NCBI GenBank assembly: GCA_024760545.1
Contig: CP060502.1
Location: 186,001-250,000 of the forward strand
Origin: Nitrospira sp.
GTDB taxonomy: Bacteria > Nitrospirota > Nitrospiria > Nitrospirales > Nitrospiraceae
Direction of reading: 5' to 3'
DNA length: 64,000 bases
Below the pieces are notes generated by a model that did no database searches, was not told where the DNA came from, and saw only the letters and a program-made list of their open reading frames with translations. A program made the translations under genes and the position numbers. Below are positions 1-64,000 of this stretch, piece by piece. Each line of letters opens with the position of its first letter. Position 1 is the first letter of the stretch.

Positions 1-503
1 AAAATTAATCCCTTGAGATATTCGCTTAGGTCGCCCTTTAGTTCTTCTCTCTTCGTGAAAATCTCTTGAACTGTGAATTTACGTTTGGCGAACTCAGGGT
101 CATTTTCGACAAGCCGCCTCATGTGGTTCTCAGAGGAAAGTGCGTAGTGGATAAAAGTTGAGGAGAGGTATGCTTCAACGGTGGCAACTACGTGTCCGAA
201 AAGCATGACTATCAAATTTTTCTCATGCCGTGGCATTACTGACTGTTTGAGGATTTCGAGAGTCGCTTCGATATTTTCATCAAATATTTCGAGACGACTT
301 TTCCCTTCTACACCCCAGTCGTCTTCGTAATGATCGTAGTCGCGCGCTTGATGTTCTCGATCAAACTTCTCTGATAGTACATCCCACCCCTCGGTATCCT
401 CATCTGCTTCTGAGTCATCTAGCCTTTCGCGTATCCACTTAGCCCTTTCTTCCCAGGCTTCATCCTCCATGCGCTCCATCCATCGTTGCTTCGCTAGGCC
501 CAC
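1..503 (-). CDS. Hypothetical protein, partial (runs off the window start), HEPN-like
   Basis: An open frame of 167 codons runs leftward from a GTG at 503-501 and is still open at base 1. The GTG is preceded by GGAGG with a 5-base spacer; an in-frame ATG lies at 479. The N-terminal part is acidic and rich in Trp, Glu and Asp. Around residues 100-155 there is a helical stretch with VVATVEAYLSSTF followed by VENDPEFAKRKFTVQEIF. This resembles the N-terminal halves of HEPN-like proteins seen near defence loci, but that is a weak resemblance from memory. The gene starts just next to an attC-like repeat, as does the Gabija module, so it may be another cassette-borne gene. No function is assigned. 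Confidence 0.55.
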   Translation of the reverse strand, partial: MGLAKQRWMERMEDEAWEERAKWIRERLDDSEADEDTEGWDVLSEKFDREHQARDYDHYEDDWGVEGKSRLEIFDENIEATLEILKQSVMPRHEKNLIVMLFGHVVATVEAYLSSTFIHYALSSENHMRRLVENDPEFAKRKFTVQEIFTKREELKGDLSEYLKGLI

Positions 504-527
504 AGAAACCTCCGAGAAACATACCTA

Positions 528-800
528 TGTTTAGGCCGATCCGCGTAAGAGCCGGATCTGCCGCTTTCTGTCCGTATAACACGCCCCTTTTATTCGCGAA
601 CAATACGCCTTACCCATTATCGTTTCAATGAGTTGCGGCTACGGAACCATTTTTTACGGGTTCTTATGCGGATCGGCGTAAGCCCCCTCCTTCCAGTAGC
701 GGTCGCTCGTGGACTTCTGCTTTGGGTCGGATGGCGGGGATCACAGAACGGCCAACTGCAGAAGTTTGGTACCGAGATCGCACCGCCGTCGTGCTGGAGC
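528..800. repeat. attC-like dispersed repeat, copy 1, with conserved tail
   Basis: The segment opens with TTTAGGCCGATCCGCGTAAG and its reverse complement recurs near 654-675 (GGGTTCTTATGCGGATCGGC), giving long inverted arms about 150 bases apart. It is followed by a tail (about 682-800) with GGTCGGATGGCGG and CCGAGATCGCACC. The same arms recur at 5015, 31268 and 34760, and the tail recurs at 31440 and 33640. The copy separates the Gabija genes from the leftmost gene. It looks like a large integron attC site, or a MITE of similar design. Confidence 0.7.
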
Positions 801-993
801 GTGTTGTTCGGATTCTTCTTGTCCCCAAGGGAGCAAAGGGTCAACCCATAATGGTATGCCGAGTTGTCACAGTGCCTCCCATCGAGGCACGGCTGCCTTC
901 CAGCCCGTCGTCACTCTCATTTATGAATAACCGACAGAACATGTTGACGCGAATGACAAGGACAAATCGGCACACCGGGAGCAGTGGCGGTTG

Positions 994-2784
994 CTACAGT
1001 GTCTCCCGCAGGTCGATTACGTGGAGATCGAGTGCCCGGAGATCGTCGGCGTTGATGGCAACATCCGTCGGTATGCAGAGGAAAAGACGATCGCGGGCGC
1101 GGCTCATGGCGACGTAGGTGAGGCGTTTCTCCTCATCTGCCGGGGCGGTCGAGGGTTGTGTGATATGCCGGACGCGGGCAGCATCCTCGAAATACACAGC
1201 GATGTTGTCCCCCTCGCTCCCTTTCGCCTGGTGAATGGTCCGCACATGACGCACCTCTTCTTGCAAACGAACCGATTCTGAGAGGTGTGCATACGGCGTG
1301 GCTTCTGCGAACGTCTTGAACTTCCCGGCCTTTGCAACGGTCAGGGTCACCGCCGGATACGCGGACGTGATGCAGGCTCCGCAGCGGACGTACGCCTCAA
1401 GCAGCGTACCGGCGAAAATGGTGGCGAAGTTGGACAGGAATTCCTGCAGCACGGTAACGGCGATTCCCTTCCGATGAACGTCGCTCAGGTCCGTGTCACA
1501 CTTTAGGGGCTTTCTCACCCGCCCTTTCCGTCCGATGATCCGAGCTGCTTCTCGGTGGGCAAGCGCGTACTGGCCGCGTTTCGCAAGTTCCGTCGCGGCA
1601 ATGACGTGCTCCATGAATCGGGCACGTGCGTCATCGGCATCGTAGAAGGACTCCCACGGCTCCACGGTTCCGGGCGCGAGGGCCGATCGCACGCGATGGG
1701 CATCCTTGTTCTTCCGCGTCAGCACGTGGAGGACGGCATCCGGCGGCAGGTCGGCACGAATGGCCGCGAGACTGCGGTCGACGTCGCCGATGCACACCGT
1801 CACGGGTTGCCCGTCGAGTTCGCGGAAGCAATGTTGCCGTAGACCGTCCGACCGCAGGTGGTCGAGAATCGAGATGATGCGGCGCGTGCTGCGGCGGTTG
1901 TGACACATTGTCACGTCGAGGTAATCGGGCAGCGAGAACGACAGGAACTGCTGCGGGTGGGCGTCGAGGAAACTGTAGATGGATTGTTCAGCATCACCGA
2001 TGACGCCGACCACCGTCCCTGCGCCGGCGAGCCACTGTACGACATGGGTCTGGATGGGCAGCGTATCCTGGAATTCGTCGATGAACAGGTAGCGGTAGCG
2101 CGCACTCAGGCACTGACAGACGAGTGGGTGCTCTTCGAGGATGCGGTGCGCGAAGTAGAGGATGTCCTCGTGATCGACAATGCCCCGGCTCCAGTATCGG
2201 CGTTTGTAGTCGATGAGGTTCGAGCTCGTGCAGATGGCGTTGAGTATCTTTCCCATGCGATCGAGCTTTCGCGGCCCAAGCGTCCAGACGCCGTCCACCG
2301 AACGCTGCCACACCAACTGCCCCAGCTTGTCATTGAGAATAGCTCGCTGCTCATCGAAGGTCTGCTGTAGGATCTTGGCCTGCCCAATGCTTCTTAGCCA
2401 TTCGTCGACGATAGTGTAGGACGGGTGGTGTTCATCGTGACCGTCGAGGGATGCGAACGCAACGAGCGGCTGGTCGTCACCATCCCGCAACAGGTGGAGG
2501 TACGGCCGGACGATGTTGCGGTAGAGGAAGCTGTGGATTGTCGAGGCATCCACCTGAGTAGCGGCCGAACCGAGTTGAGTGACAATCTCATGCACAGCGA
2601 CGTTCGTGTACGAGATGCACGCAATGCGGGACGCGGGAGAGAGCCGCTTGGATCTGGCAACGACCTGCTTGATGTGGTTCACAAGCCAGTACGTCTTACC
2701 GGCTCCCGGCCCAGCCATGACACGGAAATGACGTTCGATGTCGGTGAGGAATGTGCCGGAATCGATTTCCAGCTTCTCAGGCAT
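994..2784 (-). CDS. gajB: GajB-like UvrD/Rep-family helicase of a Gabija-type system
   Basis: This is a 596-residue SF1A helicase/ATPase. Visible motifs are Walker A GPGAGKT (25-31), motif II DEFQD (236-240), motif III GDAEQSIYSF, a TIHQAKGSEGDNI motif V and a final VAMSRARDRLFL motif VI. The start at 2784 is chosen because its ATG overlaps the end of the OLD-nuclease gene by 8 bases and has GGAG upstream; the open frame extends further but would lie inside that gene. An OLD-family nuclease directly followed by a UvrD-like helicase is the Gabija arrangement, in which GajB binds GajA and is thought to sense DNA ends or nucleotide depletion. It is somewhat longer than the canonical GajB of about 500 residues. 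Function is inferred from family and gene order. Confidence 0.85.
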   Translation of the reverse strand: MPEKLEIDSGTFLTDIERHFRVMAGPGAGKTYWLVNHIKQVVARSKRLSPASRIACISYTNVAVHEIVTQLGSAATQVDASTIHSFLYRNIVRPYLHLLRDGDDQPLVAFASLDGHDEHHPSYTIVDEWLRSIGQAKILQQTFDEQRAILNDKLGQLVWQRSVDGVWTLGPRKLDRMGKILNAICTSSNLIDYKRRYWSRGIVDHEDILYFAHRILEEHPLVCQCLSARYRYLFIDEFQDTLPIQTHVVQWLAGAGTVVGVIGDAEQSIYSFLDAHPQQFLSFSLPDYLDVTMCHNRRSTRRIISILDHLRSDGLRQHCFRELDGQPVTVCIGDVDRSLAAIRADLPPDAVLHVLTRKNKDAHRVRSALAPGTVEPWESFYDADDARARFMEHVIAATELAKRGQYALAHREAARIIGRKGRVRKPLKCDTDLSDVHRKGIAVTVLQEFLSNFATIFAGTLLEAYVRCGACITSAYPAVTLTVAKAGKFKTFAEATPYAHLSESVRLQEEVRHVRTIHQAKGSEGDNIAVYFEDAARVRHITQPSTAPADEEKRLTYVAMSRARDRLFLCIPTDVAINADDLRALDLHVIDLRETL

Positions 2785-4804
2785 GGGGAGTCTCCGGCGT
2801 ATCGAACACACAGGTCCAGTGAATGGCGTCTTTGATGTAATCCGGACACGCGAACGGCTTGCGGTCTGCTTCCGGCTTCGAGGCGTTCTCGCGGAGTTGC
2901 CGTTCCAGCACAAGGGCATGTTCCCCCTTGGCATCCTCGGCACAGAGCAGGTAGCAGGTCGCGAACCGATGCGTCGCTATGTCTGGACAAGCCGCCAGCG
3001 CATCAAGGGTATCGGATCCGTCCCCGGCGAGCAGGGATTGGAGGGGGGCCGGCACCGTTGCCGGAGTCTCCGCCAGGGCGCGAAGAGCCGCCTCATGCTC
3101 GCAAGACGGTGTGACGAGGAGGGGGAGTTGTGCGTTCGCCAAGGCCAAGTCGTACTCCAGCGTCTTGCTGCCGACGCAGATCTTGATATTCTCAGGCGAT
3201 CGGTTTCGCATGGTCTGTAAATTCGTGACGACGCCGGACACGTGGAAGTAGTCGTAGCCGGCGCAGTCTCGGTCCAGAGCGTACGGCCAGCATTTCTGAC
3301 GCCGCGCGTCCTTGTTCTTGACCTTGCGAGCCGGATCGGCGTCCACCATGCACGCAACGCGGCGACGCAGCGCATAGCGACGGAGAGGTTCGTCTTCCCC
3401 CGCGCCGAAGAGCGGCAGAAAGTGCTTGAAGGTCACGCCTCCTACAGCAATAACCGCGACATGGTGGGTTTCTATGGGACGGCTGATACATTGGGAAAGA
3501 CAGGGAACGAGCAGTTGTTCCGCGATCCCTTCCACGAAGATGATGCCCTTCGCGAACAGCATGTTGGATTTTGTCGCATCCAGGTACCGTTCAACGTAGT
3601 TGCGGGACGCTTTGCCTCCGGGACTCTCGCCGAAGACGCGGGCGGGATAGGCGACGTGGACGCCCCCATCGGCTTCGGAGAGGCTGAGGCAGATGATGGA
3701 TTCAAGCCCCGCGGCAGCCGTGATGTGCGTCGAATGGGTCGTAAGGAATACCTGCCGACTGGTCTTCTCAGGGGAGAGCCGCTTCTGGATGTACTTGAGT
3801 AGCTTGTACTGGAGCGACGGATGGAGGTGCGCTTCCGGCTCCTCGATGACGAGCATGGGGAAGAGGACCGCATTCTGGCCCCGCCGGGGCACCGACGTTT
3901 CGAACTGCAAACTGGCCAAGAGCAGGGAGATGTACACTAGGTTATTGTATCCGAGCCCGTTGTGGGTAGCGGGGACCGTGAACGCTGCACGTTTGATGTG
4001 GAGACGAAGAGCGGCAATGAAGTCGTCTTCGTCGATGGCGTCGCGCATGATGGGGGTTCCGCCGTCAGCCGCTCCCGTGTCCTTGACGAGTTGGAACAAT
4101 GCGTTCAGATTCATGCGCCCCGTGAGGTTGGTACGGGCTTCCTGCGTCAGGGTGCGGAAATGGCGACGACGTTCGAGAGTCTCGGCTTCGTCGGCATCAT
4201 GGTCGAGCACCTGTCGCAGCATCGTGCGCAGCAAGGGATTCGTGCCTGCGAACAGTTCGGATTCGACGTCACGGATCGCATCGACGGTGTGGCAGTCGAA
4301 TTTCGCCAGGGCGTCGGGCTCGGCGACGAGCCGGTTCTCCGGAAGCCCAGCGAAGATGCGGGCGACGTACTTGGGGATGAACTGCTCCAGGACGCGGAAG
4401 AATTGGTCGCGGTCGGGTGCCACCCCGCACGCCGCGATAAACGCCGGAACCTCTTCGTCTGGGAGGAAGAACTCGTAGGTGAGCTGCGCTTCCCAGGGGG
4501 CGTCCAACTTGGTGAGCCAGGTTGCTACGAGAGCTTTGTCGTCGATGGTATCGGCCGGTGACGATCGTAGGGTTGCGGCGACGGAGATCGCGGGGGCTTT
4601 CGTGAAGTCGGCGATGCCCTGGTGGAAATCGGGGAGATCGGGACGCAGTCGGCCGGAGCGGTCAAACACGAGCCGAAGAGCACATAGAAGGGCTGTCTTG
4701 CCCGCATTGTTCTCCCCAAGGATCACGTTGATCCCCGGTTGGAATTCGATCGTCGTTTTGCAGAAGCAGCGGAGATTGGTGATGGCGAGTTTGGCGATAT
4801 ACAT
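2777..4804 (-). CDS. gajA: GajA-like OLD-family ATPase/TOPRIM nuclease of a Gabija-type system
   Basis: The 675-residue product has an N-terminal ABC-type ATPase domain with Walker A GENNAGKT (30-37), Walker B VIEEPEAHLHP (acidic pair at 321-322) and a switch motif TTHSTHI. The C-terminal TOPRIM domain shows the conserved Glu in FVEGIAEQLL (about 425) and the DAD motif (488-490). Family knowledge: class 2 OLD nucleases paired with a UvrD helicase form Gabija, a complex that nicks DNA and is inhibited by ATP/NTP. ATG 4804 has a GGA-containing leader. It is the first gene of the two-gene unit and overlaps gajB. Flanking attC-like repeats at 528 and 5015 suggest the unit moved as a cassette. A plain overcoming-lysogenization-defect nuclease is the alternative, but the partner helicase argues against it. 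Confidence 0.86.
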   Translation of the reverse strand: MYIAKLAITNLRCFCKTTIEFQPGINVILGENNAGKTALLCALRLVFDRSGRLRPDLPDFHQGIADFTKAPAISVAATLRSSPADTIDDKALVATWLTKLDAPWEAQLTYEFFLPDEEVPAFIAACGVAPDRDQFFRVLEQFIPKYVARIFAGLPENRLVAEPDALAKFDCHTVDAIRDVESELFAGTNPLLRTMLRQVLDHDADEAETLERRRHFRTLTQEARTNLTGRMNLNALFQLVKDTGAADGGTPIMRDAIDEDDFIAALRLHIKRAAFTVPATHNGLGYNNLVYISLLLASLQFETSVPRRGQNAVLFPMLVIEEPEAHLHPSLQYKLLKYIQKRLSPEKTSRQVFLTTHSTHITAAAGLESIICLSLSEADGGVHVAYPARVFGESPGGKASRNYVERYLDATKSNMLFAKGIIFVEGIAEQLLVPCLSQCISRPIETHHVAVIAVGGVTFKHFLPLFGAGEDEPLRRYALRRRVACMVDADPARKVKNKDARRQKCWPYALDRDCAGYDYFHVSGVVTNLQTMRNRSPENIKICVGSKTLEYDLALANAQLPLLVTPSCEHEAALRALAETPATVPAPLQSLLAGDGSDTLDALAACPDIATHRFATCYLLCAEDAKGEHALVLERQLRENASKPEADRKPFACPDYIKDAIHWTCVFDTPETPHA

Positions 4805-5014
4805 ATGTATCCTGCATTGAACGAGGGACTATAACTAGTTGCGGCACTACGTCAGGAGCGATTTATCTGGCTTCTCGCCTGGGTAGTCCCGCGCAAGTAA
4901 ACATAACCCGTCAGGAAGTCCGAATTTACGGCTTTGCCGCAATAGGCGGAACAGACAGACCTACAGTGGTAATGCTTGTCAATTCGTTGTTCTCCGGCCT
5001 TGTTTGTGCCGAAA

Positions 5015-5215
5015 TATGTTTATACCGAGCTGTATAAGAACCGGATTTGCCAATTTTACCCATATAACACGCCACTACTTTGCGTGAAGAATACGCCGTG
5101 CTCGTTGTCGTTTCAACGAGTTGCGCCGGTGAGACCATGGATTACGGGCTCTTATGCGGATCGGCGTAAGCCCCCCTCTGATAGCGGTCAGTCGTGTACG
5201 TCTGATTAGGGTCGA
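5015..5215. repeat. attC-like dispersed repeat, copy 2
   Basis: This copy is diverged at its left arm (TATGTTTATACCGAGCTGTA) but well conserved at its right arm (CTCTTATGCGGATCGGCGTA, about 5150-5169). It is followed by the start of the tail (TAGCGGTCAGTCGTGTACGT). The inner segment ATAACACGCC...GTCGTTTCAACGAGTTGCG matches copy 1. It lies about 200 bases upstream of gajA, so the Gabija pair is bracketed by copies in the same orientation. Confidence 0.7.
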
Positions 5216-5513
5216 GACTTGCCGGTCACCGAGCATGTGTTCTGACACTACCTGTCCGATCAAATCCAAATTTTTACACCTCATCACGCCCCTCACTCGC
5301 CCCCCCATCTGTCTCTCCAAGACCCGCCCGAGCCATACTACCCCCACAGCCTCCGAGCCAAACCCAGCGCCGCGCCGACTAGGCCTCGCTTCGCTCCGCC
5401 TCCTATGACAGGCATCGTCCCGTCTGCAAGGCAGGCCCATCAATCAGGCGCTCGATGCGAGCGCAGGCTCAATGTTCAGTGATAACTGATAGACAGGCCA
5501 TAAGGAGGCTGCT
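5216..5513 (+). promoter_or_regulatory. Leader of the long rightward gene series, with hairpin
   Basis: There is no convincing gene in this 300-base stretch. It contains a perfect hairpin GCGCTC-gatgc-GAGCGC at 5448-5464, and ends in AAGGAGG placed 6 bases before the helicase ATG. It is the only sizeable gap ahead of the rightward series and therefore the likely home of its promoter; no confident -35/-10 pair was found. Confidence 0.35.
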
Positions 5514-7961
5514 ATGCCGGAGACATTCCAGCGTGGGGTGTCCGTTCCCGCATCCTTGCACGACCTGATTCACTCACTCCGTAACGCCATTCGCGATGAA
5601 CTCCACTGCCGACAAAGTACCAACCAAGGACGCCCCCTGAGCGTCCCTCTCCTCGACGGCCGGGTCCAAGGCCGATACGGCCGGCACCAACGCGTGACTT
5701 TCCGAACCACCACGTTTCCCCTCAGTGGCGCCTTGGATGACACCCAAGGCGAACTGATTATCGACGGGCAACCCCATCCCTGCGTGATCCTCGGCCTGTC
5801 GGTCGATCAACTCACCTTATCCTTGATCGCTGATCTTCAACCGGAGATTCCTCAAGCCCGACTCACTATCGATCGCATTCGTCTGTTGCTGGCTCTCGAT
5901 AAGCGACTGGCAGCCATTCAAGCCCACCCACAGGACTATCTCACCGAACTCGCCTTGAAGTGTTTTACCCCGTCCTCGCGCCCCACCCCCCTGGCCGATC
6001 GACTCGATATTGCCCCAGACCCATCCCTCAACCCGGAACAATTCACCGCCCTGGTCCGCGCGCTCACACATGACTTTCTCTATCTCTGGGGACCTCCCGG
6101 GACAGGGAAAACCCAGGTGATCGGCGCTGTCACACGCCTGGCCATGGAGCGTGGCGACCGCGTCTTGATTTGTTCCAACACCAATACCGCCGTAGACGAA
6201 GCTCTTGAGGCCGTGCTCCGAAGCACGCCCACAACGTCACCAGGTCAAATTGTCCGCTATGGACTGGCCGCCGACGATGCCCCTGCGCCATTACATGCCG
6301 TCACGATGGAACACCTCGCGGCTCAGGAGACCGCCGCATTGGCGCACACCTTGGCTCAGCTCCAACAACAGGCTGCCCCGATTCAAGAAGAAACAGCACG
6401 ACTCGAATCCCTCCGACAGCTCCATGACGACCTTACCGCATCCGAAGAACATGCTCAGACTCTTCACGCCCAACTCGCGGCACTCCAGCATGACATCACC
6501 ACCCTCCGCCAGACACAGGACGACAGTCACGCCGCGGTTACACGATATACCGACGAACTCCACCAATATTGGACTGCCTCCCGGTGGCGACGGCTCTTTC
6601 TCCGACGTCAAAGCACCATTCAAGCCGATCTCTTTGATGCCCAACTCATCGAATCCGACTGTGCCGAAGATCTCCTCCAATTGACGGCCCAATTGGACAC
6701 CCTCCAACAACGCATCACCGACACCCTCGAAGCCAAACGATTCCTTGCCCAACGCTTGACGTCCCAACTCGGTACCCGTTCCATCGCCGATCTGCCTCAG
6801 TTACTGGCCTCCCACCAAGCTCAGGCCATCCGCCTCCATCAGGACATCACCGAACTCCAACATCAAATCGCCACCGTCGAGCGAAGAATCCTCCAACACT
6901 GTACGGTGCTTGCCACCACGATCACGCGCACCTACACCGCCCCAGTCCTTGAACACGAACGGTTTGATCTCGTCATCATCGACGAGGGCTCAACGGCCAC
7001 GCCCCCAGCCCTCTTTGCCTCGCTCTGCCTCGCCCGCCGGCAAGTGTTGATCGTCGGCGATTTCTTTCAACTGTCCCCGATCGCAGAATCTCAGACCCTC
7101 ACTGCCAAACAATGGCTGGCCACCGACATCTACGGCTTGACAGGCATCAAGAACGACAACGACCCACGAGTCGCCGCGTTAACCACGCAATATCGGATGC
7201 ACCCCGACATCGCCACCCTGGCTGCCAAGCTGTATCAACGGGCCGGGCTGTCTTATCGCACTGATCGTCACATTCGTACCGCCCGGCAAACGATCGTCGA
7301 GCAATCCCCGGCGCCGGGAAAAGCCTTAGTCTTCGTCGATACCAGTGATGCGCAACCCTGGGTCGATAAGGACCATAAAGGATCGCCTTCCAACCACTAC
7401 CATGCCACCGTGGCCGTAGCCCTGGCGCAGCAAGCCCTCCGTCTTCCATCCAGTACACAGCCGACGGTCAGCATCATTGCCCCGTACCGCAACCAGGTCC
7501 GACAGCTTCAGGATCTCATCAGTCAAGCCGACCTCAGCGATCGTGTACACGTCGGCACGATTCACAGTGTACAAGGGCAACAGAGTGACATCGTGATCTT
7601 TGATACCACCGTCACAGGGAATCTGACGAAAACCATGCTCGGCCGGTGTGAATCGGACCGTTCTCCCTCCAAACTCATCAACGTCGCGTTCACCCGTGCC
7701 AAAAGCAAACTCATCATCATTGGCCATCGGCCCTCCATCACCACACTGAGCAACCACCCCGATAGTTTGCTGTGGGAAGCCTTACAGACCACCGACCTCC
7801 AAGGGGGCGTCATGTTGTCACACGGTATTCTGCACCCTGTTCCCGTCGCCTCAGGATGGTCTACCCCACCGGAGCCACGGCCAACGCCCATCACGCCAGG
7901 ACCTGTCCGCTCACGCGGAAACCGCCTCTACCTCATCCGGCGTAATCCGGGATCCGCGTAA
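5514..7961 (+). CDS. Superfamily 1B (Upf1-like, AAA_11/AAA_12) DNA/RNA helicase
   Basis: The 815-residue protein shows the full SF1B motif set: Walker A GPPGTGKT (193-200), Ia CSNTNTAVDEAL, II VIIDEGSTATPPALF, III LIVGDFFQLSPI, IV SIIAPYRNQV, V TIHSVQGQQSDIVIFDT and VI NVAFTRAKSKLIIIGH. Between Ia and II lies a Gln/Leu-rich coiled coil of roughly 200 residues, as in Upf1/Dna2-like helicases that carry an inserted stalk. The N-terminal 150 residues form a separate beta-rich domain. ATG 5514 follows AAGGAGG. It opens the rightward gene series and could act in plasmid DNA processing or as a stand-alone defence helicase. The substrate cannot be read from the sequence. Confidence 0.85.
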   Translation: MPETFQRGVSVPASLHDLIHSLRNAIRDELHCRQSTNQGRPLSVPLLDGRVQGRYGRHQRVTFRTTTFPLSGALDDTQGELIIDGQPHPCVILGLSVDQLTLSLIADLQPEIPQARLTIDRIRLLLALDKRLAAIQAHPQDYLTELALKCFTPSSRPTPLADRLDIAPDPSLNPEQFTALVRALTHDFLYLWGPPGTGKTQVIGAVTRLAMERGDRVLICSNTNTAVDEALEAVLRSTPTTSPGQIVRYGLAADDAPAPLHAVTMEHLAAQETAALAHTLAQLQQQAAPIQEETARLESLRQLHDDLTASEEHAQTLHAQLAALQHDITTLRQTQDDSHAAVTRYTDELHQYWTASRWRRLFLRRQSTIQADLFDAQLIESDCAEDLLQLTAQLDTLQQRITDTLEAKRFLAQRLTSQLGTRSIADLPQLLASHQAQAIRLHQDITELQHQIATVERRILQHCTVLATTITRTYTAPVLEHERFDLVIIDEGSTATPPALFASLCLARRQVLIVGDFFQLSPIAESQTLTAKQWLATDIYGLTGIKNDNDPRVAALTTQYRMHPDIATLAAKLYQRAGLSYRTDRHIRTARQTIVEQSPAPGKALVFVDTSDAQPWVDKDHKGSPSNHYHATVAVALAQQALRLPSSTQPTVSIIAPYRNQVRQLQDLISQADLSDRVHVGTIHSVQGQQSDIVIFDTTVTGNLTKTMLGRCESDRSPSKLINVAFTRAKSKLIIIGHRPSITTLSNHPDSLLWEALQTTDLQGGVMLSHGILHPVPVASGWSTPPEPRPTPITPGPVRSRGNRLYLIRRNPGSA

Positions 7962-8006
7962 GGACATCAAGGTCACACCTCACTCACCAGTCGGCGAACG
8001 TAATAG

Positions 8007-8816
8007 ATGAACATGACCAAGGAATTCCTCGCACTGCTCACTCAAGATCCCCAGGCAGCCCAACGCCAGATCATGGAGGATCCCTCGTCCTCCTACTGGA
8101 TAAAACAGGCCATCGTCGATCTCTGTCGTCGAGACCCCCTGGATGTCCTCTATGAAATGGACCTCCTCTTGAACCTTTTCGAAGCCATTAACGATCGACT
8201 CCTTGGGTTTACCCCCCACCCTCAGTCCCGTATCAGGCAGATCGTCACCGCCCCCGACAGCCAGCCTGACTCCGAGGAGCTCTTCGACCAATATCCCGGC
8301 GAAATCGAAATCGGTGGCATCCTCGATCGTCTGTTCCTGCCCGAATTCCTCACCACCCTCCAAGGCGCGTCGGTCTGTCTCGGTTGGAACTCTGACCTCT
8401 TTGCGCCCGATTCAGAGCAGCAACTCCTGCAAGCACTGGATCGCTCTCATCACTTGCACTTCTACAACAGTCTTGCACTGGAGGGGGAGTTTGATCTGCT
8501 CGAAACCTGGCTGGTCCAACATCAATTGCCATTCCGTCGTACGTCCAAAGGGTCCACCCTCTACCAAGCTGAACGCGTCGAATTCCGAAGAGGTCTCACC
8601 ACACCTCAGTGCATGACGATCGATGGAAGCGGACAAGACCTGATTGCGCGCGACGAACTCCGAGCCGTCTATCGCTATCTCAAAGAAGGGCGACCGGACG
8701 ATGCCACTGTACGGCTTGAACAAGTCATGGGCGTGTCCCTTCAACCGTTACCGCCATTCCAGATCGCCAACACCGTCCCTTGCGAACCCGGCACGATGAT
8801 GCATCTCACCTCATAG
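8007..8816 (+). CDS. Hypothetical protein
   Basis: A 269-residue soluble, acidic protein with no recognised motif. The N-terminal half is helical (DLCRRDPLDVLYEMDLLLNLF) and the C-terminal half mixes strand and helix around LQALDRSHHLHFYNSLALE. No Shine-Dalgarno is evident; a CGTAATAG heptamer motif (7999-8006) directly abuts the ATG, and a second in-frame ATG lies at 8013, which may be the true start. Codon use matches the neighbours and the frame is intact, so it is a real gene. I do not recognise its family. Confidence 0.6.
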   Translation: MNMTKEFLALLTQDPQAAQRQIMEDPSSSYWIKQAIVDLCRRDPLDVLYEMDLLLNLFEAINDRLLGFTPHPQSRIRQIVTAPDSQPDSEELFDQYPGEIEIGGILDRLFLPEFLTTLQGASVCLGWNSDLFAPDSEQQLLQALDRSHHLHFYNSLALEGEFDLLETWLVQHQLPFRRTSKGSTLYQAERVEFRRGLTTPQCMTIDGSGQDLIARDELRAVYRYLKEGRPDDATVRLEQVMGVSLQPLPPFQIANTVPCEPGTMMHLTS

Positions 8817-8904
8817 CCTCTGACCGAATCCAGGCGGCGGCTGCATGCCGCCGCAGCTCGCTGTGTGAGCGCCTCGTCGATCACGACACCATAGGAGCTC
8901 CTTC

Positions 8905-9669
8905 ATGCGTCGATCACAACCTCCCTCACGGTGGACCACCATCTCCACACAACCCATCGGACCGTCCGACAAGCACGAACGCTGGGAGATGGATCGCGGC
9001 GCCATCCCGGGCGAACCCCTGTGTTCGCTCGACATTCCCTGTAACGCCTATCAATATGCCTCCGCGACCATCACAGCGCTGGACGACACCGGATCAGACG
9101 ACACCCGGTATCTTGCGACCGTCCACACTCCACGACCGGGCCTATCCCCTGATCTCCATACCTGTGAGTTTGAGACACTGGTAGCCGCTCAAGCCTGGGC
9201 TGAAGCCCACGCCGCCGTACCGGTACATCCGCTCCCCATCACCATTCAATGCGAAGAAGCGATTCGCCGACACTATCGGCCCCAGCTCGGCGAAGTTCTG
9301 ATCTCAATTCGAGAACCTGGCACCCCACCTCTCGTGCCGGCCTACACCTTTCACGCCATCTTTCATCTCGCAGCGTGGGATATTCCCTATCGTATTCGTG
9401 ATGCACACAGAGATTTACACCCGCTCAGACACGAGGAGGCAAAGGCCCTTCTGGACTTTATCCTGCAACAGCGCAATGCCATGACCAAACTCACTATCCA
9501 CTGCCATGTGGGTGTCAGTAGGAGTCCGGCAGTGGCCATCGCTTTGGCTGAATGGCTCGACACCACCCCTCACATCTATGGCCTCATCAGCGCCTACCCA
9601 CTCTTCAACCGTCAGCTCTACCGCACCCTCTGTCAGGTCGCCATGAATCACGGGCTCATACCGAGCTGA
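8905..9669 (+). CDS. Dual-specificity/tyrosine phosphatase-like protein
   Basis: The 254-residue product carries a clear CX5R phosphatase signature, HCHVGVSRS, with Cys200 as the candidate nucleophile and the Arg six residues later. The following SPAVAIALAEWL helix is typical of cysteine-dependent dual-specificity phosphatases. An upstream WDIP segment could supply the general acid. The N-terminal 110 residues look like an extra domain of unknown role. AGGAG lies 7 bases before ATG 8905. Family members act on phosphoproteins, RNA 5' ends or small phosphorylated molecules; which applies here cannot be said. It sits among other enzymes with possible nucleotide or signalling roles. Confidence 0.7.
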   Translation: MRRSQPPSRWTTISTQPIGPSDKHERWEMDRGAIPGEPLCSLDIPCNAYQYASATITALDDTGSDDTRYLATVHTPRPGLSPDLHTCEFETLVAAQAWAEAHAAVPVHPLPITIQCEEAIRRHYRPQLGEVLISIREPGTPPLVPAYTFHAIFHLAAWDIPYRIRDAHRDLHPLRHEEAKALLDFILQQRNAMTKLTIHCHVGVSRSPAVAIALAEWLDTTPHIYGLISAYPLFNRQLYRTLCQVAMNHGLIPS

Positions 9670-9726
9670 GCCTCATCACCCTAGAACGTAATAGCTAACC
9701 ATCGGAACCGGCCACGAGAGGAATCT

Positions 9727-10248
9727 ATGCATATGTCACTGACCTTTGCCGAGCGTCAGGCCGCTGAAGCCGCCTACCAAGGACGCCCGCTCGATCCACT
9801 CTGGCCCGGCTACGCCCAGCAGATCTATCACGGTATTTGGCAAGCCAAACACGGCATGGAATCTATCCCATCCTTCCCCAATTTCACCGACACATCCACA
9901 CCACCCAGCACCCATTTTTCACAAGCCAGCGCCTTCGCCCATAAACCACTCCAGGTCTGGTTGATCACGTGCGCCGACCACGCCCGCATCCTACTCATCG
10001 TCCCTCATCATGCCGACACCAACTTTGCCCTCCACTTGGCGAAAACTGTTGCTCACGGCCAACCGTTTGTCATGCAACCCATTCAGCATGGGCATTTCCA
10101 TATCCAATGGCCCGCCGGTACCACATTCCCAACGCTCTATAGCCACGACATCCGAGTGATGGACCAGAACGGTATGGTTCAAATCCCCAGTCGCTTGCCC
10201 CATCGTCCACCCAACACGACTGACACCGCGAAATTACCCAATCCGTAA
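9727..10248 (+). CDS. Hypothetical protein
   Basis: A 173-residue protein with many His, Pro and Thr residues. The ATG at 9727 follows GAGAGGAATCT, a good ribosome site. The N terminus (FAERQAAEAAYQGRPLDPLW) looks helical; the middle has a strand-rich segment around VWLITCADHARILLIVPHH. No family is recognised. A CGTAATAG motif lies about 35 bases upstream. It is part of the compact rightward series with short spacers on both sides. Confidence 0.6.
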   Translation: MHMSLTFAERQAAEAAYQGRPLDPLWPGYAQQIYHGIWQAKHGMESIPSFPNFTDTSTPPSTHFSQASAFAHKPLQVWLITCADHARILLIVPHHADTNFALHLAKTVAHGQPFVMQPIQHGHFHIQWPAGTTFPTLYSHDIRVMDQNGMVQIPSRLPHRPPNTTDTAKLPNP

Positions 10249-10267
10249 TACGCATTGGAGGCACTGT

Positions 10268-10888
10268 ATGGAGCTCGGCAATCTCATCTTTGGACATAGC
10301 CGTGGCCAGTTCCCAGTTCCACGTGATGCGGGATGGGAGGAATGTTTTCGAGAACTCTTAGAAGCCATCGATGGTCCTGACTGTGACGGATATGGCACGG
10401 AATTCATCTGTGATGTCTTTGAAATCCATCGCTACCACTGGGGGGATTGTCCGTGTGGCTTTCAACAAGCTGAAGACACGTGGCTCGACACGCATCATCA
10501 TACCGACAGCTGTTACCAACATCGGTTTACGGACGAGGTGACACACCACTCAGCCATCGCACTCCACCCCACGCCGGCAGGGCATCCCATCAGTTCTCCT
10601 GAACCCGCCGTCTCAGAGGCAACGACCGCTCATTGTACCTGCGGCTACGATGAGGCCTACGCCCAATGGGCGCACACCCATCACCATCTATCCACCTGTC
10701 CGATCGTCCGCCCGAATTTTCAGTATGCGCCAAGCCAGTTTTCCCTGATGTGGTACAAATATCCGTTTCGCGACGCGTACATGTCCCACCCCCTGGCCTT
10801 GGATGAATTTCGTTCCCTCATCCACACCTGTATCCAGTGGATTCAGCAACACCAGTCGGTAGGCCTCACCACGGCATCGAACGGATGA
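10268..10888 (+). CDS. Hypothetical protein with duplicated CxCG...HHH...C putative zinc motifs
   Basis: The 206-residue product has an internal duplication. Each unit contains C-x-C-G, an acidic helix, and then THHH followed within a few residues by Cys (CPCGFQQAEDTW...THHHTDSC, and CTCGYDEAYAQW...THHHLSTC). The regular Cys/His spacing suggests metal binding in both units, with a repeat spacing of about 60 residues. TTGGAGG precedes ATG 10268. No matching family is known to me. It may be a small zinc-ribbon-like adaptor of the element, but the function is unknown. Confidence 0.65.
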   Translation: MELGNLIFGHSRGQFPVPRDAGWEECFRELLEAIDGPDCDGYGTEFICDVFEIHRYHWGDCPCGFQQAEDTWLDTHHHTDSCYQHRFTDEVTHHSAIALHPTPAGHPISSPEPAVSEATTAHCTCGYDEAYAQWAHTHHHLSTCPIVRPNFQYAPSQFSLMWYKYPFRDAYMSHPLALDEFRSLIHTCIQWIQQHQSVGLTTASNG

Positions 10889-10913
10889 CCGACCCACGAA
10901 GGAGCACGACATC

Positions 10914-11300
10914 ATGGCCAGAATCCTCATTGTTGACGACATGGAATCCATCCGGAAAATCCTCAGCACTGCCCTCGCGTCCGAAGGTCACGACATCACC
11001 ACGGCCGCCAATGGCGCCGACGCCCTGGTGAAGATCCTTGATGCCCCGTACGATATTGTGCTCACTGACATGGAGATGCCCGTCATCGATGGTCCACAAC
11101 TGATCGCCGAACTCCAGCAGATCCGGCCGGCCACTGCCATCGTCGGCATGACCGGCGGACTCGCTCCGGATGTACTCGAGCTGGAACAACGCCGTCTGGG
11201 TATTGCCGCGTTACTCGCCAAGCCCCCAGATCTCGGCCACCTCCGCGCCACAATCCAAAATGTTGCCCCCAACCCCGCTCTGTCACGCTCGGCGGCGTAA
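10914..11300 (+). CDS. Stand-alone response regulator receiver (CheY-like)
   Basis: The 128-residue protein is a single receiver domain. It has the acidic pair (Asp8-Asp9), the phospho-acceptor Asp52 in IVLTDMEMP, the switch Thr in GMTGG and the conserved Lys in LLAKPP. There is no output domain and no histidine kinase in the window, so phosphorylation must come from a host kinase. A GAAGGAG ribosome site precedes the ATG. Such orphan receivers usually act by protein contact. Its place in a mobile-element operon suggests it taps host signalling, but that is inference. Confidence 0.85.
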   Translation: MARILIVDDMESIRKILSTALASEGHDITTAANGADALVKILDAPYDIVLTDMEMPVIDGPQLIAELQQIRPATAIVGMTGGLAPDVLELEQRRLGIAALLAKPPDLGHLRATIQNVAPNPALSRSAA

Positions 11301-11347
11301 CAGGACCTCACGGGCATCAACCAGCTCATAGACTGGAGACTTCCCCC

Positions 11348-11548
11348 ATGAGCGAACGAGGATTTAGCCTAATCATCCGTCCCAACCCCTTAGCTGCTTT
11401 CCAAAAGAATGGCCAATTCCTCGTGTCACAAGGCCACGGATGGGCTCGGCAAGACCTCCGCGGCACGATGGATCTTGGACCACGTGCCGCTCGGGAATGG
11501 TTGCAGGAGAACATCCTCGAATTTCAGCCCACCAAGAAGCACGCCTGA
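11348..11548 (+). CDS. Small hypothetical protein
   Basis: A 66-residue basic protein (MSERGFSLIIRPNPL at the start, REWLQENILEFQPTKK near the end). The leader holds GGAGACTT. It has no transmembrane segment and no recognised motif. Intact frame, good ribosome site and close spacing to its neighbours support it as a gene. Confidence 0.5.
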   Translation: MSERGFSLIIRPNPLAAFQKNGQFLVSQGHGWARQDLRGTMDLGPRAAREWLQENILEFQPTKKHA

Positions 11549-11592
11549 TCCGCATCCCATTCCTTGCATTCAACGACGGCAGGAGCTGAATC

Positions 11593-11775
11593 GTGAACAA
11601 GAAGCAATGGGAGCACCTTGCCACCATACTCTCCGATGTGGCCAATCTGGCCTTGGTAGGACTAGCCCTCAATCAAGTCCTCTCCAACGCCCCATTTCAC
11701 CCGTGGATCTTCGCCGAAGGCCTCCTCGGTTGTTGCGCACTCCATGCAGGCGCGTTATACTCGTTGAAAAGGTGA
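11593..11775 (+). CDS. Small two-helix membrane protein
   Basis: Sixty residues from a GTG start with AGGAG nine bases upstream. Two hydrophobic segments are visible (VANLALVGLALNQVL and IFAEGLLGCCALHAGALY). It is followed after 4 bases by another tiny membrane protein gene. Together they resemble the small membrane-protein pairs common on mobile elements, but no family is assigned. Confidence 0.5.
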   Translation: MNKKQWEHLATILSDVANLALVGLALNQVLSNAPFHPWIFAEGLLGCCALHAGALYSLKR

Positions 11776-11779
11776 CCCC

Positions 11780-11917
11780 ATGCCGGCACTCGCCATTTCT
11801 CAACTCGATAGCTTCATCGCACTGAACAGTTTCTTTGCCGTCGGTGCCATTCTCTTCGTCGGCGCCTTGCTCTACGACCGGTTTACCCGCCGTCATCGTC
11901 AGACCCGACCACACTAA
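11780..11917 (+). CDS. Very small membrane protein (45 residues)
   Basis: A short open frame, ATG 11780 to TAA 11917, starts 4 bases after the previous stop. It encodes one hydrophobic helix (FFAVGAILFVGALLY) followed by an Arg/His-rich tail ending RRHRQTRPH, consistent with a single-pass inner-membrane protein. The positive-inside tail and tight coupling to the preceding gene are the main support. Confidence 0.4.
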   Translation: MPALAISQLDSFIALNSFFAVGAILFVGALLYDRFTRRHRQTRPH

Positions 11918-12000
11918 TCGTTCACCCAAGGCACCATAGGCCTGTTTCACAGGCAGGGTTCGTTCTCCATCGATCGTAGTAGATTGAAGGAGGACATCCT

Positions 12001-12501
12001 ATGCCCACGCTCAGATTGGCCATTACTGGCCATCGCCCACAGAAACTCGGCGGATTCAATCCCAACAATCCCATTCTTCAACGCATCGCCGACCATTTAA
12101 CCCGTACGCTCACAGCCCTCAAATCCCGCGGATTAGACGTCCTCGGCCTGACCGGAATGGCTCTTGGTGTCGATCAAGCCTTCGCCGAGGCCTGTCTCAC
12201 CACTCAGACTCCCTTTGTGGCCTATATTCCGTTTCCCGGCCAGGCCAGCCGATGGCCGAAACAGAGCCAAACCCGCTATGAGGAACTCCTCCGCCTCGCG
12301 ATGGACCGCCTGATCGTCTGTCACACAGCCAAAACCGACGCGGAAGTTCGAGAAGCCCTGATGGCCCGGAACAGTCGGCTGGTCACTGATGCTCATGCTG
12401 CGATCGCAGTATGGGATGGTTCGGCCGGCGGGACGGCCGACGTCGCTCGCTGGATCGACCACCTTGCCCATCACCACGCCGGCCAATTGATCGCCCCCTG
12501 A
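12001..12501 (+). CDS. SLOG/YpsA-like (DUF1273-type) nucleotide-binding protein
   Basis: The 166-residue protein begins with ITGHRPQKLGG. It then shows LTGMALGVDQAFAEAC and ends with a region ARNSRLVTDAHAAIAVWDGSAGGT, the pattern of the YpsA/SLOG Rossmann family. SLOG domains bind or process nucleotide-derived ligands and are recurrent in bacterial immunity and its counter-systems. AAGGAGG lies 7 bases before the ATG. Its neighbours include a macro-domain protein and a DUF488-like protein. No ligand can be named from the sequence. Confidence 0.75.
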   Translation: MPTLRLAITGHRPQKLGGFNPNNPILQRIADHLTRTLTALKSRGLDVLGLTGMALGVDQAFAEACLTTQTPFVAYIPFPGQASRWPKQSQTRYEELLRLAMDRLIVCHTAKTDAEVREALMARNSRLVTDAHAAIAVWDGSAGGTADVARWIDHLAHHHAGQLIAP

Positions 12502-12576
12502 AACGACAAGGCCACGCCGGGTATGCCGGGCCAGAATGCCGATGGTACGTCCATTAGGGGCGGGAAAGCATTTCCT

Positions 12577-12963
12577 ATGAGAGACCGCACTCCAAACCTC
12601 ACATCACATACCTTCGACGCTCTCCAGATGAATGAGGCTACGCTCATTGCCGAGATCGCCACACATCACCAACGCACCAACCAACTCCGCCAACATATCC
12701 ACGCCCTATCTCAGGATCAGCTCGCTACTCTCATCCCCCACGGACCCTATTGCTACTCCGTACTCGGTCCACTGCCCCCACCGCAGATCGGGCATCACAT
12801 CCAGCCCTGTCCATTCTTAATGGGGACACGCCCCGAAACGACCTGTTTCTTCAACCCGGATCCACTCTACGCCATCGACACGTCATACAATCCCGACGCC
12901 TGTAAAAGATGTGGAATCAACGACGTCGATGAAATGATCGACACCTCTCAGGATGAGGCCTGA
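12577..12963 (+). CDS. Hypothetical Cys-containing protein
   Basis: The open frame runs from 12523; I choose ATG 12577 (128 residues) because GGGAAAG lies upstream, but 12523 and 12628 are also possible. The C-terminal half has clustered cysteines (PCPFLMG, TTCFFN, ACKRCG), which might bind a metal or an iron-sulphur cluster. The N-terminal half is a helix rich in His, Gln and Thr. No family is recognised. Confidence 0.5.
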   Translation: MRDRTPNLTSHTFDALQMNEATLIAEIATHHQRTNQLRQHIHALSQDQLATLIPHGPYCYSVLGPLPPPQIGHHIQPCPFLMGTRPETTCFFNPDPLYAIDTSYNPDACKRCGINDVDEMIDTSQDEA

Positions 12964-13043
12964 TTGGCTCCCTCTAAGCGACCCTGCACGCAGGGTAGCC
13001 ACTTCCCTCAGCGATCAGCACGTAATAAGACGGAGGAGGGACT

Positions 13044-13430
13044 ATGACTCGACTGCGGCGTGCGCAAATCCGACCAGGAGCGATAGGGATCGATACCACG
13101 GTCAAGAGCGCGCAGGGCATCTGGCGGGCCTTTGCCCCGCGCTGGGATATGGTGCTGGGATACAAAAACGGCACGCTGAATTGGCAAGACTACTGCGCAC
13201 ACTACGCGCAGATTCTCGCCCGCGTGCCCATGCAGGTGTGGGATGAGTTAGCCCGGGCTGAGGAACAGACAGTGCTGTGTTATTGCAGGGCCGATTGGAA
13301 CTGCCACACCCACGAATTGATCCAATTCGCGGTGCAGCAGTTCCCAGACCGATTTATAGATGGGCGGAGCGACTCTAGTCGCCCGCAGGTGATGTCATGC
13401 GCCAACCTGTCAACCAAGGAATCCCCATGA
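13044..13430 (+). CDS. DUF488-like protein
   Basis: This 128-residue protein follows GGAGGAGGGACT. It has VLCYCRADWNCHTHELI near residue 90, which matches the conserved CYE..CHR-type segment of DUF488 proteins, and an upstream hydrophobic strand WDMVLGYKNG. DUF488 proteins are uncharacterised but often lie beside nucleotide-processing genes. The last bases overlap the next start as ATGA, which shows translational coupling to the macro-domain gene. Assignment is by motif only. Confidence 0.55.
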   Translation: MTRLRRAQIRPGAIGIDTTVKSAQGIWRAFAPRWDMVLGYKNGTLNWQDYCAHYAQILARVPMQVWDELARAEEQTVLCYCRADWNCHTHELIQFAVQQFPDRFIDGRSDSSRPQVMSCANLSTKESP

Positions 13431-13882
13431 CACTGGTGCACGAGATCACCGGCGACCTCTGGACGTTCCACACGCAAGGTGAATGGATCGCTATCACCAC
13501 AAACGGGGTCATCAAAGCTAACGGGGAAGCCGTCATGGGTGCCGGCCTTGCCAAAGCCGCTGCCCAACGGTACCCGGATCTTCCACGCGTTCTTGGCCAA
13601 GCGCTCCGTCACTCCGGCAACCACCCATATGCCTTTCTCTCCACACGCATCATTACCTTTCCCACCAAACGCCACTGGCAACATCCAGCCGATCTCGAAC
13701 TCATCATCGCCAGCATGAAGTCGGTCGCCCACCTGATCGAGCAACACAACATGTCACGGGTGTACCTCCCACGGGTCGGTTGTGGCCTGGGGCAACTGTC
13801 CTGGCGGGATGTCCGCACGGCGATCGCTCCGTACGTCACATCACGCTGTGTCTTTGTGACCTCACTCTTGGAGACACCATGA
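13427..13882 (+). CDS. Macro-domain (ADP-ribose-binding) protein
   Basis: The 151-residue product has the macro-domain features TTNGVIKANGEAVMGAGLAK (residues about 22-42, contacting ADP-ribose) and the strand-loop LPRVGCGLGQLSW. It is close to the single-domain phosphatase/hydrolase type that acts on ADP-ribose phosphate or ADP-ribosyl groups. The ATG at 13427 shares ATGA with the preceding stop and has AAGGA upstream. Macro-domain enzymes can reverse ADP-ribosylation by toxins and can clear NAD-derived signals, so an anti-defence role in a leading region is plausible, but it is inferred. Confidence 0.78.
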   Translation: MTLVHEITGDLWTFHTQGEWIAITTNGVIKANGEAVMGAGLAKAAAQRYPDLPRVLGQALRHSGNHPYAFLSTRIITFPTKRHWQHPADLELIIASMKSVAHLIEQHNMSRVYLPRVGCGLGQLSWRDVRTAIAPYVTSRCVFVTSLLETP

Positions 13883-13995
13883 ACGTCTTCTCGCTCGGTA
13901 GTTGGCCGACCCTCCGTGATTCCCTTAACATTCCAGCCATCCCTGCTGTTTTGCTCCAGGACACATGGAAGCGCTCGCCTTTGAAGCCCCAGTAG
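13879..13995 (+). CDS. Putative tiny coupled ORF
   Basis: A 38-residue frame begins with an ATGA overlap at the end of the macro-domain gene (MNVFSLGSWPTLRDSLNIPA). The overlap mirrors the one just upstream, which is the main reason to list it. It has no motif, and coding potential cannot be judged at this size. Confidence 0.25.
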   Translation: MNVFSLGSWPTLRDSLNIPAIPAVLLQDTWKRSPLKPQ

Positions 13996-14105
13996 GCGCA
14001 CTCCTCCGGTAACCCAATCCCTTCTTCTTCGAAAAGAGCGGCATCGACCCACTTCGTGGGTAGTGAACTTTGTCTATGACATCTTCCATCACGAAGGGAG
14101 AACCT

Positions 14106-14873
14106 ATGACCGCATCCGACATTGCCACTTCGCTGATCCCCGCCCTACGCGGACAAGGATTCAACGCCGTCCGTCACCCTGAACCCACACCAAACGGCTA
14201 CGGACATAAGATCACGCTATTCGAGCAGGCTGGTCCCGCCCTCGGCACTCTCGTCATCTATGCCGGCAAGAACGGCCCTCGCTATACGACTAACGAACTT
14301 CGGAACCTCACCCCCCAGATCCAAGCTCGTCTCGCTCAAGCCTGGACGGACAGTGGATTACTTCTCACAAATGCCACGACGCCTCACCATTCCAGCTCAG
14401 TTCCTACGCCCGTATCTCCACCCAATACGGTCGAGCTCTGGGTCGATGGCGCCTGCCTGCAACACCCAGACGGTCTCAAATTCGGCTGGGCCTGCGTGAT
14501 CCGAGAAAATGAGAATGAAGTGTATCGCCACAGCAGTAGTCAGATCCCCGCCCATGCAGCCGACCACAGAAACGTTGCTGCGGAACTACAAGCGGTCCTC
14601 CATGGACTCGAAGAATGCCGGCGCCGTGGCTATCACACCATCACCGTCTACTATGACTACACCGGAATCGAAGCATGGGCCACAGGACAATGGCGGGCCA
14701 ATACACCAGCTACTCAAGCCTATGCCGCATATACCCACACCTATTCGTCAACCATCAAGTGGCACAAAGTGACGGCACATTCCGGCGTCCTCATGAATGA
14801 CCTCGTAGACTCGTTAGCAACTGCTGCCGCTCGTTCTGCACCACTCGTCTGGAAAACATTTCCAACTCAATGA
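14106..14873 (+). CDS. Ribonuclease H-like protein with N-terminal extension
   Basis: The 255-residue protein has a C-terminal RNase HI fold with the four acidic residues Asp114 (ELWVDGAC), Glu160 (VAAELQAVL), Asp184 (VYYDYTGIEAW) and Asp235 (NDLVDSL). A His stands in VTAHSG. The first 95 residues form a separate unknown domain. The start at 14106 is favoured over 14070 because GGGAG sits 6 bases ahead. RNase HI cleaves RNA in RNA-DNA hybrids. On a conjugative element it may help replace primers or remove R-loops on the incoming strand. It overlaps the next open frame. Confidence 0.8.
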   Translation: MTASDIATSLIPALRGQGFNAVRHPEPTPNGYGHKITLFEQAGPALGTLVIYAGKNGPRYTTNELRNLTPQIQARLAQAWTDSGLLLTNATTPHHSSSVPTPVSPPNTVELWVDGACLQHPDGLKFGWACVIRENENEVYRHSSSQIPAHAADHRNVAAELQAVLHGLEECRRRGYHTITVYYDYTGIEAWATGQWRANTPATQAYAAYTHTYSSTIKWHKVTAHSGVLMNDLVDSLATAAARSAPLVWKTFPTQ

Positions 14874-14890
14874 GCCCTCAGGAGAGAACG

Positions 14891-15511
14891 ATGGCCACCA
14901 CCTCTGTCTCTCCTGTTTACGTGGCATTGGGCTCCTCCTCACCAGAAAGAATATCCATGTCACTGTCTAGCGCTCCGCTCAATGTCGACACAGCACTCCC
15001 ATTTCATGCGCCCAGTAATGAGGAACTCTCCCGTGCAATCGCCCGAATCATTCCAGCAGAGCAATGGCGTGCCGTCATGGAAGGGCATCCGTACACCGAG
15101 CTTGAAATCAATGACGAATTTCTTGGATTCATGACGACCTATTGGCACTTGGCGCAACTCATACCCACGCATTGGACAGTTGTCGACCTGGGCTGCGGCT
15201 ACAATCCCCAGGCATGGCTGTTCCATCTCACGGGGCATCACCGCTTTATCAGCGTCGATTCCTTTCCCAACATCGTCCGCTTTCACACCCCAACCTCCAC
15301 GCACTACACCATGACGATCGGAGACTTCATCACCCAACACGGCCACACGCTCAATCTCAAAGAAACGTTTGCCATCTGTTCCTACTGCCCGATGTGGGGC
15401 GAAGGCTCTACGGCACAACTCCGCGCGTTCTTTCCAAACCTGTACGTGTACTACCCACATCAGACATCACGGCCGGTCACGCTCCCACGCCTGCATCATC
15501 AAGTCGACTGA
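14891..15511 (+). CDS. SAM-dependent methyltransferase-like protein
   Basis: The 206-residue protein contains VVDLGCGYNP, a typical class I methyltransferase motif I, followed by a possible acidic motif II (FISVDSFP) and an ICSYCPMWG segment. The start at 14891 has CAGGAG upstream; an earlier ATG at 14870 overlaps the previous stop. Downstream of motif I the match to known methyltransferases weakens, so it may be a degenerate or unusual member. The substrate is unknown. Confidence 0.5.
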   Translation: MATTSVSPVYVALGSSSPERISMSLSSAPLNVDTALPFHAPSNEELSRAIARIIPAEQWRAVMEGHPYTELEINDEFLGFMTTYWHLAQLIPTHWTVVDLGCGYNPQAWLFHLTGHHRFISVDSFPNIVRFHTPTSTHYTMTIGDFITQHGHTLNLKETFAICSYCPMWGEGSTAQLRAFFPNLYVYYPHQTSRPVTLPRLHHQVD

Positions 15512-15550
15512 CCGCCGATTCGATTCCACTCACTGTACGGAGGAGTATCT

Positions 15551-16597
15551 ATGCGTCTGCCTCTTGTCTGGCTCCTGACCTGTTACTTCATAATCTGGGG
15601 CCTCTCTCCAAGCTCCGCTGCCACGCAGGACCCCTTAACCCTCTCAACCACACCTACAGCCTGGACGCATTGTCTCCACCAGCACGCTCAAGAACTGGAT
15701 CTTCACCCGGCACTTCTCCGCGCCCTCATCTATGCAGAGAGTCGCAATCACCCGTTCGCGATCGGATGGACCGATGAGACAGGATCCCGGCACAGTCAAT
15801 TTCCACCGACTGAACAAGCTGCACATCGGCTCATGCAGACCCTGAAACAGCGTGGTCAACAGTTTGATGCAGGTCTTGGGCAAATCTCCTCGACCAATCA
15901 TGGAACCATTGCTGACATACTCGGCATTCAACCGGAGCAACTCTTCGAACCGTGCCGTAATCTCACCGCGGCCAGCCATATTCTGCATGAACAAATCCTC
16001 CGTCATGGAAAAACATGGCAAGCTCTTGCTGGCTATAACGGGTCGGTCGGAAGCACGAAGTATATTGCGATTGTCCATGGACATCTTTGTCGACAAACTC
16101 CCGACCTCTGCCGTAATTCAAGCCTTCTGTGGTCTCTGCCCTCGCCTGATACGCCCTTACTGTCTGCCACTGCCTTTGAGGCCTCGATTTACGAGAATAC
16201 GTCCGATGATGCCGGCCCAGATCTGTCCTTCGCAGACCTGACGCCATCACGCATCCCACATCGAGCAGCCACGCTCTCCAACCCGGACCCGATCAATGAC
16301 ATCGTCCATATCGGACACACACTCCCCAGTCCGTCCACGATGATGACGCTCGGAGTCCAGATCCTCCTCCCCTTGCTGTTCCTGATCTCGCTCCTCATCG
16401 TATGCACGTATGTCATTCGCACGATACTCTGGTCCTATCAGCTCGTTCGTGACAGTGTCCGGGCCCTCCACCGTCCATCTCCGCTTGCCCTTCGTCGAAC
16501 ATCGTCGGACTACGAACGAGGACGATCCCCGCTCTCAGTCCACCGATCGCAGCATCAGGACGAATCACTCCAGAGACCCGCTGCGCGGGTAGCCTGA
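15551..16597 (+). CDS. Lytic transglycosylase with C-terminal membrane anchor
   Basis: The 348-residue protein starts with a signal-like hydrophobic stretch. An SLT domain follows, with catalytic Glu63 in IYAESRNHPFAIG, then AGLGQISSTNHG and QALAGYNGS. A strong transmembrane helix (LLPLLFLISLLIVCTYVI) near residue 275 precedes a basic tail. GGAGGAG precedes the ATG. VirB1/PilT-type enzymes open the peptidoglycan for the transfer apparatus. The anchored form, far from the main transfer operon, is unusual, since a second soluble one lies at 42462-43001. Confidence 0.8.
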   Translation: MRLPLVWLLTCYFIIWGLSPSSAATQDPLTLSTTPTAWTHCLHQHAQELDLHPALLRALIYAESRNHPFAIGWTDETGSRHSQFPPTEQAAHRLMQTLKQRGQQFDAGLGQISSTNHGTIADILGIQPEQLFEPCRNLTAASHILHEQILRHGKTWQALAGYNGSVGSTKYIAIVHGHLCRQTPDLCRNSSLLWSLPSPDTPLLSATAFEASIYENTSDDAGPDLSFADLTPSRIPHRAATLSNPDPINDIVHIGHTLPSPSTMMTLGVQILLPLLFLISLLIVCTYVIRTILWSYQLVRDSVRALHRPSPLALRRTSSDYERGRSPLSVHRSQHQDESLQRPAARVA

Positions 16598-16631
16598 CAG
16601 CTTCATGATCCTGTCGTTGAAAGGAGTGTGC

Positions 16632-16952
16632 ATGAGGCGTCAACCCATTCAGTGTGACACCCCGTTGAGTCTGGCCATCGCCCTTCTCGGCAGCGCTCGT
16701 TCGTCCATGATCCACGGAACTCTTGGCGCCTATTCCGCATCCCGTCAAACGATCCACTTTACCAATCTCAACTCCGGAGACATTGCGGACATCGTGATCG
16801 CCCGAGCGGCCACGGCCGCTAGTTCATGCACCTTGACGATTCTTTCGGTGACCACGCCACGCATGAGGCGTCGGATCACCACCATTGTGCGAGCCTTCGT
16901 GCGCGAGACACAGGCTCCACTCAATATTGATCTCGCGTTACAGGCCGCGTAA
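16632..16952 (+). CDS. Hypothetical protein
   Basis: A 106-residue protein from ATG 16632, which has AAGGAG 6 bases ahead (the open frame itself begins at 16605). It appears soluble, with alternating strand and helix (TIHFTNLNSGDIADIVIARA, then SCTLTILSVTTPRMRRRITT). No motif is recognised. Confidence 0.5.
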   Translation: MRRQPIQCDTPLSLAIALLGSARSSMIHGTLGAYSASRQTIHFTNLNSGDIADIVIARAATAASSCTLTILSVTTPRMRRRITTIVRAFVRETQAPLNIDLALQAA

Positions 16953-17006
16953 GTCACGACCTGTGTTCATCACTGACTCATCACGAGTCACTTTAGGAGG
17001 TGTCCC

Positions 17007-17402
17007 ATGTCAGAAGAATCATCCAGCAACCCGCAGTCCAGCTCGAAACCCTGGAACGACAAGAACCAGTTTGTGTGCCGGGCCAGAATCGGGAACAAGC
17101 CCGAGATACGGAGCACACGAAAGAAGCCCGTGGTCAGCTGCACGTTGTACATCAAGAGTGAGTACGACGATGACAAGGGCAAACGCGTCACCAAGACGAC
17201 TCGTGTCCCGCTCACGATGTTCGGAGACAAGGCGATGACGTTCGCCAATGAAGTCAACAAGGGTGATTACGTCGAAGTTGAAGGCCGGCTCCAGGAGAAT
17301 GCCTGGGAAAGCACCGAAGGTCAGAAACGGACCCGCTTGGAGCTGATCGCGTCCAAGTATCAGGTGGTTCAGCGGAAGGGCGAACAACGCCAGGCCGCGT
17401 AA
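17007..17402 (+). CDS. ssb: Single-stranded DNA-binding protein
   Basis: The 131-residue OB-fold protein has NQFVCRARIGNKPEIR near the start, CTLYIKSEYDD, TRVPLTMFGDKA, and VNKGDYVEVEGRLQENAW, the hallmark SSB strand. The acidic C-terminal tip of chromosomal SSB (DDDIPF-like) is absent; it ends KGEQRQAA. It follows AGGAGG. Plasmid SSBs are typical leading-region genes that coat incoming single-stranded DNA. Loss of the acidic tip suggests it does not recruit host SSB partners in the usual way. Confidence 0.85.
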   Translation: MSEESSSNPQSSSKPWNDKNQFVCRARIGNKPEIRSTRKKPVVSCTLYIKSEYDDDKGKRVTKTTRVPLTMFGDKAMTFANEVNKGDYVEVEGRLQENAWESTEGQKRTRLELIASKYQVVQRKGEQRQAA

Positions 17403-17859
17403 CATCTGTCGGCTACGGGGGGCCGTCACGCTCCTCGTAGCCTCCGTTCTCACACGATCGCTGTACCAGGATGATCTCCTGGCCCCCTGAGACGGCAGGT
17501 AATATCGAGAATACCGTCCACCCTCTGGTACGCAGGGACGATCGCGTACCACTCACTGAATCGATCACCCAGCTCAACACCGACGAAAGGTAGGCTTAGA
17601 AGCAGCCATCCTCTAAGGAGTCGGGCCGATTCGGCGCTGCTGGCTGGTCATTGTAATGGCCAGTGCCCCTGACCAGAACGATCTCACCATGTATGAGCAG
17701 GGAAAGAGGAGCGGGGCTGATGATGGAAGCGACTGTGTCGCTGACTGTCACCGAACGAGATCGATCACGCCGTTTAGCGTCACAGCACATCATTGGCGTT
17801 GAGCGTTTTTCAGATCTGCAACTCTACCCATTCTCTAACCATTCCTTGAGGAGGTGTTG
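17403..17859. other. Non-coding stretch with hairpins
   Basis: No convincing gene is present. Two inverted repeats stand out: GGCTACG...CGTAGCC (17411-17442), which may end ssb transcription though it lacks a T-run, and CTGGTCATT...AATGGCCAG (17644-17663). A short overlapping frame at 17663 has no ribosome site and atypical composition. Confidence 0.4.
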
Positions 17860-18060
17860 ATGACGTCCTATCCTGCTCTCATCATCCCGGCGATCGGTTT
17901 GGGCGCTGTGTTGGTTGTGATCATGACCGTCGTGCTGGTCCCTTGGCTCCAACGGTCCAGAGATCTCCGCACTCGACAGCGGCCGCTCAACCTGGATTTG
18001 TCCGCTGCCTCTCATCCCATCAGAGAAAATTACCGACGTCCGACCTCCTCTGCCCGTTAA
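17860..18060 (+). CDS. Small single-pass membrane protein
   Basis: The ATG at 17860 follows TTGAGGAGGTGTTG, so the 66-residue product starts MTSYPALIIPAIG. One long hydrophobic helix (GLGAVLVVIMTVVLVPWL) is followed by a basic, cytoplasmic-looking tail. No family is recognised. Confidence 0.5.
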   Translation: MTSYPALIIPAIGLGAVLVVIMTVVLVPWLQRSRDLRTRQRPLNLDLSAASHPIRENYRRPTSSAR

Positions 18061-18180
18061 CTCAGCTTCACATAACTCCCCACGTCCCGTTGCCGCACCA
18101 CCTTATCCCGTGAGAGGCCCGCTCTGCGGGCAGGATGCGTGTGGGGGCAGTCTCACACGTCACAGCCTCGGAGGTTCATC

Positions 18181-18564
18181 ATGCACCTACTATTCATCCT
18201 AGCCTTGCTGCTGATTATCAGCCAACCCGTCTTAGCTGAACCGAGCGAGCCATCACATCTCATCCACAGCGACAAGGCGACGACTCCCGTCATTGTCCTG
18301 CAAGCAAAAGGATGGTCGATAGGATACTCGGCTCAGGAATCCCTCTCCTGTGATCTCGCCACGACACGAGCCAAACGGCAATTGGCTAATGCCATTGCGT
18401 TTGCCAAAGCCGAACAGTTTGTGACAGCCCAGGACTTGATGCTGGCCACGCTACGACCAGCGCAACGCATTTGGGAAAATGGGCAGTGTGTGATTTATCT
18501 GGAACTCTCCGTCCCGATTCAACAGAAGCCCCTGTTTTTCCGTGTCGAGCATCATCCCAATTAA
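18181..18564 (+). CDS. Hypothetical exported protein
   Basis: The 127-residue product begins with a clear signal peptide (LLFILALLLIISQPVLAEP, likely cut after the ALA-type site VLA). The mature part has a Cys pair (LSCDLATTRAKRQLANA ... NGQCVIYLEL), perhaps a disulphide. GGAGG precedes the ATG at 18181. The mature domain has the look of LPP20/FlgT-like repeats in which a helix carrying TTRAKRQLANAIAFAKAEQF precedes strands, but this is weak. Probably periplasmic. Confidence 0.6.
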   Translation: MHLLFILALLLIISQPVLAEPSEPSHLIHSDKATTPVIVLQAKGWSIGYSAQESLSCDLATTRAKRQLANAIAFAKAEQFVTAQDLMLATLRPAQRIWENGQCVIYLELSVPIQQKPLFFRVEHHPN

Positions 18565-18596
18565 CGTTCTGGCCAGCCGCGGTTGATCTCGCGGCT

Positions 18597-18732
18597 TCCT
18601 CGATGAGAGTTCAGGCGGCTAGCTGTTGTCGAACAGACCTGAACAGTGATGACCGGAGGGAGGGCAGGCTAGGTGTGCCCCGGCCTCAACACCGGGTTAC
18701 TGGTGTGAAGGGGAGCCTGCCCTCATCGAGGA
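18597..18732 (+). ncRNA. Candidate structured RNA (or oriT/single-strand promoter element)
   Basis: Several perfect nested inverted repeats fill 136 bases with no gene. P1: TCCTCGATGAG (18597-18607) pairs with CTCATCGAGGA (18722-18732). P2: GTTCAGG (18609-18615) with CCTGAAC (18638-18644), capped by CTGTT-gtcg-AACAG (18623-18636). P3: GAGGGCAGGCT (18660-18670) with AGCCTGCCCTC (18714-18724), enclosing further short stems such as ACACC/GGTGT. P1 and P3 share three bases at their 3' arms, so they may alternate. This architecture is typical of a folded RNA, but an origin-of-transfer or single-stranded promoter is also possible. Strand is not proven. Confidence 0.55.
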
Positions 18733-18761
18733 CCCATTCACTCGGATCGTGTGAGATCATC

Positions 18762-18968
18762 ATGCGTCACTCCCGGAAGCCCACCCCCAATCACAGCCAT
18801 GCCCGGAAACAACGACGTGGGCGCCGACGTACCGGGATTCTTTGGGAGTACACCGGTGATGGCCAATACCCACTCGATCGAATCAAAGGCCTGACCAAGC
18901 GCTATTGGCGGCGATGGAGTCGACGCGCCACTCGCCACCACCTTCAGCAATCTCTTGCCCACTCCTAA
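18762..18968 (+). CDS. Small, very basic hypothetical protein
   Basis: A 68-residue Arg/His/Lys-rich product (KQRRGRRRTGILWEYTGDG, then TKRYWRRWSRRATRHHL). No ribosome site is evident before ATG 18762. It starts 30 bases after the structured-RNA candidate. It may bind nucleic acid, judging only by charge. Confidence 0.35.
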   Translation: MRHSRKPTPNHSHARKQRRGRRRTGILWEYTGDGQYPLDRIKGLTKRYWRRWSRRATRHHLQQSLAHS

Positions 18969-19045
18969 TCAGGCTCGCGTTGCTCGCAGGGTACGTCGCC
19001 AGTGACACTTCATACTCTAATCCATCATGTCTTGGAGGATGCCCC

Positions 19046-19228
19046 ATGCAACGATTCCATATGTCAGCCCACGCACAGGCCAAGCTCCGTGAGTTGTCCC
19101 ATCACTCGCTCGATGATTTGGCCAAACGCCGATCTGTCCAGCGTGAACGTATCGCCGTACGTGACGCAGAATCCCGAGCCGCCTTACGAACCGCCCTGCA
19201 GCAGACATCAGTCCACAGGCTGGCTTAG
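19046..19228 (+). CDS. Small hypothetical protein
   Basis: The 60-residue product starts at ATG 19046 with TTGGAGG upstream. It is a charged helix (LDDLAKRRSVQRERIAVRD), soluble, with no recognised family. It is the last likely gene of the rightward series. Confidence 0.45.
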   Translation: MQRFHMSAHAQAKLRELSHHSLDDLAKRRSVQRERIAVRDAESRAALRTALQQTSVHRLA

Positions 19229-19762
19229 CTCAACTCCTAGAGCCATCGCCTTGTAAGCGATCGATGACCGTTCAAGTCGGTCAGTCAGCTCCACACCGTC
19301 TTGGAAGGATGGCCGCTCCGCCCTCGCATGCTGCGAGGACTCCGCGGCCGGATCACACGCCCGACACCACATATGTCGATTGAAGGGGGCGCCGACTCAG
19401 CACCGTCTTCAGAGATTGGAGGAGGTGACTCCTAGCTGGGCCGCCGTTTGCGACGGGCACTCCGCAACAGATCGGGCCTCAGACACACTCTGGCGCCTGA
19501 TCTGCCCTCGCAATTTGGCATCAGTCGAAATCTTGGTGGTTACTCGCCTGGCTGATGTGATCACCGACGTAGAGGGAGACGCCGCTTCACCCACACGATG
19601 CGTGGGTTCGCGGCGGGACTCAAAGCAGTAGCGCCTTCATCAGACTGTCTGATGTCAGATAATGCCGTGCTTCTGAGATTATGAGGAGGATGGTCGTTAG
19701 CGTGGATGCCTCTATCGTCGCTGGATCGTTCACCAGTCCGTGACAGAGTGGCGGCTTCGTGC
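19229..19762. other. Non-coding region with a series of strong hairpins
   Basis: No supported gene. Visible inverted repeats are GACCG...CGGTC (about 19265), GGCCGC/GCGGCC enclosing CCTCGC/GCGAGG (19311-19349), TTGCGA-GGGCA/TGCCC-TCGCAA enclosing CAGATC/GATCTG (19449-19513), CGCCGC/GCGGCG enclosing ACCCAC/GTGGGT (19580-19615) and CATCAG/CTGATG (19639-19655). The last could serve as a terminator between the convergent genes. The density suggests replication, transfer or RNA function rather than chance. Confidence 0.45.
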
Positions 19763-20293
19763 TCACTCTGTTCGCACTTCGCCGCCAGAAGGGACTCGCT
19801 GGATAAATCGAAATGGCCAAGGCCCTACCAACACTCCTTCCATTCCCAATTCTGCCTTCCACGATTCCACTTTTGTTCCATCTCGTGAGATTGGACCATA
19901 GAACACCATCTCCTCCCCTTCAGATTCATACCGATGTCCAATCTCAAACCGTCGCCCATCACACACCCCGACCCCCATCACCTGCGTCAACAAGGCTGGC
20001 CGTAAATGCAGTTTACCTGCCTCCTCTTCCGGCAGCACACCCGACACAATGACCCCAACTGCCACTCCACCCAGTCGCTGAGCTTCTTGTATATAATGCT
20101 CCAATAACCCCGTCCACTTTTCTCTCTGGACAGTCAGGGTTTCACAATTTTCCCCCAGAAAGAGAATAACCTCGACTTCACGACCCTGACCAACCAACAC
20201 TCCCCCTTCGCCAGACACACACATCGCAATTTGCCGTTGATGTTGGACACGGGCTCGGTAACACACGGCCGACCATCGATGTTCGACATTCAT
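19763..20293 (-). CDS. Hypothetical protein
   Basis: The open frame extends to 20479, but ATG 20293 with TAGGAG 8 bases upstream gives a 176-residue protein and leaves the adjacent gene free. It is mostly beta-strand with Gly/Val/Glu and has EVILFLGENCETLTV and a GVIVSGVLPEEEAG segment. The layout (strand, helix, HLRPALLT) is somewhat like JAB/Mov34-type peptidases, but the metal-binding His-x-His is not seen. No function is assigned. Confidence 0.5.
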   Translation of the reverse strand: MNVEHRWSAVCYRARVQHQRQIAMCVSGEGGVLVGQGREVEVILFLGENCETLTVQREKWTGLLEHYIQEAQRLGGVAVGVIVSGVLPEEEAGKLHLRPALLTQVMGVGVCDGRRFEIGHRYESEGEEMVFYGPISRDGTKVESWKAELGMEGVLVGPWPFRFIQRVPSGGEVRTE

Positions 20294-20325
20294 ACATCCA
20301 CTCCTACTCGACAACTTCTTACCAG

Positions 20326-20808
20326 TTACCCAGGCAACCGCATACCTGCCACTTCCGTCTGAATCCGCATCAGGATTCCCGCCACCGCACAGACCAATCC
20401 CAGTCCCATCAGGAGCTGGTCTAACCGTCCATAGACCGGATATCGACCCAACACCCATCGGACTTTCGACGGCCACCACAAGAACACTCCCCCACTTAAT
20501 CCATCTAACACCACATGCGTGCCAACCCCCACCAAGATTGCCACAATCATCATCGGTGCCATCTCACAGACTAACCCAACCACCCCAGCCAGGGGAATTA
20601 ACATCAATGAGTGACTGAGCGTCCGATGTCCCACGAGGTACTTAATCCACCACGACAGAAACCAGAACCGTTGTCCGATCACTGACCAAGGTTCATCAAT
20701 ATCCGGCGCTAATCCAGCCAATGCAGCCGTGAGAGTCAGAAGGGGATCGCCCTGGAAGAGGAGGGCGGACAGACCCGCTGGCACCATGGCATGGGTACGG
20801 CCTGACAT
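20326..20808 (-). CDS. YdjM-family (DUF457) membrane-bound metal-dependent hydrolase
   Basis: The 160-residue protein has the family's signature: an N-terminal RTHAMVPAG, then LAPDIDEPWS, and GHRTLSHSL with the metal-binding His residues, among four to five membrane helices. E. coli YdjM is a LexA-regulated inner-membrane protein of unknown substrate. The gene starts one base after the preceding stop, so the three leftward genes 21265-19763 form an operon. No LexA box was recognised. Confidence 0.8.
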   Translation of the reverse strand: MSGRTHAMVPAGLSALLFQGDPLLTLTAALAGLAPDIDEPWSVIGQRFWFLSWWIKYLVGHRTLSHSLMLIPLAGVVGLVCEMAPMMIVAILVGVGTHVVLDGLSGGVFLWWPSKVRWVLGRYPVYGRLDQLLMGLGLVCAVAGILMRIQTEVAGMRLPG

Positions 20809-20809
20809 C

Positions 20810-21265
20810 TCAGCAGTCCTCCATCATGTCGGCTAACTCTGCTCGTTCGTGTCGTTTCTGTATGCGCCGCTTCACGATTTGCGCCCGTTTCCACACGTAA
20901 TTATATTTCTCATCCGGAATCCGTTTATAATGCGCGACTTCGTTGGCCGCTCGTCGTGGACTCGCGGCCGGTTCCCGTTGGAAGATATGCTCCAAGGCGG
21001 CGTCGATCTTCTGCACATGCCACTGCGGATTCACCAGGCTGATCACGGTCGTTTCCACCCACGGCAGTAGGCTCGGCATCGTGGTCTGGATCTTCGCCAG
21101 CAACGCCTGCACCTCCTTCTGATACTCGATCTTCTGTAACGTCGCTAAACTAGGTGGTGTCACACCCGCCGTATGCAGGTGTTCTTCCGTCCGACCGGCT
21201 GCATACCGATCTGCCGCCAGTCCCTGATCCAGACTCGGTTCAGCCGTCACGGGCTGAGTATCCAT
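20810..21265 (-). CDS. Hypothetical protein
   Basis: The 151-residue protein starts at ATG 21265 after CGGAGGTAGTGGGT; an in-frame GTG at 21271 is less likely. It is helical and charged, ending in a very basic segment (AQIVKRRIQKRHERAEL) and an acidic tip. It may be a nucleic-acid-binding protein. It is the first gene of a leftward operon that diverges from parM. Confidence 0.5.
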   Translation of the reverse strand: MDTQPVTAEPSLDQGLAADRYAAGRTEEHLHTAGVTPPSLATLQKIEYQKEVQALLAKIQTTMPSLLPWVETTVISLVNPQWHVQKIDAALEHIFQREPAASPRRAANEVAHYKRIPDEKYNYVWKRAQIVKRRIQKRHERAELADMMEDC

Positions 21266-21271
21266 ACCCAC

Positions 21272-21720
21272 TACCTCCGTTCTGTAGTAGTGATGTTTTC
21301 TATCAAGTAATCTTTATTGATTATGGTTCGACATCACGGCGACAGCCCAACCCCACTCATGCCCAGAAACCCTCTCGCCCGACGACCTATTCACCTATTA
21401 CGCTCCCCAGGGCGCCAATCTTCGCACCCGACCAGCTCCCCCAATCTGTCCCCCAGCCTTCAGAACGCGGAATGACAAGAATCCCTAGCTATAGCGCGGA
21501 CTTCCACAATGGCTCAGGGGAGGAGTGCACCACTTTTCGCACCACTCTACGAGCGAATCCCCGCATGAATAGCGGGGATATAGCCAGTCACTCCATGCCA
21601 GAACGGCTCAATGAGGAAGAATCTGCATCCAGCAGATCGGGACACACGGGGAGCCTCTTGATGCCGAAGACGTAATAGGGTGGTAGCAGTCAGCAGACAC
21701 ACACCACGAAGGAGGAAAGT
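21272..21720. promoter_or_regulatory. Divergent control region upstream of parM
   Basis: About 450 bases without a supported gene lie between divergent units. It holds a perfect hairpin ATCCCCGC-atgaata-GCGGGGAT (21557-21579). CGTAATA motifs face each way (21396-21402 on the minus strand; 21671-21677 on the plus strand). ParM-type systems often keep the centromere next to parM, so parC could be here, but no iteron-like direct repeats were seen. Confidence 0.4.
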
Positions 21721-22785
21721 ATGGGAGTGAAAAAATCGTCACGACGTCGGGAGCCACGATCCACGGACGGCTCCTCGAAACCACGGGGCCCGGTCGTCGG
21801 GATTGACCTCGGGTACGGATTTACCAAAATCGTGCGGGAGGATGGCCAACGGTTGATGTTCCCCTCGGTGGCAGCCGCCGTGGCCCCCACCATCATGATG
21901 CAACTCCATCCGATGCAAGACAGCGATGAAGTGCTGGTGGACGACATCCGGTATATCGTCGGCGAACGGGCGATCGGGCACGCCGAACGGTTCTCCAACC
22001 TGCACAATATGTGGTGGACGCTCCCCCACTATCGGGCCCTCATCGCGCAGGCCAAGAAATTCATCCCGGACGGCGCCTGCATCGTGACCGGCTTGCCGTT
22101 GGATAAATACATGGCCCAACAAGGCATGGGGCATGTCGCGCAGACGATTAAGAGCGGGCTCCGCGCGCAGCATGTGACGGTGATCCCACAAGGCGTCGGC
22201 GCCTACTTTAGCGAACCGACGTTGGAGCACCCACGCAATAAGGTCGCGCTCGTCGATATCGGCACGTGGACCACGGAATTCGTGGCCATGACCGGCCAGG
22301 ATCTCATCAGCCAAGCCTCGGTCGGCATCCGGCTCGGCATCAACGACATCTTTGCCACCGTGGCGACCGAACTGCAGGCGAAACTCAGCCGCCCCGTCGA
22401 TCCACACGAAGTTGAGCGGGCCCATCGCGGCGAAGAGGAATTACGCACCCAAGGCCGACCCGTCGCGCACGATTACATCACCGATCGCGTTACCCAGCTC
22501 GCTAAGGAGTCCGCCGGCCAGGTCCTGGCGAAAATGACCGACTTGTGGGGGCCACATGCCGCCGCCTATGAAGCGGTGATCCTCTGTGGGGGTGGCGCGA
22601 AACTCCTCTACCCCTTTCTCAAGGGGTTCCGAGAAGGCATCCTCGTCGTCTCCGATGCCCAATTTGCCAATGCGCGCGGCTATCTCAATGTGGGACTGCG
22701 AATCTACGGGCCCCCGCCCCAACTCGCCTACGTAGACCACGTGCCTGCAAAGCCGGCGCTCGATCCGGATGAAGCCATGGTCTAA
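21721..22785 (+). CDS. parM: ParM/StbA-type actin-like plasmid segregation protein
   Basis: The 354-residue protein has actin-fold phosphate-1 motif VVGIDLGYGFTK, phosphate-2 VALVDIGTWTTEFV and the adenosine motif VILCGGGAKLLYPFL. This is the pattern of ParM/Alp-type filament proteins that push plasmid copies apart. AAGGAGG precedes the ATG. The gene 5 bases downstream encodes a small basic protein that fits the ParR adaptor. Partition genes suggest the element has a replicating phase, as plasmids and some ICEs do. Confidence 0.85.
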   Translation: MGVKKSSRRREPRSTDGSSKPRGPVVGIDLGYGFTKIVREDGQRLMFPSVAAAVAPTIMMQLHPMQDSDEVLVDDIRYIVGERAIGHAERFSNLHNMWWTLPHYRALIAQAKKFIPDGACIVTGLPLDKYMAQQGMGHVAQTIKSGLRAQHVTVIPQGVGAYFSEPTLEHPRNKVALVDIGTWTTEFVAMTGQDLISQASVGIRLGINDIFATVATELQAKLSRPVDPHEVERAHRGEEELRTQGRPVAHDYITDRVTQLAKESAGQVLAKMTDLWGPHAAAYEAVILCGGGAKLLYPFLKGFREGILVVSDAQFANARGYLNVGLRIYGPPPQLAYVDHVPAKPALDPDEAMV

Positions 22786-22790
22786 GCACG

Positions 22791-23057
22791 ATGCCGAGCA
22801 TCCGTCGTCTCACCTTGTACCTACGGCAGCGGCCGGACGAGCAAGCGCTCTATCAGTATCTGATGCGCAAAAGCCCAGCGGAGCGGACCGCACTCCATCG
22901 CGCAATGCTGCTGGCTGAATTCAGTCGGCGCATGAAGAAAGAACCTCAGCGGAACCGCTCCGCCACCCCGAAAGCCTCACGCCGGCGAGTCGCCGTCGCT
23001 GAACCGCCGCCCACGACAGGAGGCATGGCGAGTTGGAATCAGCGCGTCGTGTTCTAA
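22791..23057 (+). CDS. Probable ParR-like adaptor/DNA-binding partner of ParM
   Basis: An 88-residue basic protein starts 5 bases after parM. The N-terminal RRLTLYLRQRPDEQALYQYL followed by a helix (AERTALHRAMLLAEF) fits a ribbon-helix-helix fold, and a basic tail follows. Size, position and fold suggest ParR/StbB, which binds the centromere and caps ParM filaments. Sequence alone does not prove it. Confidence 0.6.
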   Translation: MPSIRRLTLYLRQRPDEQALYQYLMRKSPAERTALHRAMLLAEFSRRMKKEPQRNRSATPKASRRRVAVAEPPPTTGGMASWNQRVVF

Positions 23058-23213
23058 CCCAAATTCCGATATGACGAGGATTGCCCCCCACCTCACACAG
23101 CGGGCATTGAGATGTCGAATCCGACGAATGACGACTGCGTTGATCGGCACACCTGATGGTCGACCAACCCAGCCCCACCACTACAAACGGAGTCTCCTGC
23201 CTGTCTCCGTCGT

Positions 23214-23735
23214 TCAGCGCGTCGCGCGCGCATCACGACGCCACTCCCAAGGCGGCACGGGTGCGCGCTCACCCCACAGCCCTTTCTTCGACTGGCGCGC
23301 CTGCTCTTCTAACGTCTTGAGCTCGATATCCTTGGGGGCATACTTCCGATACCACCAGCACCAGCCGTCTTTGACCAGTTCGTGATTGACGTTGGTGCCA
23401 TCGGGAAGAAACACATCAGCCAGGGTGCGCTTGTACATATCCTTGCCGTAGGTCTGGAGCGTGACTTCTTTGCCAAAGACCAGGGCTGCGGTCGCCTGCT
23501 TCGCCTTATTGCCGAACGCTTGGCCTTTCTCCGGGCAGTCGATGCCGTGGAGCCGGATGCGTTCAGGGTGTTGGTTGTGCAGAACCTCGATGGTGTCGCC
23601 GTCAAGGACGGAAGTAACGGGACCTGAAATCTCGGCTGCTGCGCATACAATTGAACCAAGCGCAAGAACAGTAAGACCAAATGTGGCTCTGCAAGCGAAG
23701 AACAGAGCCACAGCTCGATAATTTCTGGCAGACAT
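23214..23735 (-). CDS. Exported thermonuclease (staphylococcal nuclease family)
   Basis: The 173-residue protein has a signal peptide (FGLTVLALGSIVCAAAE) and the SNase signature: VLDGDTIEV, IRLHGIDCPEKGQ, YKRTLADVFLPDG and HELVKDGWCWWYRKYA. The catalytic Arg and Glu positions are in place. The start at 23735 overlaps the preceding stop as TAATG, so it is coupled to the upstream gene. SNases in conjugative elements are common but their role is not settled. Confidence 0.85.
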   Translation of the reverse strand: MSARNYRAVALFFACRATFGLTVLALGSIVCAAAEISGPVTSVLDGDTIEVLHNQHPERIRLHGIDCPEKGQAFGNKAKQATAALVFGKEVTLQTYGKDMYKRTLADVFLPDGTNVNHELVKDGWCWWYRKYAPKDIELKTLEEQARQSKKGLWGERAPVPPWEWRRDARATR

Positions 23736-24298
23736 TAGGTTAGGGCTTTGGCCATATACCATCCAAGGCGGCATTCAGCACTGCTTCCATTTGCTCCGAT
23801 AAATCCCTCAAGGTCGCAATATATTCGCTTTGCCGAGTGGGGGGGGATTCGCTCGAAAAGATTCCAAGTTTTTGCGAGACTCTGGGCAAACTCGCGATGA
23901 ATAATGCTCTCTCGGGGAAATGATGAAGGGTCAGAGGTCCTAGGATGATGATAGCGATCGAGGTAGTGAGCGTATGTCGGTTTTGTGTTCTCAAGGTTTA
24001 GGCTGAATATTGCTTTCTCAAGATGGTAGAGGATCGGACCTTCTGGACTTGTCCGGTGAGGCCACTTATATAACAGCACTGCGGCCAGAGCAGCTCCATA
24101 TGGAATCAGCTCATACCTGGTTTCTCTGGCCAGTTCCTCTGTCATTGGCCGTCCACGAAAGAATCCGTCCCCCACATGCATCCTAATATACAATTTGCCC
24201 AGTTCATTAGATGACGACTTGAGAATGTCCCCCAGAACTGTTCCAAGCGCGAAGGCAACTCTCTTTTCATACTCGGAACTATCTTCCTCTGGTCCCAT
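23735..24298 (-). CDS. Hypothetical protein
   Basis: A 187-residue protein from ATG 24298 (AGAGGA upstream; a TTG lies at 24319). Sequence is more AT-rich than its neighbours. It is helical with LLYKWPHRTSPEGP and a C-terminal CDLEGFIGANGS region. No family is recognised. It may be a later insertion. Confidence 0.5.
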   Translation of the reverse strand: MGPEEDSSEYEKRVAFALGTVLGDILKSSSNELGKLYIRMHVGDGFFRGRPMTEELARETRYELIPYGAALAAVLLYKWPHRTSPEGPILYHLEKAIFSLNLENTKPTYAHYLDRYHHPRTSDPSSFPRESIIHREFAQSLAKTWNLFERIPPHSAKRIYCDLEGFIGANGSSAECRLGWYMAKALT

Positions 24299-24337
24299 GA
24301 CAGTTTCCTCTAGAGTCAACGGCCCTAGAACATTCTT

Positions 24338-24390
24338 ACTTCTGCTTCGCCACCACCTGATCTTTGACCTTGTAATAGGTCGCAGAACTA
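24338..24390 (-). pseudogene. C-terminal fragment duplicating the ComEA-like gene end
   Basis: Read leftward, this stretch encodes ATYYKVKDQVVAKQK and a stop. It closely matches the last residues of the ComEA-like protein at 24928-25230 ([15 protein letters not shown]). No start or upstream coding part is present. The AP2-domain gene lies exactly between the two copies, which suggests insertion with duplication or a partial recombination event. Confidence 0.65.
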
Positions 24391-24438
24391 CGAACGAGTC
24401 TGTTGCACCACGTTCGGGCGACAGTTTATCAAGGAAGA

Positions 24439-24873
24439 CTAGCGGGAGGCCAAAGCTCGTAGTGCCTTCCGTCGTGCCTGTACTGCCCGCTGAAATGCCC
24501 CCTGTTCGCCGTACCGCGTAATCGAAAACTTTCTAGTCTTGGCCTTGCCGCCCCCAATCGGCCATTGTGCAAGCCAATACTGTCGGTGACGAGGTCGCCC
24601 CCGGCCTGTCTCCATAGCGTCAATTCTTGTGACCCCTGAGATCCCGGACCGGTTGTTCTTCTTCTTGATCCGGCAGATTTCTCGCCGGGTCATTGGTCGC
24701 AGGCGGGCAATCAGCCAGTTTCGATACCTCTCTGCTACGGCAAGGGCCTTCCGCTTCCCGCCGTACACGTTGTCGGCAAAATGCCGATGGTAGACCCGGC
24801 CCCGCCGTTGGACAGTCACAAACCACGAATGTGTCCATGATGGTTCATGATCAATGCGGTAGATCTGCTTCAT
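24439..24873 (-). CDS. AP2-domain DNA-binding protein
   Basis: The 144-residue product has an AP2/ERF-like fold near its end: NRSGISGVTRIDAM, YWLAQWPIGGGKAKTRKFSI, then a long helix. A second, weaker copy lies at the start (SWFVTVQRRGRVYHRHFAD). Bacterial AP2 proteins are often linked to HNH homing endonucleases or phage genes. No HNH motif is seen here. It is flanked by a duplicated fragment of the neighbouring gene. Confidence 0.65.
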   Translation of the reverse strand: MKQIYRIDHEPSWTHSWFVTVQRRGRVYHRHFADNVYGGKRKALAVAERYRNWLIARLRPMTRREICRIKKKNNRSGISGVTRIDAMETGRGRPRHRQYWLAQWPIGGGKAKTRKFSITRYGEQGAFQRAVQARRKALRALASR

Positions 24874-24927
24874 GGCTATTAATACCAGGAGTATGCAATC
24901 CGCTGCCCCATCCCGTTGGCCAATGGG

Positions 24928-25230
24928 TTACTTCTGCTTCGCCACAACGTGCTCCTTGATCTTGTCATACGTCGCTTGTGGGACAACTTTCTTCTGCACC
25001 AGTTCATCCTTCCGCTTGTACGGTCGGCCCTTGATGATCTTCTCGGAATAGGCATCACCAATCCCGGGCAGCGCCTTGAGTTGGTCTGCCGTGGCCATGT
25101 TGAGGTCGATGGGTTCAGCGGCGTGAAGGATCGAGGGTGTCGTTTCAGTCAAGGGGAAGACAGGAACCACACCGAATAGCAATGTGATCACCACGAACCC
25201 AATCGCCCATTTCTTTACCACTGAGAGCAT
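24928..25230 (-). CDS. Exported ComEA-like helix-hairpin-helix protein
   Basis: The 100-residue protein starts at ATG 25230 with AAGGAGG upstream. It has a signal peptide ([19 protein letters not shown]) and an HhH motif, [18 protein letters not shown] followed by [18 protein letters not shown]. ComEA-type proteins bind double-stranded DNA in the periplasm during uptake. Beside an exported nuclease, it may act on DNA outside the cytoplasm. Confidence 0.8.
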
Positions 25231-25243
25231 GAAAGCCTCCTTG

Positions 25244-25600
25244 CTAATGTGTGGTCCCTTTCGCCAACCGCTGGCCCATTTCAATAATCCGCCCCAGCCG
25301 TTCCAGCAGGTTCGTGGCCTGGTGCGACGTAAGCCCATGCTGATTGAGCACGGCGAGCAGGTCGTCAATGATCTGCTCTTCGGTTTGGGAAAGCACATAC
25401 GGCTCAGGAAACGCGGTTTCGGGGATCGTGGCGCGGGGATTCTTCTTCCGAAAGTCAGCGATGATGTCGAACAAGTCTTGCTTGCTACAGAGCCCTTTCC
25501 GTTCTAACAGTTCCACAATTGCCGCAATCTCCCACATATTGGAGATCGTCGCTTCCTCGATCGACATGGACTCGCGTTTGGGGCGGTGCTGATCGCTCAT
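25244..25600 (-). CDS. Hypothetical protein
   Basis: A 118-residue soluble helical protein. The frame is intact, spacing to both neighbours is under 15 bases, and it contains [21 protein letters not shown] and [19 protein letters not shown]. The two helix-rich halves resemble each other in layout. No family is recognised. It is probably in one operon with umuC and the ComEA-like gene. Confidence 0.55.
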
Positions 25601-25605
25601 GCCGA

Positions 25606-26874
25606 TTAGGCCTTCACTATGGGAAGGTCATCCCAGCTCGTGGTGTAGGCCGGTGAGCTGTGACGAAACTGCGTCCGCCACGCCTTCGTGATTCCGTTGG
25701 AGGCATAGTGCAGCGTGCCAGACCCAAACCGGTTATTGATCGAATCCAGCGCCGTCATCAACTTCTTCGATCGCGCCCGATCGTGTTGGTCGAAAAGGTC
25801 TGTCTGCACCTGGCTCGCTGGAACCAGTCCCGTCAACATGATCCCGACCTTCTTGTAGAGGAACCCCTTGCGGTAGATCGTCCGTATGCCCTCTATCGCA
25901 GACCGAATCAGTTCAGGTGTGCTGTCCGTGGCCACCGGGAGCTTGCGCGTCAGGGCATTGTAATACTGCGGAGTATCCTGGAATGGATTCGTGTGCAGAA
26001 ACACGGTCAGCACGGTGGCGGCCAGGTGCTCCGCCCGCAGCTTCTCCGCCGCGCGCGTCGTGTAGCTCGACCCCGCTTCCTCCATCTCCGCCAGCGTGCC
26101 CACCATCGTTCCGAAGGCCCGCGAGCAGGTGATCCCTTGCTTGGGCACTGGGCACTGCTCCACGTCCAGGCAGGACATCCCGCGCAGTTCCATCACCAGG
26201 CGCAGTCCGACAACGCCCATGTGCGTGCGGATAAACTGGTCATCCGCCTGGCGCAGCTGAAGGGCCGTGGTAATGCCGTGCTGGGTAAGGAACCGAGCAT
26301 AGTTGGGACCAATGCCCCAGACATCTTCAACGGCAATCCGACTGAGCAGGGCGTCTCGATCTGGACAGGCGCGCAGATCAACCACGCTGCCGGCATCGGG
26401 AGTGCGCTTCGCGATTCTGGTGGCGATCTTCGCCAGGACTTTCGTCTCCGCAATCCCCACCGATACCGGGATGCCGGTCCAGCGTTTCACTGTGGCGCGG
26501 ATGACACGTCCATAGTCCGTGAGGTTTCGCGAGGCGAAACCGGAGAACCCCAGAAACGCTTCGTCGATTGAGTACCTCTCCAGATCCGGACAGAATTGTT
26601 CGAGGCACGCCATCACGCGCTGTGACATATCCCCGTAGAGCGCGTAGTTCGATGAGAAGACCTGGACGTCGTGCGCGTCAAGAAGCGGGCGAATCTGAAA
26701 CTCCGGCACCCCCATCCCGATGCCCAGGGCCTTCGCTTCGTTCGAGCGAGCCACGACACAGCCGTCATTGTTGGACAGGACGACAACCGGCTGACGCTCG
26801 AGCTTGGGGTTAAACACTCGTTCGCAGGATGCGTAGAAGTTGTTGCAATCGACGAGGGCCAAGACTGGAGACAT
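25606..26874 (-). CDS. umuC: UmuC, Y-family DNA polymerase V subunit
   Basis: The 422-residue polymerase has [17 protein letters not shown] (first catalytic Asp), [25 protein letters not shown] (second and third catalytic acids) and [14 protein letters not shown], then the HhH thumb and little-finger region. It begins 6 bases after umuD. Length equals E. coli UmuC. Pol V bypasses DNA lesions at the cost of mutations. Mobile-element UmuDC/RumAB/MucAB pairs are well known and usually belong to the SOS response. Confidence 0.93.
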
Positions 26875-26880
26875 CGGACC

Positions 26881-27306
26881 CTACAGCGCGTGAATGACGT
26901 TGGTGACGACGCCCCAGATTTCAAACTCTTGCTGCGGTTGAACCTCGATCGGCTGGTAGTTTCGGTTCTCCGGGAGCAGGCGCACTGCGGTGCCCCGTTT
27001 GGAGAGACGTTTCACGGTGAGTTCGCCATCCAGCGCCGCGACGATCACATTGCCGTCGACCGCTTCAAGGGACCGATCCACAACCAATAAGTCCCCCGTA
27101 TGAATGCCGGCACCGAGCATCGAGTCTCCGGACACGCGCACAAAGAAAGTCGCGGCGGGGTGCTTAATCAGGTGCCGGTTGAGATCCAGTTTGCCTTCGA
27201 GATAATCATCGGCCGGCGACGGGAAGCCAGCCGGCAGGCGGCCCAGGAACACGGGGAGCTTGTAGCGGGTGGAGAGATCAGGCGCGTAGACGGCATCGAT
27301 GTGCAT
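26881..27306 (-). CDS. umuD: UmuD, self-cleaving translesion polymerase V subunit
   Basis: The 141-residue protein shows an Ala26-Gly27 cleavage site (RLPAGFPSP), the catalytic Ser62 in VSGDSMLGAG and the Lys99 in GELTVKRLS. These residues perform RecA-stimulated self-cleavage to give UmuD'. It heads the umuDC pair. A clear CTGT-N8-ACAG LexA box was not found in the 40 bases upstream, so SOS control is expected from the family but is not shown by the sequence. Confidence 0.93.
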   Translation of the reverse strand: MHIDAVYAPDLSTRYKLPVFLGRLPAGFPSPADDYLEGKLDLNRHLIKHPAATFFVRVSGDSMLGAGIHTGDLLVVDRSLEAVDGNVIVAALDGELTVKRLSKRGTAVRLLPENRNYQPIEVQPQQEFEIWGVVTNVIHAL

Positions 27307-27345
27307 GACAGTTCCTCAGAGCCAGGAAGGGCTGTAGTCTACTCC

Positions 27346-28017
27346 CTAGGCCTGGGCTGGCTCAAGACAGGCGGGAGCGTTGTGCCGCGGGTTGTTGACC
27401 AGGGTACTGACTGGATAGGCCTGAAGTTCGGTACTGGGATACGGACGCAGCAAGGCCTTCAGCGAATCGGCGGGTGTGGTGTGATCGAGCCATGGGATAT
27501 ACGAGGCAGGCGCAAGGATCACTGGCATCCGATTGTGAATTGGCGCCATCAGGTCATTGGGCTCCGTGGTAATAATTGCGCAGGTCTCGATCGGCTCGCC
27601 TTCAGCGGGTTTCCAATGTTCCCATAGCCCCGCAAAGGCAAACGGCCGCTTGTCCTTTCGACCAATCCAGATGGGCTGTTTTCGCTCACCCAACCTTTGC
27701 CACTCATAGAACCCGTCGGCAATGACCAGGCATCGCCGCTTCTTGAATGCAGATCGAAAGGCGGGTTTCTCGGCCACGGTCTCACCCTTGGCGTTGATAC
27801 ACTGGTTGCCGATCTTGGCATCCTTGGCCCAAGAAGGAATCAGGCCCCAGCGAAGCAAGACGCAATCACGTTTCACAGACTCAGGATTGAGACGAACGAC
27901 CGCCACACGTTGCGTTGGGGAGATGTTGTAGTTGGGCTTGAACAGCGGGGGATCGTCAACCTGAAACTGTTCCGCGATGACTTCCGGGGTAGCCGTCTGG
28001 GTGAAGCGTCCACACAT
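27346..28017 (-). CDS. yedK: SRAP-family (YedK/HMCES) abasic-site DNA-protein crosslinking protein
   Basis: The 223-residue protein starts MCGRFTQTA, giving the catalytic Cys2 after Met removal. It has PNYNISPTQ, WGLIPSWAKD, INAKGETVAEKPAF, a Glu in ADGFYEWQ and the His in HNRMPVIL. SRAP proteins bind abasic sites in single-stranded DNA and form a stable thiazolidine crosslink. Next to umuDC it completes a small damage-tolerance group useful for an incoming single strand. It borders the left direct repeat of the accessory island. Confidence 0.92.
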   Translation of the reverse strand: MCGRFTQTATPEVIAEQFQVDDPPLFKPNYNISPTQRVAVVRLNPESVKRDCVLLRWGLIPSWAKDAKIGNQCINAKGETVAEKPAFRSAFKKRRCLVIADGFYEWQRLGERKQPIWIGRKDKRPFAFAGLWEHWKPAEGEPIETCAIITTEPNDLMAPIHNRMPVILAPASYIPWLDHTTPADSLKALLRPYPSTELQAYPVSTLVNNPRHNAPACLEPAQA

Positions 28018-28022
28018 CAGTA

Positions 28023-28104
28023 GCCTCGCAGGGAGGCTATTCTATGAAAACCAGACATCGAAGTCCAAAGCTGCTTCTGGGCAATGACCGACTGGTTATT
28101 GTAC
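28023..28104 (+). repeat. Left imperfect direct repeat of the accessory island
   Basis: The motif GCCTCGCAGGGAGGC, then ATTCTA, AAGTCCA, GCAATGACCG and GTTATTG recurs in the same order and direction at about 38931-39014. The copy begins 6 bases upstream of the SRAP start codon. The two copies bracket an 11-kb region of unrelated cargo. Confidence 0.6.
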
Positions 28105-28631
28105 AGAACGTCTGACTCTCCACTTTGCGACCGTCGGCATTCGGCCAAGAGCGGACATTCGGCGCCGAGATTGCACCACCCCAAAGCGGTCCTCAGCCCT
28201 GTCGCATGAACCTGCCCGGTAACCGCCGAGCGTAGCGGAGGAGGAGTGCCTGACGGGAAACAGCCGAAAGATTTGACAAGTAGGAACAACGTTCGAACAA
28301 CAGCTCGGCGCTGAAGCGGGAGTTCTCACGAAATCCCTCCGCGAAGTGTCGCAGGCACCGTCACTGTCCGCGCAGACGGGACACATAATGTTCGATTCCA
28401 AGACTTGAACCCATTTGAGTTTGGCTATCTGAGCCAGTTTCTTCCCATGTGGTATTGCACTTATTGTAAGGGCCCGCGACCATTCCCGTCATCTCAGATT
28501 TACACCTAATGCATCGGCTTGCTATAAATACTACTCTTGCACGGTGAAGCTAAAGGCAAGTCATCGCGTGCGAATCAGGATGACTCTAACAAGTCAGCCT
28601 TTCTTTTTCTCGTTTCAAGTATCACAACTGC
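28105..28631. other. Non-coding stretch with a fragment of the attC-associated tail
   Basis: Bases about 28160-28215 hold ATTCGGCGCCGAGATTGCACC and AAAGCGGTCCTCAGCCCTGT, matching the tail repeats at 30595 and 33705. No gene is supported. The final 100 bases upstream of 28632 are AT-rich and may carry the promoter of the CHAT-like gene. Confidence 0.5.
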
Positions 28632-30431
28632 ATGATTGCCATACCGTCGTTCGAACATGTAGCAATCGTTGGCGATGACGCCTGGCTTGCGGCAGAGATT
28701 TCATCGCTGTTTACCCGTCCTCGGCGTTATCTCACCGTCATGGATGGGCCTCGTCTGACTCGACCTGACTACACAAACGAAGTGATTAGACGGACCAATG
28801 CCCTCTCGCTGGCTCAAACTCGTCGAGTAGTATTCGCTAATTTGCCAGCCGATCAAAGTTGTGCACTATCTGAGCGCCAGCCGGCCGGCATGTTCATTTC
28901 CGCCAACACTCGAGAAGAGGCGCGATCTGCTCTCAGAGGTTGGACGAAAGGCCCAGCTGAAAAGCTGGCTTGGGGCCGAGACCACCTCGGCGTTGGTCTT
29001 CTGTTGGCCCGTCGCTCGAAGAAGTTCCTGGACACGGCTGAGGAGACATCGCCGCCAATCAATTTTGTCTCAGGTGGAACTCACCTGTTGATCGTCTGCG
29101 AGGCAGGGGAGGATCTCGCGGAAGTGACCGGGAGCAACTTGGCCTTCGCTACTGATGCATCTTTTTTAACTGTCCCTCAGCTTCCAGATCGTGATCAAGA
29201 TCAATGGCTGGAGGAAATCTATGCCCTCGGATCAGGGGAGAATGTCACAACGCGATTTGCCTGCATACGCGATCGCGTTCGCACAAGACTCCCTGCCTTT
29301 GACTTTCGAGAATACAAGCAGGTTTTGTTCATCACCAACGGCTTCCCTTGGGGAATGGCCATGCCAGAGCGTCCCACAACACATCTCTTCGCATATCCGG
29401 ATTTGGGACGCATGATAGTGGAAGGGATATGGGCGGCTTCCCGTACTGGCAAGAGCGCAAGGACAGCGCTGCTGATCCAATCGGATCACATCGCAGGATC
29501 GGAAATCGAGGCAATACGGGAATCATTGAAACAGAATCAAACTCTAGTTCGTATTCAGGCAGGACCCCGCGCGACAGTGCACAATGTCCGAATGTTGCTC
29601 GAGACTGTACCATTCGACATTGTCGTCATTTCGACGCATGCAGGTGATGTTTCAGGCAAACGGGTGACCTATAAATTCACGGACAGCGAAGGTATTGCTC
29701 GATGCCTTGTAGTCGATGAGGCTGTTGGGTTTGGATACGACCCCACAACCGAGAAAGTGTGCGTCCAAACATTCTGTCGTTTTCACGAATTAGACGGAGT
29801 TGATTGGTCGGATTCGGTCGCGAAATCTTCCCTGTATGTAGGCTCAGCGATCTCCACCTGGTCAGCAATGGGCGATGTCCAGGAGCGCGCAAAATACCGA
29901 GTAGCAAGCGAAGAGATCATTCGCGTTAACGGCTCCATGGGACTTCGGATGAGCGATGACGTGTGGCTTCCCATGATGCACGGTTTCGCACCTGGCTGTA
30001 CGCCGATCGTTTTTAACAACGCATGCTCATCGTGGCATGAATTAAGTAAGCGATTTATGTTTCCTGGGGCCAGCGCCTATATCGGAACCTTGTTTCCTGT
30101 GACAGAGGCAGAGGCCCAGGCAGTCGGCACGTCTTTTTTCCAGAGGGAACTCGGAAAATCATTACCAGTAGCGCTCTGGGCCTCACAGAATCACGTCTAT
30201 GAACGACAAGATCGACGCCCATATGCGATGTGTGGCCTTCCCTTTTCCTCGATCCAACGGAATACAATAGACTCCATCGCCTTCCTCTCCCAATATTACC
30301 CAAGAGCGATTGCCACCCTAAGCCGTAAGGCGAATACGACCGCTATTGAGGAATTACGGGAGAACTTCATCCAGCAGAAAGACTTTCTATCAAAGGAAGC
30401 GGAGATCCTCGCGGACTGGATTCGTTCCTGA
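28632..30431 (+). CDS. CHAT-domain (caspase-like) protease-like protein
   Basis: The 599-residue protein has a C-terminal CHAT-type domain. A His sits in VVISTHAGDVSGKRV (His336), and a Cys in IVFNNACSSWHE (Cys465) followed by FPGASAYIGTLFPVTEAEAQAVG, which is the conserved CHAT ending. The first 320 residues are an unknown mixed fold without TPR repeats. Base composition is poorer in GC than the flanking genes and no ribosome site is clear, which suggests recent transfer. CHAT proteases act as effectors in several anti-phage systems; no matching partner (gasdermin, TPR protein, Cas) is seen nearby. Confidence 0.75.
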   Translation: MIAIPSFEHVAIVGDDAWLAAEISSLFTRPRRYLTVMDGPRLTRPDYTNEVIRRTNALSLAQTRRVVFANLPADQSCALSERQPAGMFISANTREEARSALRGWTKGPAEKLAWGRDHLGVGLLLARRSKKFLDTAEETSPPINFVSGGTHLLIVCEAGEDLAEVTGSNLAFATDASFLTVPQLPDRDQDQWLEEIYALGSGENVTTRFACIRDRVRTRLPAFDFREYKQVLFITNGFPWGMAMPERPTTHLFAYPDLGRMIVEGIWAASRTGKSARTALLIQSDHIAGSEIEAIRESLKQNQTLVRIQAGPRATVHNVRMLLETVPFDIVVISTHAGDVSGKRVTYKFTDSEGIARCLVVDEAVGFGYDPTTEKVCVQTFCRFHELDGVDWSDSVAKSSLYVGSAISTWSAMGDVQERAKYRVASEEIIRVNGSMGLRMSDDVWLPMMHGFAPGCTPIVFNNACSSWHELSKRFMFPGASAYIGTLFPVTEAEAQAVGTSFFQRELGKSLPVALWASQNHVYERQDRRPYAMCGLPFSSIQRNTIDSIAFLSQYYPRAIATLSRKANTTAIEELRENFIQQKDFLSKEAEILADWIRS

Positions 30432-30471
30432 CTCCACAATAAAGCGAAGACACTATCAGAGATCTTATCTG

Positions 30472-30510
30472 CGAACGAGTGAATCGTTTGCTCACTCCTC
30501 GTTTAGCTAA
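30472..30510 (+). terminator. Possible terminator after the CHAT-like gene
   Basis: AACGAGTGA and TCACTCCTCGTT pair with a small bulge around an 8-base loop, followed by TTAGCT. It lies 40 bases after the stop of the CHAT-like gene. Confidence 0.35.
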
Positions 30511-30638
30511 GGGGTGTTGTCTCGTGGGAGATTGAGGTCTGATCGAGAATTGCGGAGATTGAGGTTATCGGAATCGACGAACTGTACCGTTCATGACGCC
30601 GAGATTGCACCACCCCAAAGCGGTCCTCACCCCTGTCG

Positions 30639-30743
30639 CCGTAACGCTGCGCGTGAGCCGAGGCCGAGCGCAGCGAGAGAACCCAAAGCGTACTCGCTTC
30701 GCTCGTACTGCTTTGGGCCGTCGGCTCGACGCGCGGGTTAGGC
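30639..30743 (-). other. Integron attC site
   Basis: Read on the minus strand, the site begins with R'' GCCTAAC (30743-30737) and ends with R' GTTACGG (30645-30639). Its arms, CGCGTGAGCCGA and TCGGCTCGACGCG, pair perfectly except for one extra C, the extrahelical base that defines attC. Between them a second stem CCCAAAGC/GCTTTGGG fills the variable part. It directly follows the stop of the gene at 30749-31255, the position expected in a gene cassette. Confidence 0.8.
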
Positions 30744-30748
30744 CGCAA

Positions 30749-31255
30749 CTAGCCTCCCTGCGCTTGGCCTCGTTGCTGCAGGGCTGTACGCAACTTTTGA
30801 ACCTCAGCGACGATCTTTTCGATCGTCTCCTCAAGTTCCTTTCGAGTCTTCTTGAGATCCTCTCGGGTAGCCAGCCCCTTGGCCTGCTGGCTTGCACTGG
30901 AAAGTGACTGCTCAAGCGAGGCCAGACGCTTGTCAATCTCTGCATTCGTACCCGGAGGCCTGTCGTTCTCCAGCTTTGTCACCCGCGCGGCGAGATCGGT
31001 GAACTCTTTCTTCGATGCAGGTTCGTTCATAGCTGAGTCCCTTATATTCCAGATTGAGAACAGTGCCGTAAGTAGCAAGAAAACCGAAGCCGCGATCTTG
31101 TCTCGTCGTGACTTTGCGTCGATGCGATCATTGAGCGAAATGGAATCCTTATTTCGATGAAACAACCTAGGTGAGAATATAAGCGTCCAGGCTGCTTGAA
31201 ACAAGCCAACCACCAGTAAGCCAAGGGCGGTCAGAACAACTGTGCTCCAAGACAC
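30749..31255 (-). CDS. Cassette-borne membrane protein with coiled coil
   Basis: The 168-residue product starts at a GTG with GGAG 6 bases upstream. That start is less than 25 bases from a GTTAGGC core (31272-31278), as in integron cassettes. Two membrane helices (VVLTALGLLVVGLFQAAWTL and ASVFLLLTALFSIWNI) are followed by a coiled coil rich in Lys, Glu and Leu (LATREDLKKTRKELEETIEK). No family is known to me. Many cassette proteins have no known relatives. Confidence 0.65.
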   Translation of the reverse strand: MSWSTVVLTALGLLVVGLFQAAWTLIFSPRLFHRNKDSISLNDRIDAKSRRDKIAASVFLLLTALFSIWNIRDSAMNEPASKKEFTDLAARVTKLENDRPPGTNAEIDKRLASLEQSLSSASQQAKGLATREDLKKTRKELEETIEKIVAEVQKLRTALQQRGQAQGG

Positions 31256-31267
31256 AATGCGCTCCGT

Positions 31268-31590
31268 TACGGCCTAACAATGTTTAGGCGGATCCATCAT
31301 AAGAACCGGATCTGCCATGTTCTATCCGCGTAACACACCTTCAATGATCGTGAACAATATCCCAACATCGACGGTGGTGCAATGAGTTGCGGCCCATCGA
31401 CCATTGATCACGGGTTCTTATGCGGATCGGCGTAAGACCTTCCCTTCTGGTAGCGGTCGGTCGTGTACTCCGGCTAAGGGTCGGATACCGATGGTCGAAG
31501 AACGGCCAAGTACGGAAATTCGGCGCCAGGATCGCCCCGCCATAATGCGGTCATACACCCTTCTGTTGGGCGCAAGTGGGTTTGGCTGCG
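31268..31590. repeat. attC-like dispersed repeat, copy 3 (most complete)
   Basis: It starts with the core GCCTAAC (31272-31278), then TTTAGGCGGATCC and CATAAGAACCGG. It ends its arm with GGGTTCTTATGCGGATCGGC and GTAAGAC (31432-31438), which differs in one base from the attC consensus GTTAGAC. The tail follows (GGTAGCGGTCGGTCGTGTAC ... GCGCCAGGATCGC). Two cores, inverted arms and a 167-base length fit a large attC. Confidence 0.7.
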
Positions 31591-31591
31591 T

Positions 31592-31694
31592 ATTCCGGTC
31601 AAAATGAGCCACGTATTCCAGAGGAAACCAGTCAGTCATTCCGATCCAAATCAGCCACTCATTCTGGTGCTATATGCCAACTGCTCCACTTGAA
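31592..31694. repeat. Short degenerate repeats, possible IS21-family end remnant
   Basis: Three related units occur: ATTCCGGTCAAAATGAGCCAC (about 31592), ATTCCGATCCAAATCAGCCA (about 31638) and a weaker copy near 31672. Multiple internal copies of such a motif are a feature of IS21-family ends. No istA or istB gene is near, so it would be a relic. Confidence 0.4.
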
Positions 31695-31961
31695 ACCAGC
31701 CACCTGCTCGACTTATCTCATGCTCTCCTACGTTCGCATTGACGCACATGTAATTTGATCCGGATACTAAGGAAGGTCTGATTACTGATCCAGTCATGAG
31801 CAAGTGCGTATTTTGCTCTGACATAATCGCTAAAAGACCCTATTTATAGGCCTTCCAAGAAAAACACGCACTATTTAGCGTTCGGCTCAGGAATTCGTGA
31901 TTTTGAGCGGTACAGTTGAGCATCTGCAGTCTCTTATATCCGGAGAGATCGCGAGCTACTC
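31695..31961. other. Non-coding stretch
   Basis: An AT-rich spacer downstream of the signal-peptidase-like gene. Nothing recognisable was found. Confidence 0.4.
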
Positions 31962-33314
31962 TTAGGGATTGGTGGACGAAAACATCTGGCCGATGCGTTC
32001 CCATCGTGCGTCTTGCTGAATGCCATCCCAGGACCAATAGATCACAGCAACCCTTCCATTAATGTGGTTCATGGCAATAGGTCCAAATTCACGACTATCA
32101 AACGTAGTAGCGAGGTTATCCGCTAGCACAAACACTGTCCCGTCTGGGACGACGATTGGCCCAAAGGCTTGAGCTTCGCCACGGGAGAGCTGTGAGATCG
32201 GAGATATTGTTGGCCGCATCGAGATGCGTTCGTTGAGCAGTGTTCCATTGATCCATATCCCATCGTGATTGATCGCGAGAGTCTCGCCTGGTAAACCGAC
32301 AACCCGCCGAAAATAGGGTACGTCTACGTTTGGAATTCGGATCGAGATGATGTCTCCGCGTTGCGGTGTACGGGAAGCTGTGTATGCGCGGAGATCCACT
32401 AGAAATATGTCATCGCCTATCAAGGTGGGATCCATGGCAGAACTTTGAATGTGATGCTGGGCAGCGTAGAAATTATAGATTGCGGTCCTGATAAGCGGCC
32501 TCGCAGTAAAATTTACCAGAAAGACGACTGCCAGGATGATGAACCATCTTAAGGGGTGCGAACTGCGTGCCCTTGGATCGTTCCTCAGCCGGCGTGCGGT
32601 CACCAGGGCTTCTGCCATGATGCCAACATAAATGATGCCTGCTGCTGTTACTGCTGCGATGACATTGTAGGGCGGCTTAAAATGAACATGCAGGAGGATA
32701 AAGAACTTCACTAATGTGGCTCCTCCAATCCACACGAGATAACACACCCCTGCCTTGATGTACTCACCGTTATATAACTGTCCTAATCCTGGGAGTAGGC
32801 TGAGCGAGAACGAGACCCAAGGACGCGGAGACTGGATGTAGTGGCTGTCTGCAGGCTGGAGATGACACTCCTGTTCCCTGTCGTTGAGGGCAAGCGGTAT
32901 GCTTTGTCCATCTGGATACCCGAGCAACCAATACATGATCGAGCCAGTCATCATGCCTAGCGTGAGAAGGAGGACTAACATAGTCACGTCCACAATGGGG
33001 AAAAAGTCGATGCCTGTTGTCAATGGTTCATGATTCACATTGGCGCCGACAAAGAGCGCTATAAACGGCCAGCAAAGTCCGATAAGGAGGAAAACAGAAA
33101 GAGGCTTGTTGAAGAGATATCGAGCAATGGCAACCCAGACACACAGTGAAGGAAATACAAAAACCAGGATCAATCGTGCGATATCGGGTGCTTCAAGATA
33201 GCCCAACCATTCAATAAACCCTCGGCCTGTTAGATAGGAAAAGTAGATCGTGCCTAATGCCAGGCCAGAGACCGTCGCGGCCGCAACGATTTTCAACCAA
33301 GTACTAGCTTTCAT
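31962..33314 (-). CDS. Signal peptidase I-like membrane protein lacking the catalytic Ser/Lys dyad
   Basis: The 450-residue protein has about seven membrane helices in its first 280 residues, then an S26-type domain. Box B reads QSSAMDPTL, where the residue before Met (Ala293) should be the nucleophilic Ser. Box D reads YFRRVVGLPGE, where Arg336 replaces the general-base Lys. Box C (GDIISI) and box E (VLADNLATTFDSREFGPI) are kept. The fold therefore seems intact but catalysis is predicted lost. The long membrane part is unlike LepB. ATG 33314 has GGAAGG upstream. It may bind rather than cut signal peptides; inference only. Confidence 0.75.
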   Translation of the reverse strand: MKASTWLKIVAAATVSGLALGTIYFSYLTGRGFIEWLGYLEAPDIARLILVFVFPSLCVWVAIARYLFNKPLSVFLLIGLCWPFIALFVGANVNHEPLTTGIDFFPIVDVTMLVLLLTLGMMTGSIMYWLLGYPDGQSIPLALNDREQECHLQPADSHYIQSPRPWVSFSLSLLPGLGQLYNGEYIKAGVCYLVWIGGATLVKFFILLHVHFKPPYNVIAAVTAAGIIYVGIMAEALVTARRLRNDPRARSSHPLRWFIILAVVFLVNFTARPLIRTAIYNFYAAQHHIQSSAMDPTLIGDDIFLVDLRAYTASRTPQRGDIISIRIPNVDVPYFRRVVGLPGETLAINHDGIWINGTLLNERISMRPTISPISQLSRGEAQAFGPIVVPDGTVFVLADNLATTFDSREFGPIAMNHINGRVAVIYWSWDGIQQDARWERIGQMFSSTNP

Positions 33315-33754
33315 GCCTTCCGAGATGTCGAGAGAGATAGAAAACTGGGCGTTACACTAAGGATAGCATAGCATCTTAGCCTGACAAGGTATGGCACTTA
33401 ATAGAATGCTGGTAGGAAACACGAAGATTTGGAGGCGTTCGGTCTGGATGGAGGAGAGGCAACTCTAATCCAGCGGGAAGTCCCTTCCTGAAAAGGAGGG
33501 GTTCTTCATAGTATAAACTGCGAAATGCGCATCAACGCTGAAGGTGCTGAATCGTCCTCAAATCAAATCCCGGCCTCGGCGTTAACTTAAGACGCAAGTG
33601 TGGGATCCCGATGGGGCCGTCATTCAGCGAACCACCTGATAACGGTCGGTCGTGGACGTCGGATTTGGGTCGGATGGCGGCGGCTGGAGATCGACTGTGA
33701 ACGGAAGTTCGGCGCCGAGATCGCACCGTAATAAAGCGGTCCTCAGTCCTATCG
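33315..33754. repeat. Spacer with attC-associated tail copy
   Basis: The first 270 bases show nothing clear. From about 33605 the tail repeat appears: GGGATCCCGATGG, CCACCTGATAACGGTCGGTC, GGGTCGGATGGCGG, TTCGGCGCCGAGATCGCACC and AAAGCGGTCCTCAGTCCT. The same start recurs at about 38612. It directly adjoins the attC site at 33755. Confidence 0.6.
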
Positions 33755-33828
33755 CATTAACGTTTGAGCTCAGCCGCGTGCGGAGGCCGCAGGCCGTAGC
33801 ACGTCGGCTGGAGCGACGGGGGTTGGGC
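33755..33828 (-). other. Integron attC site
   Basis: On the minus strand it begins with R'' GCCCAAC (33828-33822) and ends with a GTTAATG core (33761-33755). GCTCAGCCG (33768-33776) pairs with CGGCTGGAGC (33805-33814) leaving one unpaired base, the attC signature. It lies just after the stop of the chitinase-like gene. Confidence 0.8.
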
Positions 33829-33855
33829 GTCGGCACGCATCGGGGATTTTAGCCG

Positions 33856-34743
33856 CTATTGAATAGACAAGCCTGTCGGCGTGGACGGTGGCATTGAATC
33901 ACCTTTTTCCGCAGTCGAAACAATTATTTTCGCTTTGTGGATGGCGGTTGAGAAAACGTCCAGTCCCAATGCTGCTTTGTTCACAATACGCCGGGCTGAG
34001 GCTAAATTATTCCCGTTCAAGAGTTGCTCAATCTCGCCCCTGTTGTTTGACAAGTACGCGGCCAATATCTTGGCTGCCACTTCCGGCTTGCTTACCTCGT
34101 CAGGATTCTCGACAATATCGACGCTCACTTTGTCCTTGATCTGCTTCTGCATCTGCTCGTAGTTGTACCTGCCAGTGAGTTGGACAAAACCGCGACCACG
34201 GAAAAGAATTCCGTCTTCACACTCAGTCCGGGGTAACATTCCGTGGCGAGAGCGCATCAGCTCTTCATCAATACCGGTGTAGTAGCAATTGCCCAAGTGC
34301 AAGTTGATGATCGGTGTTCCGTCTTTGCGAAATGTCAGGGTCGAATCGTACTTGCCAAATGGGCGTTCGGTTCCCGGGGCTTGGATGCCGGCATAGCTTG
34401 GCTGATCGATCGTCTTCGAATAGGTACTCGGTCGCTCAGGGTCCGGCGAGAAGTTTGATGTTTCGACACGAATGGTGGCAAGCGCATAGACGACGACTTC
34501 CTTACTGTCACCGAGACCAAACTGCCGGAGTTCCGTCTGCACAAGAGGCCAGTTTGTATGCACATTTTCTTTGGCTGCGCTTGGGAATAAGGTAGCAACC
34601 TGTTCTTTCGTGATGCGTTCGACCAACTCGGTCTTCAAGTCCTCGGCACCCGCAGAAAGTAATGGCAACAAGATCGCTGACGCGACAAGAGCCAACAGAA
34701 GCACATGGCATCGCCATTCGGAAATCGTGTTTATGCTTCGCAT
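33856..34743 (-). CDS. Cassette-borne exported GH19 chitinase/lysozyme-like protein
   Basis: The 295-residue protein has a signal peptide (LLLALVASAILLPLLSAGA) and a GH19-like fold: a Glu in ATIRVETSNF, GRGFVQLTGRYNY (a strong family motif) and YEQMQKQ. It starts 11 bases from the core GTCTAAC (34754-34760) and its stop is 28 bases from an attC, so gene plus attC form a typical cassette of about 1 kb. GH19 enzymes cut chitin or peptidoglycan. Export suggests action on the cell wall or on competitors. Confidence 0.75.
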   Translation of the reverse strand: MRSINTISEWRCHVLLLALVASAILLPLLSAGAEDLKTELVERITKEQVATLFPSAAKENVHTNWPLVQTELRQFGLGDSKEVVVYALATIRVETSNFSPDPERPSTYSKTIDQPSYAGIQAPGTERPFGKYDSTLTFRKDGTPIINLHLGNCYYTGIDEELMRSRHGMLPRTECEDGILFRGRGFVQLTGRYNYEQMQKQIKDKVSVDIVENPDEVSKPEVAAKILAAYLSNNRGEIEQLLNGNNLASARRIVNKAALGLDVFSTAIHKAKIIVSTAEKGDSMPPSTPTGLSIQ

Positions 34744-34753
34744 TCTGTACGAC

Positions 34754-34862
34754 GTCTAACAATGTTTAGGCCGATCCGCATAAGAGCCGGACCTGCCATT
34801 TTCTATCCGAGTAACACACCTTCAATGATCGTGAACAATATCCTATCTCACCGGTGGTGCAA
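34754..34862. repeat. attC-like dispersed repeat, copy 4 (truncated)
   Basis: It begins GTCTAACAATGTTTAGGCCG and follows copy 3 closely through TTCAATGATCGTGAACAATA and CGGTGGTGCAA. It then stops; the right arm and tail are missing. The left core marks the start of the chitinase cassette. Confidence 0.65.
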
Positions 34863-35377
34863 ACGGCTGCTTTTCAATTCGGTGATCGACTGGTTTGGGT
34901 CGAGGATCGCCATCGGCCACTTCGCGACAGTCGCTACGGCACGCTCCGCGCCGGAAAGCTGCCGTTCATTAAAGATGGTGCCCACTTTGCGCGACGCTTG
35001 GCTGGATTGGGGATGAGTTTGCTGGTGTGGGAGGAGGATCGTAGAACAGATCCTTCGCACGCGTGTCCGTGCACACGACACCTGCCCACAAGTCTTTCTG
35101 TATGTTCTCGAACTCATGTGACCAAGACCTCGCCACCGTCCAGCAATCAGATGGTTCTGGAACAGACTTGCCCGTACAACCCGTGGTTTAGGAAAGCGCC
35201 TTCGACATCCACCTCCAGCCTACTCAGACCCACTCAGGCCAACTGGAACTCACTGGAGCCAATGAGAGCCAAGAGTTGGAGAAAAAACGCACTTTGGCTT
35301 GAGTAGGCTGGAATGAGTTGGAGTGAGATGGGGTTGAGCACAAAATGAGCACAATCGACTCTCCGGGAAGGGCTTGA
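34863..35377. other. Non-coding or decayed stretch
   Basis: No supported gene. A rightward frame from 34854 has no ribosome site and ends in low-complexity sequence. Near 35230-35335 there are repeated GGAACTCACTGGAG-like and GAGTTGGAGTGAG motifs, which suggest a decayed mobile-element border. Confidence 0.35.
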
Positions 35378-36340
35378 TCAGTCGCGTGCACGTAGCTCGC
35401 GTACGCCGCGGCCGATCTTACGACGAATGAGTGTGCGCAGCGTCACTCCGTCTGCGTAGCCAACCTGAGCGGCAATCTGATCAACACTGGCCGTACTCGT
35501 TTGTAGCAGATGCACCGCGCGCTCGACGCGAAGATCCTGAAAATAAGCAAGCGGGGACTTACCCAGCACGGATTGCAGGCGACGCGCCAAGGTGCGTTCA
35601 CTTGTCACGGCTGCGTGAGCCGCTTTGCTGAGCGAGAAACCATCAGCGAGCTGTCTCCGTGCCCATCGCTCGAACCGTTCGACGAGCGGGTCTGAGTGCG
35701 CAAGGTGGTCGGGAATCATGAACGCCGCCTGCGAGGGCCGTGGGTCAACCAGCAGGTAGCGAGCAGTCAGCGCCGCCAGCGCGGGACTGCGTCGACGCAC
35801 CAGCCATAATGCCAGATCGAGGTGTGCCAGCGCTGCGCCGCCGGTGACGAACCGAGATGAACTCATGATCATTCGCGAGTCGTCGAGTATGACATGCGGG
35901 TACCGTTCACGAAAGAATGGGGCGAGCCACCATGATGTCGTCGCACGATGGCCGTTGAGCAGCGACGTGCCAGCAAGGACAAATGTTCCCGTGCAGGCAG
36001 CACCCACCAGCGCGCCGCTGCCAGACCAGCGACGAAGGAGTGTTTGCGCGTCCGTGATGTCTCGCCGTTCAAGCGCAATTCGCAATGTGTCCGGCATCTT
36101 CGCCCCGAGCGCCGGCACAAGCGCGACATCCGGGCGCGCAAGTCGTGCCGCCGACCGTACAGGCACAGACAGCCCGTGACTGGTGTATACGCGGGAACGG
36201 ACACCCACGACCGTCACATCGAAACGTGTCGAAGGTGTTCCAGCGGATTCCGCCAAGTCGTTCGCCGTTCCGAACGTGTCGAGCAGCGTAGTTAAGCCGG
36301 TGTCGAAGACTTCATTCAGAGCGAGCACATAAATTCGCAT
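35378..36340 (-). CDS. GlxA-family transcription regulator (DJ-1/PfpI domain plus AraC HTH)
   Basis: The 320-residue protein starts at ATG 36340 (MRIYVLALNEVFDTG). The first 190 residues are a DJ-1/PfpI-like domain with the nucleophile-elbow Cys in GAACTGTFVLAG. The C terminus is an AraC-type double helix-turn-helix with ERTLARRLQ and the signature DQIAAQVGYADGVTLRTL. GlxA-type regulators respond to small metabolites. It faces away from a small monooxygenase gene 100 bases off, its likely target. Confidence 0.88.
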   Translation of the reverse strand: MRIYVLALNEVFDTGLTTLLDTFGTANDLAESAGTPSTRFDVTVVGVRSRVYTSHGLSVPVRSAARLARPDVALVPALGAKMPDTLRIALERRDITDAQTLLRRWSGSGALVGAACTGTFVLAGTSLLNGHRATTSWWLAPFFRERYPHVILDDSRMIMSSSRFVTGGAALAHLDLALWLVRRRSPALAALTARYLLVDPRPSQAAFMIPDHLAHSDPLVERFERWARRQLADGFSLSKAAHAAVTSERTLARRLQSVLGKSPLAYFQDLRVERAVHLLQTSTASVDQIAAQVGYADGVTLRTLIRRKIGRGVRELRARD

Positions 36341-36443
36341 GGCGAGAACTGTACCATAATTGTCACTTCTGCCACTAGAATAGATCGTCACTCATCCCTA
36401 CAATTTCACTCACGCGGTTTAACCTCAAATAGGAGTGACTACC

Positions 36444-36746
36444 ATGGTGCAAGTTGCTTTGTTCGTGCGATTGAAAGCCAAACCAGGAAAAGAAGCGGAT
36501 GTCGCCCGCTTTCTTGAAAACGGGCTCACCTTGGCGAATCAGGAAACCACGACGCCGATCTGGTTTGCCCTGCGATTGGGACCGGCGACGTTTGGCATCT
36601 TCGATGCCTTTGCTGATGATGCAGGCCGCAAGGCACATTTGGCTGGCCCAATCGCGGCAGCACTGATGGCCAAGGCGTCCGAGTTGCTTGCCGAACCGCC
36701 ACAGATCGAGCACGTCGACGTGCTTGGCGCGAAGATCCCGCACTGA
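36444..36746 (+). CDS. Antibiotic biosynthesis monooxygenase (ABM)-domain protein
   Basis: The 100-residue protein starts at ATG 36444, 8 bases after AGGAG. VALFVRLKAKPGKEADVARFL is the typical ABM N terminus and FGIFDAFADDAGRKAHL the core. ABM proteins are small dimeric heme- or cofactor-free oxygenases acting on quinones or similar aromatics. It is divergent from the GlxA-type regulator. Confidence 0.82.
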   Translation: MVQVALFVRLKAKPGKEADVARFLENGLTLANQETTTPIWFALRLGPATFGIFDAFADDAGRKAHLAGPIAAALMAKASELLAEPPQIEHVDVLGAKIPH

Positions 36747-37024
36747 GGTCTGGCTCGGTCGGTGTGAGGAGATTGCTTGCCGATTTACCATGAGCGGCAA
36801 CCAGCGATTTGCCGGAGGCTGCCGCTCGACTGATGACAAGATAGTGGTAGACAAGACTGGCTGTCTGGAAGCCCGTCAAAAACGTTGTGAAGAACGAGAC
36901 GCCATTCTATGGATATAGTTGAAGCTAAATAGTAGCTATCAAAGGGGTCTAAAAGAACTGTTTATGGATCATAGGGGGTTGCAAGTAAGGATTGAATTAA
37001 TCACGTATGTCGGTGCGTTTCTCA
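36747..37024. other. Intergenic spacer
   Basis: It lies between the rightward ABM gene and the leftward SnoaL-like gene. No gene or strong hairpin was recognised. Confidence 0.4.
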
Positions 37025-37444
37025 CTAAGGTTCGAGATCGAGGATCGGCGTATTGAGCGCCTTGGCCGCACGCGTAGGATCGAAATATTCGCGTAGGAAC
37101 GCAATTATTTCTCCTCTAGCACGCAGGAACAGCACATAATCCTGGTGATAGACTCGTCCTGTCGGCTTGATGAGCCCCTCCGCCTTGACTTCGGCGACTG
37201 CCCCTTCCAGATCCGCGAAGGGATACACCTTGAGGTCGAAGAAACGGAAATTTTCCACCGCTCTCAGGAACCAGGTGACATGACGCACCACCTCCTCCCT
37301 TCCCGATAGTCGCGCTGGATGGCCGATGGCAGGCGCGTAGGCAAGTTCCCACAAAATATCATCGGCGATCAGCGTCTGCCATTGCATGTTGTCTTCGACG
37401 AGTGTCTGGAAGTGTCGTTGCAAGAGGTCAGCGGCGATCGTCAT
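37025..37444 (-). CDS. SnoaL-like (NTF2-fold) protein
   Basis: The 139-residue protein starts at ATG 37444 after GGGAG. It shows the NTF2/SnoaL layout: N-terminal helix (LLQRHFQTLVEDN), ADDILWELAYAP, GREEVVRHVTWF and YHQDYVLFLRARGEIIAFLREYFD. Such proteins are small isomerases, hydrolases or binding proteins. It is encoded 81 bases downstream of an NmrA-like oxidoreductase, probably in one unit. Confidence 0.78.
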   Translation of the reverse strand: MTIAADLLQRHFQTLVEDNMQWQTLIADDILWELAYAPAIGHPARLSGREEVVRHVTWFLRAVENFRFFDLKVYPFADLEGAVAEVKAEGLIKPTGRVYHQDYVLFLRARGEIIAFLREYFDPTRAAKALNTPILDLEP

Positions 37445-37525
37445 TTCAGTCTCCCAGTTCACTACCAGTTGCGGTCCTGACCGCACGCTGTGGGAAATTT
37501 TGATCCTTTGCTTGGTGTCTATCAT

Positions 37526-38383
37526 TCACACTTTCGCCCAGTCGACCGTCTTACTCCACTCTACAAATGTGGTGAGCGGCATCCCGAACTGCTGTTTCAA
37601 CGCAGGCATATTGATCGCGTAGCCAACCTCGTTGAACCACCGAAACATCGTGGCGAGGTCATGACCCATCGCCGCCTCGGCCTGCTCCATCTGGAACTCC
37701 TGAAAGCGGATTGGTCGACCTATCGCCTTTGTCAACAGTGCGGCAGCTTCAGGCATCGTGAGGTCATCTCCTGCCAAATCAATGGCCTGTCCAAGAAAAT
37801 CGTTCGGACGCAGGAACGCGGCCGCACCGAACGCGCCGATATCCTTGAGCGCGACCATCGCCAGCTTCCTAGCCGGTTTCATGGGCAGCAACAAGACCCC
37901 TTGCACAGACGGTTTCGCAAAGGTGGTGAAATTCTCCATAAACCATACGGGCCGCAGAATCGTGGCCGGCAATCCAATCTGCCGGATGTGCTGCTCCACC
38001 TTCCACTTACTCTCAAAGTGTGGAATGCCCGTGTTGCGGTGCGCACTCCCGACGGACGTATAGACATAATGGGTGATGCCAGCCTGCTTCGCGGCATCCG
38101 CCAGCATTACCCCCTGGCGCACCTCCGCCTCCATCCCTGCCTCGAAAGGGGTAGACATGGCAAACACCCCGTGCACGCCTCGGAGCACCGCCTGCAAATC
38201 TGAGGGATTGGTCAAATTCCCTTTGACCACTTCCGCACCAGCTTTAGCAAGTGCGGAGGCCTTCTCAGGGGTTCTACTCATCACACGAACTTTCTGCCCT
38301 TTCGCCAACAGCGCGGTCGCGACGGCTCCCCCCTGTTGTCCCGTGGCACCCGTCACCAGAATGAGCTTCGACTGCGTTGCCAT
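37526..38383 (-). CDS. NmrA-like NAD(P)-binding protein
   Basis: The 285-residue protein begins ILVTGATGQQGGAVATAL, a Rossmann dinucleotide motif, followed by VRVMSRTPEKA and VKGNLTNPSDLQAVLRGVHGVF, as in NmrA/HSCARG and atypical SDR proteins. TGGAGG precedes the ATG. These proteins sense NADPH or reduce small carbonyls. With SnoaL-like, ABM and GlxA-type neighbours it forms a small redox or electrophile-response cluster. Confidence 0.88.
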   Translation of the reverse strand: MATQSKLILVTGATGQQGGAVATALLAKGQKVRVMSRTPEKASALAKAGAEVVKGNLTNPSDLQAVLRGVHGVFAMSTPFEAGMEAEVRQGVMLADAAKQAGITHYVYTSVGSAHRNTGIPHFESKWKVEQHIRQIGLPATILRPVWFMENFTTFAKPSVQGVLLLPMKPARKLAMVALKDIGAFGAAAFLRPNDFLGQAIDLAGDDLTMPEAAALLTKAIGRPIRFQEFQMEQAEAAMGHDLATMFRWFNEVGYAINMPALKQQFGMPLTTFVEWSKTVDWAKV

Positions 38384-38681
38384 CTCACACCTCCATTATG
38401 TGCACGCCAACCACGATGTGCGGCGTGTCTGGTTCTGGCTCAACTCCTTTGTCCGGCTGAAGGACGGACTATTACAATCAGAATCATTTCTTTTTGGAAC
38501 AGCGTCAGCATAAGTCAAATTCCTTGAGAAATCGACCAACGTTGGGCTGGCATTTCAGATGGGGATTTTGACAGGGGGTGTAGTGGGGATGTTCGGGAAG
38601 TTAACACCCCTGGGATCCCGATGGTGCCATCATACGATTGGACCACCTGATAGCGGTCGGTCGTGGACGTCGGCTTTGGGT
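38384..38681. repeat. Intergenic stretch with attC-associated tail copy
   Basis: From 38612 it holds GGGATCCCGATGGTGCCATC, CCACCTGATAGCGGTCGGTC and GTCGGCTTTGGGTCG, matching the tail at about 33605-33680. The tail is cut at 38682 by a MITE-like element. The rest shows no gene. Confidence 0.55.
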
Positions 38682-38832
38682 CGAGGCTGTGTGAAAACGC
38701 GAAAAGAATTGGCGTCAAAGAAAATCGACCTCTCAGAATGACCTGTATTCGATTATTTCGAGCCGGGTAATGGTCTGAGGACCCCTGAAATCATGCAAAA
38801 TCGAACTGCGTAAGAGTTTTCACACAGCCTCG
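38682..38832. mobile_element. MITE-like element with 17-bp terminal inverted repeats
   Basis: CGAGGCTGTGTGAAAAC at 38682-38698 and its exact complement GTTTTCACACAGCCTCG at 38816-38832 bound 151 bases without coding capacity. The core GGCTGTGTGAAAAC resembles the ends of some IS5/IS1182-type elements, from memory. It interrupts a tail repeat (GGGTCG to the left, GGTCGAAAG to the right). No clear target duplication was found. Confidence 0.65.
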
Positions 38833-38930
38833 GTCGAAAGCGGTCGTTTGACGCACATACCAGAGATACTCATCACAGCGCCTTACACAGGGGAAACCAC
38901 GATAAGAGCGAAACGAGAGGGGCATGGGGA

Positions 38931-39014
38931 CCTCGCAGGGAGGCGTATTCTAGGAAAGCTTGGAAGCTAAGTCCATCGCCGCTTGACGTGCAATGACCGG
39001 ACAGTTATTGCATG
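38931..39014 (+). repeat. Right imperfect direct repeat of the accessory island
   Basis: CCTCGCAGGGAGGCGTATTC, then AAGTCCA, GCAATGACCGG and AGTTATTG match 28023-28104 in order and direction. Divergence is moderate, so the duplication is old or the two copies are members of a repeat family. Confidence 0.6.
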
Positions 39015-39201
39015 CAACATCGAAGCATCACGTATTTTCAGGAGGCAAATTTATGATTCACCCGTAGCACTCCCACACATTGTGGCGGTGCAATAATGAC
39101 GTCCGGCGCCGCAGTTTGCGGTATACCGTCCACACATGACGGAGAAGTGTATCGAAGACAAAGAAGCGGCGCAATGAACCGCTATGCTATAGCCACAGGT
39201 G

Positions 39202-39591
39202 TTATTCGTCTCGATTCCTGACAGCGGCTGCTTCACGATCGATGAAAGCCGCCAGTGTCTCGACCGATTCATCATCGATCACGAGATACTCAACCCCATG
39301 GTTTGTTCCATCCGTCCAACACACGCAAGCGGCCGCCACATAAACCCGTTCCGATGTCGACAGACTAAGCGTGAACGAGAAGAATGTCCCTTCCCGTAAG
39401 GAGAGGTTGCCGGTGAATTGGCATCCACACCGGGAGAGGTTCCATGCGGTTCCCTCCCCTTCCTCGTTCCCCACCTGATAGGTGATGGGTGCACACACCG
39501 ACACCCGCCGGTGAGAACGCATCATAGGTTGATCGGCCATGTTAGAAAGCGCCACGCCTCCCGCTGAAGTGGGTCTCAGCATATTTCCCAT
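39202..39591 (-). CDS. PilZ-domain protein
   Basis: The 129-residue protein has the PilZ pattern: RSHRRVSVCAPITY (RxxxR) and NLSRCGCQF (D/NxSxxG). PilZ domains bind cyclic di-GMP and transmit it to surface or motility systems. The NxSxxG box is close to consensus, so ligand binding is possible. The start is uncertain (39591, 39582 or 39540). It is the last gene of the TraN operon, suggesting a link between cyclic di-GMP and mating. Confidence 0.72.
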   Translation of the reverse strand: MGNMLRPTSAGGVALSNMADQPMMRSHRRVSVCAPITYQVGNEEGEGTAWNLSRCGCQFTGNLSLREGTFFSFTLSLSTSERVYVAAACVCWTDGTNHGVEYLVIDDESVETLAAFIDREAAAVRNRDE

Positions 39592-39596
39592 CCACT

Positions 39597-40352
39597 TTAG
39601 ATCGCGTCATATTGCCGGCGCATTTCATCTTCACGATGGGCCCGTCGCGAGCCAAGCAGGAAGGATATCCCGGGAAGAGTGAGACACACCATCGTACTGA
39701 TCACAATGAAAATGCCGGACTTAAACAGCAGATTGCGAAAGTCGACCAGGAAGTAGAACAGATGATCCCATTGTTCCACGGTGAAAATCCCATGAACCAC
39801 AAAATAGGTTGATGTCAGCACGTTGGAAATGATGTCCGGGGTAATCCGCCAATAGAGGAAATGAAACACCACGAAGATCAAGAGCATCTTGAGAATACTG
39901 CCAGTGACAAACCCGCCGTACAATTGCCAGATCGCATTGCGGCACACTTTGCCGAAATAGCACGCGCCTAAGTTAAACGCCAACAGAATATTGATGCCCA
40001 GGGTGTAGCTCAATCCAATGAGAAGAGAAAAGACCTGATCGGTCACCGTAGGATCATGCGTGCCGAAGATCGGAATCACGCGATCGATCACCCCCACACT
40101 GATCGGGGTGAAAATGATGTTGACCAACATGTCGGCCCAGGCCCCTTTCAACCCGACGTCGAAATACCCAAACTTCTCGTTCAGCAGGAGAAAATGGGGC
40201 GGGATCTCCATCCCCGTCCGTTCGACCGCCGACAGCTTCTCAATGTCAGAGATCGCCTCGAGGAGGCTTTTCGGTTTGGCCCGTGGGGTGGTGCTAGGGA
40301 ACAGCGGCCCTGGATTCCCTTTCCCTGCAATCCCTCCCCCTCCACCTTCCAT
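39597..40352 (-). CDS. Polytopic membrane protein of the transfer operon
   Basis: The 251-residue protein has a Gly-rich start, a soluble stretch of about 70 residues and then five or so hydrophobic helices (NIIFTPISVGVIDRVI, VFSLLIGLSYTLGINILLAF, LKMLLIFVVFHFLYW). GGGAG precedes the ATG. It lies between a small membrane protein gene and the PilZ gene. It may belong to the envelope part of the transfer system or to entry exclusion; no family match is known to me. Confidence 0.6.
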   Translation of the reverse strand: MEGGGGGIAGKGNPGPLFPSTTPRAKPKSLLEAISDIEKLSAVERTGMEIPPHFLLLNEKFGYFDVGLKGAWADMLVNIIFTPISVGVIDRVIPIFGTHDPTVTDQVFSLLIGLSYTLGINILLAFNLGACYFGKVCRNAIWQLYGGFVTGSILKMLLIFVVFHFLYWRITPDIISNVLTSTYFVVHGIFTVEQWDHLFYFLVDFRNLLFKSGIFIVISTMVCLTLPGISFLLGSRRAHREDEMRRQYDAI

Positions 40353-40355
40353 CGG

Positions 40356-40646
40356 TTATTCTCCCAATAGTCCAAACGTGCGAGCCACCGACCCAAAATA
40401 CGCAAAGCAGGTCGTAAAGACGAGGAACAACACCGCGAGTCCAAACTTCTGCTTGTAGGTCCCGTACCAGAACGAATAGAACAGACACAGCGCGGCGCCG
40501 ATCCGGGCCAAAGTGCCGTGAAACATCAAGTTAAAGAAGTTCATCCACATGTGGCGATACGCCTCTTCGCTCATGTAATTCAGCGGGTCCAAATACTCGA
40601 ACAAACTCGCTGAGACCGGCTGAATCAGGTGGAAACTGATATTCAT
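40356..40646 (-). CDS. Small membrane protein
   Basis: ATG 40646 (96 residues) is preferred because AAGGGATGGGG precedes it; an ATG at 40661 follows the previous stop too closely. One or two hydrophobic segments are present (RIGAALCLFYSFWYG and LAVLFLVFTTCFAYFG). The last bases abut the next membrane protein gene, so the two may form a complex. No family is assigned. Confidence 0.55.
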   Translation of the reverse strand: MNISFHLIQPVSASLFEYLDPLNYMSEEAYRHMWMNFFNLMFHGTLARIGAALCLFYSFWYGTYKQKFGLAVLFLVFTTCFAYFGSVARTFGLLGE

Positions 40647-40664
40647 GAGCAAGGGCCCCATCCC

Positions 40665-42041
40665 TTAGTGAACGATGTCCTCGATCAACTTAAAAAACCC
40701 TGTCTTCCGCTGTTCCAGGTTTGAGGGCGTCGTCGCAAAGGCCGATTCCAGAATGGGTACGGCATAAATCGGCAGTTCTTTCTTGGTCTTCAGGCGGAGC
40801 TTATACCGTCGTCCGGAAAACCCTTCTCCGATCGACTCTGCCAACACGCCAGCCATCCCTAACACGACCGCCAGTTGATTCAAGACTTGATCACGGTCGG
40901 ACATCCGCAATAAATGAATGTCCACGATTTTCTTCTGTCGCGCGAGTTCCTTCACGACACCGTACAACGCCCGCGTCTGACAGTACACGATCCCGCCACT
41001 CGCCACCGCCGCCCATTCCCCTTTCTTCGTACTGTCCGTCCCGCCCATGTTGATCAGCGGCTCAAGCAGGGCGAGAAACTCTGGCGTCGTAAACCAATCG
41101 TCCCAGCGTTTGATCTCCAGGGTCTTCGTCACATACGCCACTTCTTCTTCGCGAGCACGGCCGTCTGCCACTTTCAGTAACGTGGCAAACGCATCCTTCA
41201 CCAAGCGATGATGCCCTTGAATGGCCTCACAGACCTCGTCGATCCAGAAGATTTCAACCTTCTCGCAATATTCACGGATCTTCATGACGCTGATCGCCGG
41301 ATGATCGCGCATGGAGTAAATACCAGAGGCTCGAAAGACCGGAATCTTTCCCAGATCATGCCCAAGACATGACATCAGCATCTTGGGAATCAGCGGCTCG
41401 GGATCTTTGTAATGGCTCATCAATTCGGCCAGTCCGTGTTTCGTCACACGCTGCGTGTGATCCCGCAAATTCACTTGCGCGAGCGTATCCCGAATCGAAT
41501 AGAGATCCGCGACCTCTTCATCTTGCGTTTTGGCCTCCAACACCACCGACGGGCAATCTCCATATTCTTCCAACACGTCAATCATCGTCACCAACGGCCC
41601 CAGAACTTGCTGCCGCTCAAGGAGACCCTGATACGGCAGGATAAAGTCCCGCAATAAGATGGATGCGGCCGCGCGTTTCGTGATGGGCGTCCTTGGCGCT
41701 ACCACCGCTGGCACTGCACTCACCACAACCGGTTCCTTTCCAGGCGATGCCACCTCCTCACGTCCACGAAGGATCGCCGAGACCACGGTCGCCCCTGCCG
41801 GCGCCAGGGCTTCCTCCATCGTGACCGCCGGTGTCCCAATAGGACGCAAGCCACTCCCATGAGCTGATCGAAAGTCTTGATTATGCCGTAACCAGACGGG
41901 GGCCAAATCCTCTAACGCAATCACGAGTGGAGAAGGTTTGACGAGCGGCATCCATTTCACCGACGTCGCCATCTTTTGCGGCAGGCGGACCAGTAGGGAT
42001 TGCCGGATCCGATCGAGTACCGTATGCACCCAGCGGCTCAT
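40665..42041 (-). CDS. HD-domain protein of the transfer operon
   Basis: The 458-residue protein starts at ATG 42041, which overlaps the previous stop as ATGA. It has an HD phosphohydrolase core: SCLGHDLGKIPVFR, then MRDHPAISVMKI and IQGHHRLVKDAF, supplying the usual His/Asp metal ligands. The first 150 residues are disordered and Ala/Val/Pro-rich. The C-terminal part ends GRRYKLRLKTKKELPIYAVP, resembling the winged C-terminal end of TraI_2-type (MOBH) proteins. A relaxase role cannot be excluded, but length and motifs are not a clear match. Confidence 0.6.
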   Translation of the reverse strand: MSRWVHTVLDRIRQSLLVRLPQKMATSVKWMPLVKPSPLVIALEDLAPVWLRHNQDFRSAHGSGLRPIGTPAVTMEEALAPAGATVVSAILRGREEVASPGKEPVVVSAVPAVVAPRTPITKRAAASILLRDFILPYQGLLERQQVLGPLVTMIDVLEEYGDCPSVVLEAKTQDEEVADLYSIRDTLAQVNLRDHTQRVTKHGLAELMSHYKDPEPLIPKMLMSCLGHDLGKIPVFRASGIYSMRDHPAISVMKIREYCEKVEIFWIDEVCEAIQGHHRLVKDAFATLLKVADGRAREEEVAYVTKTLEIKRWDDWFTTPEFLALLEPLINMGGTDSTKKGEWAAVASGGIVYCQTRALYGVVKELARQKKIVDIHLLRMSDRDQVLNQLAVVLGMAGVLAESIGEGFSGRRYKLRLKTKKELPIYAVPILESAFATTPSNLEQRKTGFFKLIEDIVH

Positions 42042-42448
42042 CGCCACGCCTCCGGCAATTCCACGGCCTGGACTTGCTCCTGAGCCACCACCATTTTGGT
42101 CGGCCGGCCAAACAAGGCTGTGACAATAGTGGCTTTCCCATCGCTAATCTGATCTATCCGCCCCACGACATGCATCGCTCCGCACGGCACACGGACCGTT
42201 TCCCCAATCTCAGGGCACGACGGCATGACACGCTCCATTTGCAATCCTGCAACCTCCTCCATGCTCAGGGGCAGCACCTGCCGCACCCCGGCACAGGTCC
42301 GTATCATTGGGATCCATTCTTCTTGTCCGTGCCAGACCACATACTCATCCGCCATCCGCCGGATGTCCGAGGCGCCAGACTTCTCCAATAACTGAATCAA
42401 TCGGCGCACTCCCGATCGCACGACGTGACCGGCATACCAATGTCCCAT
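42038..42448 (-). CDS. NusG-like transcription elongation/antitermination factor
   Basis: The 136-residue protein starts at ATG 42448 with AGAGGA 6 bases upstream. The C-terminal KOW domain is clear: IGETVRVPCGAMHVVGRID and ATIVTALFGRPTKMVVAQEQ, matching the NusG strand pattern that ends FGRxTPVELDFxQV. The N-terminal part keeps HWYAGHVVRSGVRRLIQLLE and AGVRQVLPLSMEEVAGLQ of the NGN domain, but a central segment is missing. It therefore resembles specialised NusG paralogues such as RfaH, LoaP and ActX. It is coupled to the HD-protein gene and sits in the TraN operon with a NusA-like gene. Confidence 0.75.
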   Translation of the reverse strand: MGHWYAGHVVRSGVRRLIQLLEKSGASDIRRMADEYVVWHGQEEWIPMIRTCAGVRQVLPLSMEEVAGLQMERVMPSCPEIGETVRVPCGAMHVVGRIDQISDGKATIVTALFGRPTKMVVAQEQVQAVELPEAWR

Positions 42449-42461
42449 CGTCATTCCTCTC

Positions 42462-43001
42462 TCAACGGAGTTGGTCGAGGGCCTTCTTGACTCTCCAGGG
42501 ATATTGCGGATTGATCCCGTTATACCGTTCGATCGCACGCCAGTTATACCCATGACGCTCGATCGATTCCCTGAGGATTCGAGCCGACACTTTCAGGTTG
42601 GCACAGCCATCGAGGAGAGAGATCGGATGTATACGGTATCGCTCCATATTCCGCGTATTGACTTGGCCTAGCCCCACATCAAAGTTCACATTCTGTTTCC
42701 ACAGTCGCGTGACCAATGAAATAGCGTCGTTCATTGAACGGACTGTTTGGCGAATGCCCTTACCATGCTGGTTCACCGACACCGCCAGCGGGTCCCAATT
42801 CCCATTCTCGACCTGAACAATCGCTCGCAGTAGTGTCGAGGGAAGCTGATAGGCAGTGGCGGCTTCTTCAAGACAGGCATGAAATGGGTGTGAACCTCCC
42901 TCCACCTGCGTGCGCATAGTCTGCTTCTCTCCTTTTGCCACACCAAGCGACGGGATGCTCACCACAATCACAATGGTGCCAAACACCAGCCACCATCGCA
43001 T
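42462..43001 (-). CDS. Exported lytic transglycosylase
   Basis: The 179-residue protein starts at ATG 43001 with GGGAG 7 bases before. A signal peptide (WLVFGTIVIVVSIPSLGVA) precedes the SLT fold: RAIVQVENGNWDPLAVS with catalytic Glu65, FDVGLGQVNTRNMERY and AIERYNGI. VirB1/TrbN-type enzymes thin the cell wall for the transfer channel. It is near TraN and the NusG-like gene in one operon. Confidence 0.85.
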   Translation of the reverse strand: MRWWLVFGTIVIVVSIPSLGVAKGEKQTMRTQVEGGSHPFHACLEEAATAYQLPSTLLRAIVQVENGNWDPLAVSVNQHGKGIRQTVRSMNDAISLVTRLWKQNVNFDVGLGQVNTRNMERYRIHPISLLDGCANLKVSARILRESIERHGYNWRAIERYNGINPQYPWRVKKALDQLR

Positions 43002-43033
43002 CTCGCGCTCCCTCATGTTCCGAACTCTTTGGC

Positions 43034-43477
43034 CTAAGCCACAGCCGGAAGCATTACCTGTACCGGCAGTGGCTTCGCAGCTATCACCGGAAGACCTTCC
43101 ACGACACACCACCGTACCGCGGTCCCTCGAACGGTAATACTTTTCATCGACATCCCCTTAGCCGAAACTGTTTCCACTTGGAAATCGAGTCCCATGATAG
43201 CCGTTGGATTTCCATACTTCTCATATGCCATGTCACTGAGCTCACGGAGGGCAGGGAGAATCAGATAATTCTGCACCGGCTTATCGTAGCTCCGGACTCC
43301 GCCCCCGATAAAATCTCGCACCCGTGCCATGATGTCCCGCAACCAGCCCATCCCCTGCGTTTTATGAACAAAGACCAAGCCTAAGGGTTCACAGAGTTGC
43401 GGTTCATTGTTGATGCTATAAATTCCAGACTCCCCGAGGGTGAACATGGGTAAATAGGGTCGGTCCTCTGACAGCAT
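43034..43477 (-). CDS. YbjQ-family (DUF74) protein
   Basis: The 147-residue protein shows the YbjQ pattern: GLVFVHKTQGMGWLRDI, FIGGGVRSYDKPV, LRELSDMAYEKYGNPTAIMG and VRGTAVRW. The family forms pentamers of unknown function. AGAGGAGGG precedes the ATG. It stands between TraN and the lytic transglycosylase and may be structural, but nothing in the sequence says how. Confidence 0.72.
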   Translation of the reverse strand: MLSEDRPYLPMFTLGESGIYSINNEPQLCEPLGLVFVHKTQGMGWLRDIMARVRDFIGGGVRSYDKPVQNYLILPALRELSDMAYEKYGNPTAIMGLDFQVETVSAKGMSMKSITVRGTAVRWCVVEGLPVIAAKPLPVQVMLPAVA

Positions 43478-43494
43478 CGTGCCCTCCTCTAATC

Positions 43495-45402
43495 TCAGCA
43501 GCCTGGCGCGCCCGGATTCATAGCACAGGCTTTTTGACGCAACGATTCCGCGACGGCGGCTTGATCATAGTTTGTGGTGATCGACGAGAAGTATTCTGTG
43601 AAATCCATCGTCTGGAAGTTCAGCGCTGCGAATTCGTTCAACGTAAACCCATCACAATCGGGGGCATCGGGTGTCCCGAAATTCTGCCCCAACTGCGGTT
43701 TCCCTTGTTCCTGGATAATCCGTGCTAATTTTGAGCGGAAGGTACAATACACATCAGCCCGGCGCGCGCAAATCTGAGCAAACCCCACACTCCACCACTC
43801 AATACAATGGTTCCCGACCAAGACCACCTGCTGCGCCCGCTTATCACCAGCCAATGATATTTCCACATCGGTACACGTCCCCAACATTCGATCGGGATCG
43901 TCCGCACAACAATCGATAATCAAGGTTCCCAACGTGGAATACGAGCAGGCCTTCGGTGTACCTGTGAAAATCCGTAATTGATCCTTATCGAAATCATCCT
44001 GCACCGCTTGGACCATCGCCAACATTGTCGCGGCAATCTGGAAGTTCTGATTCGGCGGGGTGCTCGTATCCATGCAAAACGGGACATAACTCCCTGGTGC
44101 GCCACAGGAAGTGCATTGTTGCACCACAGTTTGTTGCGCACAGACGGTGCCACCTCCACACTGCACCGTCACCGAGTAGGTATCGCATCCGCCCGGGATG
44201 GGGGTCGTACAGGTGGAGGCCACATCAAAGCACCCCGCCTGCAACAACGGGGCACAGGTGTCCGTTGTCAAACTCGAAAAGCCCCATTGTTCTTCACGTA
44301 CCCATGCCCCACTCGCCGGCGCCACCGTTGGCGGGAGAAGCGTCTGGACGGTCCCGTCACTGAGCGTCACCGTTCGGGGGGCATCATCAAGAACCACGGA
44401 GGACATCCGTACCCACCCGGACGCACGAACTCCGGCGCACTGATCGTTGATCACGTCTTTCCGAATGACCCACGACTTTCTCCAACTCGTAGCTTGAACG
44501 CTCCCTGATTGCGCTCCTGACGCTCCACACACAATGGCGAGCACCTGGCCCGATGAAATCGAGAACGAGGTCCCACCACATTGCCCACCGATCGACACAT
44601 TGACACTGAAGTTGACGAGGACAATTTGCTCATCGGGATCAAGCGTGGGTGGCGTGAAAGAAAAGCTGGCAAAGGTCCGCCAACCGATCCCCCCGCAATT
44701 TTCACCAAATACTCCACCGGGACCAGTGCCCAACCACTGCATGACATAACTGTCCGGGGACGGATTCAGAACCCGGACATACATATAATGATCGACACAG
44801 AAACCAGCCGACCCGCCCGGGCCTCCCGTGATCGGGACTTCCCTGATGCTATTCGTCACCTGAATTTGACAGGTCAGTTGACCACTCCCTGGCCGATTAC
44901 AGGTTTGTGTCGACGGCGGGGCCTGTGTCCAGGACACGCAAATCGTCACATCCGTACAGGTGCTGACATTGGGATTCGGAGTGATCGAACTCGCAGTCGT
45001 ATTGGCCGTGGTCACAGGAGCGCTTGTCGTTAAATTCCACCCTCCAGCATCCACCCCCATTTGTTGCACTCGGGACGCATTCGGGTTCGACGCCGCGGCA
45101 TTTCCCGCCGCATTATTTAAGCCCGAGACATCACCTGTGTCGGAATAGTACCCAGAGGCAGATGAACCGGCGCAGGAGGCGTCCATACACCCCGAGGTCC
45201 CACCATACTGTGGCACCGCCCCCTGTCGGCCGCTCACCGTCCCTCGATCCAGCGCGCCGGTCGACTGGATATTCCCCATCGCACAGCGAGCTTTCTGCAG
45301 GGGATCGGTAATCCCGCTACAAGATACTTGAGCAAGAGCTATCCCTGTGACCGGTACGATTCCAGCCATAACGATCATCACCGTCAGAATGCGCCGCACC
45401 AT
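43495..45402 (-). CDS. traN: TraN-like mating-pair stabilisation protein
   Basis: The 635-residue exported protein starts at ATG 45402 with a signal peptide (LTVMIVMAGIVPVTGIALA). It is Cys-rich (about 35 Cys) with Ser/Thr-rich stretches in the middle. The C-terminal third has the TraN hallmark VYCTFRSKLARIIQEQGKPQ followed by DCDGFTLNEFAALNFQTMDF. TraN is an outer-membrane protein that stabilises the donor-recipient contact. It is separated by 8 kb from TraG, with different genes in between. Confidence 0.9.
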   Translation of the reverse strand: MVRRILTVMIVMAGIVPVTGIALAQVSCSGITDPLQKARCAMGNIQSTGALDRGTVSGRQGAVPQYGGTSGCMDASCAGSSASGYYSDTGDVSGLNNAAGNAAASNPNASRVQQMGVDAGGWNLTTSAPVTTANTTASSITPNPNVSTCTDVTICVSWTQAPPSTQTCNRPGSGQLTCQIQVTNSIREVPITGGPGGSAGFCVDHYMYVRVLNPSPDSYVMQWLGTGPGGVFGENCGGIGWRTFASFSFTPPTLDPDEQIVLVNFSVNVSIGGQCGGTSFSISSGQVLAIVCGASGAQSGSVQATSWRKSWVIRKDVINDQCAGVRASGWVRMSSVVLDDAPRTVTLSDGTVQTLLPPTVAPASGAWVREEQWGFSSLTTDTCAPLLQAGCFDVASTCTTPIPGGCDTYSVTVQCGGGTVCAQQTVVQQCTSCGAPGSYVPFCMDTSTPPNQNFQIAATMLAMVQAVQDDFDKDQLRIFTGTPKACSYSTLGTLIIDCCADDPDRMLGTCTDVEISLAGDKRAQQVVLVGNHCIEWWSVGFAQICARRADVYCTFRSKLARIIQEQGKPQLGQNFGTPDAPDCDGFTLNEFAALNFQTMDFTEYFSSITTNYDQAAVAESLRQKACAMNPGAPGC

Positions 45403-45439
45403 CACCACCGCCTCTCCGCCTGCTCGTATTCCCTTATGT

Positions 45440-46453
45440 CTAGCGTTTCTCTCCAACTTCCGGTGCCTGTGCCGCGGTTTGCACGGGCTTCTTCCAGCCA
45501 ATCTTTTCTTTGGCCCAATCCGTCCACGATTGCTTCGTAGCTGGTTGCACAGCCACCGTCGAAGTCGTCAACAGCGGCGATTGCCCACCATTATCCGTCA
45601 CCTGTGCTGATGTGGTCGGAGGGGTCGTCACCTCAGCAGGCTTAACCGCGACGGCTGCCGATGGAGCCCCATCCTTCGGACCAGTCACCGCACCATCTGT
45701 CCCAGTCACTGGAGCGGTGGGGACAACAGGAGCTTGGGAGACCGTTGCAGGGACAACCACAGAAGGATTCTCCCCCACACTCCCCGTAACCGGAGAACTA
45801 CCAGTAGTCACCGTGGCAGGAGTCACAGGAGATGGCTCCAATTTTGGACTGATGACTTTCGATGGCGGCACAACAGTCGAAGCCTGCCCGAGTTTCTGCT
45901 CCAATGCCCGCTCAACAGCCCCCTTCCCCTTCCCTTTTCCATCCGACTCAGAGCCAACTTCATGTTTGTTGGCGTCACTCGTCTCAGCCGGCCGAGAGAG
46001 TTTTGCAACCGCCTGCGCCTGCTTCCGTAACACTTCGACCTTAGCGCCCAACCCCGAGATCGTTCCATTCATCGCTTGTTGCTGTTCACTCATTGTGCGA
46101 AGCAACTCCAACGTTTCTTGAGACTGGCCCGTGAATTTGCCAAACTCCACCCGCTGAAGAGCCAATTCCTGACTCACGGTAGTCAGTCGAGCTTGCAGCG
46201 CCTTCACATCCACCAAGGTTTGTTGAACCGTCGACTCCAACCCGGTGACACGAAGTGAGTGCTGCGAGTAGGCTCGATGCAAGGCCTGCACATCAGACGA
46301 CAACCCGTCCCGTTCGATATCCTGTTCTGTCTTCACGTACCTCAAATGCTCGTTCTGCTCCACTTGTTGATCGTACGCGGATTTGGACACACACCCGCTC
46401 AACGCCCCAGCACACAGAACCCCCGTCATCATCATCTTCATAGCAACCTGCAT
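45440..46453 (-). CDS. Lipoprotein with coiled coil and Pro/Thr/Val-rich stalk
   Basis: The 337-residue protein starts at ATG 46453 after AAGGAGG. It has a lipobox LSGC (Cys21), a coiled coil of about 130 residues and then a long Pro/Thr/Val-rich low-complexity stalk. A short helix with WTDWAKEKIGWKKP lies near the end. It could span the periplasm, as TraB/TraP-like or TraK-associated proteins do. It precedes TraN by 38 bases. No family name is justified. Confidence 0.65.
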   Translation of the reverse strand: MQVAMKMMMTGVLCAGALSGCVSKSAYDQQVEQNEHLRYVKTEQDIERDGLSSDVQALHRAYSQHSLRVTGLESTVQQTLVDVKALQARLTTVSQELALQRVEFGKFTGQSQETLELLRTMSEQQQAMNGTISGLGAKVEVLRKQAQAVAKLSRPAETSDANKHEVGSESDGKGKGKGAVERALEQKLGQASTVVPPSKVISPKLEPSPVTPATVTTGSSPVTGSVGENPSVVVPATVSQAPVVPTAPVTGTDGAVTGPKDGAPSAAVAVKPAEVTTPPTTSAQVTDNGGQSPLLTTSTVAVQPATKQSWTDWAKEKIGWKKPVQTAAQAPEVGEKR

Positions 46454-46490
46454 AGAATCCTCCTTACAAAGTTCAGGGTGCTCCCGCCCC

Positions 46491-47240
46491 CTATGTAGAC
46501 GCTCCTCGATGCACAACTCTCGGCCGACCATTACTCGAACCTGTTGACCCGATCGTGACGTCATCCTTCGACGTTATTTCCAACTCAGCACCAATCTTTG
46601 CCACTCGAGGTTTTTGAGGCTCACGGAGTTCACGCGGCTCGTAATAATCCACGTCCACCGTCGCACACACTCCACGCACCACCCGATCTAACTCCCGTAC
46701 CAACGTGAGCGCTTCGGATAGACGCGAGTCGCTACGGAGCTGCTCCATGCTGATCGTGCGCAACACAACCAAGACGCGATCCATCCGAATGATCTGTTCA
46801 ACCACTGCACGGACTTCTTCCGTTTGAGGAACCACCACATGTGCACGTGGGTCAGCGACCATCCGTTTCCGTTCCACCAGTGATTCTCCTAACGCCGGTG
46901 TGAGCAACACGAGCTCGCCACCAGAAGCCCGGAGCCATTCGGCCGCTTGCTTACTCCACGTTTGAATAGGTTCCAGGAGTGCTAAGACTTCCGCTACAGT
47001 ACGAGTGACACCCAAATCTCGCCGTAACCGCGGGATCGCCTTATTGAGTGGGTACACCATGCGAATGAGAATGCGACCTTCAAATGATCGTGGCAGTACA
47101 ATGAGACTGCCATACTGCTGCAGGAGCTCCCGGTTGAGCGCGATCCGCTCCTCAGGCGTTTTCTTTTTGCGTTTCGCGTTGGCGGCAGCCCCATTGTCGT
47201 GTTTCGGTGAACCGGAACTCTGTGGTGACTGATTATTCAT
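46491..47240 (-). CDS. Hypothetical protein
   Basis: The 249-residue protein starts at ATG 47240 after TAGGAGG. It is soluble and charged: a basic N-terminal tail (NAKRKKKTPEERIALNREL), a globular part with SLIVLPRSFEGRILIRMVYP, and ELVLLTPALGESLVERKR. It follows the NusA-like gene by 7 bases. It might be a partner of that protein, but nothing beyond linkage supports this. Confidence 0.6.
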   Translation of the reverse strand: MNNQSPQSSGSPKHDNGAAANAKRKKKTPEERIALNRELLQQYGSLIVLPRSFEGRILIRMVYPLNKAIPRLRRDLGVTRTVAEVLALLEPIQTWSKQAAEWLRASGGELVLLTPALGESLVERKRMVADPRAHVVVPQTEEVRAVVEQIIRMDRVLVVLRTISMEQLRSDSRLSEALTLVRELDRVVRGVCATVDVDYYEPRELREPQKPRVAKIGAELEITSKDDVTIGSTGSSNGRPRVVHRGAST

Positions 47241-47247
47241 AGTCCTC

Positions 47248-47877
47248 CTATAAGCTGGCCAACCGAATCGAAAACCCGGTAACTCGGCCTGCGACGGCCA
47301 CATTCAAGCCAGCCTTCCCAAGAAATCGTGGCATCACTGCTGCCGGGACACGGACCTCAGCCTCATGGGCACGACGGTCGACCGTGATTCCTTTCACCTC
47401 ACCAAGGGGAGCCGGCAACAACGCTTGTTTGATAAATTCTTCGGGGGATGCACTGTAGAGCACCAAACACGGACGTAACCGCGAATAGGATCCAAACTCT
47501 CGCAAATACGGCAGGCATAACCTGATGGGGTCATCTCCCGTCGGTGATCCCACAGCAATCTTGACGAACTCCGCATGCTGAACTGTCCCCACCGCCTTCA
47601 CATCCACACGCCCCTCCGCGATCACCGGGGCAAACAACAGTTCAGCGACGCGGCGAATAAAATGGCCCGATCGTTGGGAGACAATCGGATACGGTCCCTC
47701 CACGGATTTGATACAGGCATAAAACCGGTCTCCAACCCGGTAGGGACCATCCGCACAGACCCGAGGCAGCACCGCCATCCGGTCCGTGCCTCCTATCAAC
47801 GTCAAATAGCCAGGCTTGTCAGGATTTGCTTTGACCACCTGGCCCAACACAAAATGACCGACCTTATCGAACGCCAT
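47248..47877 (-). CDS. NusA-like protein (S1-KH-KH, no N- or C-terminal extensions)
   Basis: The 209-residue protein follows NusA along its RNA-binding part. The S1 domain includes FVLGQVVKANPDKPGYLTL, YRVGDRFYACIKSV and IVSQRSGHFI. KH1 includes GRVDVKAVG, FVKIAVGSPTGDDPIRLC and SASPEEFIKQALLPA. KH2 ends EVRVPAAVMPRFLGKAGLNV and AGRVTGFSIRL. KH2 keeps a GxxG loop (GKAG); the KH1 GxxG is lost. The N-terminal RNA polymerase-binding domain and the acidic repeats are absent. With a NusG-like gene 5 kb away in the same operon, it suggests element-encoded antitermination. Confidence 0.75.
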   Translation of the reverse strand: MAFDKVGHFVLGQVVKANPDKPGYLTLIGGTDRMAVLPRVCADGPYRVGDRFYACIKSVEGPYPIVSQRSGHFIRRVAELLFAPVIAEGRVDVKAVGTVQHAEFVKIAVGSPTGDDPIRLCLPYLREFGSYSRLRPCLVLYSASPEEFIKQALLPAPLGEVKGITVDRRAHEAEVRVPAAVMPRFLGKAGLNVAVAGRVTGFSIRLASL

Positions 47878-47909
47878 ACTTAGTATTACGCTCGCGAAGT
47901 TGAAGGCCC

Positions 47910-48269
47910 CTATCGGCGCTTCCGATCAAGCTCCTCTTGAAACATCTTTCGGCACAGACTCAACGGTAGGAAAACCGTATCGACATGACGGGCGGGAACC
48001 ACCACTTTCACCAAATATCGCCCTTCGTACTCCGCCGTCACCGTACTGACTTGATACCCTTTACCCCGCAGTGCATTGACGAACTCTTCCGGACCGGACC
48101 ACTTCGGGAGGTCGCTGACCTCACCCACTATTGAAAACACCTCCCCACACCCCCCCATCCCGGAGGCCACCATCCACCGCTCCGGTCCCAACGGTGACTG
48201 TGCCCACACCGGAATCGCCCAGATCCCCCACAAGATCGTGATCCCTACCATCAGTGTCCGTATCAGCAT
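47910..48269 (-). CDS. Exported hypothetical protein
   Basis: The 119-residue protein starts at ATG 48269 (GGGATGGTGGGG upstream) with a signal peptide (LMVGITILWGIWAIPVWAQ). Mature part: one Cys in GMGGCGEVFSIVG and another in LSLCRKMFQ, plus a strand-rich middle with YQVSTVTAEYEGRYLVKVV. It heads the leftward operon with TraN. A CGTAATA motif lies 60 bases upstream on its strand. Confidence 0.6.
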   Translation of the reverse strand: MLIRTLMVGITILWGIWAIPVWAQSPLGPERWMVASGMGGCGEVFSIVGEVSDLPKWSGPEEFVNALRGKGYQVSTVTAEYEGRYLVKVVVPARHVDTVFLPLSLCRKMFQEELDRKRR

Positions 48270-48328
48270 TGCCCCACCATCCCTTGGATTCCCTTGCGAC
48301 CGCCCTGCTTCTCTGGCATACACAGTCT

Positions 48329-48350
48329 TATTACGATCTCTCGCGTAATA
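48329..48350. promoter_or_regulatory. Divergent CGTAATA motifs between the two operons
   Basis: TATTACG (48329-48335) and CGTAATA (48344-48350) are inverted copies facing the leftward TraN operon and the rightward lipoprotein genes. Comparable copies occur before other genes of the element (7999, 9687, 13021, 21671, 47884, 58145). Confidence 0.45.
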
Positions 48351-48358
48351 GAGCTCTG

Positions 48359-49591
48359 ATGCCACACAGACTGCGCTACAAGTGGTCTCTCCTCGCCTGG
48401 CTCACCCTCCTCACCGGATGCGCCAATTCGTACTTTGTGCCTATGGAGCTTGCCCCTTCGCACATCGAACGCACCCCGGCCGGGACAGAACCAGCAAGCC
48501 GGCCGAGTCTGCACGTGATCACCCACTCTGATGGATTGGGATGGCAAGTCTCAGCGACCCAAGAATGGATCGACCGAGAGCACGTCACGGAACAGGAATA
48601 TTGGAAGGGCTGGGTCTATGCACCAGCAAAGAATTCAGCAGCCCAGGTCGGGTACACCGCTGGCACCGTCCTTACCTGCCCGGGCAGCATTCTCGCTCAC
48701 GTCTTTATCAGGATGATTCGGGTGGTCGGACTATTGGATCAAGCGGAACCCACGTGGCACTACATTAAAGGGCTCTGTGTCGCGCCACTGCTAGGCTTGG
48801 ATCCTACGACCCCACACTGGCAGACCCAACCAGGACCCACACATGACGTCACACGCGTCTCCCAACGAGTCATTCGTCCACTCACCGACGGACGTCTCCA
48901 ACTCCGCTGGATGCATAAGCAGTTCGATCCGGTCGGAACAGAATATGTGATCACCAAGATGTCCCCAACACTCGATATCCGGTTACGCGAGGTCGCGGCC
49001 GTCCTTCTCCGGACCCATCAGCCCGATACCCTCCGCCAAGGCCAATTGGAGATCACCCTCCATACCACTGACGGACTCACCATCACGACCCCCATTTCAA
49101 TCAGCCCCTCCACGCTAAAAACGGCCCTTGAATCTGATCTGATCCGCAGACCTGCTTCAGACTGGCCAACATCGCTTCGGATTCGCCTGGAGACCCAGGA
49201 CCCTGCGCTAACATCACTGACCCAAACCCTCCTCACTGAACTGGGTTTACCCAGCGTTACCCGCGGAACCACTGCCACCTCGCTATATGCAGCTCAAAAC
49301 CAGGAGGTTTCACCGCTGTTCCAAGAAGGGACCTCTAATTCCATCGGCCATTGGACCGGAGCCACTGTACTCCTCTCCCTTACGAGCACGCGCATGACCG
49401 AAACCACACACTTACTTGTGGCCACCGCCAGCTCGATCGAAACAGGACTTGTCCTTGGACAATTCACCCTCGAAGGACGAGCTGGCCTCACTCCTGACGT
49501 CGCCAGTACCTTGCGTGCACAACTCACACAGTTGCTCACTGGTGACGGCCTCGCAGTCCGTCGTGGTCTCATGATCGAGGAACGCCGATGA
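48359..49591 (+). CDS. Lipoprotein, first of a tandem pair
   Basis: The 410-residue protein starts at ATG 48359 with a lipobox LLTGC. The N-terminal domain contains GWQVSATQEWIDREHVTEQE and LTCPGSILAHVFIRMIR and aligns with the next protein, so the two are paralogues. The C-terminal half may be a fibre of beta strands ending in a helix of about 25 residues. Rightward orientation, opposite to the transfer genes, suggests a separate unit. The family is unknown. Confidence 0.6.
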   Translation: MPHRLRYKWSLLAWLTLLTGCANSYFVPMELAPSHIERTPAGTEPASRPSLHVITHSDGLGWQVSATQEWIDREHVTEQEYWKGWVYAPAKNSAAQVGYTAGTVLTCPGSILAHVFIRMIRVVGLLDQAEPTWHYIKGLCVAPLLGLDPTTPHWQTQPGPTHDVTRVSQRVIRPLTDGRLQLRWMHKQFDPVGTEYVITKMSPTLDIRLREVAAVLLRTHQPDTLRQGQLEITLHTTDGLTITTPISISPSTLKTALESDLIRRPASDWPTSLRIRLETQDPALTSLTQTLLTELGLPSVTRGTTATSLYAAQNQEVSPLFQEGTSNSIGHWTGATVLLSLTSTRMTETTHLLVATASSIETGLVLGQFTLEGRAGLTPDVASTLRAQLTQLLTGDGLAVRRGLMIEERR

Positions 49592-50589
49592 AGATGCTGG
49601 TTGCCGCCATCCTTATTTTCTTATCTGGCTGTCAAACACTCCTGACCTCGCCTACTGGAACACCCTCAACGTCTCGCCTCCCGATCGAGCGACTTCCCCA
49701 CAGCTCCCCGCACGTGCAGCTGACACCCAATGCCACCAAAGACCATTGGACCATACAAGTCACGCAACAATTCGATGACGTCGAGCAAGTTCACACGGTC
49801 CAGCAACAGGCAGCACGTCGCTACCTTTTCTGGCCCCTGGCCCCTCTGAACGGCCTGACACAATGTCCGGCCGGTTTAATCGCATCCGTCCTCTCTTCTC
49901 GAGAGAGCGCCAACATCCTGCGCGAGGTCGGCTGTATGCGGCTCCTGGCTATGGAACCGTTACGCAATACCGTTCCCACCCACATGATTGACCATCGACA
50001 ACAAGTACACCGATTGTCCGAATCCCCTGTCGCCGGCGCCGAGATCACCTTCCGTTCACATGACACAGAGGACGTGATCCACACCTTGACCGGCATCGAT
50101 GGACGAGCCACCGTTCGAGGCCTCGTGCAACGTACGCTCGCCGGCGTCCTCACCATCTCAGTGGCCAACCAGATCATCGAAACACAAGAGATCACCCTCA
50201 ACCCCAGTCACCCTAACTCACGCATACGAGCACTACAGCTCCCGCCCAACCCCGTATTCCAAGTGGACGAAGCACACACCTCGCCCTACCTGGAGCACAT
50301 GATCCGCATGCAGCTCCTTCAACTCGGGTTCTCAGTCCTGCCAAACACTCGATCGCACAACGCAATTGTGGATGAACAGAAGATCCAACTAACAGGAAGA
50401 ATCGAGGATGGGTCAACGGTGAAGACCGCTCGTCTCGCACCACCAACAATGCTCATTCAAGGAAGAAAAGAAGAAGAGTCCCCGTACGAAATCACAGTCC
50501 TCTTCGTAAAGAACGGCGAGCAGCACATCATCAGAATTGATGATCTCGGCGAATTAGCCCTTCTCCTTCAACGCCAACACTATAAGTAA
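49588..50589 (+). CDS. Lipoprotein, second of a tandem pair
   Basis: The 333-residue protein overlaps the previous gene as ATGA and has a lipobox LSGC. HWTIQVTQQFDDVEQVHTVQ and LTQCPAGLIASVL match the first lipoprotein in position. The middle has an Ig-like or carboxypeptidase-regulatory-like segment (GAEITFRSHDTEDVIHTLTG, GRATVRGLVQ). The C terminus shows a strand-rich DDLGELALLLQRQ end. It probably forms an outer-membrane pair. Confidence 0.6.
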   Translation: MKMLVAAILIFLSGCQTLLTSPTGTPSTSRLPIERLPHSSPHVQLTPNATKDHWTIQVTQQFDDVEQVHTVQQQAARRYLFWPLAPLNGLTQCPAGLIASVLSSRESANILREVGCMRLLAMEPLRNTVPTHMIDHRQQVHRLSESPVAGAEITFRSHDTEDVIHTLTGIDGRATVRGLVQRTLAGVLTISVANQIIETQEITLNPSHPNSRIRALQLPPNPVFQVDEAHTSPYLEHMIRMQLLQLGFSVLPNTRSHNAIVDEQKIQLTGRIEDGSTVKTARLAPPTMLIQGRKEEESPYEITVLFVKNGEQHIIRIDDLGELALLLQRQHYK

Positions 50590-50665
50590 GAGCCATCCTC
50601 ACACCGTGAACCGCAAACGGACATTGTGTTGACATTCGGCACACATTGTCATAGGGTTATCAGAC

Positions 50666-50953
50666 ATGGAATCATGGGAATATGCCTTCGACCCGGACAA
50701 GAATGCCTGGCTCATACAAGAACGAGGGATCAGCTTCGAGCAGATCATCGCCCTCATTGAAAGCGGCCATCTCGTTCAGGTGCTGGAACACCACGATCGC
50801 GAGCGCTATCCTCACCAGTTGCTCTATGAAGTCGATGTGAATGGGTACATATACATCGTCCCAGTCGTGAGAGAACACCGAACGCTTTTCTTAAAGACGA
50901 TCTATCCCAGCCGAAAGGCCACCAGACATCACGAGAAAGGACGCGCCACATGA
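50666..50953 (+). CDS. BrnT-like (DUF497) toxin
   Basis: The 95-residue protein has the DUF497/BrnT pattern: YAFDPDKNAWLIQERGISFEQ, LEHHDRERYPHQLL and RTLFLKTIYPSRKA. BrnT is an RNase-fold (RelE-like) translation inhibitor. The end overlaps the next start as ATGA. The typical order, toxin first and ribbon-helix-helix antitoxin second, holds. The pair may stabilise the element. Confidence 0.78.
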   Translation: MESWEYAFDPDKNAWLIQERGISFEQIIALIESGHLVQVLEHHDRERYPHQLLYEVDVNGYIYIVPVVREHRTLFLKTIYPSRKATRHHEKGRAT

Positions 50954-51231
50954 AAAAGAAACTTCTGCTGGATAAGGACGAGGATCAGGTAGTCGCGGAT
51001 TACGAGCGCGGCGCCTTCAGGCCGGTGAAGAATCAAGCTATAGCAAGAAAAGAAGCCATGGACGCCGCCCGACGCTACATGCGCAAAGACGCCCGAATCA
51101 ATATCCGTTTATCGACCGCTGATCTTGAAATGCTGAAGCGGCGCGCCGCCGAGGAAGGCCTGCCCTATCAAAGCCTGATCGCCAGTATCCTGCATAAATA
51201 CGTCAGCCGCTCTGTGCCACAGACCAACTAA
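50950..51231 (+). CDS. CopG/BrnA-like ribbon-helix-helix antitoxin
   Basis: The 93-residue protein has INIRLSTADLEMLKRRAAEE and LPYQSLIASILHKYVSR, a ribbon-helix-helix DNA-binding unit at its C terminus. The N-terminal part (KLLLDKDEDQVVADYERG) would bind the toxin. It is translationally coupled to the BrnT-like gene and likely represses the pair. Confidence 0.82.
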   Translation: MKKKLLLDKDEDQVVADYERGAFRPVKNQAIARKEAMDAARRYMRKDARINIRLSTADLEMLKRRAAEEGLPYQSLIASILHKYVSRSVPQTN

Positions 51232-51647
51232 CGGGCAAGCGGAGTAGCTTCAAGTACACAATCGCCATAAGCTTCCCTGTACATTCCATTGCCGATATAC
51301 GTATTCGGAGCCGATGCTGGACCAGGGACCGCTCCCAAAGCAGAAGTTGTCCGATAATTCACAATGCCAATCCCTTTCCTATTTTTATCTCGACATATTT
51401 CATCTAGCTCAACACCTAATGGCTGCTTACCCTCGTCACGTAGAAGATTGTCTGCAGAACCCCAAGCGCCTATTGTGAGAACTTCAGATCGAACAACCTG
51501 ATAGCCAGGAATCTGAGCCCCCACATAACGTCCCAACCATTTTCCCTTAGCATTTCCTTCTGTCTCAGCCGCGGCCAGAGACCCAGACCAAGAGAGACCA
51601 ACAAAGAAGCAGACAATTACAACCATCACCCGAGTCATCGATTTCAT
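51228..51647 (-). CDS. Exported hypothetical protein
   Basis: The 139-residue protein has a signal peptide (VMVVIVCFFVGLSWSGSLAAA). The mature part is strand-rich: GYQVVRSEVLTIGAWG and IGIVNYRTTSALGAV. Its stop overlaps the end of the antitoxin gene on the other strand. The sequence is more AT-rich than the transfer genes. No family is recognised. Confidence 0.55.
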   Translation of the reverse strand: MKSMTRVMVVIVCFFVGLSWSGSLAAAETEGNAKGKWLGRYVGAQIPGYQVVRSEVLTIGAWGSADNLLRDEGKQPLGVELDEICRDKNRKGIGIVNYRTTSALGAVPGPASAPNTYIGNGMYREAYGDCVLEATPLAR

Positions 51648-51671
51648 ATTTCTGCTAACCTACTTTACTGG

Positions 51672-51836
51672 TCAATCACGAGGATTCTGACTGTGATCAG
51701 GATCAAGAAACTCTCGCTGATAGTCACTCGCCCAGCCTAGTCGCTCGAAATCGTCGTTATCTTGCCCCGGCAGCTGACCGAGAATATGCCATGCCCCACG
51801 GATATACTGCCGGATCGTGGAAAGCCAGTTCAGCAT
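51672..51836 (-). CDS. Small hypothetical protein after TraG
   Basis: A 54-residue frame from ATG 51836 to TGA 51672 has GGAGG 8 bases upstream, located inside the end of traG. It is acidic with Trp residues (MLNWLSTIRQYIRGAWHI, FERLGWASDYQREFLDP). The coupling and good ribosome site make it a likely real gene. The function is unknown. Confidence 0.5.
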   Translation of the reverse strand: MLNWLSTIRQYIRGAWHILGQLPGQDNDDFERLGWASDYQREFLDPDHSQNPRD

Positions 51837-51842
51837 GGTCAC

Positions 51843-54800
51843 CTACCTCCGTGAAGTGCCGCTAGATATCCCTCGCTGACGCTTAAACTCTTCTCGCATA
51901 CTTGTTAACTTATCATAGATCCCTCGCTGTTCAGGATCAACAGGGGCCTGAGGATCATAGGGACGGGGGCTACCACCAGAGATCTTTTCCGCAGATCGCT
52001 GAAAACGACCAAACCGCGTAGCATCCATAGTCACCTGCCAACCAAGTCTCACCCCTTCTGCAGCTTGAGCTGCTTCCTTCCAATGACCTGGTTTATCCGG
52101 GTCAAATGCATCTGACAGCCCCAAGGCTTCCAATGACTGCTGTCCTTTCGAAACCAACGTCGAAGATTCATCAATTTTTGTATTGAGCATATAGGCGCGA
52201 CTATCACGACGCTCAATTCCTTTATGCCCCTCACTCCAAATCCGCTCACCTGCCTGATTCAGGACATCACGAACGACAAACCCACCAGCCGATTCTGCTT
52301 CACGGTGACTCACTTCACGCTCATTGGTTAACCTAAACTGACCTGGGTTTTTGGGGTCTGCCTCTACATCCCCAACCCTAAACACCGGCCCCCGCTCACC
52401 TTCGTGATACCCGATCTGTTTTCCCGTTGCGGTGTTTGTGAAATGCATACTGACGATATCCCCTTCTGGAGACATCTCGATCCCCCCTGCGACACGGGCT
52501 GTGCCCTGTCCGTCCAACCCAGGAACAAGAAACGATCCTGAAAAACTGTTCCGATTCGAGGTCTCGCTCGTCAACATCCGCCAGTCGCCTGTGCCGTCTC
52601 CGCCTCGACCAAGAGTCGACGAATGGAGATTGCCAGCGTGGTCGGCAACCCGTTTATCAACCACACCAGAAACAGCACCTGAAACGACATGCCGACTCTG
52701 GTCTTCCATAAATCTCTGTGTGCTTTTCTGCCCATCAGCTCCTTGCACATTTTGCACGGTCTCGATTGCATTAAACTTCTGTGACCCTGCTCCAGCAGAA
52801 ATCACGTACCCAGTTCCCTCTCCCCCCTTTAGCTCAGATGACCCATCAGATCCAAGTCCATCCAGAGTCAACTTTCCACTCCCCACAGGCAATTCACTCA
52901 ACGGCCGCGGTTCCATCGAGACCGCCAATGAGCGTTCACCAAACGCACCTCTATTAACGGCCGTCGTGGTATCCGGTGTCCGAATCAAACGATCAAACAG
53001 CGACCCTGACTTCTCCGGATCCACCGTCGCATGCCCATGCGACGTAAAATGGGTTTGCCCAATCGACTTTAAATTCCCATGTCCATCGTCTAGCCATGCC
53101 GGGGCAGTCAAAGTTTCATCATAGGTGTAATCCGACGACCCTGGATTGTTTCTCAACGTCAACTGCCGGCCACCATCGCCAATGACGCGTTGTGTCCCCC
53201 CATGATCCAAATCAGAAAAGAAGACCTGACCGTCTTTGGATTCAACATGGCCTCTGGATACGACATTATTCCCATCAATCACCGGACCGTTATAACTCCA
53301 GTTCTGACTATCCCGCCCCCCATACTTCTGAAGATGTCCGCCAACCAACTGCAGATCGTCGACCTGCATCATCATCCCTGAGGAATGCGCTTCTAACCGT
53401 GCGGACCAATCCTCAGTGGGAGCATGCATCTCCCAGCGCCCTTGCTGTGGGTTGTACGACATCTCTCCACGAAGCTCACCACGGTAGCCATCTTTATCCA
53501 CCGTGAACGACGATTGAAATGGTTGCCCACTCCCATCGGCGGCCACCCCACCCTGACCATGCACCACACCCGCTAACGTCTCATGAGAGCCATCAGCATG
53601 AAACACCTCAACGTGTGAAGCCCCTGAATACGATCGTGTCAGTTCTCCAGCATTCCCCTCTGTGGTCGTCGTCATCAGCCCATGCTCGGAACTATGTTGC
53701 GTGTGTAAATTCGTCCCATCACTACTCGTCACGGTCATCCCTTTGGAGAAATCCGGCATGCCTTGGTCATTCAGTCCGACATTGCTCAACGCATACCGAT
53801 GTTCACCGTGCTCCGTTGAATGCGCGGTCATCACCCCACCACTCCACGGAGAATCGGCTGAGGGGCGTGAAAAACTGGCTGTCACATCCGCCATGACAGT
53901 CTCGGTTCGCCCATTGACGCTCATCGGCACGGCCGCAGTCCCGACTGCCGTAAATAACTGTTGATGATCCCCTTGCGTGCGAAGTTCTTTGGTGAACCCC
54001 CCTTCCGACCAGGTATCGCTGAGCGACTTCTGTTGGTTCATGCGCTGATTCCAGGTCTCGCGGTAGTCATGTTGGACATTATTGCCGTCACGGCCCATAT
54101 ACGACACGTCGACATGATCCCCCGACACCTCAAATTGAGCCGAGTGCATCTGACCATCAGCACCCTGAACCGGTTGACGCCACACCCCTCCCATATACTC
54201 ATCACCGTGCTTGCTCCATGAGCCCTCGGGACCATGGTACTGCTTCGTCATGCCATCCCGGCTCACCGTCATCGAGCTCCCGTCACCATACCCAACACTC
54301 GTATTGCCCCCTTGATGATGCATCATCGTGCCAGTACCACCACGAAAGTAACTGGACCCAGCATGGAACCCACCCGACGCATCTTGCACCATCGGGGAGT
54401 GCTCCTCCTTCAAATGCTGTCCGGGCTCCACGTACTTCCCATCCCCATGGGCATACTGCGACGCCTCATGCGCCGCAGCCGATTGCGCCCCTGCTGTAGC
54501 CCCTGTCACCGCCGAAGCCAACGAGCTCATCCCATACGCCGCGACCGTCGCCAAGGTCGGAACCGCCCAGATCAGCCGCCCTGAAAACGTATTCAGGCCA
54601 ATCAAGACATTGGAATAGTCGTCAAACGAATTGAATGAAATCAGCCCCACGGTAATCTGCGCCATCTGTTGAACCCCATACTGATACACCACAAAGTTCA
54701 AGATCGCGTACATGGGGATCCACATAAAGAGCCATCCATACCCCAATACCAATCCGCGGATGGTCGCAAACATGGCAGGACTCATGGCTAACGCCAACAT

Positions 54801-55826
54801 GAGCGGCGTCAAAAGATACACCACACTCTCCGAAACGGTCCGCATCAAGGGAACAAACCGAGCCGATATCAACGAATCCGCATACGCTTGATTCTTAATA
54901 TCGGCTGTAATGGATTTCGTCATTTGCACAACCGCACTGGCGGTATCGTTCCCCTCTTCAGCAGATTGCCGATCCGCATCCTTCCACCGCTCGCGTAACA
55001 ACACATTATTGATGAGTGCGCGAGGACCCTGCCCGCTCCCCATGATATTCGTGATAAAGGCCTGCACCGGCGTTAATTCTCCATCGGGCATATCCAGGAC
55101 GCCCAACACAGCACGAAATTGCCGCATCGTCTCATCGTAATCGGGCTCACCATTCGCCAGCCCATTGACAATCCAGCGATCGTACATCTCTGGACAAGTG
55201 CTCTGCGCAAACTGATTCCCCAGTCGAATCTCGACAATCGGCAAAGCAGCGTTCGTGACCGCAATTGCCGTGACCATATTCGGAGAATTCAAAATAGGTT
55301 CACGTTGCAACCGATTCAGCTCAATCTCCCGGAACACACAATCCTTCAGATAATTGGTCACATTCGCTTGCAGATCCCCAGGGATGATTTCCTGCATCAT
55401 CGTCTTCTGCATGTCGAAAAACCCTCGACCAATGGACGAATTGACCACCCGATACTCCGCCGGCAACCCAAACGTCGTCTCAACACCCACCATCGTTTGA
55501 TAACTGATTTCGGAGGTCATGTAGGCCGGAAACGCCACCGCCAACGGGACATTCCCAATGACCTGATCTGGTACTCCCGGATTCACTAAATCATGCACGA
55601 GGACGGTCATTCTGATATTGAGCGTCACCGCCAGAATAACGATCGCACCAAAGACCCATTGCCACTGAATCCGGCCACGGCCGAGGAATGACACAATGCC
55701 CCCAAACACTAAACAGACCATCCCTAAGCGCAGCAAACTTTCATACCCCCCACCCATTAAAAAGACGATGGCACGGATCACATCCGACAACACATCGCCA
55801 CTTCCAAATGTGTTAATTGGCCACAT
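51843..55826 (-). CDS. traG: TraG-like mating-pair stabilisation/pilus assembly protein
   Basis: The 1327-residue protein has an N-terminal membrane region of about 450 residues (VIRAIVFLMGGGYESLLRLG, VYLLTPLMLALAMSPAMFA, LIWAVPTLATVAAYGMSSLA) as in F TraG. A very long, Gly/His/Ser-rich periplasmic tail full of beta-strand repeats follows, for example HGEHRYALSNVGLNDQGMP. The tail is far larger than that of F TraG (938 residues). It comes after TraH, the F order. Family role: pilus assembly, mating-pair stabilisation and entry exclusion recognition. Confidence 0.87.
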   Translation of the reverse strand: MWPINTFGSGDVLSDVIRAIVFLMGGGYESLLRLGMVCLVFGGIVSFLGRGRIQWQWVFGAIVILAVTLNIRMTVLVHDLVNPGVPDQVIGNVPLAVAFPAYMTSEISYQTMVGVETTFGLPAEYRVVNSSIGRGFFDMQKTMMQEIIPGDLQANVTNYLKDCVFREIELNRLQREPILNSPNMVTAIAVTNAALPIVEIRLGNQFAQSTCPEMYDRWIVNGLANGEPDYDETMRQFRAVLGVLDMPDGELTPVQAFITNIMGSGQGPRALINNVLLRERWKDADRQSAEEGNDTASAVVQMTKSITADIKNQAYADSLISARFVPLMRTVSESVVYLLTPLMLALAMSPAMFATIRGLVLGYGWLFMWIPMYAILNFVVYQYGVQQMAQITVGLISFNSFDDYSNVLIGLNTFSGRLIWAVPTLATVAAYGMSSLASAVTGATAGAQSAAAHEASQYAHGDGKYVEPGQHLKEEHSPMVQDASGGFHAGSSYFRGGTGTMMHHQGGNTSVGYGDGSSMTVSRDGMTKQYHGPEGSWSKHGDEYMGGVWRQPVQGADGQMHSAQFEVSGDHVDVSYMGRDGNNVQHDYRETWNQRMNQQKSLSDTWSEGGFTKELRTQGDHQQLFTAVGTAAVPMSVNGRTETVMADVTASFSRPSADSPWSGGVMTAHSTEHGEHRYALSNVGLNDQGMPDFSKGMTVTSSDGTNLHTQHSSEHGLMTTTTEGNAGELTRSYSGASHVEVFHADGSHETLAGVVHGQGGVAADGSGQPFQSSFTVDKDGYRGELRGEMSYNPQQGRWEMHAPTEDWSARLEAHSSGMMMQVDDLQLVGGHLQKYGGRDSQNWSYNGPVIDGNNVVSRGHVESKDGQVFFSDLDHGGTQRVIGDGGRQLTLRNNPGSSDYTYDETLTAPAWLDDGHGNLKSIGQTHFTSHGHATVDPEKSGSLFDRLIRTPDTTTAVNRGAFGERSLAVSMEPRPLSELPVGSGKLTLDGLGSDGSSELKGGEGTGYVISAGAGSQKFNAIETVQNVQGADGQKSTQRFMEDQSRHVVSGAVSGVVDKRVADHAGNLHSSTLGRGGDGTGDWRMLTSETSNRNSFSGSFLVPGLDGQGTARVAGGIEMSPEGDIVSMHFTNTATGKQIGYHEGERGPVFRVGDVEADPKNPGQFRLTNEREVSHREAESAGGFVVRDVLNQAGERIWSEGHKGIERRDSRAYMLNTKIDESSTLVSKGQQSLEALGLSDAFDPDKPGHWKEAAQAAEGVRLGWQVTMDATRFGRFQRSAEKISGGSPRPYDPQAPVDPEQRGIYDKLTSMREEFKRQRGISSGTSRR

Positions 55827-55844
55827 CGTAGGGGTGCTCCACGC

Positions 55845-57212
55845 TTATTGAACGTTATGCTTTTTCCGCTCCGGTCGCGCCAACGCCTTCTTTAACGTCT
55901 GCGTTGAATAATAGGTAAACGCCGGTCCATGTCCCAACCGCTCTAATTCGTACATCACTTCCCCATGAGCCGCTGATCGGACGGCATACGCTTGTTTATA
56001 GAATTCGTTCACGTCGGCAGGAAACCCAACCTGTTTCTGCGCCCAACGGGCCGACTGTTTCTCGATTTCTTTGAGTGCCCGATCAATCCATCCCCACGCA
56101 AACTGTGCTCCGAGCAAGGCTCCAACTTGGGCCTTGAGTACCTCCGTCTGACCGGGTTTCGTCGAGTATCCCACCAGCAACCGATAGAGCGGAATGGGAG
56201 ATTTATCGATCAAATCTCTCTCGACTGGGGTCAATGCAACCCCATCGACCGTCAATTTCTGCACAATGGTGTCATACATCCGTTCCGCCCGCAGCTGTGT
56301 ACCCACCAAATTTGTGACATCCGTCTCGAACGGAGCCAAACACCTCACCGCATCAGCTGGACCACAATCAAGCAATCGCACAACCGTGGTCGTTCCATCC
56401 GCATTGATCAAATCCGACAGACGAATCGTCGGGGGTAACTGCGCTGGCACTCCATCAGCCCCGACATACACCGTCCCCATCACACTCTGCATCATCTTGG
56501 CATCATCCACCGCCCAACCAGATTCAATAAGCGCCTGATAGACAAGATTCCCCTTCGGGTCTTCGGGTGTCCCATCCAACGCTGTGGCTGCCTGCTGTGT
56601 GGTTTGGGTACGCTCCGCGTCTTGACCAGCCCAATAGTCCATCAACGCACCACCGGCCACGCCCACTTCCTTCACCGAATCTTGAATCTTCGTCGCCACC
56701 GACGAAATCTGGTTAGGTTGGCCCCTCGCAAGCTTTGCCAGTTCTCCACCAATTTGGCAGGGAGAGAGCCGGCCGGCCGCGTTAATCGCCCGCGCCGCCG
56801 CCTCCAACTTCGAAATGATGTTTTCACAAGGCTGACACAGCTCCATCAGCGCCAATTGGAACGCAAACCCCAAGACGGCGGACGTGCCCAGTTGTTGCAA
56901 CAAATCGGTAAAACGGCCCAACGAGGGAAAAGAAATAGACCCAAGATACAAATCGATTTTTCCACACCCGGCCGAGAATCGCGGTGGCGCAAAATTCACC
57001 AAGTTGAACGTCTCATTCGGGATCCGGATCCCCATTGCTCCGCCCGTTAACGCCCCAGATACCTGGCTCTGATAAGCCCCGGGTCGCGTCATCGTGGCTC
57101 CGCCCCACCCATCGAACATCCGCTGCAATGAGTCATTGATATCCGCGTGGGATACACCCGACGATCCGAGGACACTCAACAGAATAATCAGAGCACCGAT
57201 GCGTTTCGCCAT
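55845..57212 (-). CDS. traH: TraH-like pilus assembly protein
   Basis: The 455-residue exported protein has a signal peptide (IGALIILLSVLGSSGVSHA). It continues with ADINDSLQRMFDGWGGATMT, FSAGCGKIDLYLGSISFPS and MELCQPCENIISKLE, which are conserved in TraH. The Cys pairs in ELCQPC and LLDCG may be disulphides made with the help of the thioredoxin-like protein encoded upstream. TraH is a periplasmic or outer-membrane protein for F-pilus assembly. Its length matches F TraH (458). Confidence 0.9.
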   Translation of the reverse strand: MAKRIGALIILLSVLGSSGVSHADINDSLQRMFDGWGGATMTRPGAYQSQVSGALTGGAMGIRIPNETFNLVNFAPPRFSAGCGKIDLYLGSISFPSLGRFTDLLQQLGTSAVLGFAFQLALMELCQPCENIISKLEAAARAINAAGRLSPCQIGGELAKLARGQPNQISSVATKIQDSVKEVGVAGGALMDYWAGQDAERTQTTQQAATALDGTPEDPKGNLVYQALIESGWAVDDAKMMQSVMGTVYVGADGVPAQLPPTIRLSDLINADGTTTVVRLLDCGPADAVRCLAPFETDVTNLVGTQLRAERMYDTIVQKLTVDGVALTPVERDLIDKSPIPLYRLLVGYSTKPGQTEVLKAQVGALLGAQFAWGWIDRALKEIEKQSARWAQKQVGFPADVNEFYKQAYAVRSAAHGEVMYELERLGHGPAFTYYSTQTLKKALARPERKKHNVQ

Positions 57213-57223
57213 ACGCCTCCGGA

Positions 57224-58123
57224 TTAAGATTTCAACGGATGTGATTTCAGACCGGCCCGATGTTGCAGAATCGTCAACACGCGGGTGCGAAGATCATCCA
57301 AGGTAATCAGCCCAGTCCCGATCGGAACGATGAATTGCTCTTCAGGAATAGCCAAAAAGATCACAGGCACTTTATTCACCCCCAGCTGATCGCCCATCCC
57401 GTTATCTACGACTGCCTGCGGGAACTCAGGGAGCGTCCGGCCATCCTGCGTCACCGCCTTCACCGAAATCCCATAGGTGTCACTGAACACCTTCAACATC
57501 TGCGCCTGCTTCTGACAATAAGGGCACGTCGACGTAAAGAAAAAGAACAATCCCGCCTTCTCCGAAATCCCCCGCAACACCTCATCGTCCTTTACTTGCT
57601 TCGCCTCGGCATAAATCTCATGGCCCACCGTTGAAATCGGATTCGAGGAGCTAAAGTCATACTGCGGATGCGTATACATGACGGTCGCCCACATATCCGT
57701 AAACCGCTGAGCCCGATTGAATGTCTCCTTATGCACCTGGATATAGCTCAACACCGTTTCTTCCGTTTGGACATCCAAGGCTGCTTCTTTCTTGGCCGTG
57801 AGAAGGATTTTGAGCCAGGCGGCGGGGAGGTTCGGCAAATCGATCTTATCAACGGGAAGTTTCTTGAGCGCTTCTTTCAGCGCCAGTTGATCTTTGAAAT
57901 GCTCCGGTTGGAGCGGGATTGCCGGGGAAGGAGGTAACTGTTTTGGAGTAATGTCTTGTTCCGGTTCAGGAAAGCGATCTTGATAGAAGTAATAGCCTTT
58001 CCACTCGGTCAACTCTGGGGACGGTTCCGGCTGAAAGAGTTTGTCGTAATCCGCTCGACTGGGGCTCGCGCCAGCCACCAGCACGATGCCCACCATCAAC
58101 CCATACACCCAGACCGTCATCAT
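57224..58123 (-). CDS. traF: TraF-like thioredoxin-fold pilus assembly protein
   Basis: The 299-residue exported protein has an N-terminal signal (YGLMVGIVLVAGASPSRA). Next comes the TraF region GYYFYQDRFPEPEQ, and then a thioredoxin fold with CPYC at 200-203 (FFFTSTCPYCQKQAQ) and a cis-Pro in VNKVPVIFLA. F TraF lacks an active CxxC, while several relatives keep it; this one should be redox-active. A CGTAATA motif and the start of a sub-operon lie upstream (58145). Confidence 0.86.
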   Translation of the reverse strand: MMTVWVYGLMVGIVLVAGASPSRADYDKLFQPEPSPELTEWKGYYFYQDRFPEPEQDITPKQLPPSPAIPLQPEHFKDQLALKEALKKLPVDKIDLPNLPAAWLKILLTAKKEAALDVQTEETVLSYIQVHKETFNRAQRFTDMWATVMYTHPQYDFSSSNPISTVGHEIYAEAKQVKDDEVLRGISEKAGLFFFFTSTCPYCQKQAQMLKVFSDTYGISVKAVTQDGRTLPEFPQAVVDNGMGDQLGVNKVPVIFLAIPEEQFIVPIGTGLITLDDLRTRVLTILQHRAGLKSHPLKS

Positions 58124-58189
58124 ACACCCCCTTCTATCTATTCTTATTACGGTCTGGACCTTAGAGTCGGTGCGGCCCGCCTCAACACC

Positions 58190-59293
58190 TCACAAGAGAC
58201 AGCAACGTTGGAGTTTCCAGAGGAGAAAGACAAAGTCATCGCCGTCGACCGGATAGGTGGAGGCCATCCCCCACATGAGCTGGGTCCGACCGATCGGCGA
58301 ACAGCAACTGGTGACATTGTTCGACGTGGAGTCCGCGATCGGATACAGGAGTTGGAACTTGTACTGGCTTTTGACCATCAGAAAGGTCGGAATGTCCGTA
58401 CAAATCGCGGACCCATCCGCAGCCCAATACAGCTCGGCTCCGAATCGCGCCAGTTTTGCCAATACCCGAGTCACCACTAATGCGGCCGGCTTGATCTGTC
58501 CGCTATAGGAACCAGATGTAAATCCAGATGGCGGGTAGATGTTCCCGAATGAGCCCGCACACCAAAAGAGCGGATCAAGCGGGTACCCAAAACTCGCGGC
58601 AACGGAATCGACGGCACAGGCGGCCGTCGCCACGGGATTCGCAAAGAGAAACGCTTCGGGAAATAAAAGTAACGATAGCGGGTCATCATTCCATGCTGGA
58701 TCGACTTCAGACAGATAGGCTATATCCAGGGGATTCCCCATCGAGGTCGCCATCGCACACAAGTAATCGATTCCGGTTCCCAACATGGCCCATAGTGGGA
58801 AGATGATGAAGTGGACGTGGTAGTACGACATCTTCAGGGCCGGATCGTCTTGCGACACATCCACGAGCCCCCGATTGATGAAAGTAGGGTCACTCCCAAG
58901 TGTCGCACCATTCAAACTCGGAAAGCAGAGCGGATTGCGGACAACCTCCAGAAGGTCTGTGGGCATAAACGCCCCAAACGGAAGCCCAGGGACACAGATA
59001 TAGGGCGTAAAACAAATACAGCCACACAATTGTGGGGGATAGATGGCAGAAATTCCTGGCCCGACCGCCGGACGGACACTGTCCTCACTTAAGTTAAAGA
59101 CCGTCACCCCAATCAAGGACATGGGGAAGATACATTCCCAGCAGGTTTTGGAGAAAGTCTGTTCAAAAATATTTGAGCTCGGGCAATAGGCTTCGGTGAC
59201 GGCAGGACCAATCAACAAGAATCCCACCACACACAACAACCCGACACAGAATACGGACAGGCGCAACCATCGACACTGAGCGAGGCGGCTCAC
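58190..59293 (-). CDS. traU: TraU-like pilus assembly protein
   Basis: The 367-residue exported protein starts with GTG 59293 (GGAGG 7 bases upstream), overlapping the preceding stop as GTGA. It shows TraU features: FSKTCWECIFPMSLIGVTVF, CGCICFTPYICVPGLPFG, and the late MVKSQYKFQLLYPIAD. Ten or more Cys suggest disulphides. TraU is needed for DNA transfer more than for pilus assembly in F. Confidence 0.9.
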   Translation of the reverse strand: MSRLAQCRWLRLSVFCVGLLCVVGFLLIGPAVTEAYCPSSNIFEQTFSKTCWECIFPMSLIGVTVFNLSEDSVRPAVGPGISAIYPPQLCGCICFTPYICVPGLPFGAFMPTDLLEVVRNPLCFPSLNGATLGSDPTFINRGLVDVSQDDPALKMSYYHVHFIIFPLWAMLGTGIDYLCAMATSMGNPLDIAYLSEVDPAWNDDPLSLLLFPEAFLFANPVATAACAVDSVAASFGYPLDPLFWCAGSFGNIYPPSGFTSGSYSGQIKPAALVVTRVLAKLARFGAELYWAADGSAICTDIPTFLMVKSQYKFQLLYPIADSTSNNVTSCCSPIGRTQLMWGMASTYPVDGDDFVFLLWKLQRCCLL

Positions 59294-60504
59294 AATGCAA
59301 CCTCCTCGATCTTCATGACGGGGCCATTTTGAGAGATCACGCTCGGAACATGGGCCAGCTGAAATTTGCTCACCATTTCAGGCTGGACCCAGTAGACCCG
59401 ACATTGAAGTTGCTTGGCGACTTCTGACACATCCCCGGCTGAAAGCAAGATTTTTACCCCAAGACCATACCGCTGGAGCAGCGATTGCGCGTACGTGAGT
59501 TGCTTCGCGTCACGGCCGTCGATGACCACATACCGGTGCGATAGCGCGATCCGGGTCAAGGGATTGATCTCTGTCCCTCCCTTCACCACCACCACCGTCC
59601 CATCATGATTTAAAATGTCATGCTCATAGCGTTGCGTGACGTCGACCGTGAATACACGGGACGACGTGGCGGGTTGCAACCCAATATTCGGCCCCTCATG
59701 CAGCCGTTCCACCACTCGCCGCTGTAAGTCCTCCCGCACCTTGCCCCAGTCGACCCGGCGCATCTGCTCCTTGAGGTACTCTTCCATGTCTTGTTCGGCA
59801 ATCGGATAGCGGGACAGATCGGTCGGCACGGCGCTGATCCCCGTCAAGACGGGCATCACTGGGCGCGGCACCGTAATCGGACCGCCCATTTGCCAACTGC
59901 GCGTTTGGCCGACATACCACTCCCGCAAGGGACGGATCGTTCCTTCAGAACGGCTGAGCTGACTCAAGAGTGCCTCCAACGGGGCAGCACCCGTGACCAT
60001 CAACGCCGCCTGGTCATTGACGATCGCCAAAGTCGGCACACTCGTCACACCCAACTGGCGAAAAATGATGGGATCAATCGTGGTGTGGGGAGCTTGCTGT
60101 TGTAATTCGACCGCGAGCGCTTTCGTCCGGTCGACGGTTTTACGCATGTCGTTGTCGATCATGCCGCGAAAGACCACAGTGGCCCCGAGGCGATACGCTT
60201 CACGCATATACCCCTTGAGCAACTCATCGGGAATCGACCAGGACACGAAATAAAACACGCCTTCACGTTTCTTGATCGGCATGGCTCCCGTGGGACCCTG
60301 AACCTTCGGAGCCATACCCGCTAAGCGTTGCTTGCGAAGCTCCTGTGCATGTCGACGGATGTTTTCCACGCCCTGAAGCGGTGAGAGACTGGGTGTACCA
60401 GAACCACCCACGGTCGCAGGCTCCGCGAGACACCAGGATGGCCCTAGGACAAGTCCTGCCAGGATGCTGAGAAAGTAGAGTCTCCATTTAGACTGTCCAA
60501 TCAT
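59290..60504 (-). CDS. Fused TrbC-TraW pilus assembly protein
   Basis: The 404-residue exported protein starts at ATG 60504 after GGGAGGG. The N-terminal half is TrbC (VFYFVSWSIPDELLKGYMRE, ATVVFRGMIDNDM, IDPIIFRQLGVTSVPTLAIV). The C-terminal half is TraW (YPIAEQDMEEYLKEQ, RVFTVDVTQRYEHDI, KGGTEINPLTRIALSHRYVV and the final CRVYWVQPEMVSKFQ). In F these are two genes. The fusion matches their known periplasmic partnership; similar fusions exist in other F-type systems. Confidence 0.88.
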   Translation of the reverse strand: MIGQSKWRLYFLSILAGLVLGPSWCLAEPATVGGSGTPSLSPLQGVENIRRHAQELRKQRLAGMAPKVQGPTGAMPIKKREGVFYFVSWSIPDELLKGYMREAYRLGATVVFRGMIDNDMRKTVDRTKALAVELQQQAPHTTIDPIIFRQLGVTSVPTLAIVNDQAALMVTGAAPLEALLSQLSRSEGTIRPLREWYVGQTRSWQMGGPITVPRPVMPVLTGISAVPTDLSRYPIAEQDMEEYLKEQMRRVDWGKVREDLQRRVVERLHEGPNIGLQPATSSRVFTVDVTQRYEHDILNHDGTVVVVKGGTEINPLTRIALSHRYVVIDGRDAKQLTYAQSLLQRYGLGVKILLSAGDVSEVAKQLQCRVYWVQPEMVSKFQLAHVPSVISQNGPVMKIEEVAL

Positions 60505-60703
60505 GGGCCCTCCCTTCTGCCACACTCCAATGAATATCCTGTGCCGGCTCGATCGGCGGTTGGGTTGACCGATAGATCACCTTCCCCGCATACCAGAGGA
60601 CGCAGACCAACAGCAGCGCCTGGAACAACGCGACCGCAATCTCCTTGGCTAGCCCGACGTCTTCCATCCACTCGGACCCTCTGAGTCTCAGAAAATTGGC
60701 CAT
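60488..60703 (-). CDS. Small membrane protein between the peptidase and TrbC-TraW
   Basis: The 71-residue protein overlaps both neighbours, starting inside the peptidase gene (GGGGGT upstream of ATG 60703) and ending inside the TrbC-TraW start. It has one helix (AVALFQALLLVCVLWYAGKVI). Position recalls TrbI of F, but it is much shorter, so the name is not used. Confidence 0.55.
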   Translation of the reverse strand: MANFLRLRGSEWMEDVGLAKEIAVALFQALLLVCVLWYAGKVIYRSTQPPIEPAQDIHWSVAEGRAHDWTV

Positions 60704-61251
60704 ACCACCCCCTTGATGTCCTTGACATCGACCAAGCCAATCACGCGACTATCAAACGATCTCGGATGTGGCAGTCCCAAATAGTATGCGCCGTCAGGAA
60801 TCACCGGCGGATAACTCGCAGGCTCAATCCGTTGCTTATACTTATCTTGCTCAATCACGGTTGCGACTTTCCAATCGTTCACGTAGACATCACGGCCTTG
60901 CACTCGCACCACGTCACCGGCCACCCCATACGCCGCCTTGAGAAACATGCGGCCTACCCGTGAATAGGGCCGCAATGGGCCCTTCGGCTCCACACGATCG
61001 GCATATTCTTGCGTCATCTCAAACGCCGCATACTCACCGCGCTGAGGAAGCACCCCTTTCTTCACGATAAAGAAACTGTACTCGGGGAGACTTTCATCAT
61101 CCCGCACATAAATTCCGTACCAAGGACTGACGGCCAATGCGGTCAAGGACACCACCGCAAGACCGATCGCCACGCGCTTGGGCCAACCGTCACGCACCGT
61201 CCACTCTGTCAGAGACATCAGGACAGATTTCAATCGCGCGCCACGATCCAT
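60688..61251 (-). CDS. S26-family TraF/TrhF-type peptidase
   Basis: The 187-residue protein has one N-terminal membrane helix (VAIGLAVVSLTALAVSPWYG). The catalytic Ser54 stands in DESLPEYSFFIV and Lys105 in FLKAAYGVAGD. The end has DGAYYLGLPHPRSFDSRVIG, the family's final box. Such peptidases process the conjugative pilin. Here both catalytic residues are kept, in contrast to the homologue at 31962-33314. GGAGGAAGG precedes the ATG. Confidence 0.85.
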   Translation of the reverse strand: MDRGARLKSVLMSLTEWTVRDGWPKRVAIGLAVVSLTALAVSPWYGIYVRDDESLPEYSFFIVKKGVLPQRGEYAAFEMTQEYADRVEPKGPLRPYSRVGRMFLKAAYGVAGDVVRVQGRDVYVNDWKVATVIEQDKYKQRIEPASYPPVIPDGAYYLGLPHPRSFDSRVIGLVDVKDIKGVVWPIF

Positions 61252-61266
61252 GAATGCCTTCCTCCG

Positions 61267-63786
61267 TTACGCCACATCCCGCAGACCGCGTTTCGCCGCC
61301 GCCTGCCGCTCCTGCTCGACAAGTTTGTTAATGGCTTCCTCGGTCGTGAACCCCTCACGTTCCAATCGCTCGATCTTCGCCACCTCATCGGAATTCGTGG
61401 TGTATCGCAGCTGAGTTTCACGCGGGACTACCAGTCGGCCAATGCCACGTCCGGTGGGCGAGAAGAAATAGATTTCCGAATACCCATCCCCACGATGGAC
61501 ACTCTTGAGGAGATCGAACTCGGCATCACCCAACACCAAGCGTTCATGTTTCCGTAAACTGACCAAGCTTTCCGGCTTCTGCATTAAGAGGAATAAAAAG
61601 TCGGAGTTTTCGAGAATCGCTTGGCCTGTGCGGCCCATCACGTCGTAGAAGTCATTCACACCCTGCGTGATCACCACGGAGGATCCGTTATATTTGCGTA
61701 CGCGCCGCACCGCTTTGTTGAAAAAGGCCGACACGTTGCTTACCTGATCGCCTTTCTGGGCTAACAGATCCCACGCTTCATCGATTCCGCAGATTTTCCG
61801 CTGCCCTCGATCTCCGAGATACATGGCCGATTGAATGTTCATGACCAACTGCAAGAGGATGACGGACCGCAACTCCGGTAATTGATCGAGTCCATCTAGC
61901 TCCAAGACGATGAAGTCACTCTCAAAGTTGATGTTGTTCCGATCATTGAACATGCGGCCATAGTTTCCGCCTTTGCAAAATGGCAGCAGCTGGTCGGCCA
62001 GGTCTTTCTTCCGTCCATGTTGATCCGGTTTTTCTCGAAGCAGCGCACTCACATCTGTCGGAGAACCATCGGCCCCGACCTTCCTGAACACCTCCATGAT
62101 GGTTTCTTCCAACCATGACATTTGGAGATCAGGCAACATTTGACTGGGCGAGGCCATTTGGGCGAGCAGGTCTTTCACCATCGCCACCCGCTCTTGTAAT
62201 TCGTCCTTCACTTCCTCCTCAGTGCGCCCATTCCCGGGGATATGCAGCAACGTGAATGGATTGAGGCAGAAGGTCTCTCGTTTGGTGGCAAATTGCAGAA
62301 ACTGCCCCTTCAAATGTCCGCAGAGTTTTTGATACGACTTGCCGGCATCGATCATCCACACCCGGCCCTGTGTGCCGAGATAGGAGCGAATTAGCTCATT
62401 CGCAAAGAACGATTTCCCGGCGCCGCTCTTCGCGGCAACTGACACGTTAAAGTTTCCAGCTGGGTTCGCAAAAATATCCAAGCCGATTGCTTGCCCACAA
62501 CGTGAGGTGAAGATCATTACAGGTGGGCCTAACCCCTTCCAATCTCCAACCACCGGGGCCACTTCCGCCGGCACGTTCGATGGCACGGTGTGTAGCCGTT
62601 GGAGCTTGCTCCGCACCAACGGCATGTCCGCGGTCATACACAGGGGCAGTGAAAAGACAAACTGTGGGAAACTGATGAAGGTGTCCTCTTGGAGCATCCA
62701 CTCCTGCGTCCGGTACAACGCCTGCACACTCTGGCTGTGCTGCTCTAAGAGGCTTTCATCCTCCCCATACAGAATGACTTGATAGTACATGCCGACCGGT
62801 TGATTCCCCTCCGTCATCGCCGACGTCATGAGATCGAAGTTGTCTTTCTTCTTTCCAATCATGGGAATCAACCGCACAATCCCACCCACGGCCTGATTGG
62901 TAATCAACACATGGTTGCGGGTAATCTCTGCTCCGGCCTTCACGGTGTTGTACCGAATGACGTTTAACGAGATCCAAAACGGACACGTGATTTGGTCTTG
63001 GAGCCGAAACGCACTTCCAATTAACTCCCGATTCCGCCCACCATTCCATGCTTCAGGGAATTGCTGAACGGTCAAACACTTGACGAACCAATTATCGAGG
63101 AAGATGGAGGTGGGACTAAGTTGGCATTTCGTATCCAACCGCACCGCCTGCTTCTTGATCAGTTGACGTGGATCATAGGTGGCGGGCCGCTCACCCCAAC
63201 TATGCCCTGGATTTAATAATTGATGGAGCAAACAGAGGAGACGATAGGCGTTGACCCGCTGAGGAAAGAATCCGCACGTCTCCAGCAGCTTCTCGATTCC
63301 ATTGAGCTTTTCCCAAATCAAGGCCAGCTTCATTCCATCCGGCAGTTCATTCTCCAGTGGAATCGCGACGCTGACATACACGTTCAGATCACGCGGCCGG
63401 ACCCCCGTATCGCGAATGAGTCGCGTATCACGCGCGCGCAACATGTACCGCTCCATGGTTTCCGCATCACGATAGGCCGTCGATCCATGTCCAGCATGGT
63501 TCCGTAACGCCGTATAGTGTTCCGTAATCGGCTCGATCACTGGGGAACCGTGCATCGCCACCTGAATCGTTGAACCTTGTGGGAGATCGAGGGCATACAA
63601 CCCACCGAGTCCTTTTACCGCCGCATCATTCAAATGTCCTAAAGGGGGCATGACCCAGATTGCCCCAACCCGGCCATCCGTGAGCCGATAGACCCGATGC
63701 ACATCATCAAAGGCTCCATAGAGCAAAAAGTCGCTGAGGGGGAACCGATTCAAGGCTTCTTTCATGAAATTATATGGTATGGCCAC
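61267..63786 (-). CDS. traC: TraC-like T4SS ATPase (VirB4 family)
   Basis: An 839-residue protein from GTG 63786 with GAGG 5 bases before. A longer frame to 63912 would overlap the preceding gene, so it is not used; ATG 63765 is an alternative. Walker A lies in AAKSGAGKSFFANEL. Walker B and its Glu are in ICGIDEAWDLLAQKG, with the TraC-specific RRVRKYNGSSVVITQGVNDF. The N-terminal domain is typical of TraC (FLLYGAFDDVHRVYRLTDG). It powers pilus assembly. Length matches the family (800-880). Confidence 0.93.
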   Translation of the reverse strand: MAIPYNFMKEALNRFPLSDFLLYGAFDDVHRVYRLTDGRVGAIWVMPPLGHLNDAAVKGLGGLYALDLPQGSTIQVAMHGSPVIEPITEHYTALRNHAGHGSTAYRDAETMERYMLRARDTRLIRDTGVRPRDLNVYVSVAIPLENELPDGMKLALIWEKLNGIEKLLETCGFFPQRVNAYRLLCLLHQLLNPGHSWGERPATYDPRQLIKKQAVRLDTKCQLSPTSIFLDNWFVKCLTVQQFPEAWNGGRNRELIGSAFRLQDQITCPFWISLNVIRYNTVKAGAEITRNHVLITNQAVGGIVRLIPMIGKKKDNFDLMTSAMTEGNQPVGMYYQVILYGEDESLLEQHSQSVQALYRTQEWMLQEDTFISFPQFVFSLPLCMTADMPLVRSKLQRLHTVPSNVPAEVAPVVGDWKGLGPPVMIFTSRCGQAIGLDIFANPAGNFNVSVAAKSGAGKSFFANELIRSYLGTQGRVWMIDAGKSYQKLCGHLKGQFLQFATKRETFCLNPFTLLHIPGNGRTEEEVKDELQERVAMVKDLLAQMASPSQMLPDLQMSWLEETIMEVFRKVGADGSPTDVSALLREKPDQHGRKKDLADQLLPFCKGGNYGRMFNDRNNINFESDFIVLELDGLDQLPELRSVILLQLVMNIQSAMYLGDRGQRKICGIDEAWDLLAQKGDQVSNVSAFFNKAVRRVRKYNGSSVVITQGVNDFYDVMGRTGQAILENSDFLFLLMQKPESLVSLRKHERLVLGDAEFDLLKSVHRGDGYSEIYFFSPTGRGIGRLVVPRETQLRYTTNSDEVAKIERLEREGFTTEEAINKLVEQERQAAAKRGLRDVA

Positions 63787-63823
63787 GATATCCTCGTTTC
63801 TCTGTTCGCGGTCGCCGAATGAT

Positions 63824-64000
63824 CTATTGCCCCATCTTCTCCCGCTGTATCTCCATCCGTTCTTGGAGCCTTTCTTGTTCCGTCTCAGGATCGGTCGGTA
63901 CCGGTCCGCCATACGGCGCTGGGATTGGGCCAGACATCGACGGGAGTTGCTGCTGTAACTGACGCAGTATGGCCGAAGGATCCTGGCTCGTCCCGACCGT
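63824..64000 (-). CDS. C-terminal end of a T4SS protein upstream of TraC (partial)
   Basis: The last 58 codons of a leftward gene that enters from the right and ends with TAG at 63824-63826, 38 bases before traC. The visible part is Pro/Gln-rich and charged (SAILRQLQQQLPSMSGPIPA, ending with RMEIQREKMGQ). In F-type clusters traV commonly precedes traC, so it may be TraV, but the fragment has no diagnostic motif. Confidence 0.5.
   Translation of the reverse strand, partial: TVGTSQDPSAILRQLQQQLPSMSGPIPAPYGGPVPTDPETEQERLQERMEIQREKMGQ

Follow-up and report, generated by a model that had tools for sequence, protein, structure and literature searches.

A NusA-like S1-KH1-KH2 protein encoded with AcaB-like and NusG-like genes in F-type transfer regions of Nitrospira

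The transfer region of an F-type element in Nitrospira encodes a 209-aa protein (47248–47877, minus strand, ATG start), which sequence searches confirm as a homologue of NusA from S1 through KH2 and which lacks the N-terminal domain. Its gene lies in one putative operon with genes for an AcaB-like protein and a predicted NusG paralogue. Tentatively, and with close to even confidence, we read this protein from its sequence as a NusA-derived, RNA-binding elongation-factor paralogue that, together with the NusG paralogue of the element, could let the host polymerase transcribe the transfer operons without polarity. The analysed stretch of DNA, hereafter the window, comprises 64 kb (bases 186001–250000) of a 273,451-base contig that looks plasmid-like; the genome consists of this contig and a second one of 4.54 Mb.

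Pfam matches in the region included TraC, TrbC_Ftype, TraU, TraF, TraH, TraG_N and TraN. Genes of the F-type T4SS (TraG_N, TraH, TraF, TraU, TrbC_Ftype, an S26 peptidase and TraC) occupy 51843–63912 on the minus strand, and a first leftward block of about 20 kb begins at 71252 of the extended contig and ends at 51228. Rightward genes at 48.3–51.2 kb separate it from operon 2, likewise leftward and about 9 kb long (48.4 to 39.2 kb, with gaps), which carries the NusA-like gene near its front; all of these limits are ORF maps and not transcripts. The transfer operons of 9–12 kb in the original prediction are partly off, as the upstream block is about 20 kb long by ORF map. Between the two leftward blocks, beside two lipoprotein-like genes, lie two overlapping small genes (50666–51231, plus strand), which by eye we take to resemble a BrnT/BrnA-type toxin-antitoxin pair. 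Beyond the window, an imperfect 84-bp inverted repeat (71790–71873 of the extended contig) is present in the divergent region that precedes the first leftward block.

All genes of operon 2 are on the minus strand. The first one in the window (47910–48365, true start probably near 48269) encodes a small protein that is putatively secreted, as judged by eye, and gave nothing over the Pfam cut-off. It is followed by the NusA-like gene and, 4 bp after the stop codon of the latter, by the AcaB-like gene (46491–47243), for which a longer ORF start at 47303 would overlap the NusA-like gene. Further downstream are a putative lipoprotein gene (45440–46564; assigned by eye, with relatives and no Pfam match over the cut-off), F-type traN (43495–45501; Pfam F_T4SS_TraN, 1.9e-41), and genes for a YbjQ-like protein (43034–43477; Pfam, 3.1e-11), an SLT transglycosylase (42462–43112; Pfam, 3.6e-9), the NusG-like protein with a short NGN and a KOW domain (42038–42454), and an HD-domain protein directly downstream of it (40665–42047; Pfam HD, 1.1e-5, and synteny). 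Three small genes come next (39202–40661; ORFs with gaps).

The relationship to NusA was supported by several searches. With phmmer against the PDB, 13 distinct NusA sequences were matched at E 2.6e-9 to 1.7e-5, followed by one unrelated sequence at E 0.39. A profile of ten members (A1) matched NusA at 7.9e-14 and archaeal NusA (2cxc) at 7.1e-4, with ribosomal uS3 next at 0.021. The NCBIfam NusA model TIGR01953 matched the protein at E 1.6e-12 with 47.1 bits, short of the whole-protein cut-off (253.4), and a Pfam search of the protein returned no family at E<=10. The predicted resemblance to NusA from S1 through KH2 was thus borne out by all three NusA matches, and the profile search did not place the protein in an unrelated S1/KH family. 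In a tree of NusA stretches (19 short and 22 full; 41 rows left after duplicates and rows >240 aa had been removed from 55), the short proteins formed one side of a 100/100 branch; the branches are long and the root is the midpoint.

As for the proposed domain losses, the majority of housekeeping NusA frames from the phylum have a homologous stretch that starts at residue 128–133 and ends near 347 (in a few longer frames it starts at 148–254), whereas it starts at residue 1–29 in the short frames and covers nearly the whole protein. Accordingly, the polymerase-binding N-terminal domain is absent, as predicted. The GxxG loop was likewise rightly described as lost from KH1 and kept in KH2: the GIKG loop of host KH1 is deleted in 13 of 13 short rows aligned with host NusA, and 18 of 19 distinct short proteins have no GxxG in residues 81–150, the sole GVDG (L064) preceding the KH1 loop position in the alignment, while GxxG of KH2 is kept in 17 of 19 distinct relatives and reads GxxA in the other two. 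The claimed lack of an acidic C terminus is weak, because the NusA frame of the host itself has only 383 aa. All 19 distinct short stretches are basic (pI 9.06–9.80); the same stretch of host NusA has a pI of 9.14, so that the charge is not distinctive against it, and two other housekeeping stretches have values of 5.9 and 6.9.

A NusG-like gene had been proposed about 5 kb downstream in the same direction, and this gene is indeed found on the same strand 4.8 kb downstream. As a single sequence its product had no match in Pfam and reached 12 of the 135.7 bits of the NCBIfam NusG equivalog, so it is not the housekeeping NusG. A profile of eight members matches NusG at E 2.6e-9, mostly via KOW. 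The AlphaFold model (pLDDT 87.9, pTM 0.50) consists of an NGN-like domain and a KOW-like barrel, and Foldseek matched it to 20 PDB chains at E<=0.001, from NusG or Spt5 entries. In VIA-align, RfaH was the top match (8phk: Z 9.7, 128 aligned, rmsd 7.1; 2oug: Z 9.2, 70 aligned, rmsd 2.1); domain by domain, unrelated tudor and ACT-like domains scored almost as high as the NusG rows (Z about 8–8.6). From profile and model we regard the protein as a genuine NusG paralogue, in which a predicted NGN domain is followed by KOW. In E. coli NusG, the FGR motif of KOW makes contact with Rho and S10. This motif of the host housekeeping NusG is kept in six of eight NusG-like members, in an alignment that also contained two unrelated frames. 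The host genome encodes Rho, a single NusA (as judged by Pfam KH_5) and three proteins with a NusG domain. Two of these three, chromosomal proteins other than the housekeeping NusG (L146 and L147, at G000:C1:3516492 and 3659653), are without the FGR motif and are possibly specialised paralogues of the host.

The AcaB-like gene, overlooked in the original prediction, is the tightest partner of the NusA-like gene. Its product had no significant match in Pfam (ten members) and none in NCBIfam (four members). For the predicted model (pLDDT 77.4), AcaB was the best fold match: Foldseek returned AcaB 6n8a with a probability of 1.00 and E 0.034, and VIA-align gave Z 10.7 (146 aligned, rmsd 3.9, 9% identity) with the next row at 6.8. 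The model thus points to an AcaB fold; the match is good and not proof, because helical folds below Z of about 13 may have only their general arrangement in common. The idea of a split NusA, in which the downstream gene would supply the missing N-terminal domain, was rejected, as the model best matches AcaB; no NusA chain was among the fold matches listed by Foldseek and VIA-align, an absence that is itself not proof.

Among 175 Nitrospiraceae genomes, separate profile searches found the NusA-like gene (E<=1e-22) in 17 and the NusG-like gene (E<=1e-6) in 17, and the two lists were identical; seven of these genomes had supplied rows to each profile and ten had not, several of the latter being near-copies (e.g., G307 of G250). 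Across the phylum (395 genomes), a cut-off of 1e-22 gave 34 genomes with a match to the NusA-like profile, which by frame length comprised 17 short proteins and 17 housekeeping NusA. The AcaB-like profile, to which ten of its 17 matched genomes had supplied rows, matched 17 of the 395, the same set as the short NusA-like proteins: the gene directly follows the NusA-like gene in 17 of 17 genomes, one copy (G376) being cut by a contig end. The NusG-like gene is clear in 14 of these 17 and was represented by a weak short match in two (G176 and G052), where frames of 140 and 137 aa lie about 37 and 32 kb from the NusA-like gene on the same contig, that of G052 on the opposite strand. That these frames belong to the same element as the NusA-like gene is not proven; at such distances the NusA-like and NusG-like genes are separable. 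In the G448 element no NusG-like gene was detected, though the NusA-like, AcaB-like and flanking operon genes are in place. This element also carries, between its AcaB-like and lipoprotein genes (L131:3149-4471), a gene that by eye resembles those of TnpB/IS605-type transposon proteins.

The order NusA-like, AcaB-like, (lipoprotein, YbjQ, TraN, SLT), NusG-like and HD is kept in eight elements with some losses and moves, e.g., TraN lies elsewhere in G143. In eight of eight elements, the ORF map places the NusA-like gene first or second behind a divergent gene; the NusG-like gene does not stand at the front. The 20 kb upstream of the NusA-like gene in G242 yielded no match to an F-type tra gene. 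TraC was found in 16 of the 175 Nitrospiraceae genomes, 14 of them with the NusA-like/NusG-like pair. The other two (G319 and G384) gave no HD-gene match and carry TraC on contigs only 7.8 and 5.1 kb long; they are therefore uninformative on elements without the pair. Conversely, G316, G358 and G383 possess the pair without a TraC match, and the NusA-like and NusG-like genes of G376 are on different short contigs. The expectation that both genes co-occur in related elements was upheld by the identical sets of 17 of 175 genomes; the three more distant elements, two with a short NusG-like frame and one with none detectable, did not refute it. Since the other genes of operon 2 are co-inherited too, this co-occurrence does not single out the pair and is what any backbone gene would show.

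Beyond the surveyed genomes, a pattern search of a contig collection with four Nitrospiraceae proteins yielded nine loci, seven labelled Nitrospira, one Nitrosospira and one Mesorhizobium; eight of the nine were already among the surveyed genomes. A related element is located on the N. moscoviensis chromosome (NZ_CP011801.1). The loci from a Mesorhizobium sp. MAG (L059, JAHBYX010000018.1) and an uncultured Nitrosospira (L057, CAADGK010000091.1) bear a NusA-like gene of the Nitrospira type, and their labels likely reflect mis-binning or mislabelling, or else transfer. In PLSDB (tblastn, 72,556 plasmids, at least 5000 of them with TraU), the NusG-like and AcaB-like queries had no match and no short NusA-like relative was recognised. 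Two NusA-like queries returned 5 and 21 records: the five were all full-length NusA frames of 357–421 aa, and the best 20 of the 21 had a query coverage of 67% or less, as judged from the match listing, so that both groups were set aside. Viral contigs gave no NusA-like match, and the phage matches, two unannotated contigs, were discarded as full-length NusA frames of 390 and 420 aa.

We also looked for sequence elements at which such proteins could act. No convincing shared leader or nut/ops-like site appeared in a self-BLAST of 87 kb of the contig, and no convincing common leader element was seen among 22 upstream stretches taken from 21 genomes. A short-word search of seven leaders against their own 40 kb, and of both operon leaders of the window contig, likewise found nothing convincing, and the leader hairpin of the G260/G316 group had no repeat in the 40 kb searched. 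A GTAATA(C) box lies a few bases before several start codons, including 47883–47889 (minus strand) in the window, and upstream of other NusA-like genes. As a leader element it was rejected: GTAATAC occurs four times in the window against 2.04 expected (15 of 100 shuffles reach four), and GTAATA is present across all stretches and was taken as promoter-like; such a position would be compatible with a -10 box in leaderless transcripts. Intrinsic terminator-like sites at 39000–58000 are at chance level (17 on both strands versus 16.4 expected, sd 3.6). As the host has Rho, Rho polarity on the transfer operons is at least possible.

In the favoured scheme, the NGN domain of the NusG-like protein would dock on the polymerase clamp in competition with host NusG, and its KOW domain, with FGR mostly kept, could engage S10 or Rho. 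The basic S1-KH1-KH2 protein would bind nascent RNA via S1 and KH2 near the exit channel, and would do so without the N-terminal polymerase-binding domain of host NusA. As the weakest step, the AcaB-like protein might tether or load the NusA-like protein at tra promoters. The operons served would be those of about 20 and 9 kb delimited by ORF map. Against antitermination stands that a NusA-like protein without the N-terminal domain is without the known polymerase anchor. In an extended version, anchoring would occur via the NusG-like or AcaB-like protein, and the N-terminally truncated NusA, the minimal NusG and the AcaB-like tether would form a three-part private Nus apparatus which makes the host polymerase element-specific and termination-resistant; this version is conceivable and, on the present sequences, rather doubtful.

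Other roles have to be weighed against elongation. The NusA-like and AcaB-like proteins could instead form a post-transcriptional or promoter regulator, i.e., an RNA- or DNA-binding repressor or activator, with the NusG-like protein acting alone in the manner of ActX or RfaH. The strict adjacency of their genes, which holds even where the NusG-like gene is distant or undetected, would agree with such a role, as would the reported function of AcaB as a transcriptional regulator of IncC conjugation (PMC9927553) and the loss of the known RNAP contact with the N-terminal domain. We consider it unlikely all the same, since S1-KH-KH of NusA is an elongation-factor module and the NusG-like gene, counting the weak short matches, also occurs in 16 of the 17 genomes.

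The retention of RNA-binding parts without the N-terminal domain would likewise suit a NusA antagonist, which would compete for nascent RNA or for NusG or ribosome surfaces and thereby relieve NusA-enhanced pausing or termination on transcripts of the element. The NusG paralogue LoaP is reported to antiterminate by antagonising NusA (PMC12691694), but unless tethered, an antagonist free to diffuse would act on the entire chromosome, and from the sequence we judge this role improbable. That the gene is a vestigial or hitch-hiking NusA fragment without function in transfer appears very improbable. The loss of both the KH1 GxxG and the N-terminal domain would fit decay; against it speak nine relatives at 25–71% identity, mostly in the same gene order, the well-supported branch of the short proteins, and Nei-Gojobori dN/dS ratios of 0.06–0.23 in nine estimable of 11 pairs (each gene was compared in 11 pairs, and the ratio is undefined where a pair was identical or saturated). 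For the NusG-like gene the ratios were 0.10–0.46 (10 of 11 pairs estimable), and for the AcaB-like gene 0.09–0.30, except for one pair at 0.68 with a dS of 0.006.

Compared with bacterial NusA (TIGR01953), the element protein has the same order of S1, KH1 and KH2 and mostly keeps GxxG in KH2, but it is without the N-terminal domain, its KH1 GxxG is deleted, its gene belongs to a transfer operon, and it scores 47 against 253 bits. Archaeal NusA (KH-only; PDB 2cxc) is likewise without the N-terminal domain and also without S1, which the element protein keeps; it is described as binding RNA and may be complemented by S1 of Rpo7 (PMC8116511). A full-length nusA is annotated on the 375-kb plasmid pY5S7-1 of Paenibacillus amylolyticus (L157, NZ_CP145893.1), likewise outside the main chromosome. 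It differs in that the gene encodes 357 aa, about 140 of them forming an N-terminal part, and lies on a plasmid typed as non-mobilizable, and the 3.6 kb read around it contain no transfer operon, nor rimP or infB beside nusA. In the open-licence PMC literature, as judged by titles and the beginnings of abstracts, we found no NusA paralogue on a mobile element.

Element-encoded NusG paralogues such as ActX, in contrast, are already known. Published precedents are RfaH, which acts on the F operon, and the plasmid-borne ActX (PMC8955417; PMC7819879; PMC13250579); the latter is reported as a conjugation-linked paralogue of NusG (PMC7819879; PMC13250579; PMC12691694). Common to ActX, RfaH and the NusG-like protein is that they are paralogues of NusG located in a transfer operon or acting on one. 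RfaH tops the structural matches of the NusG-like protein, which differs in its shortened NGN and a KOW that mostly keeps FGR. A NusA paralogue alongside ActX or RfaH is not described in the accessible text of their reports (PMC8955417; PMC7819879; PMC13250579; PMC12691694). AcaB of the IncC plasmid shares with the AcaB-like protein its fold match and its location on a conjugative element, while the identity is 9%, no significant Pfam family was matched in ten members, and no NusA gene beside acaB is mentioned in the accessible part of its report (PMC9927553). The conAn system of pLS20 and relatives is an antitermination system also found at the start of a conjugation operon, but it is Gram-positive and consists of protein plus RNA (PMC8955417).

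According to the part of a 2022 account available to us, chromosomally encoded RfaH is the only known processive antitermination system on Gram-negative conjugation operons (PMC8955417). If the favoured reading is true, an element equipped with paralogues of NusA as well as NusG would represent a self-contained alternative to chromosomal RfaH. The protein would moreover provide a natural NusA without the N-terminal domain for dissecting which parts of NusA drive pausing and which antitermination. It would also mean that conjugative DNA can capture and shorten NusA, a protein mostly regarded as a housekeeping factor.
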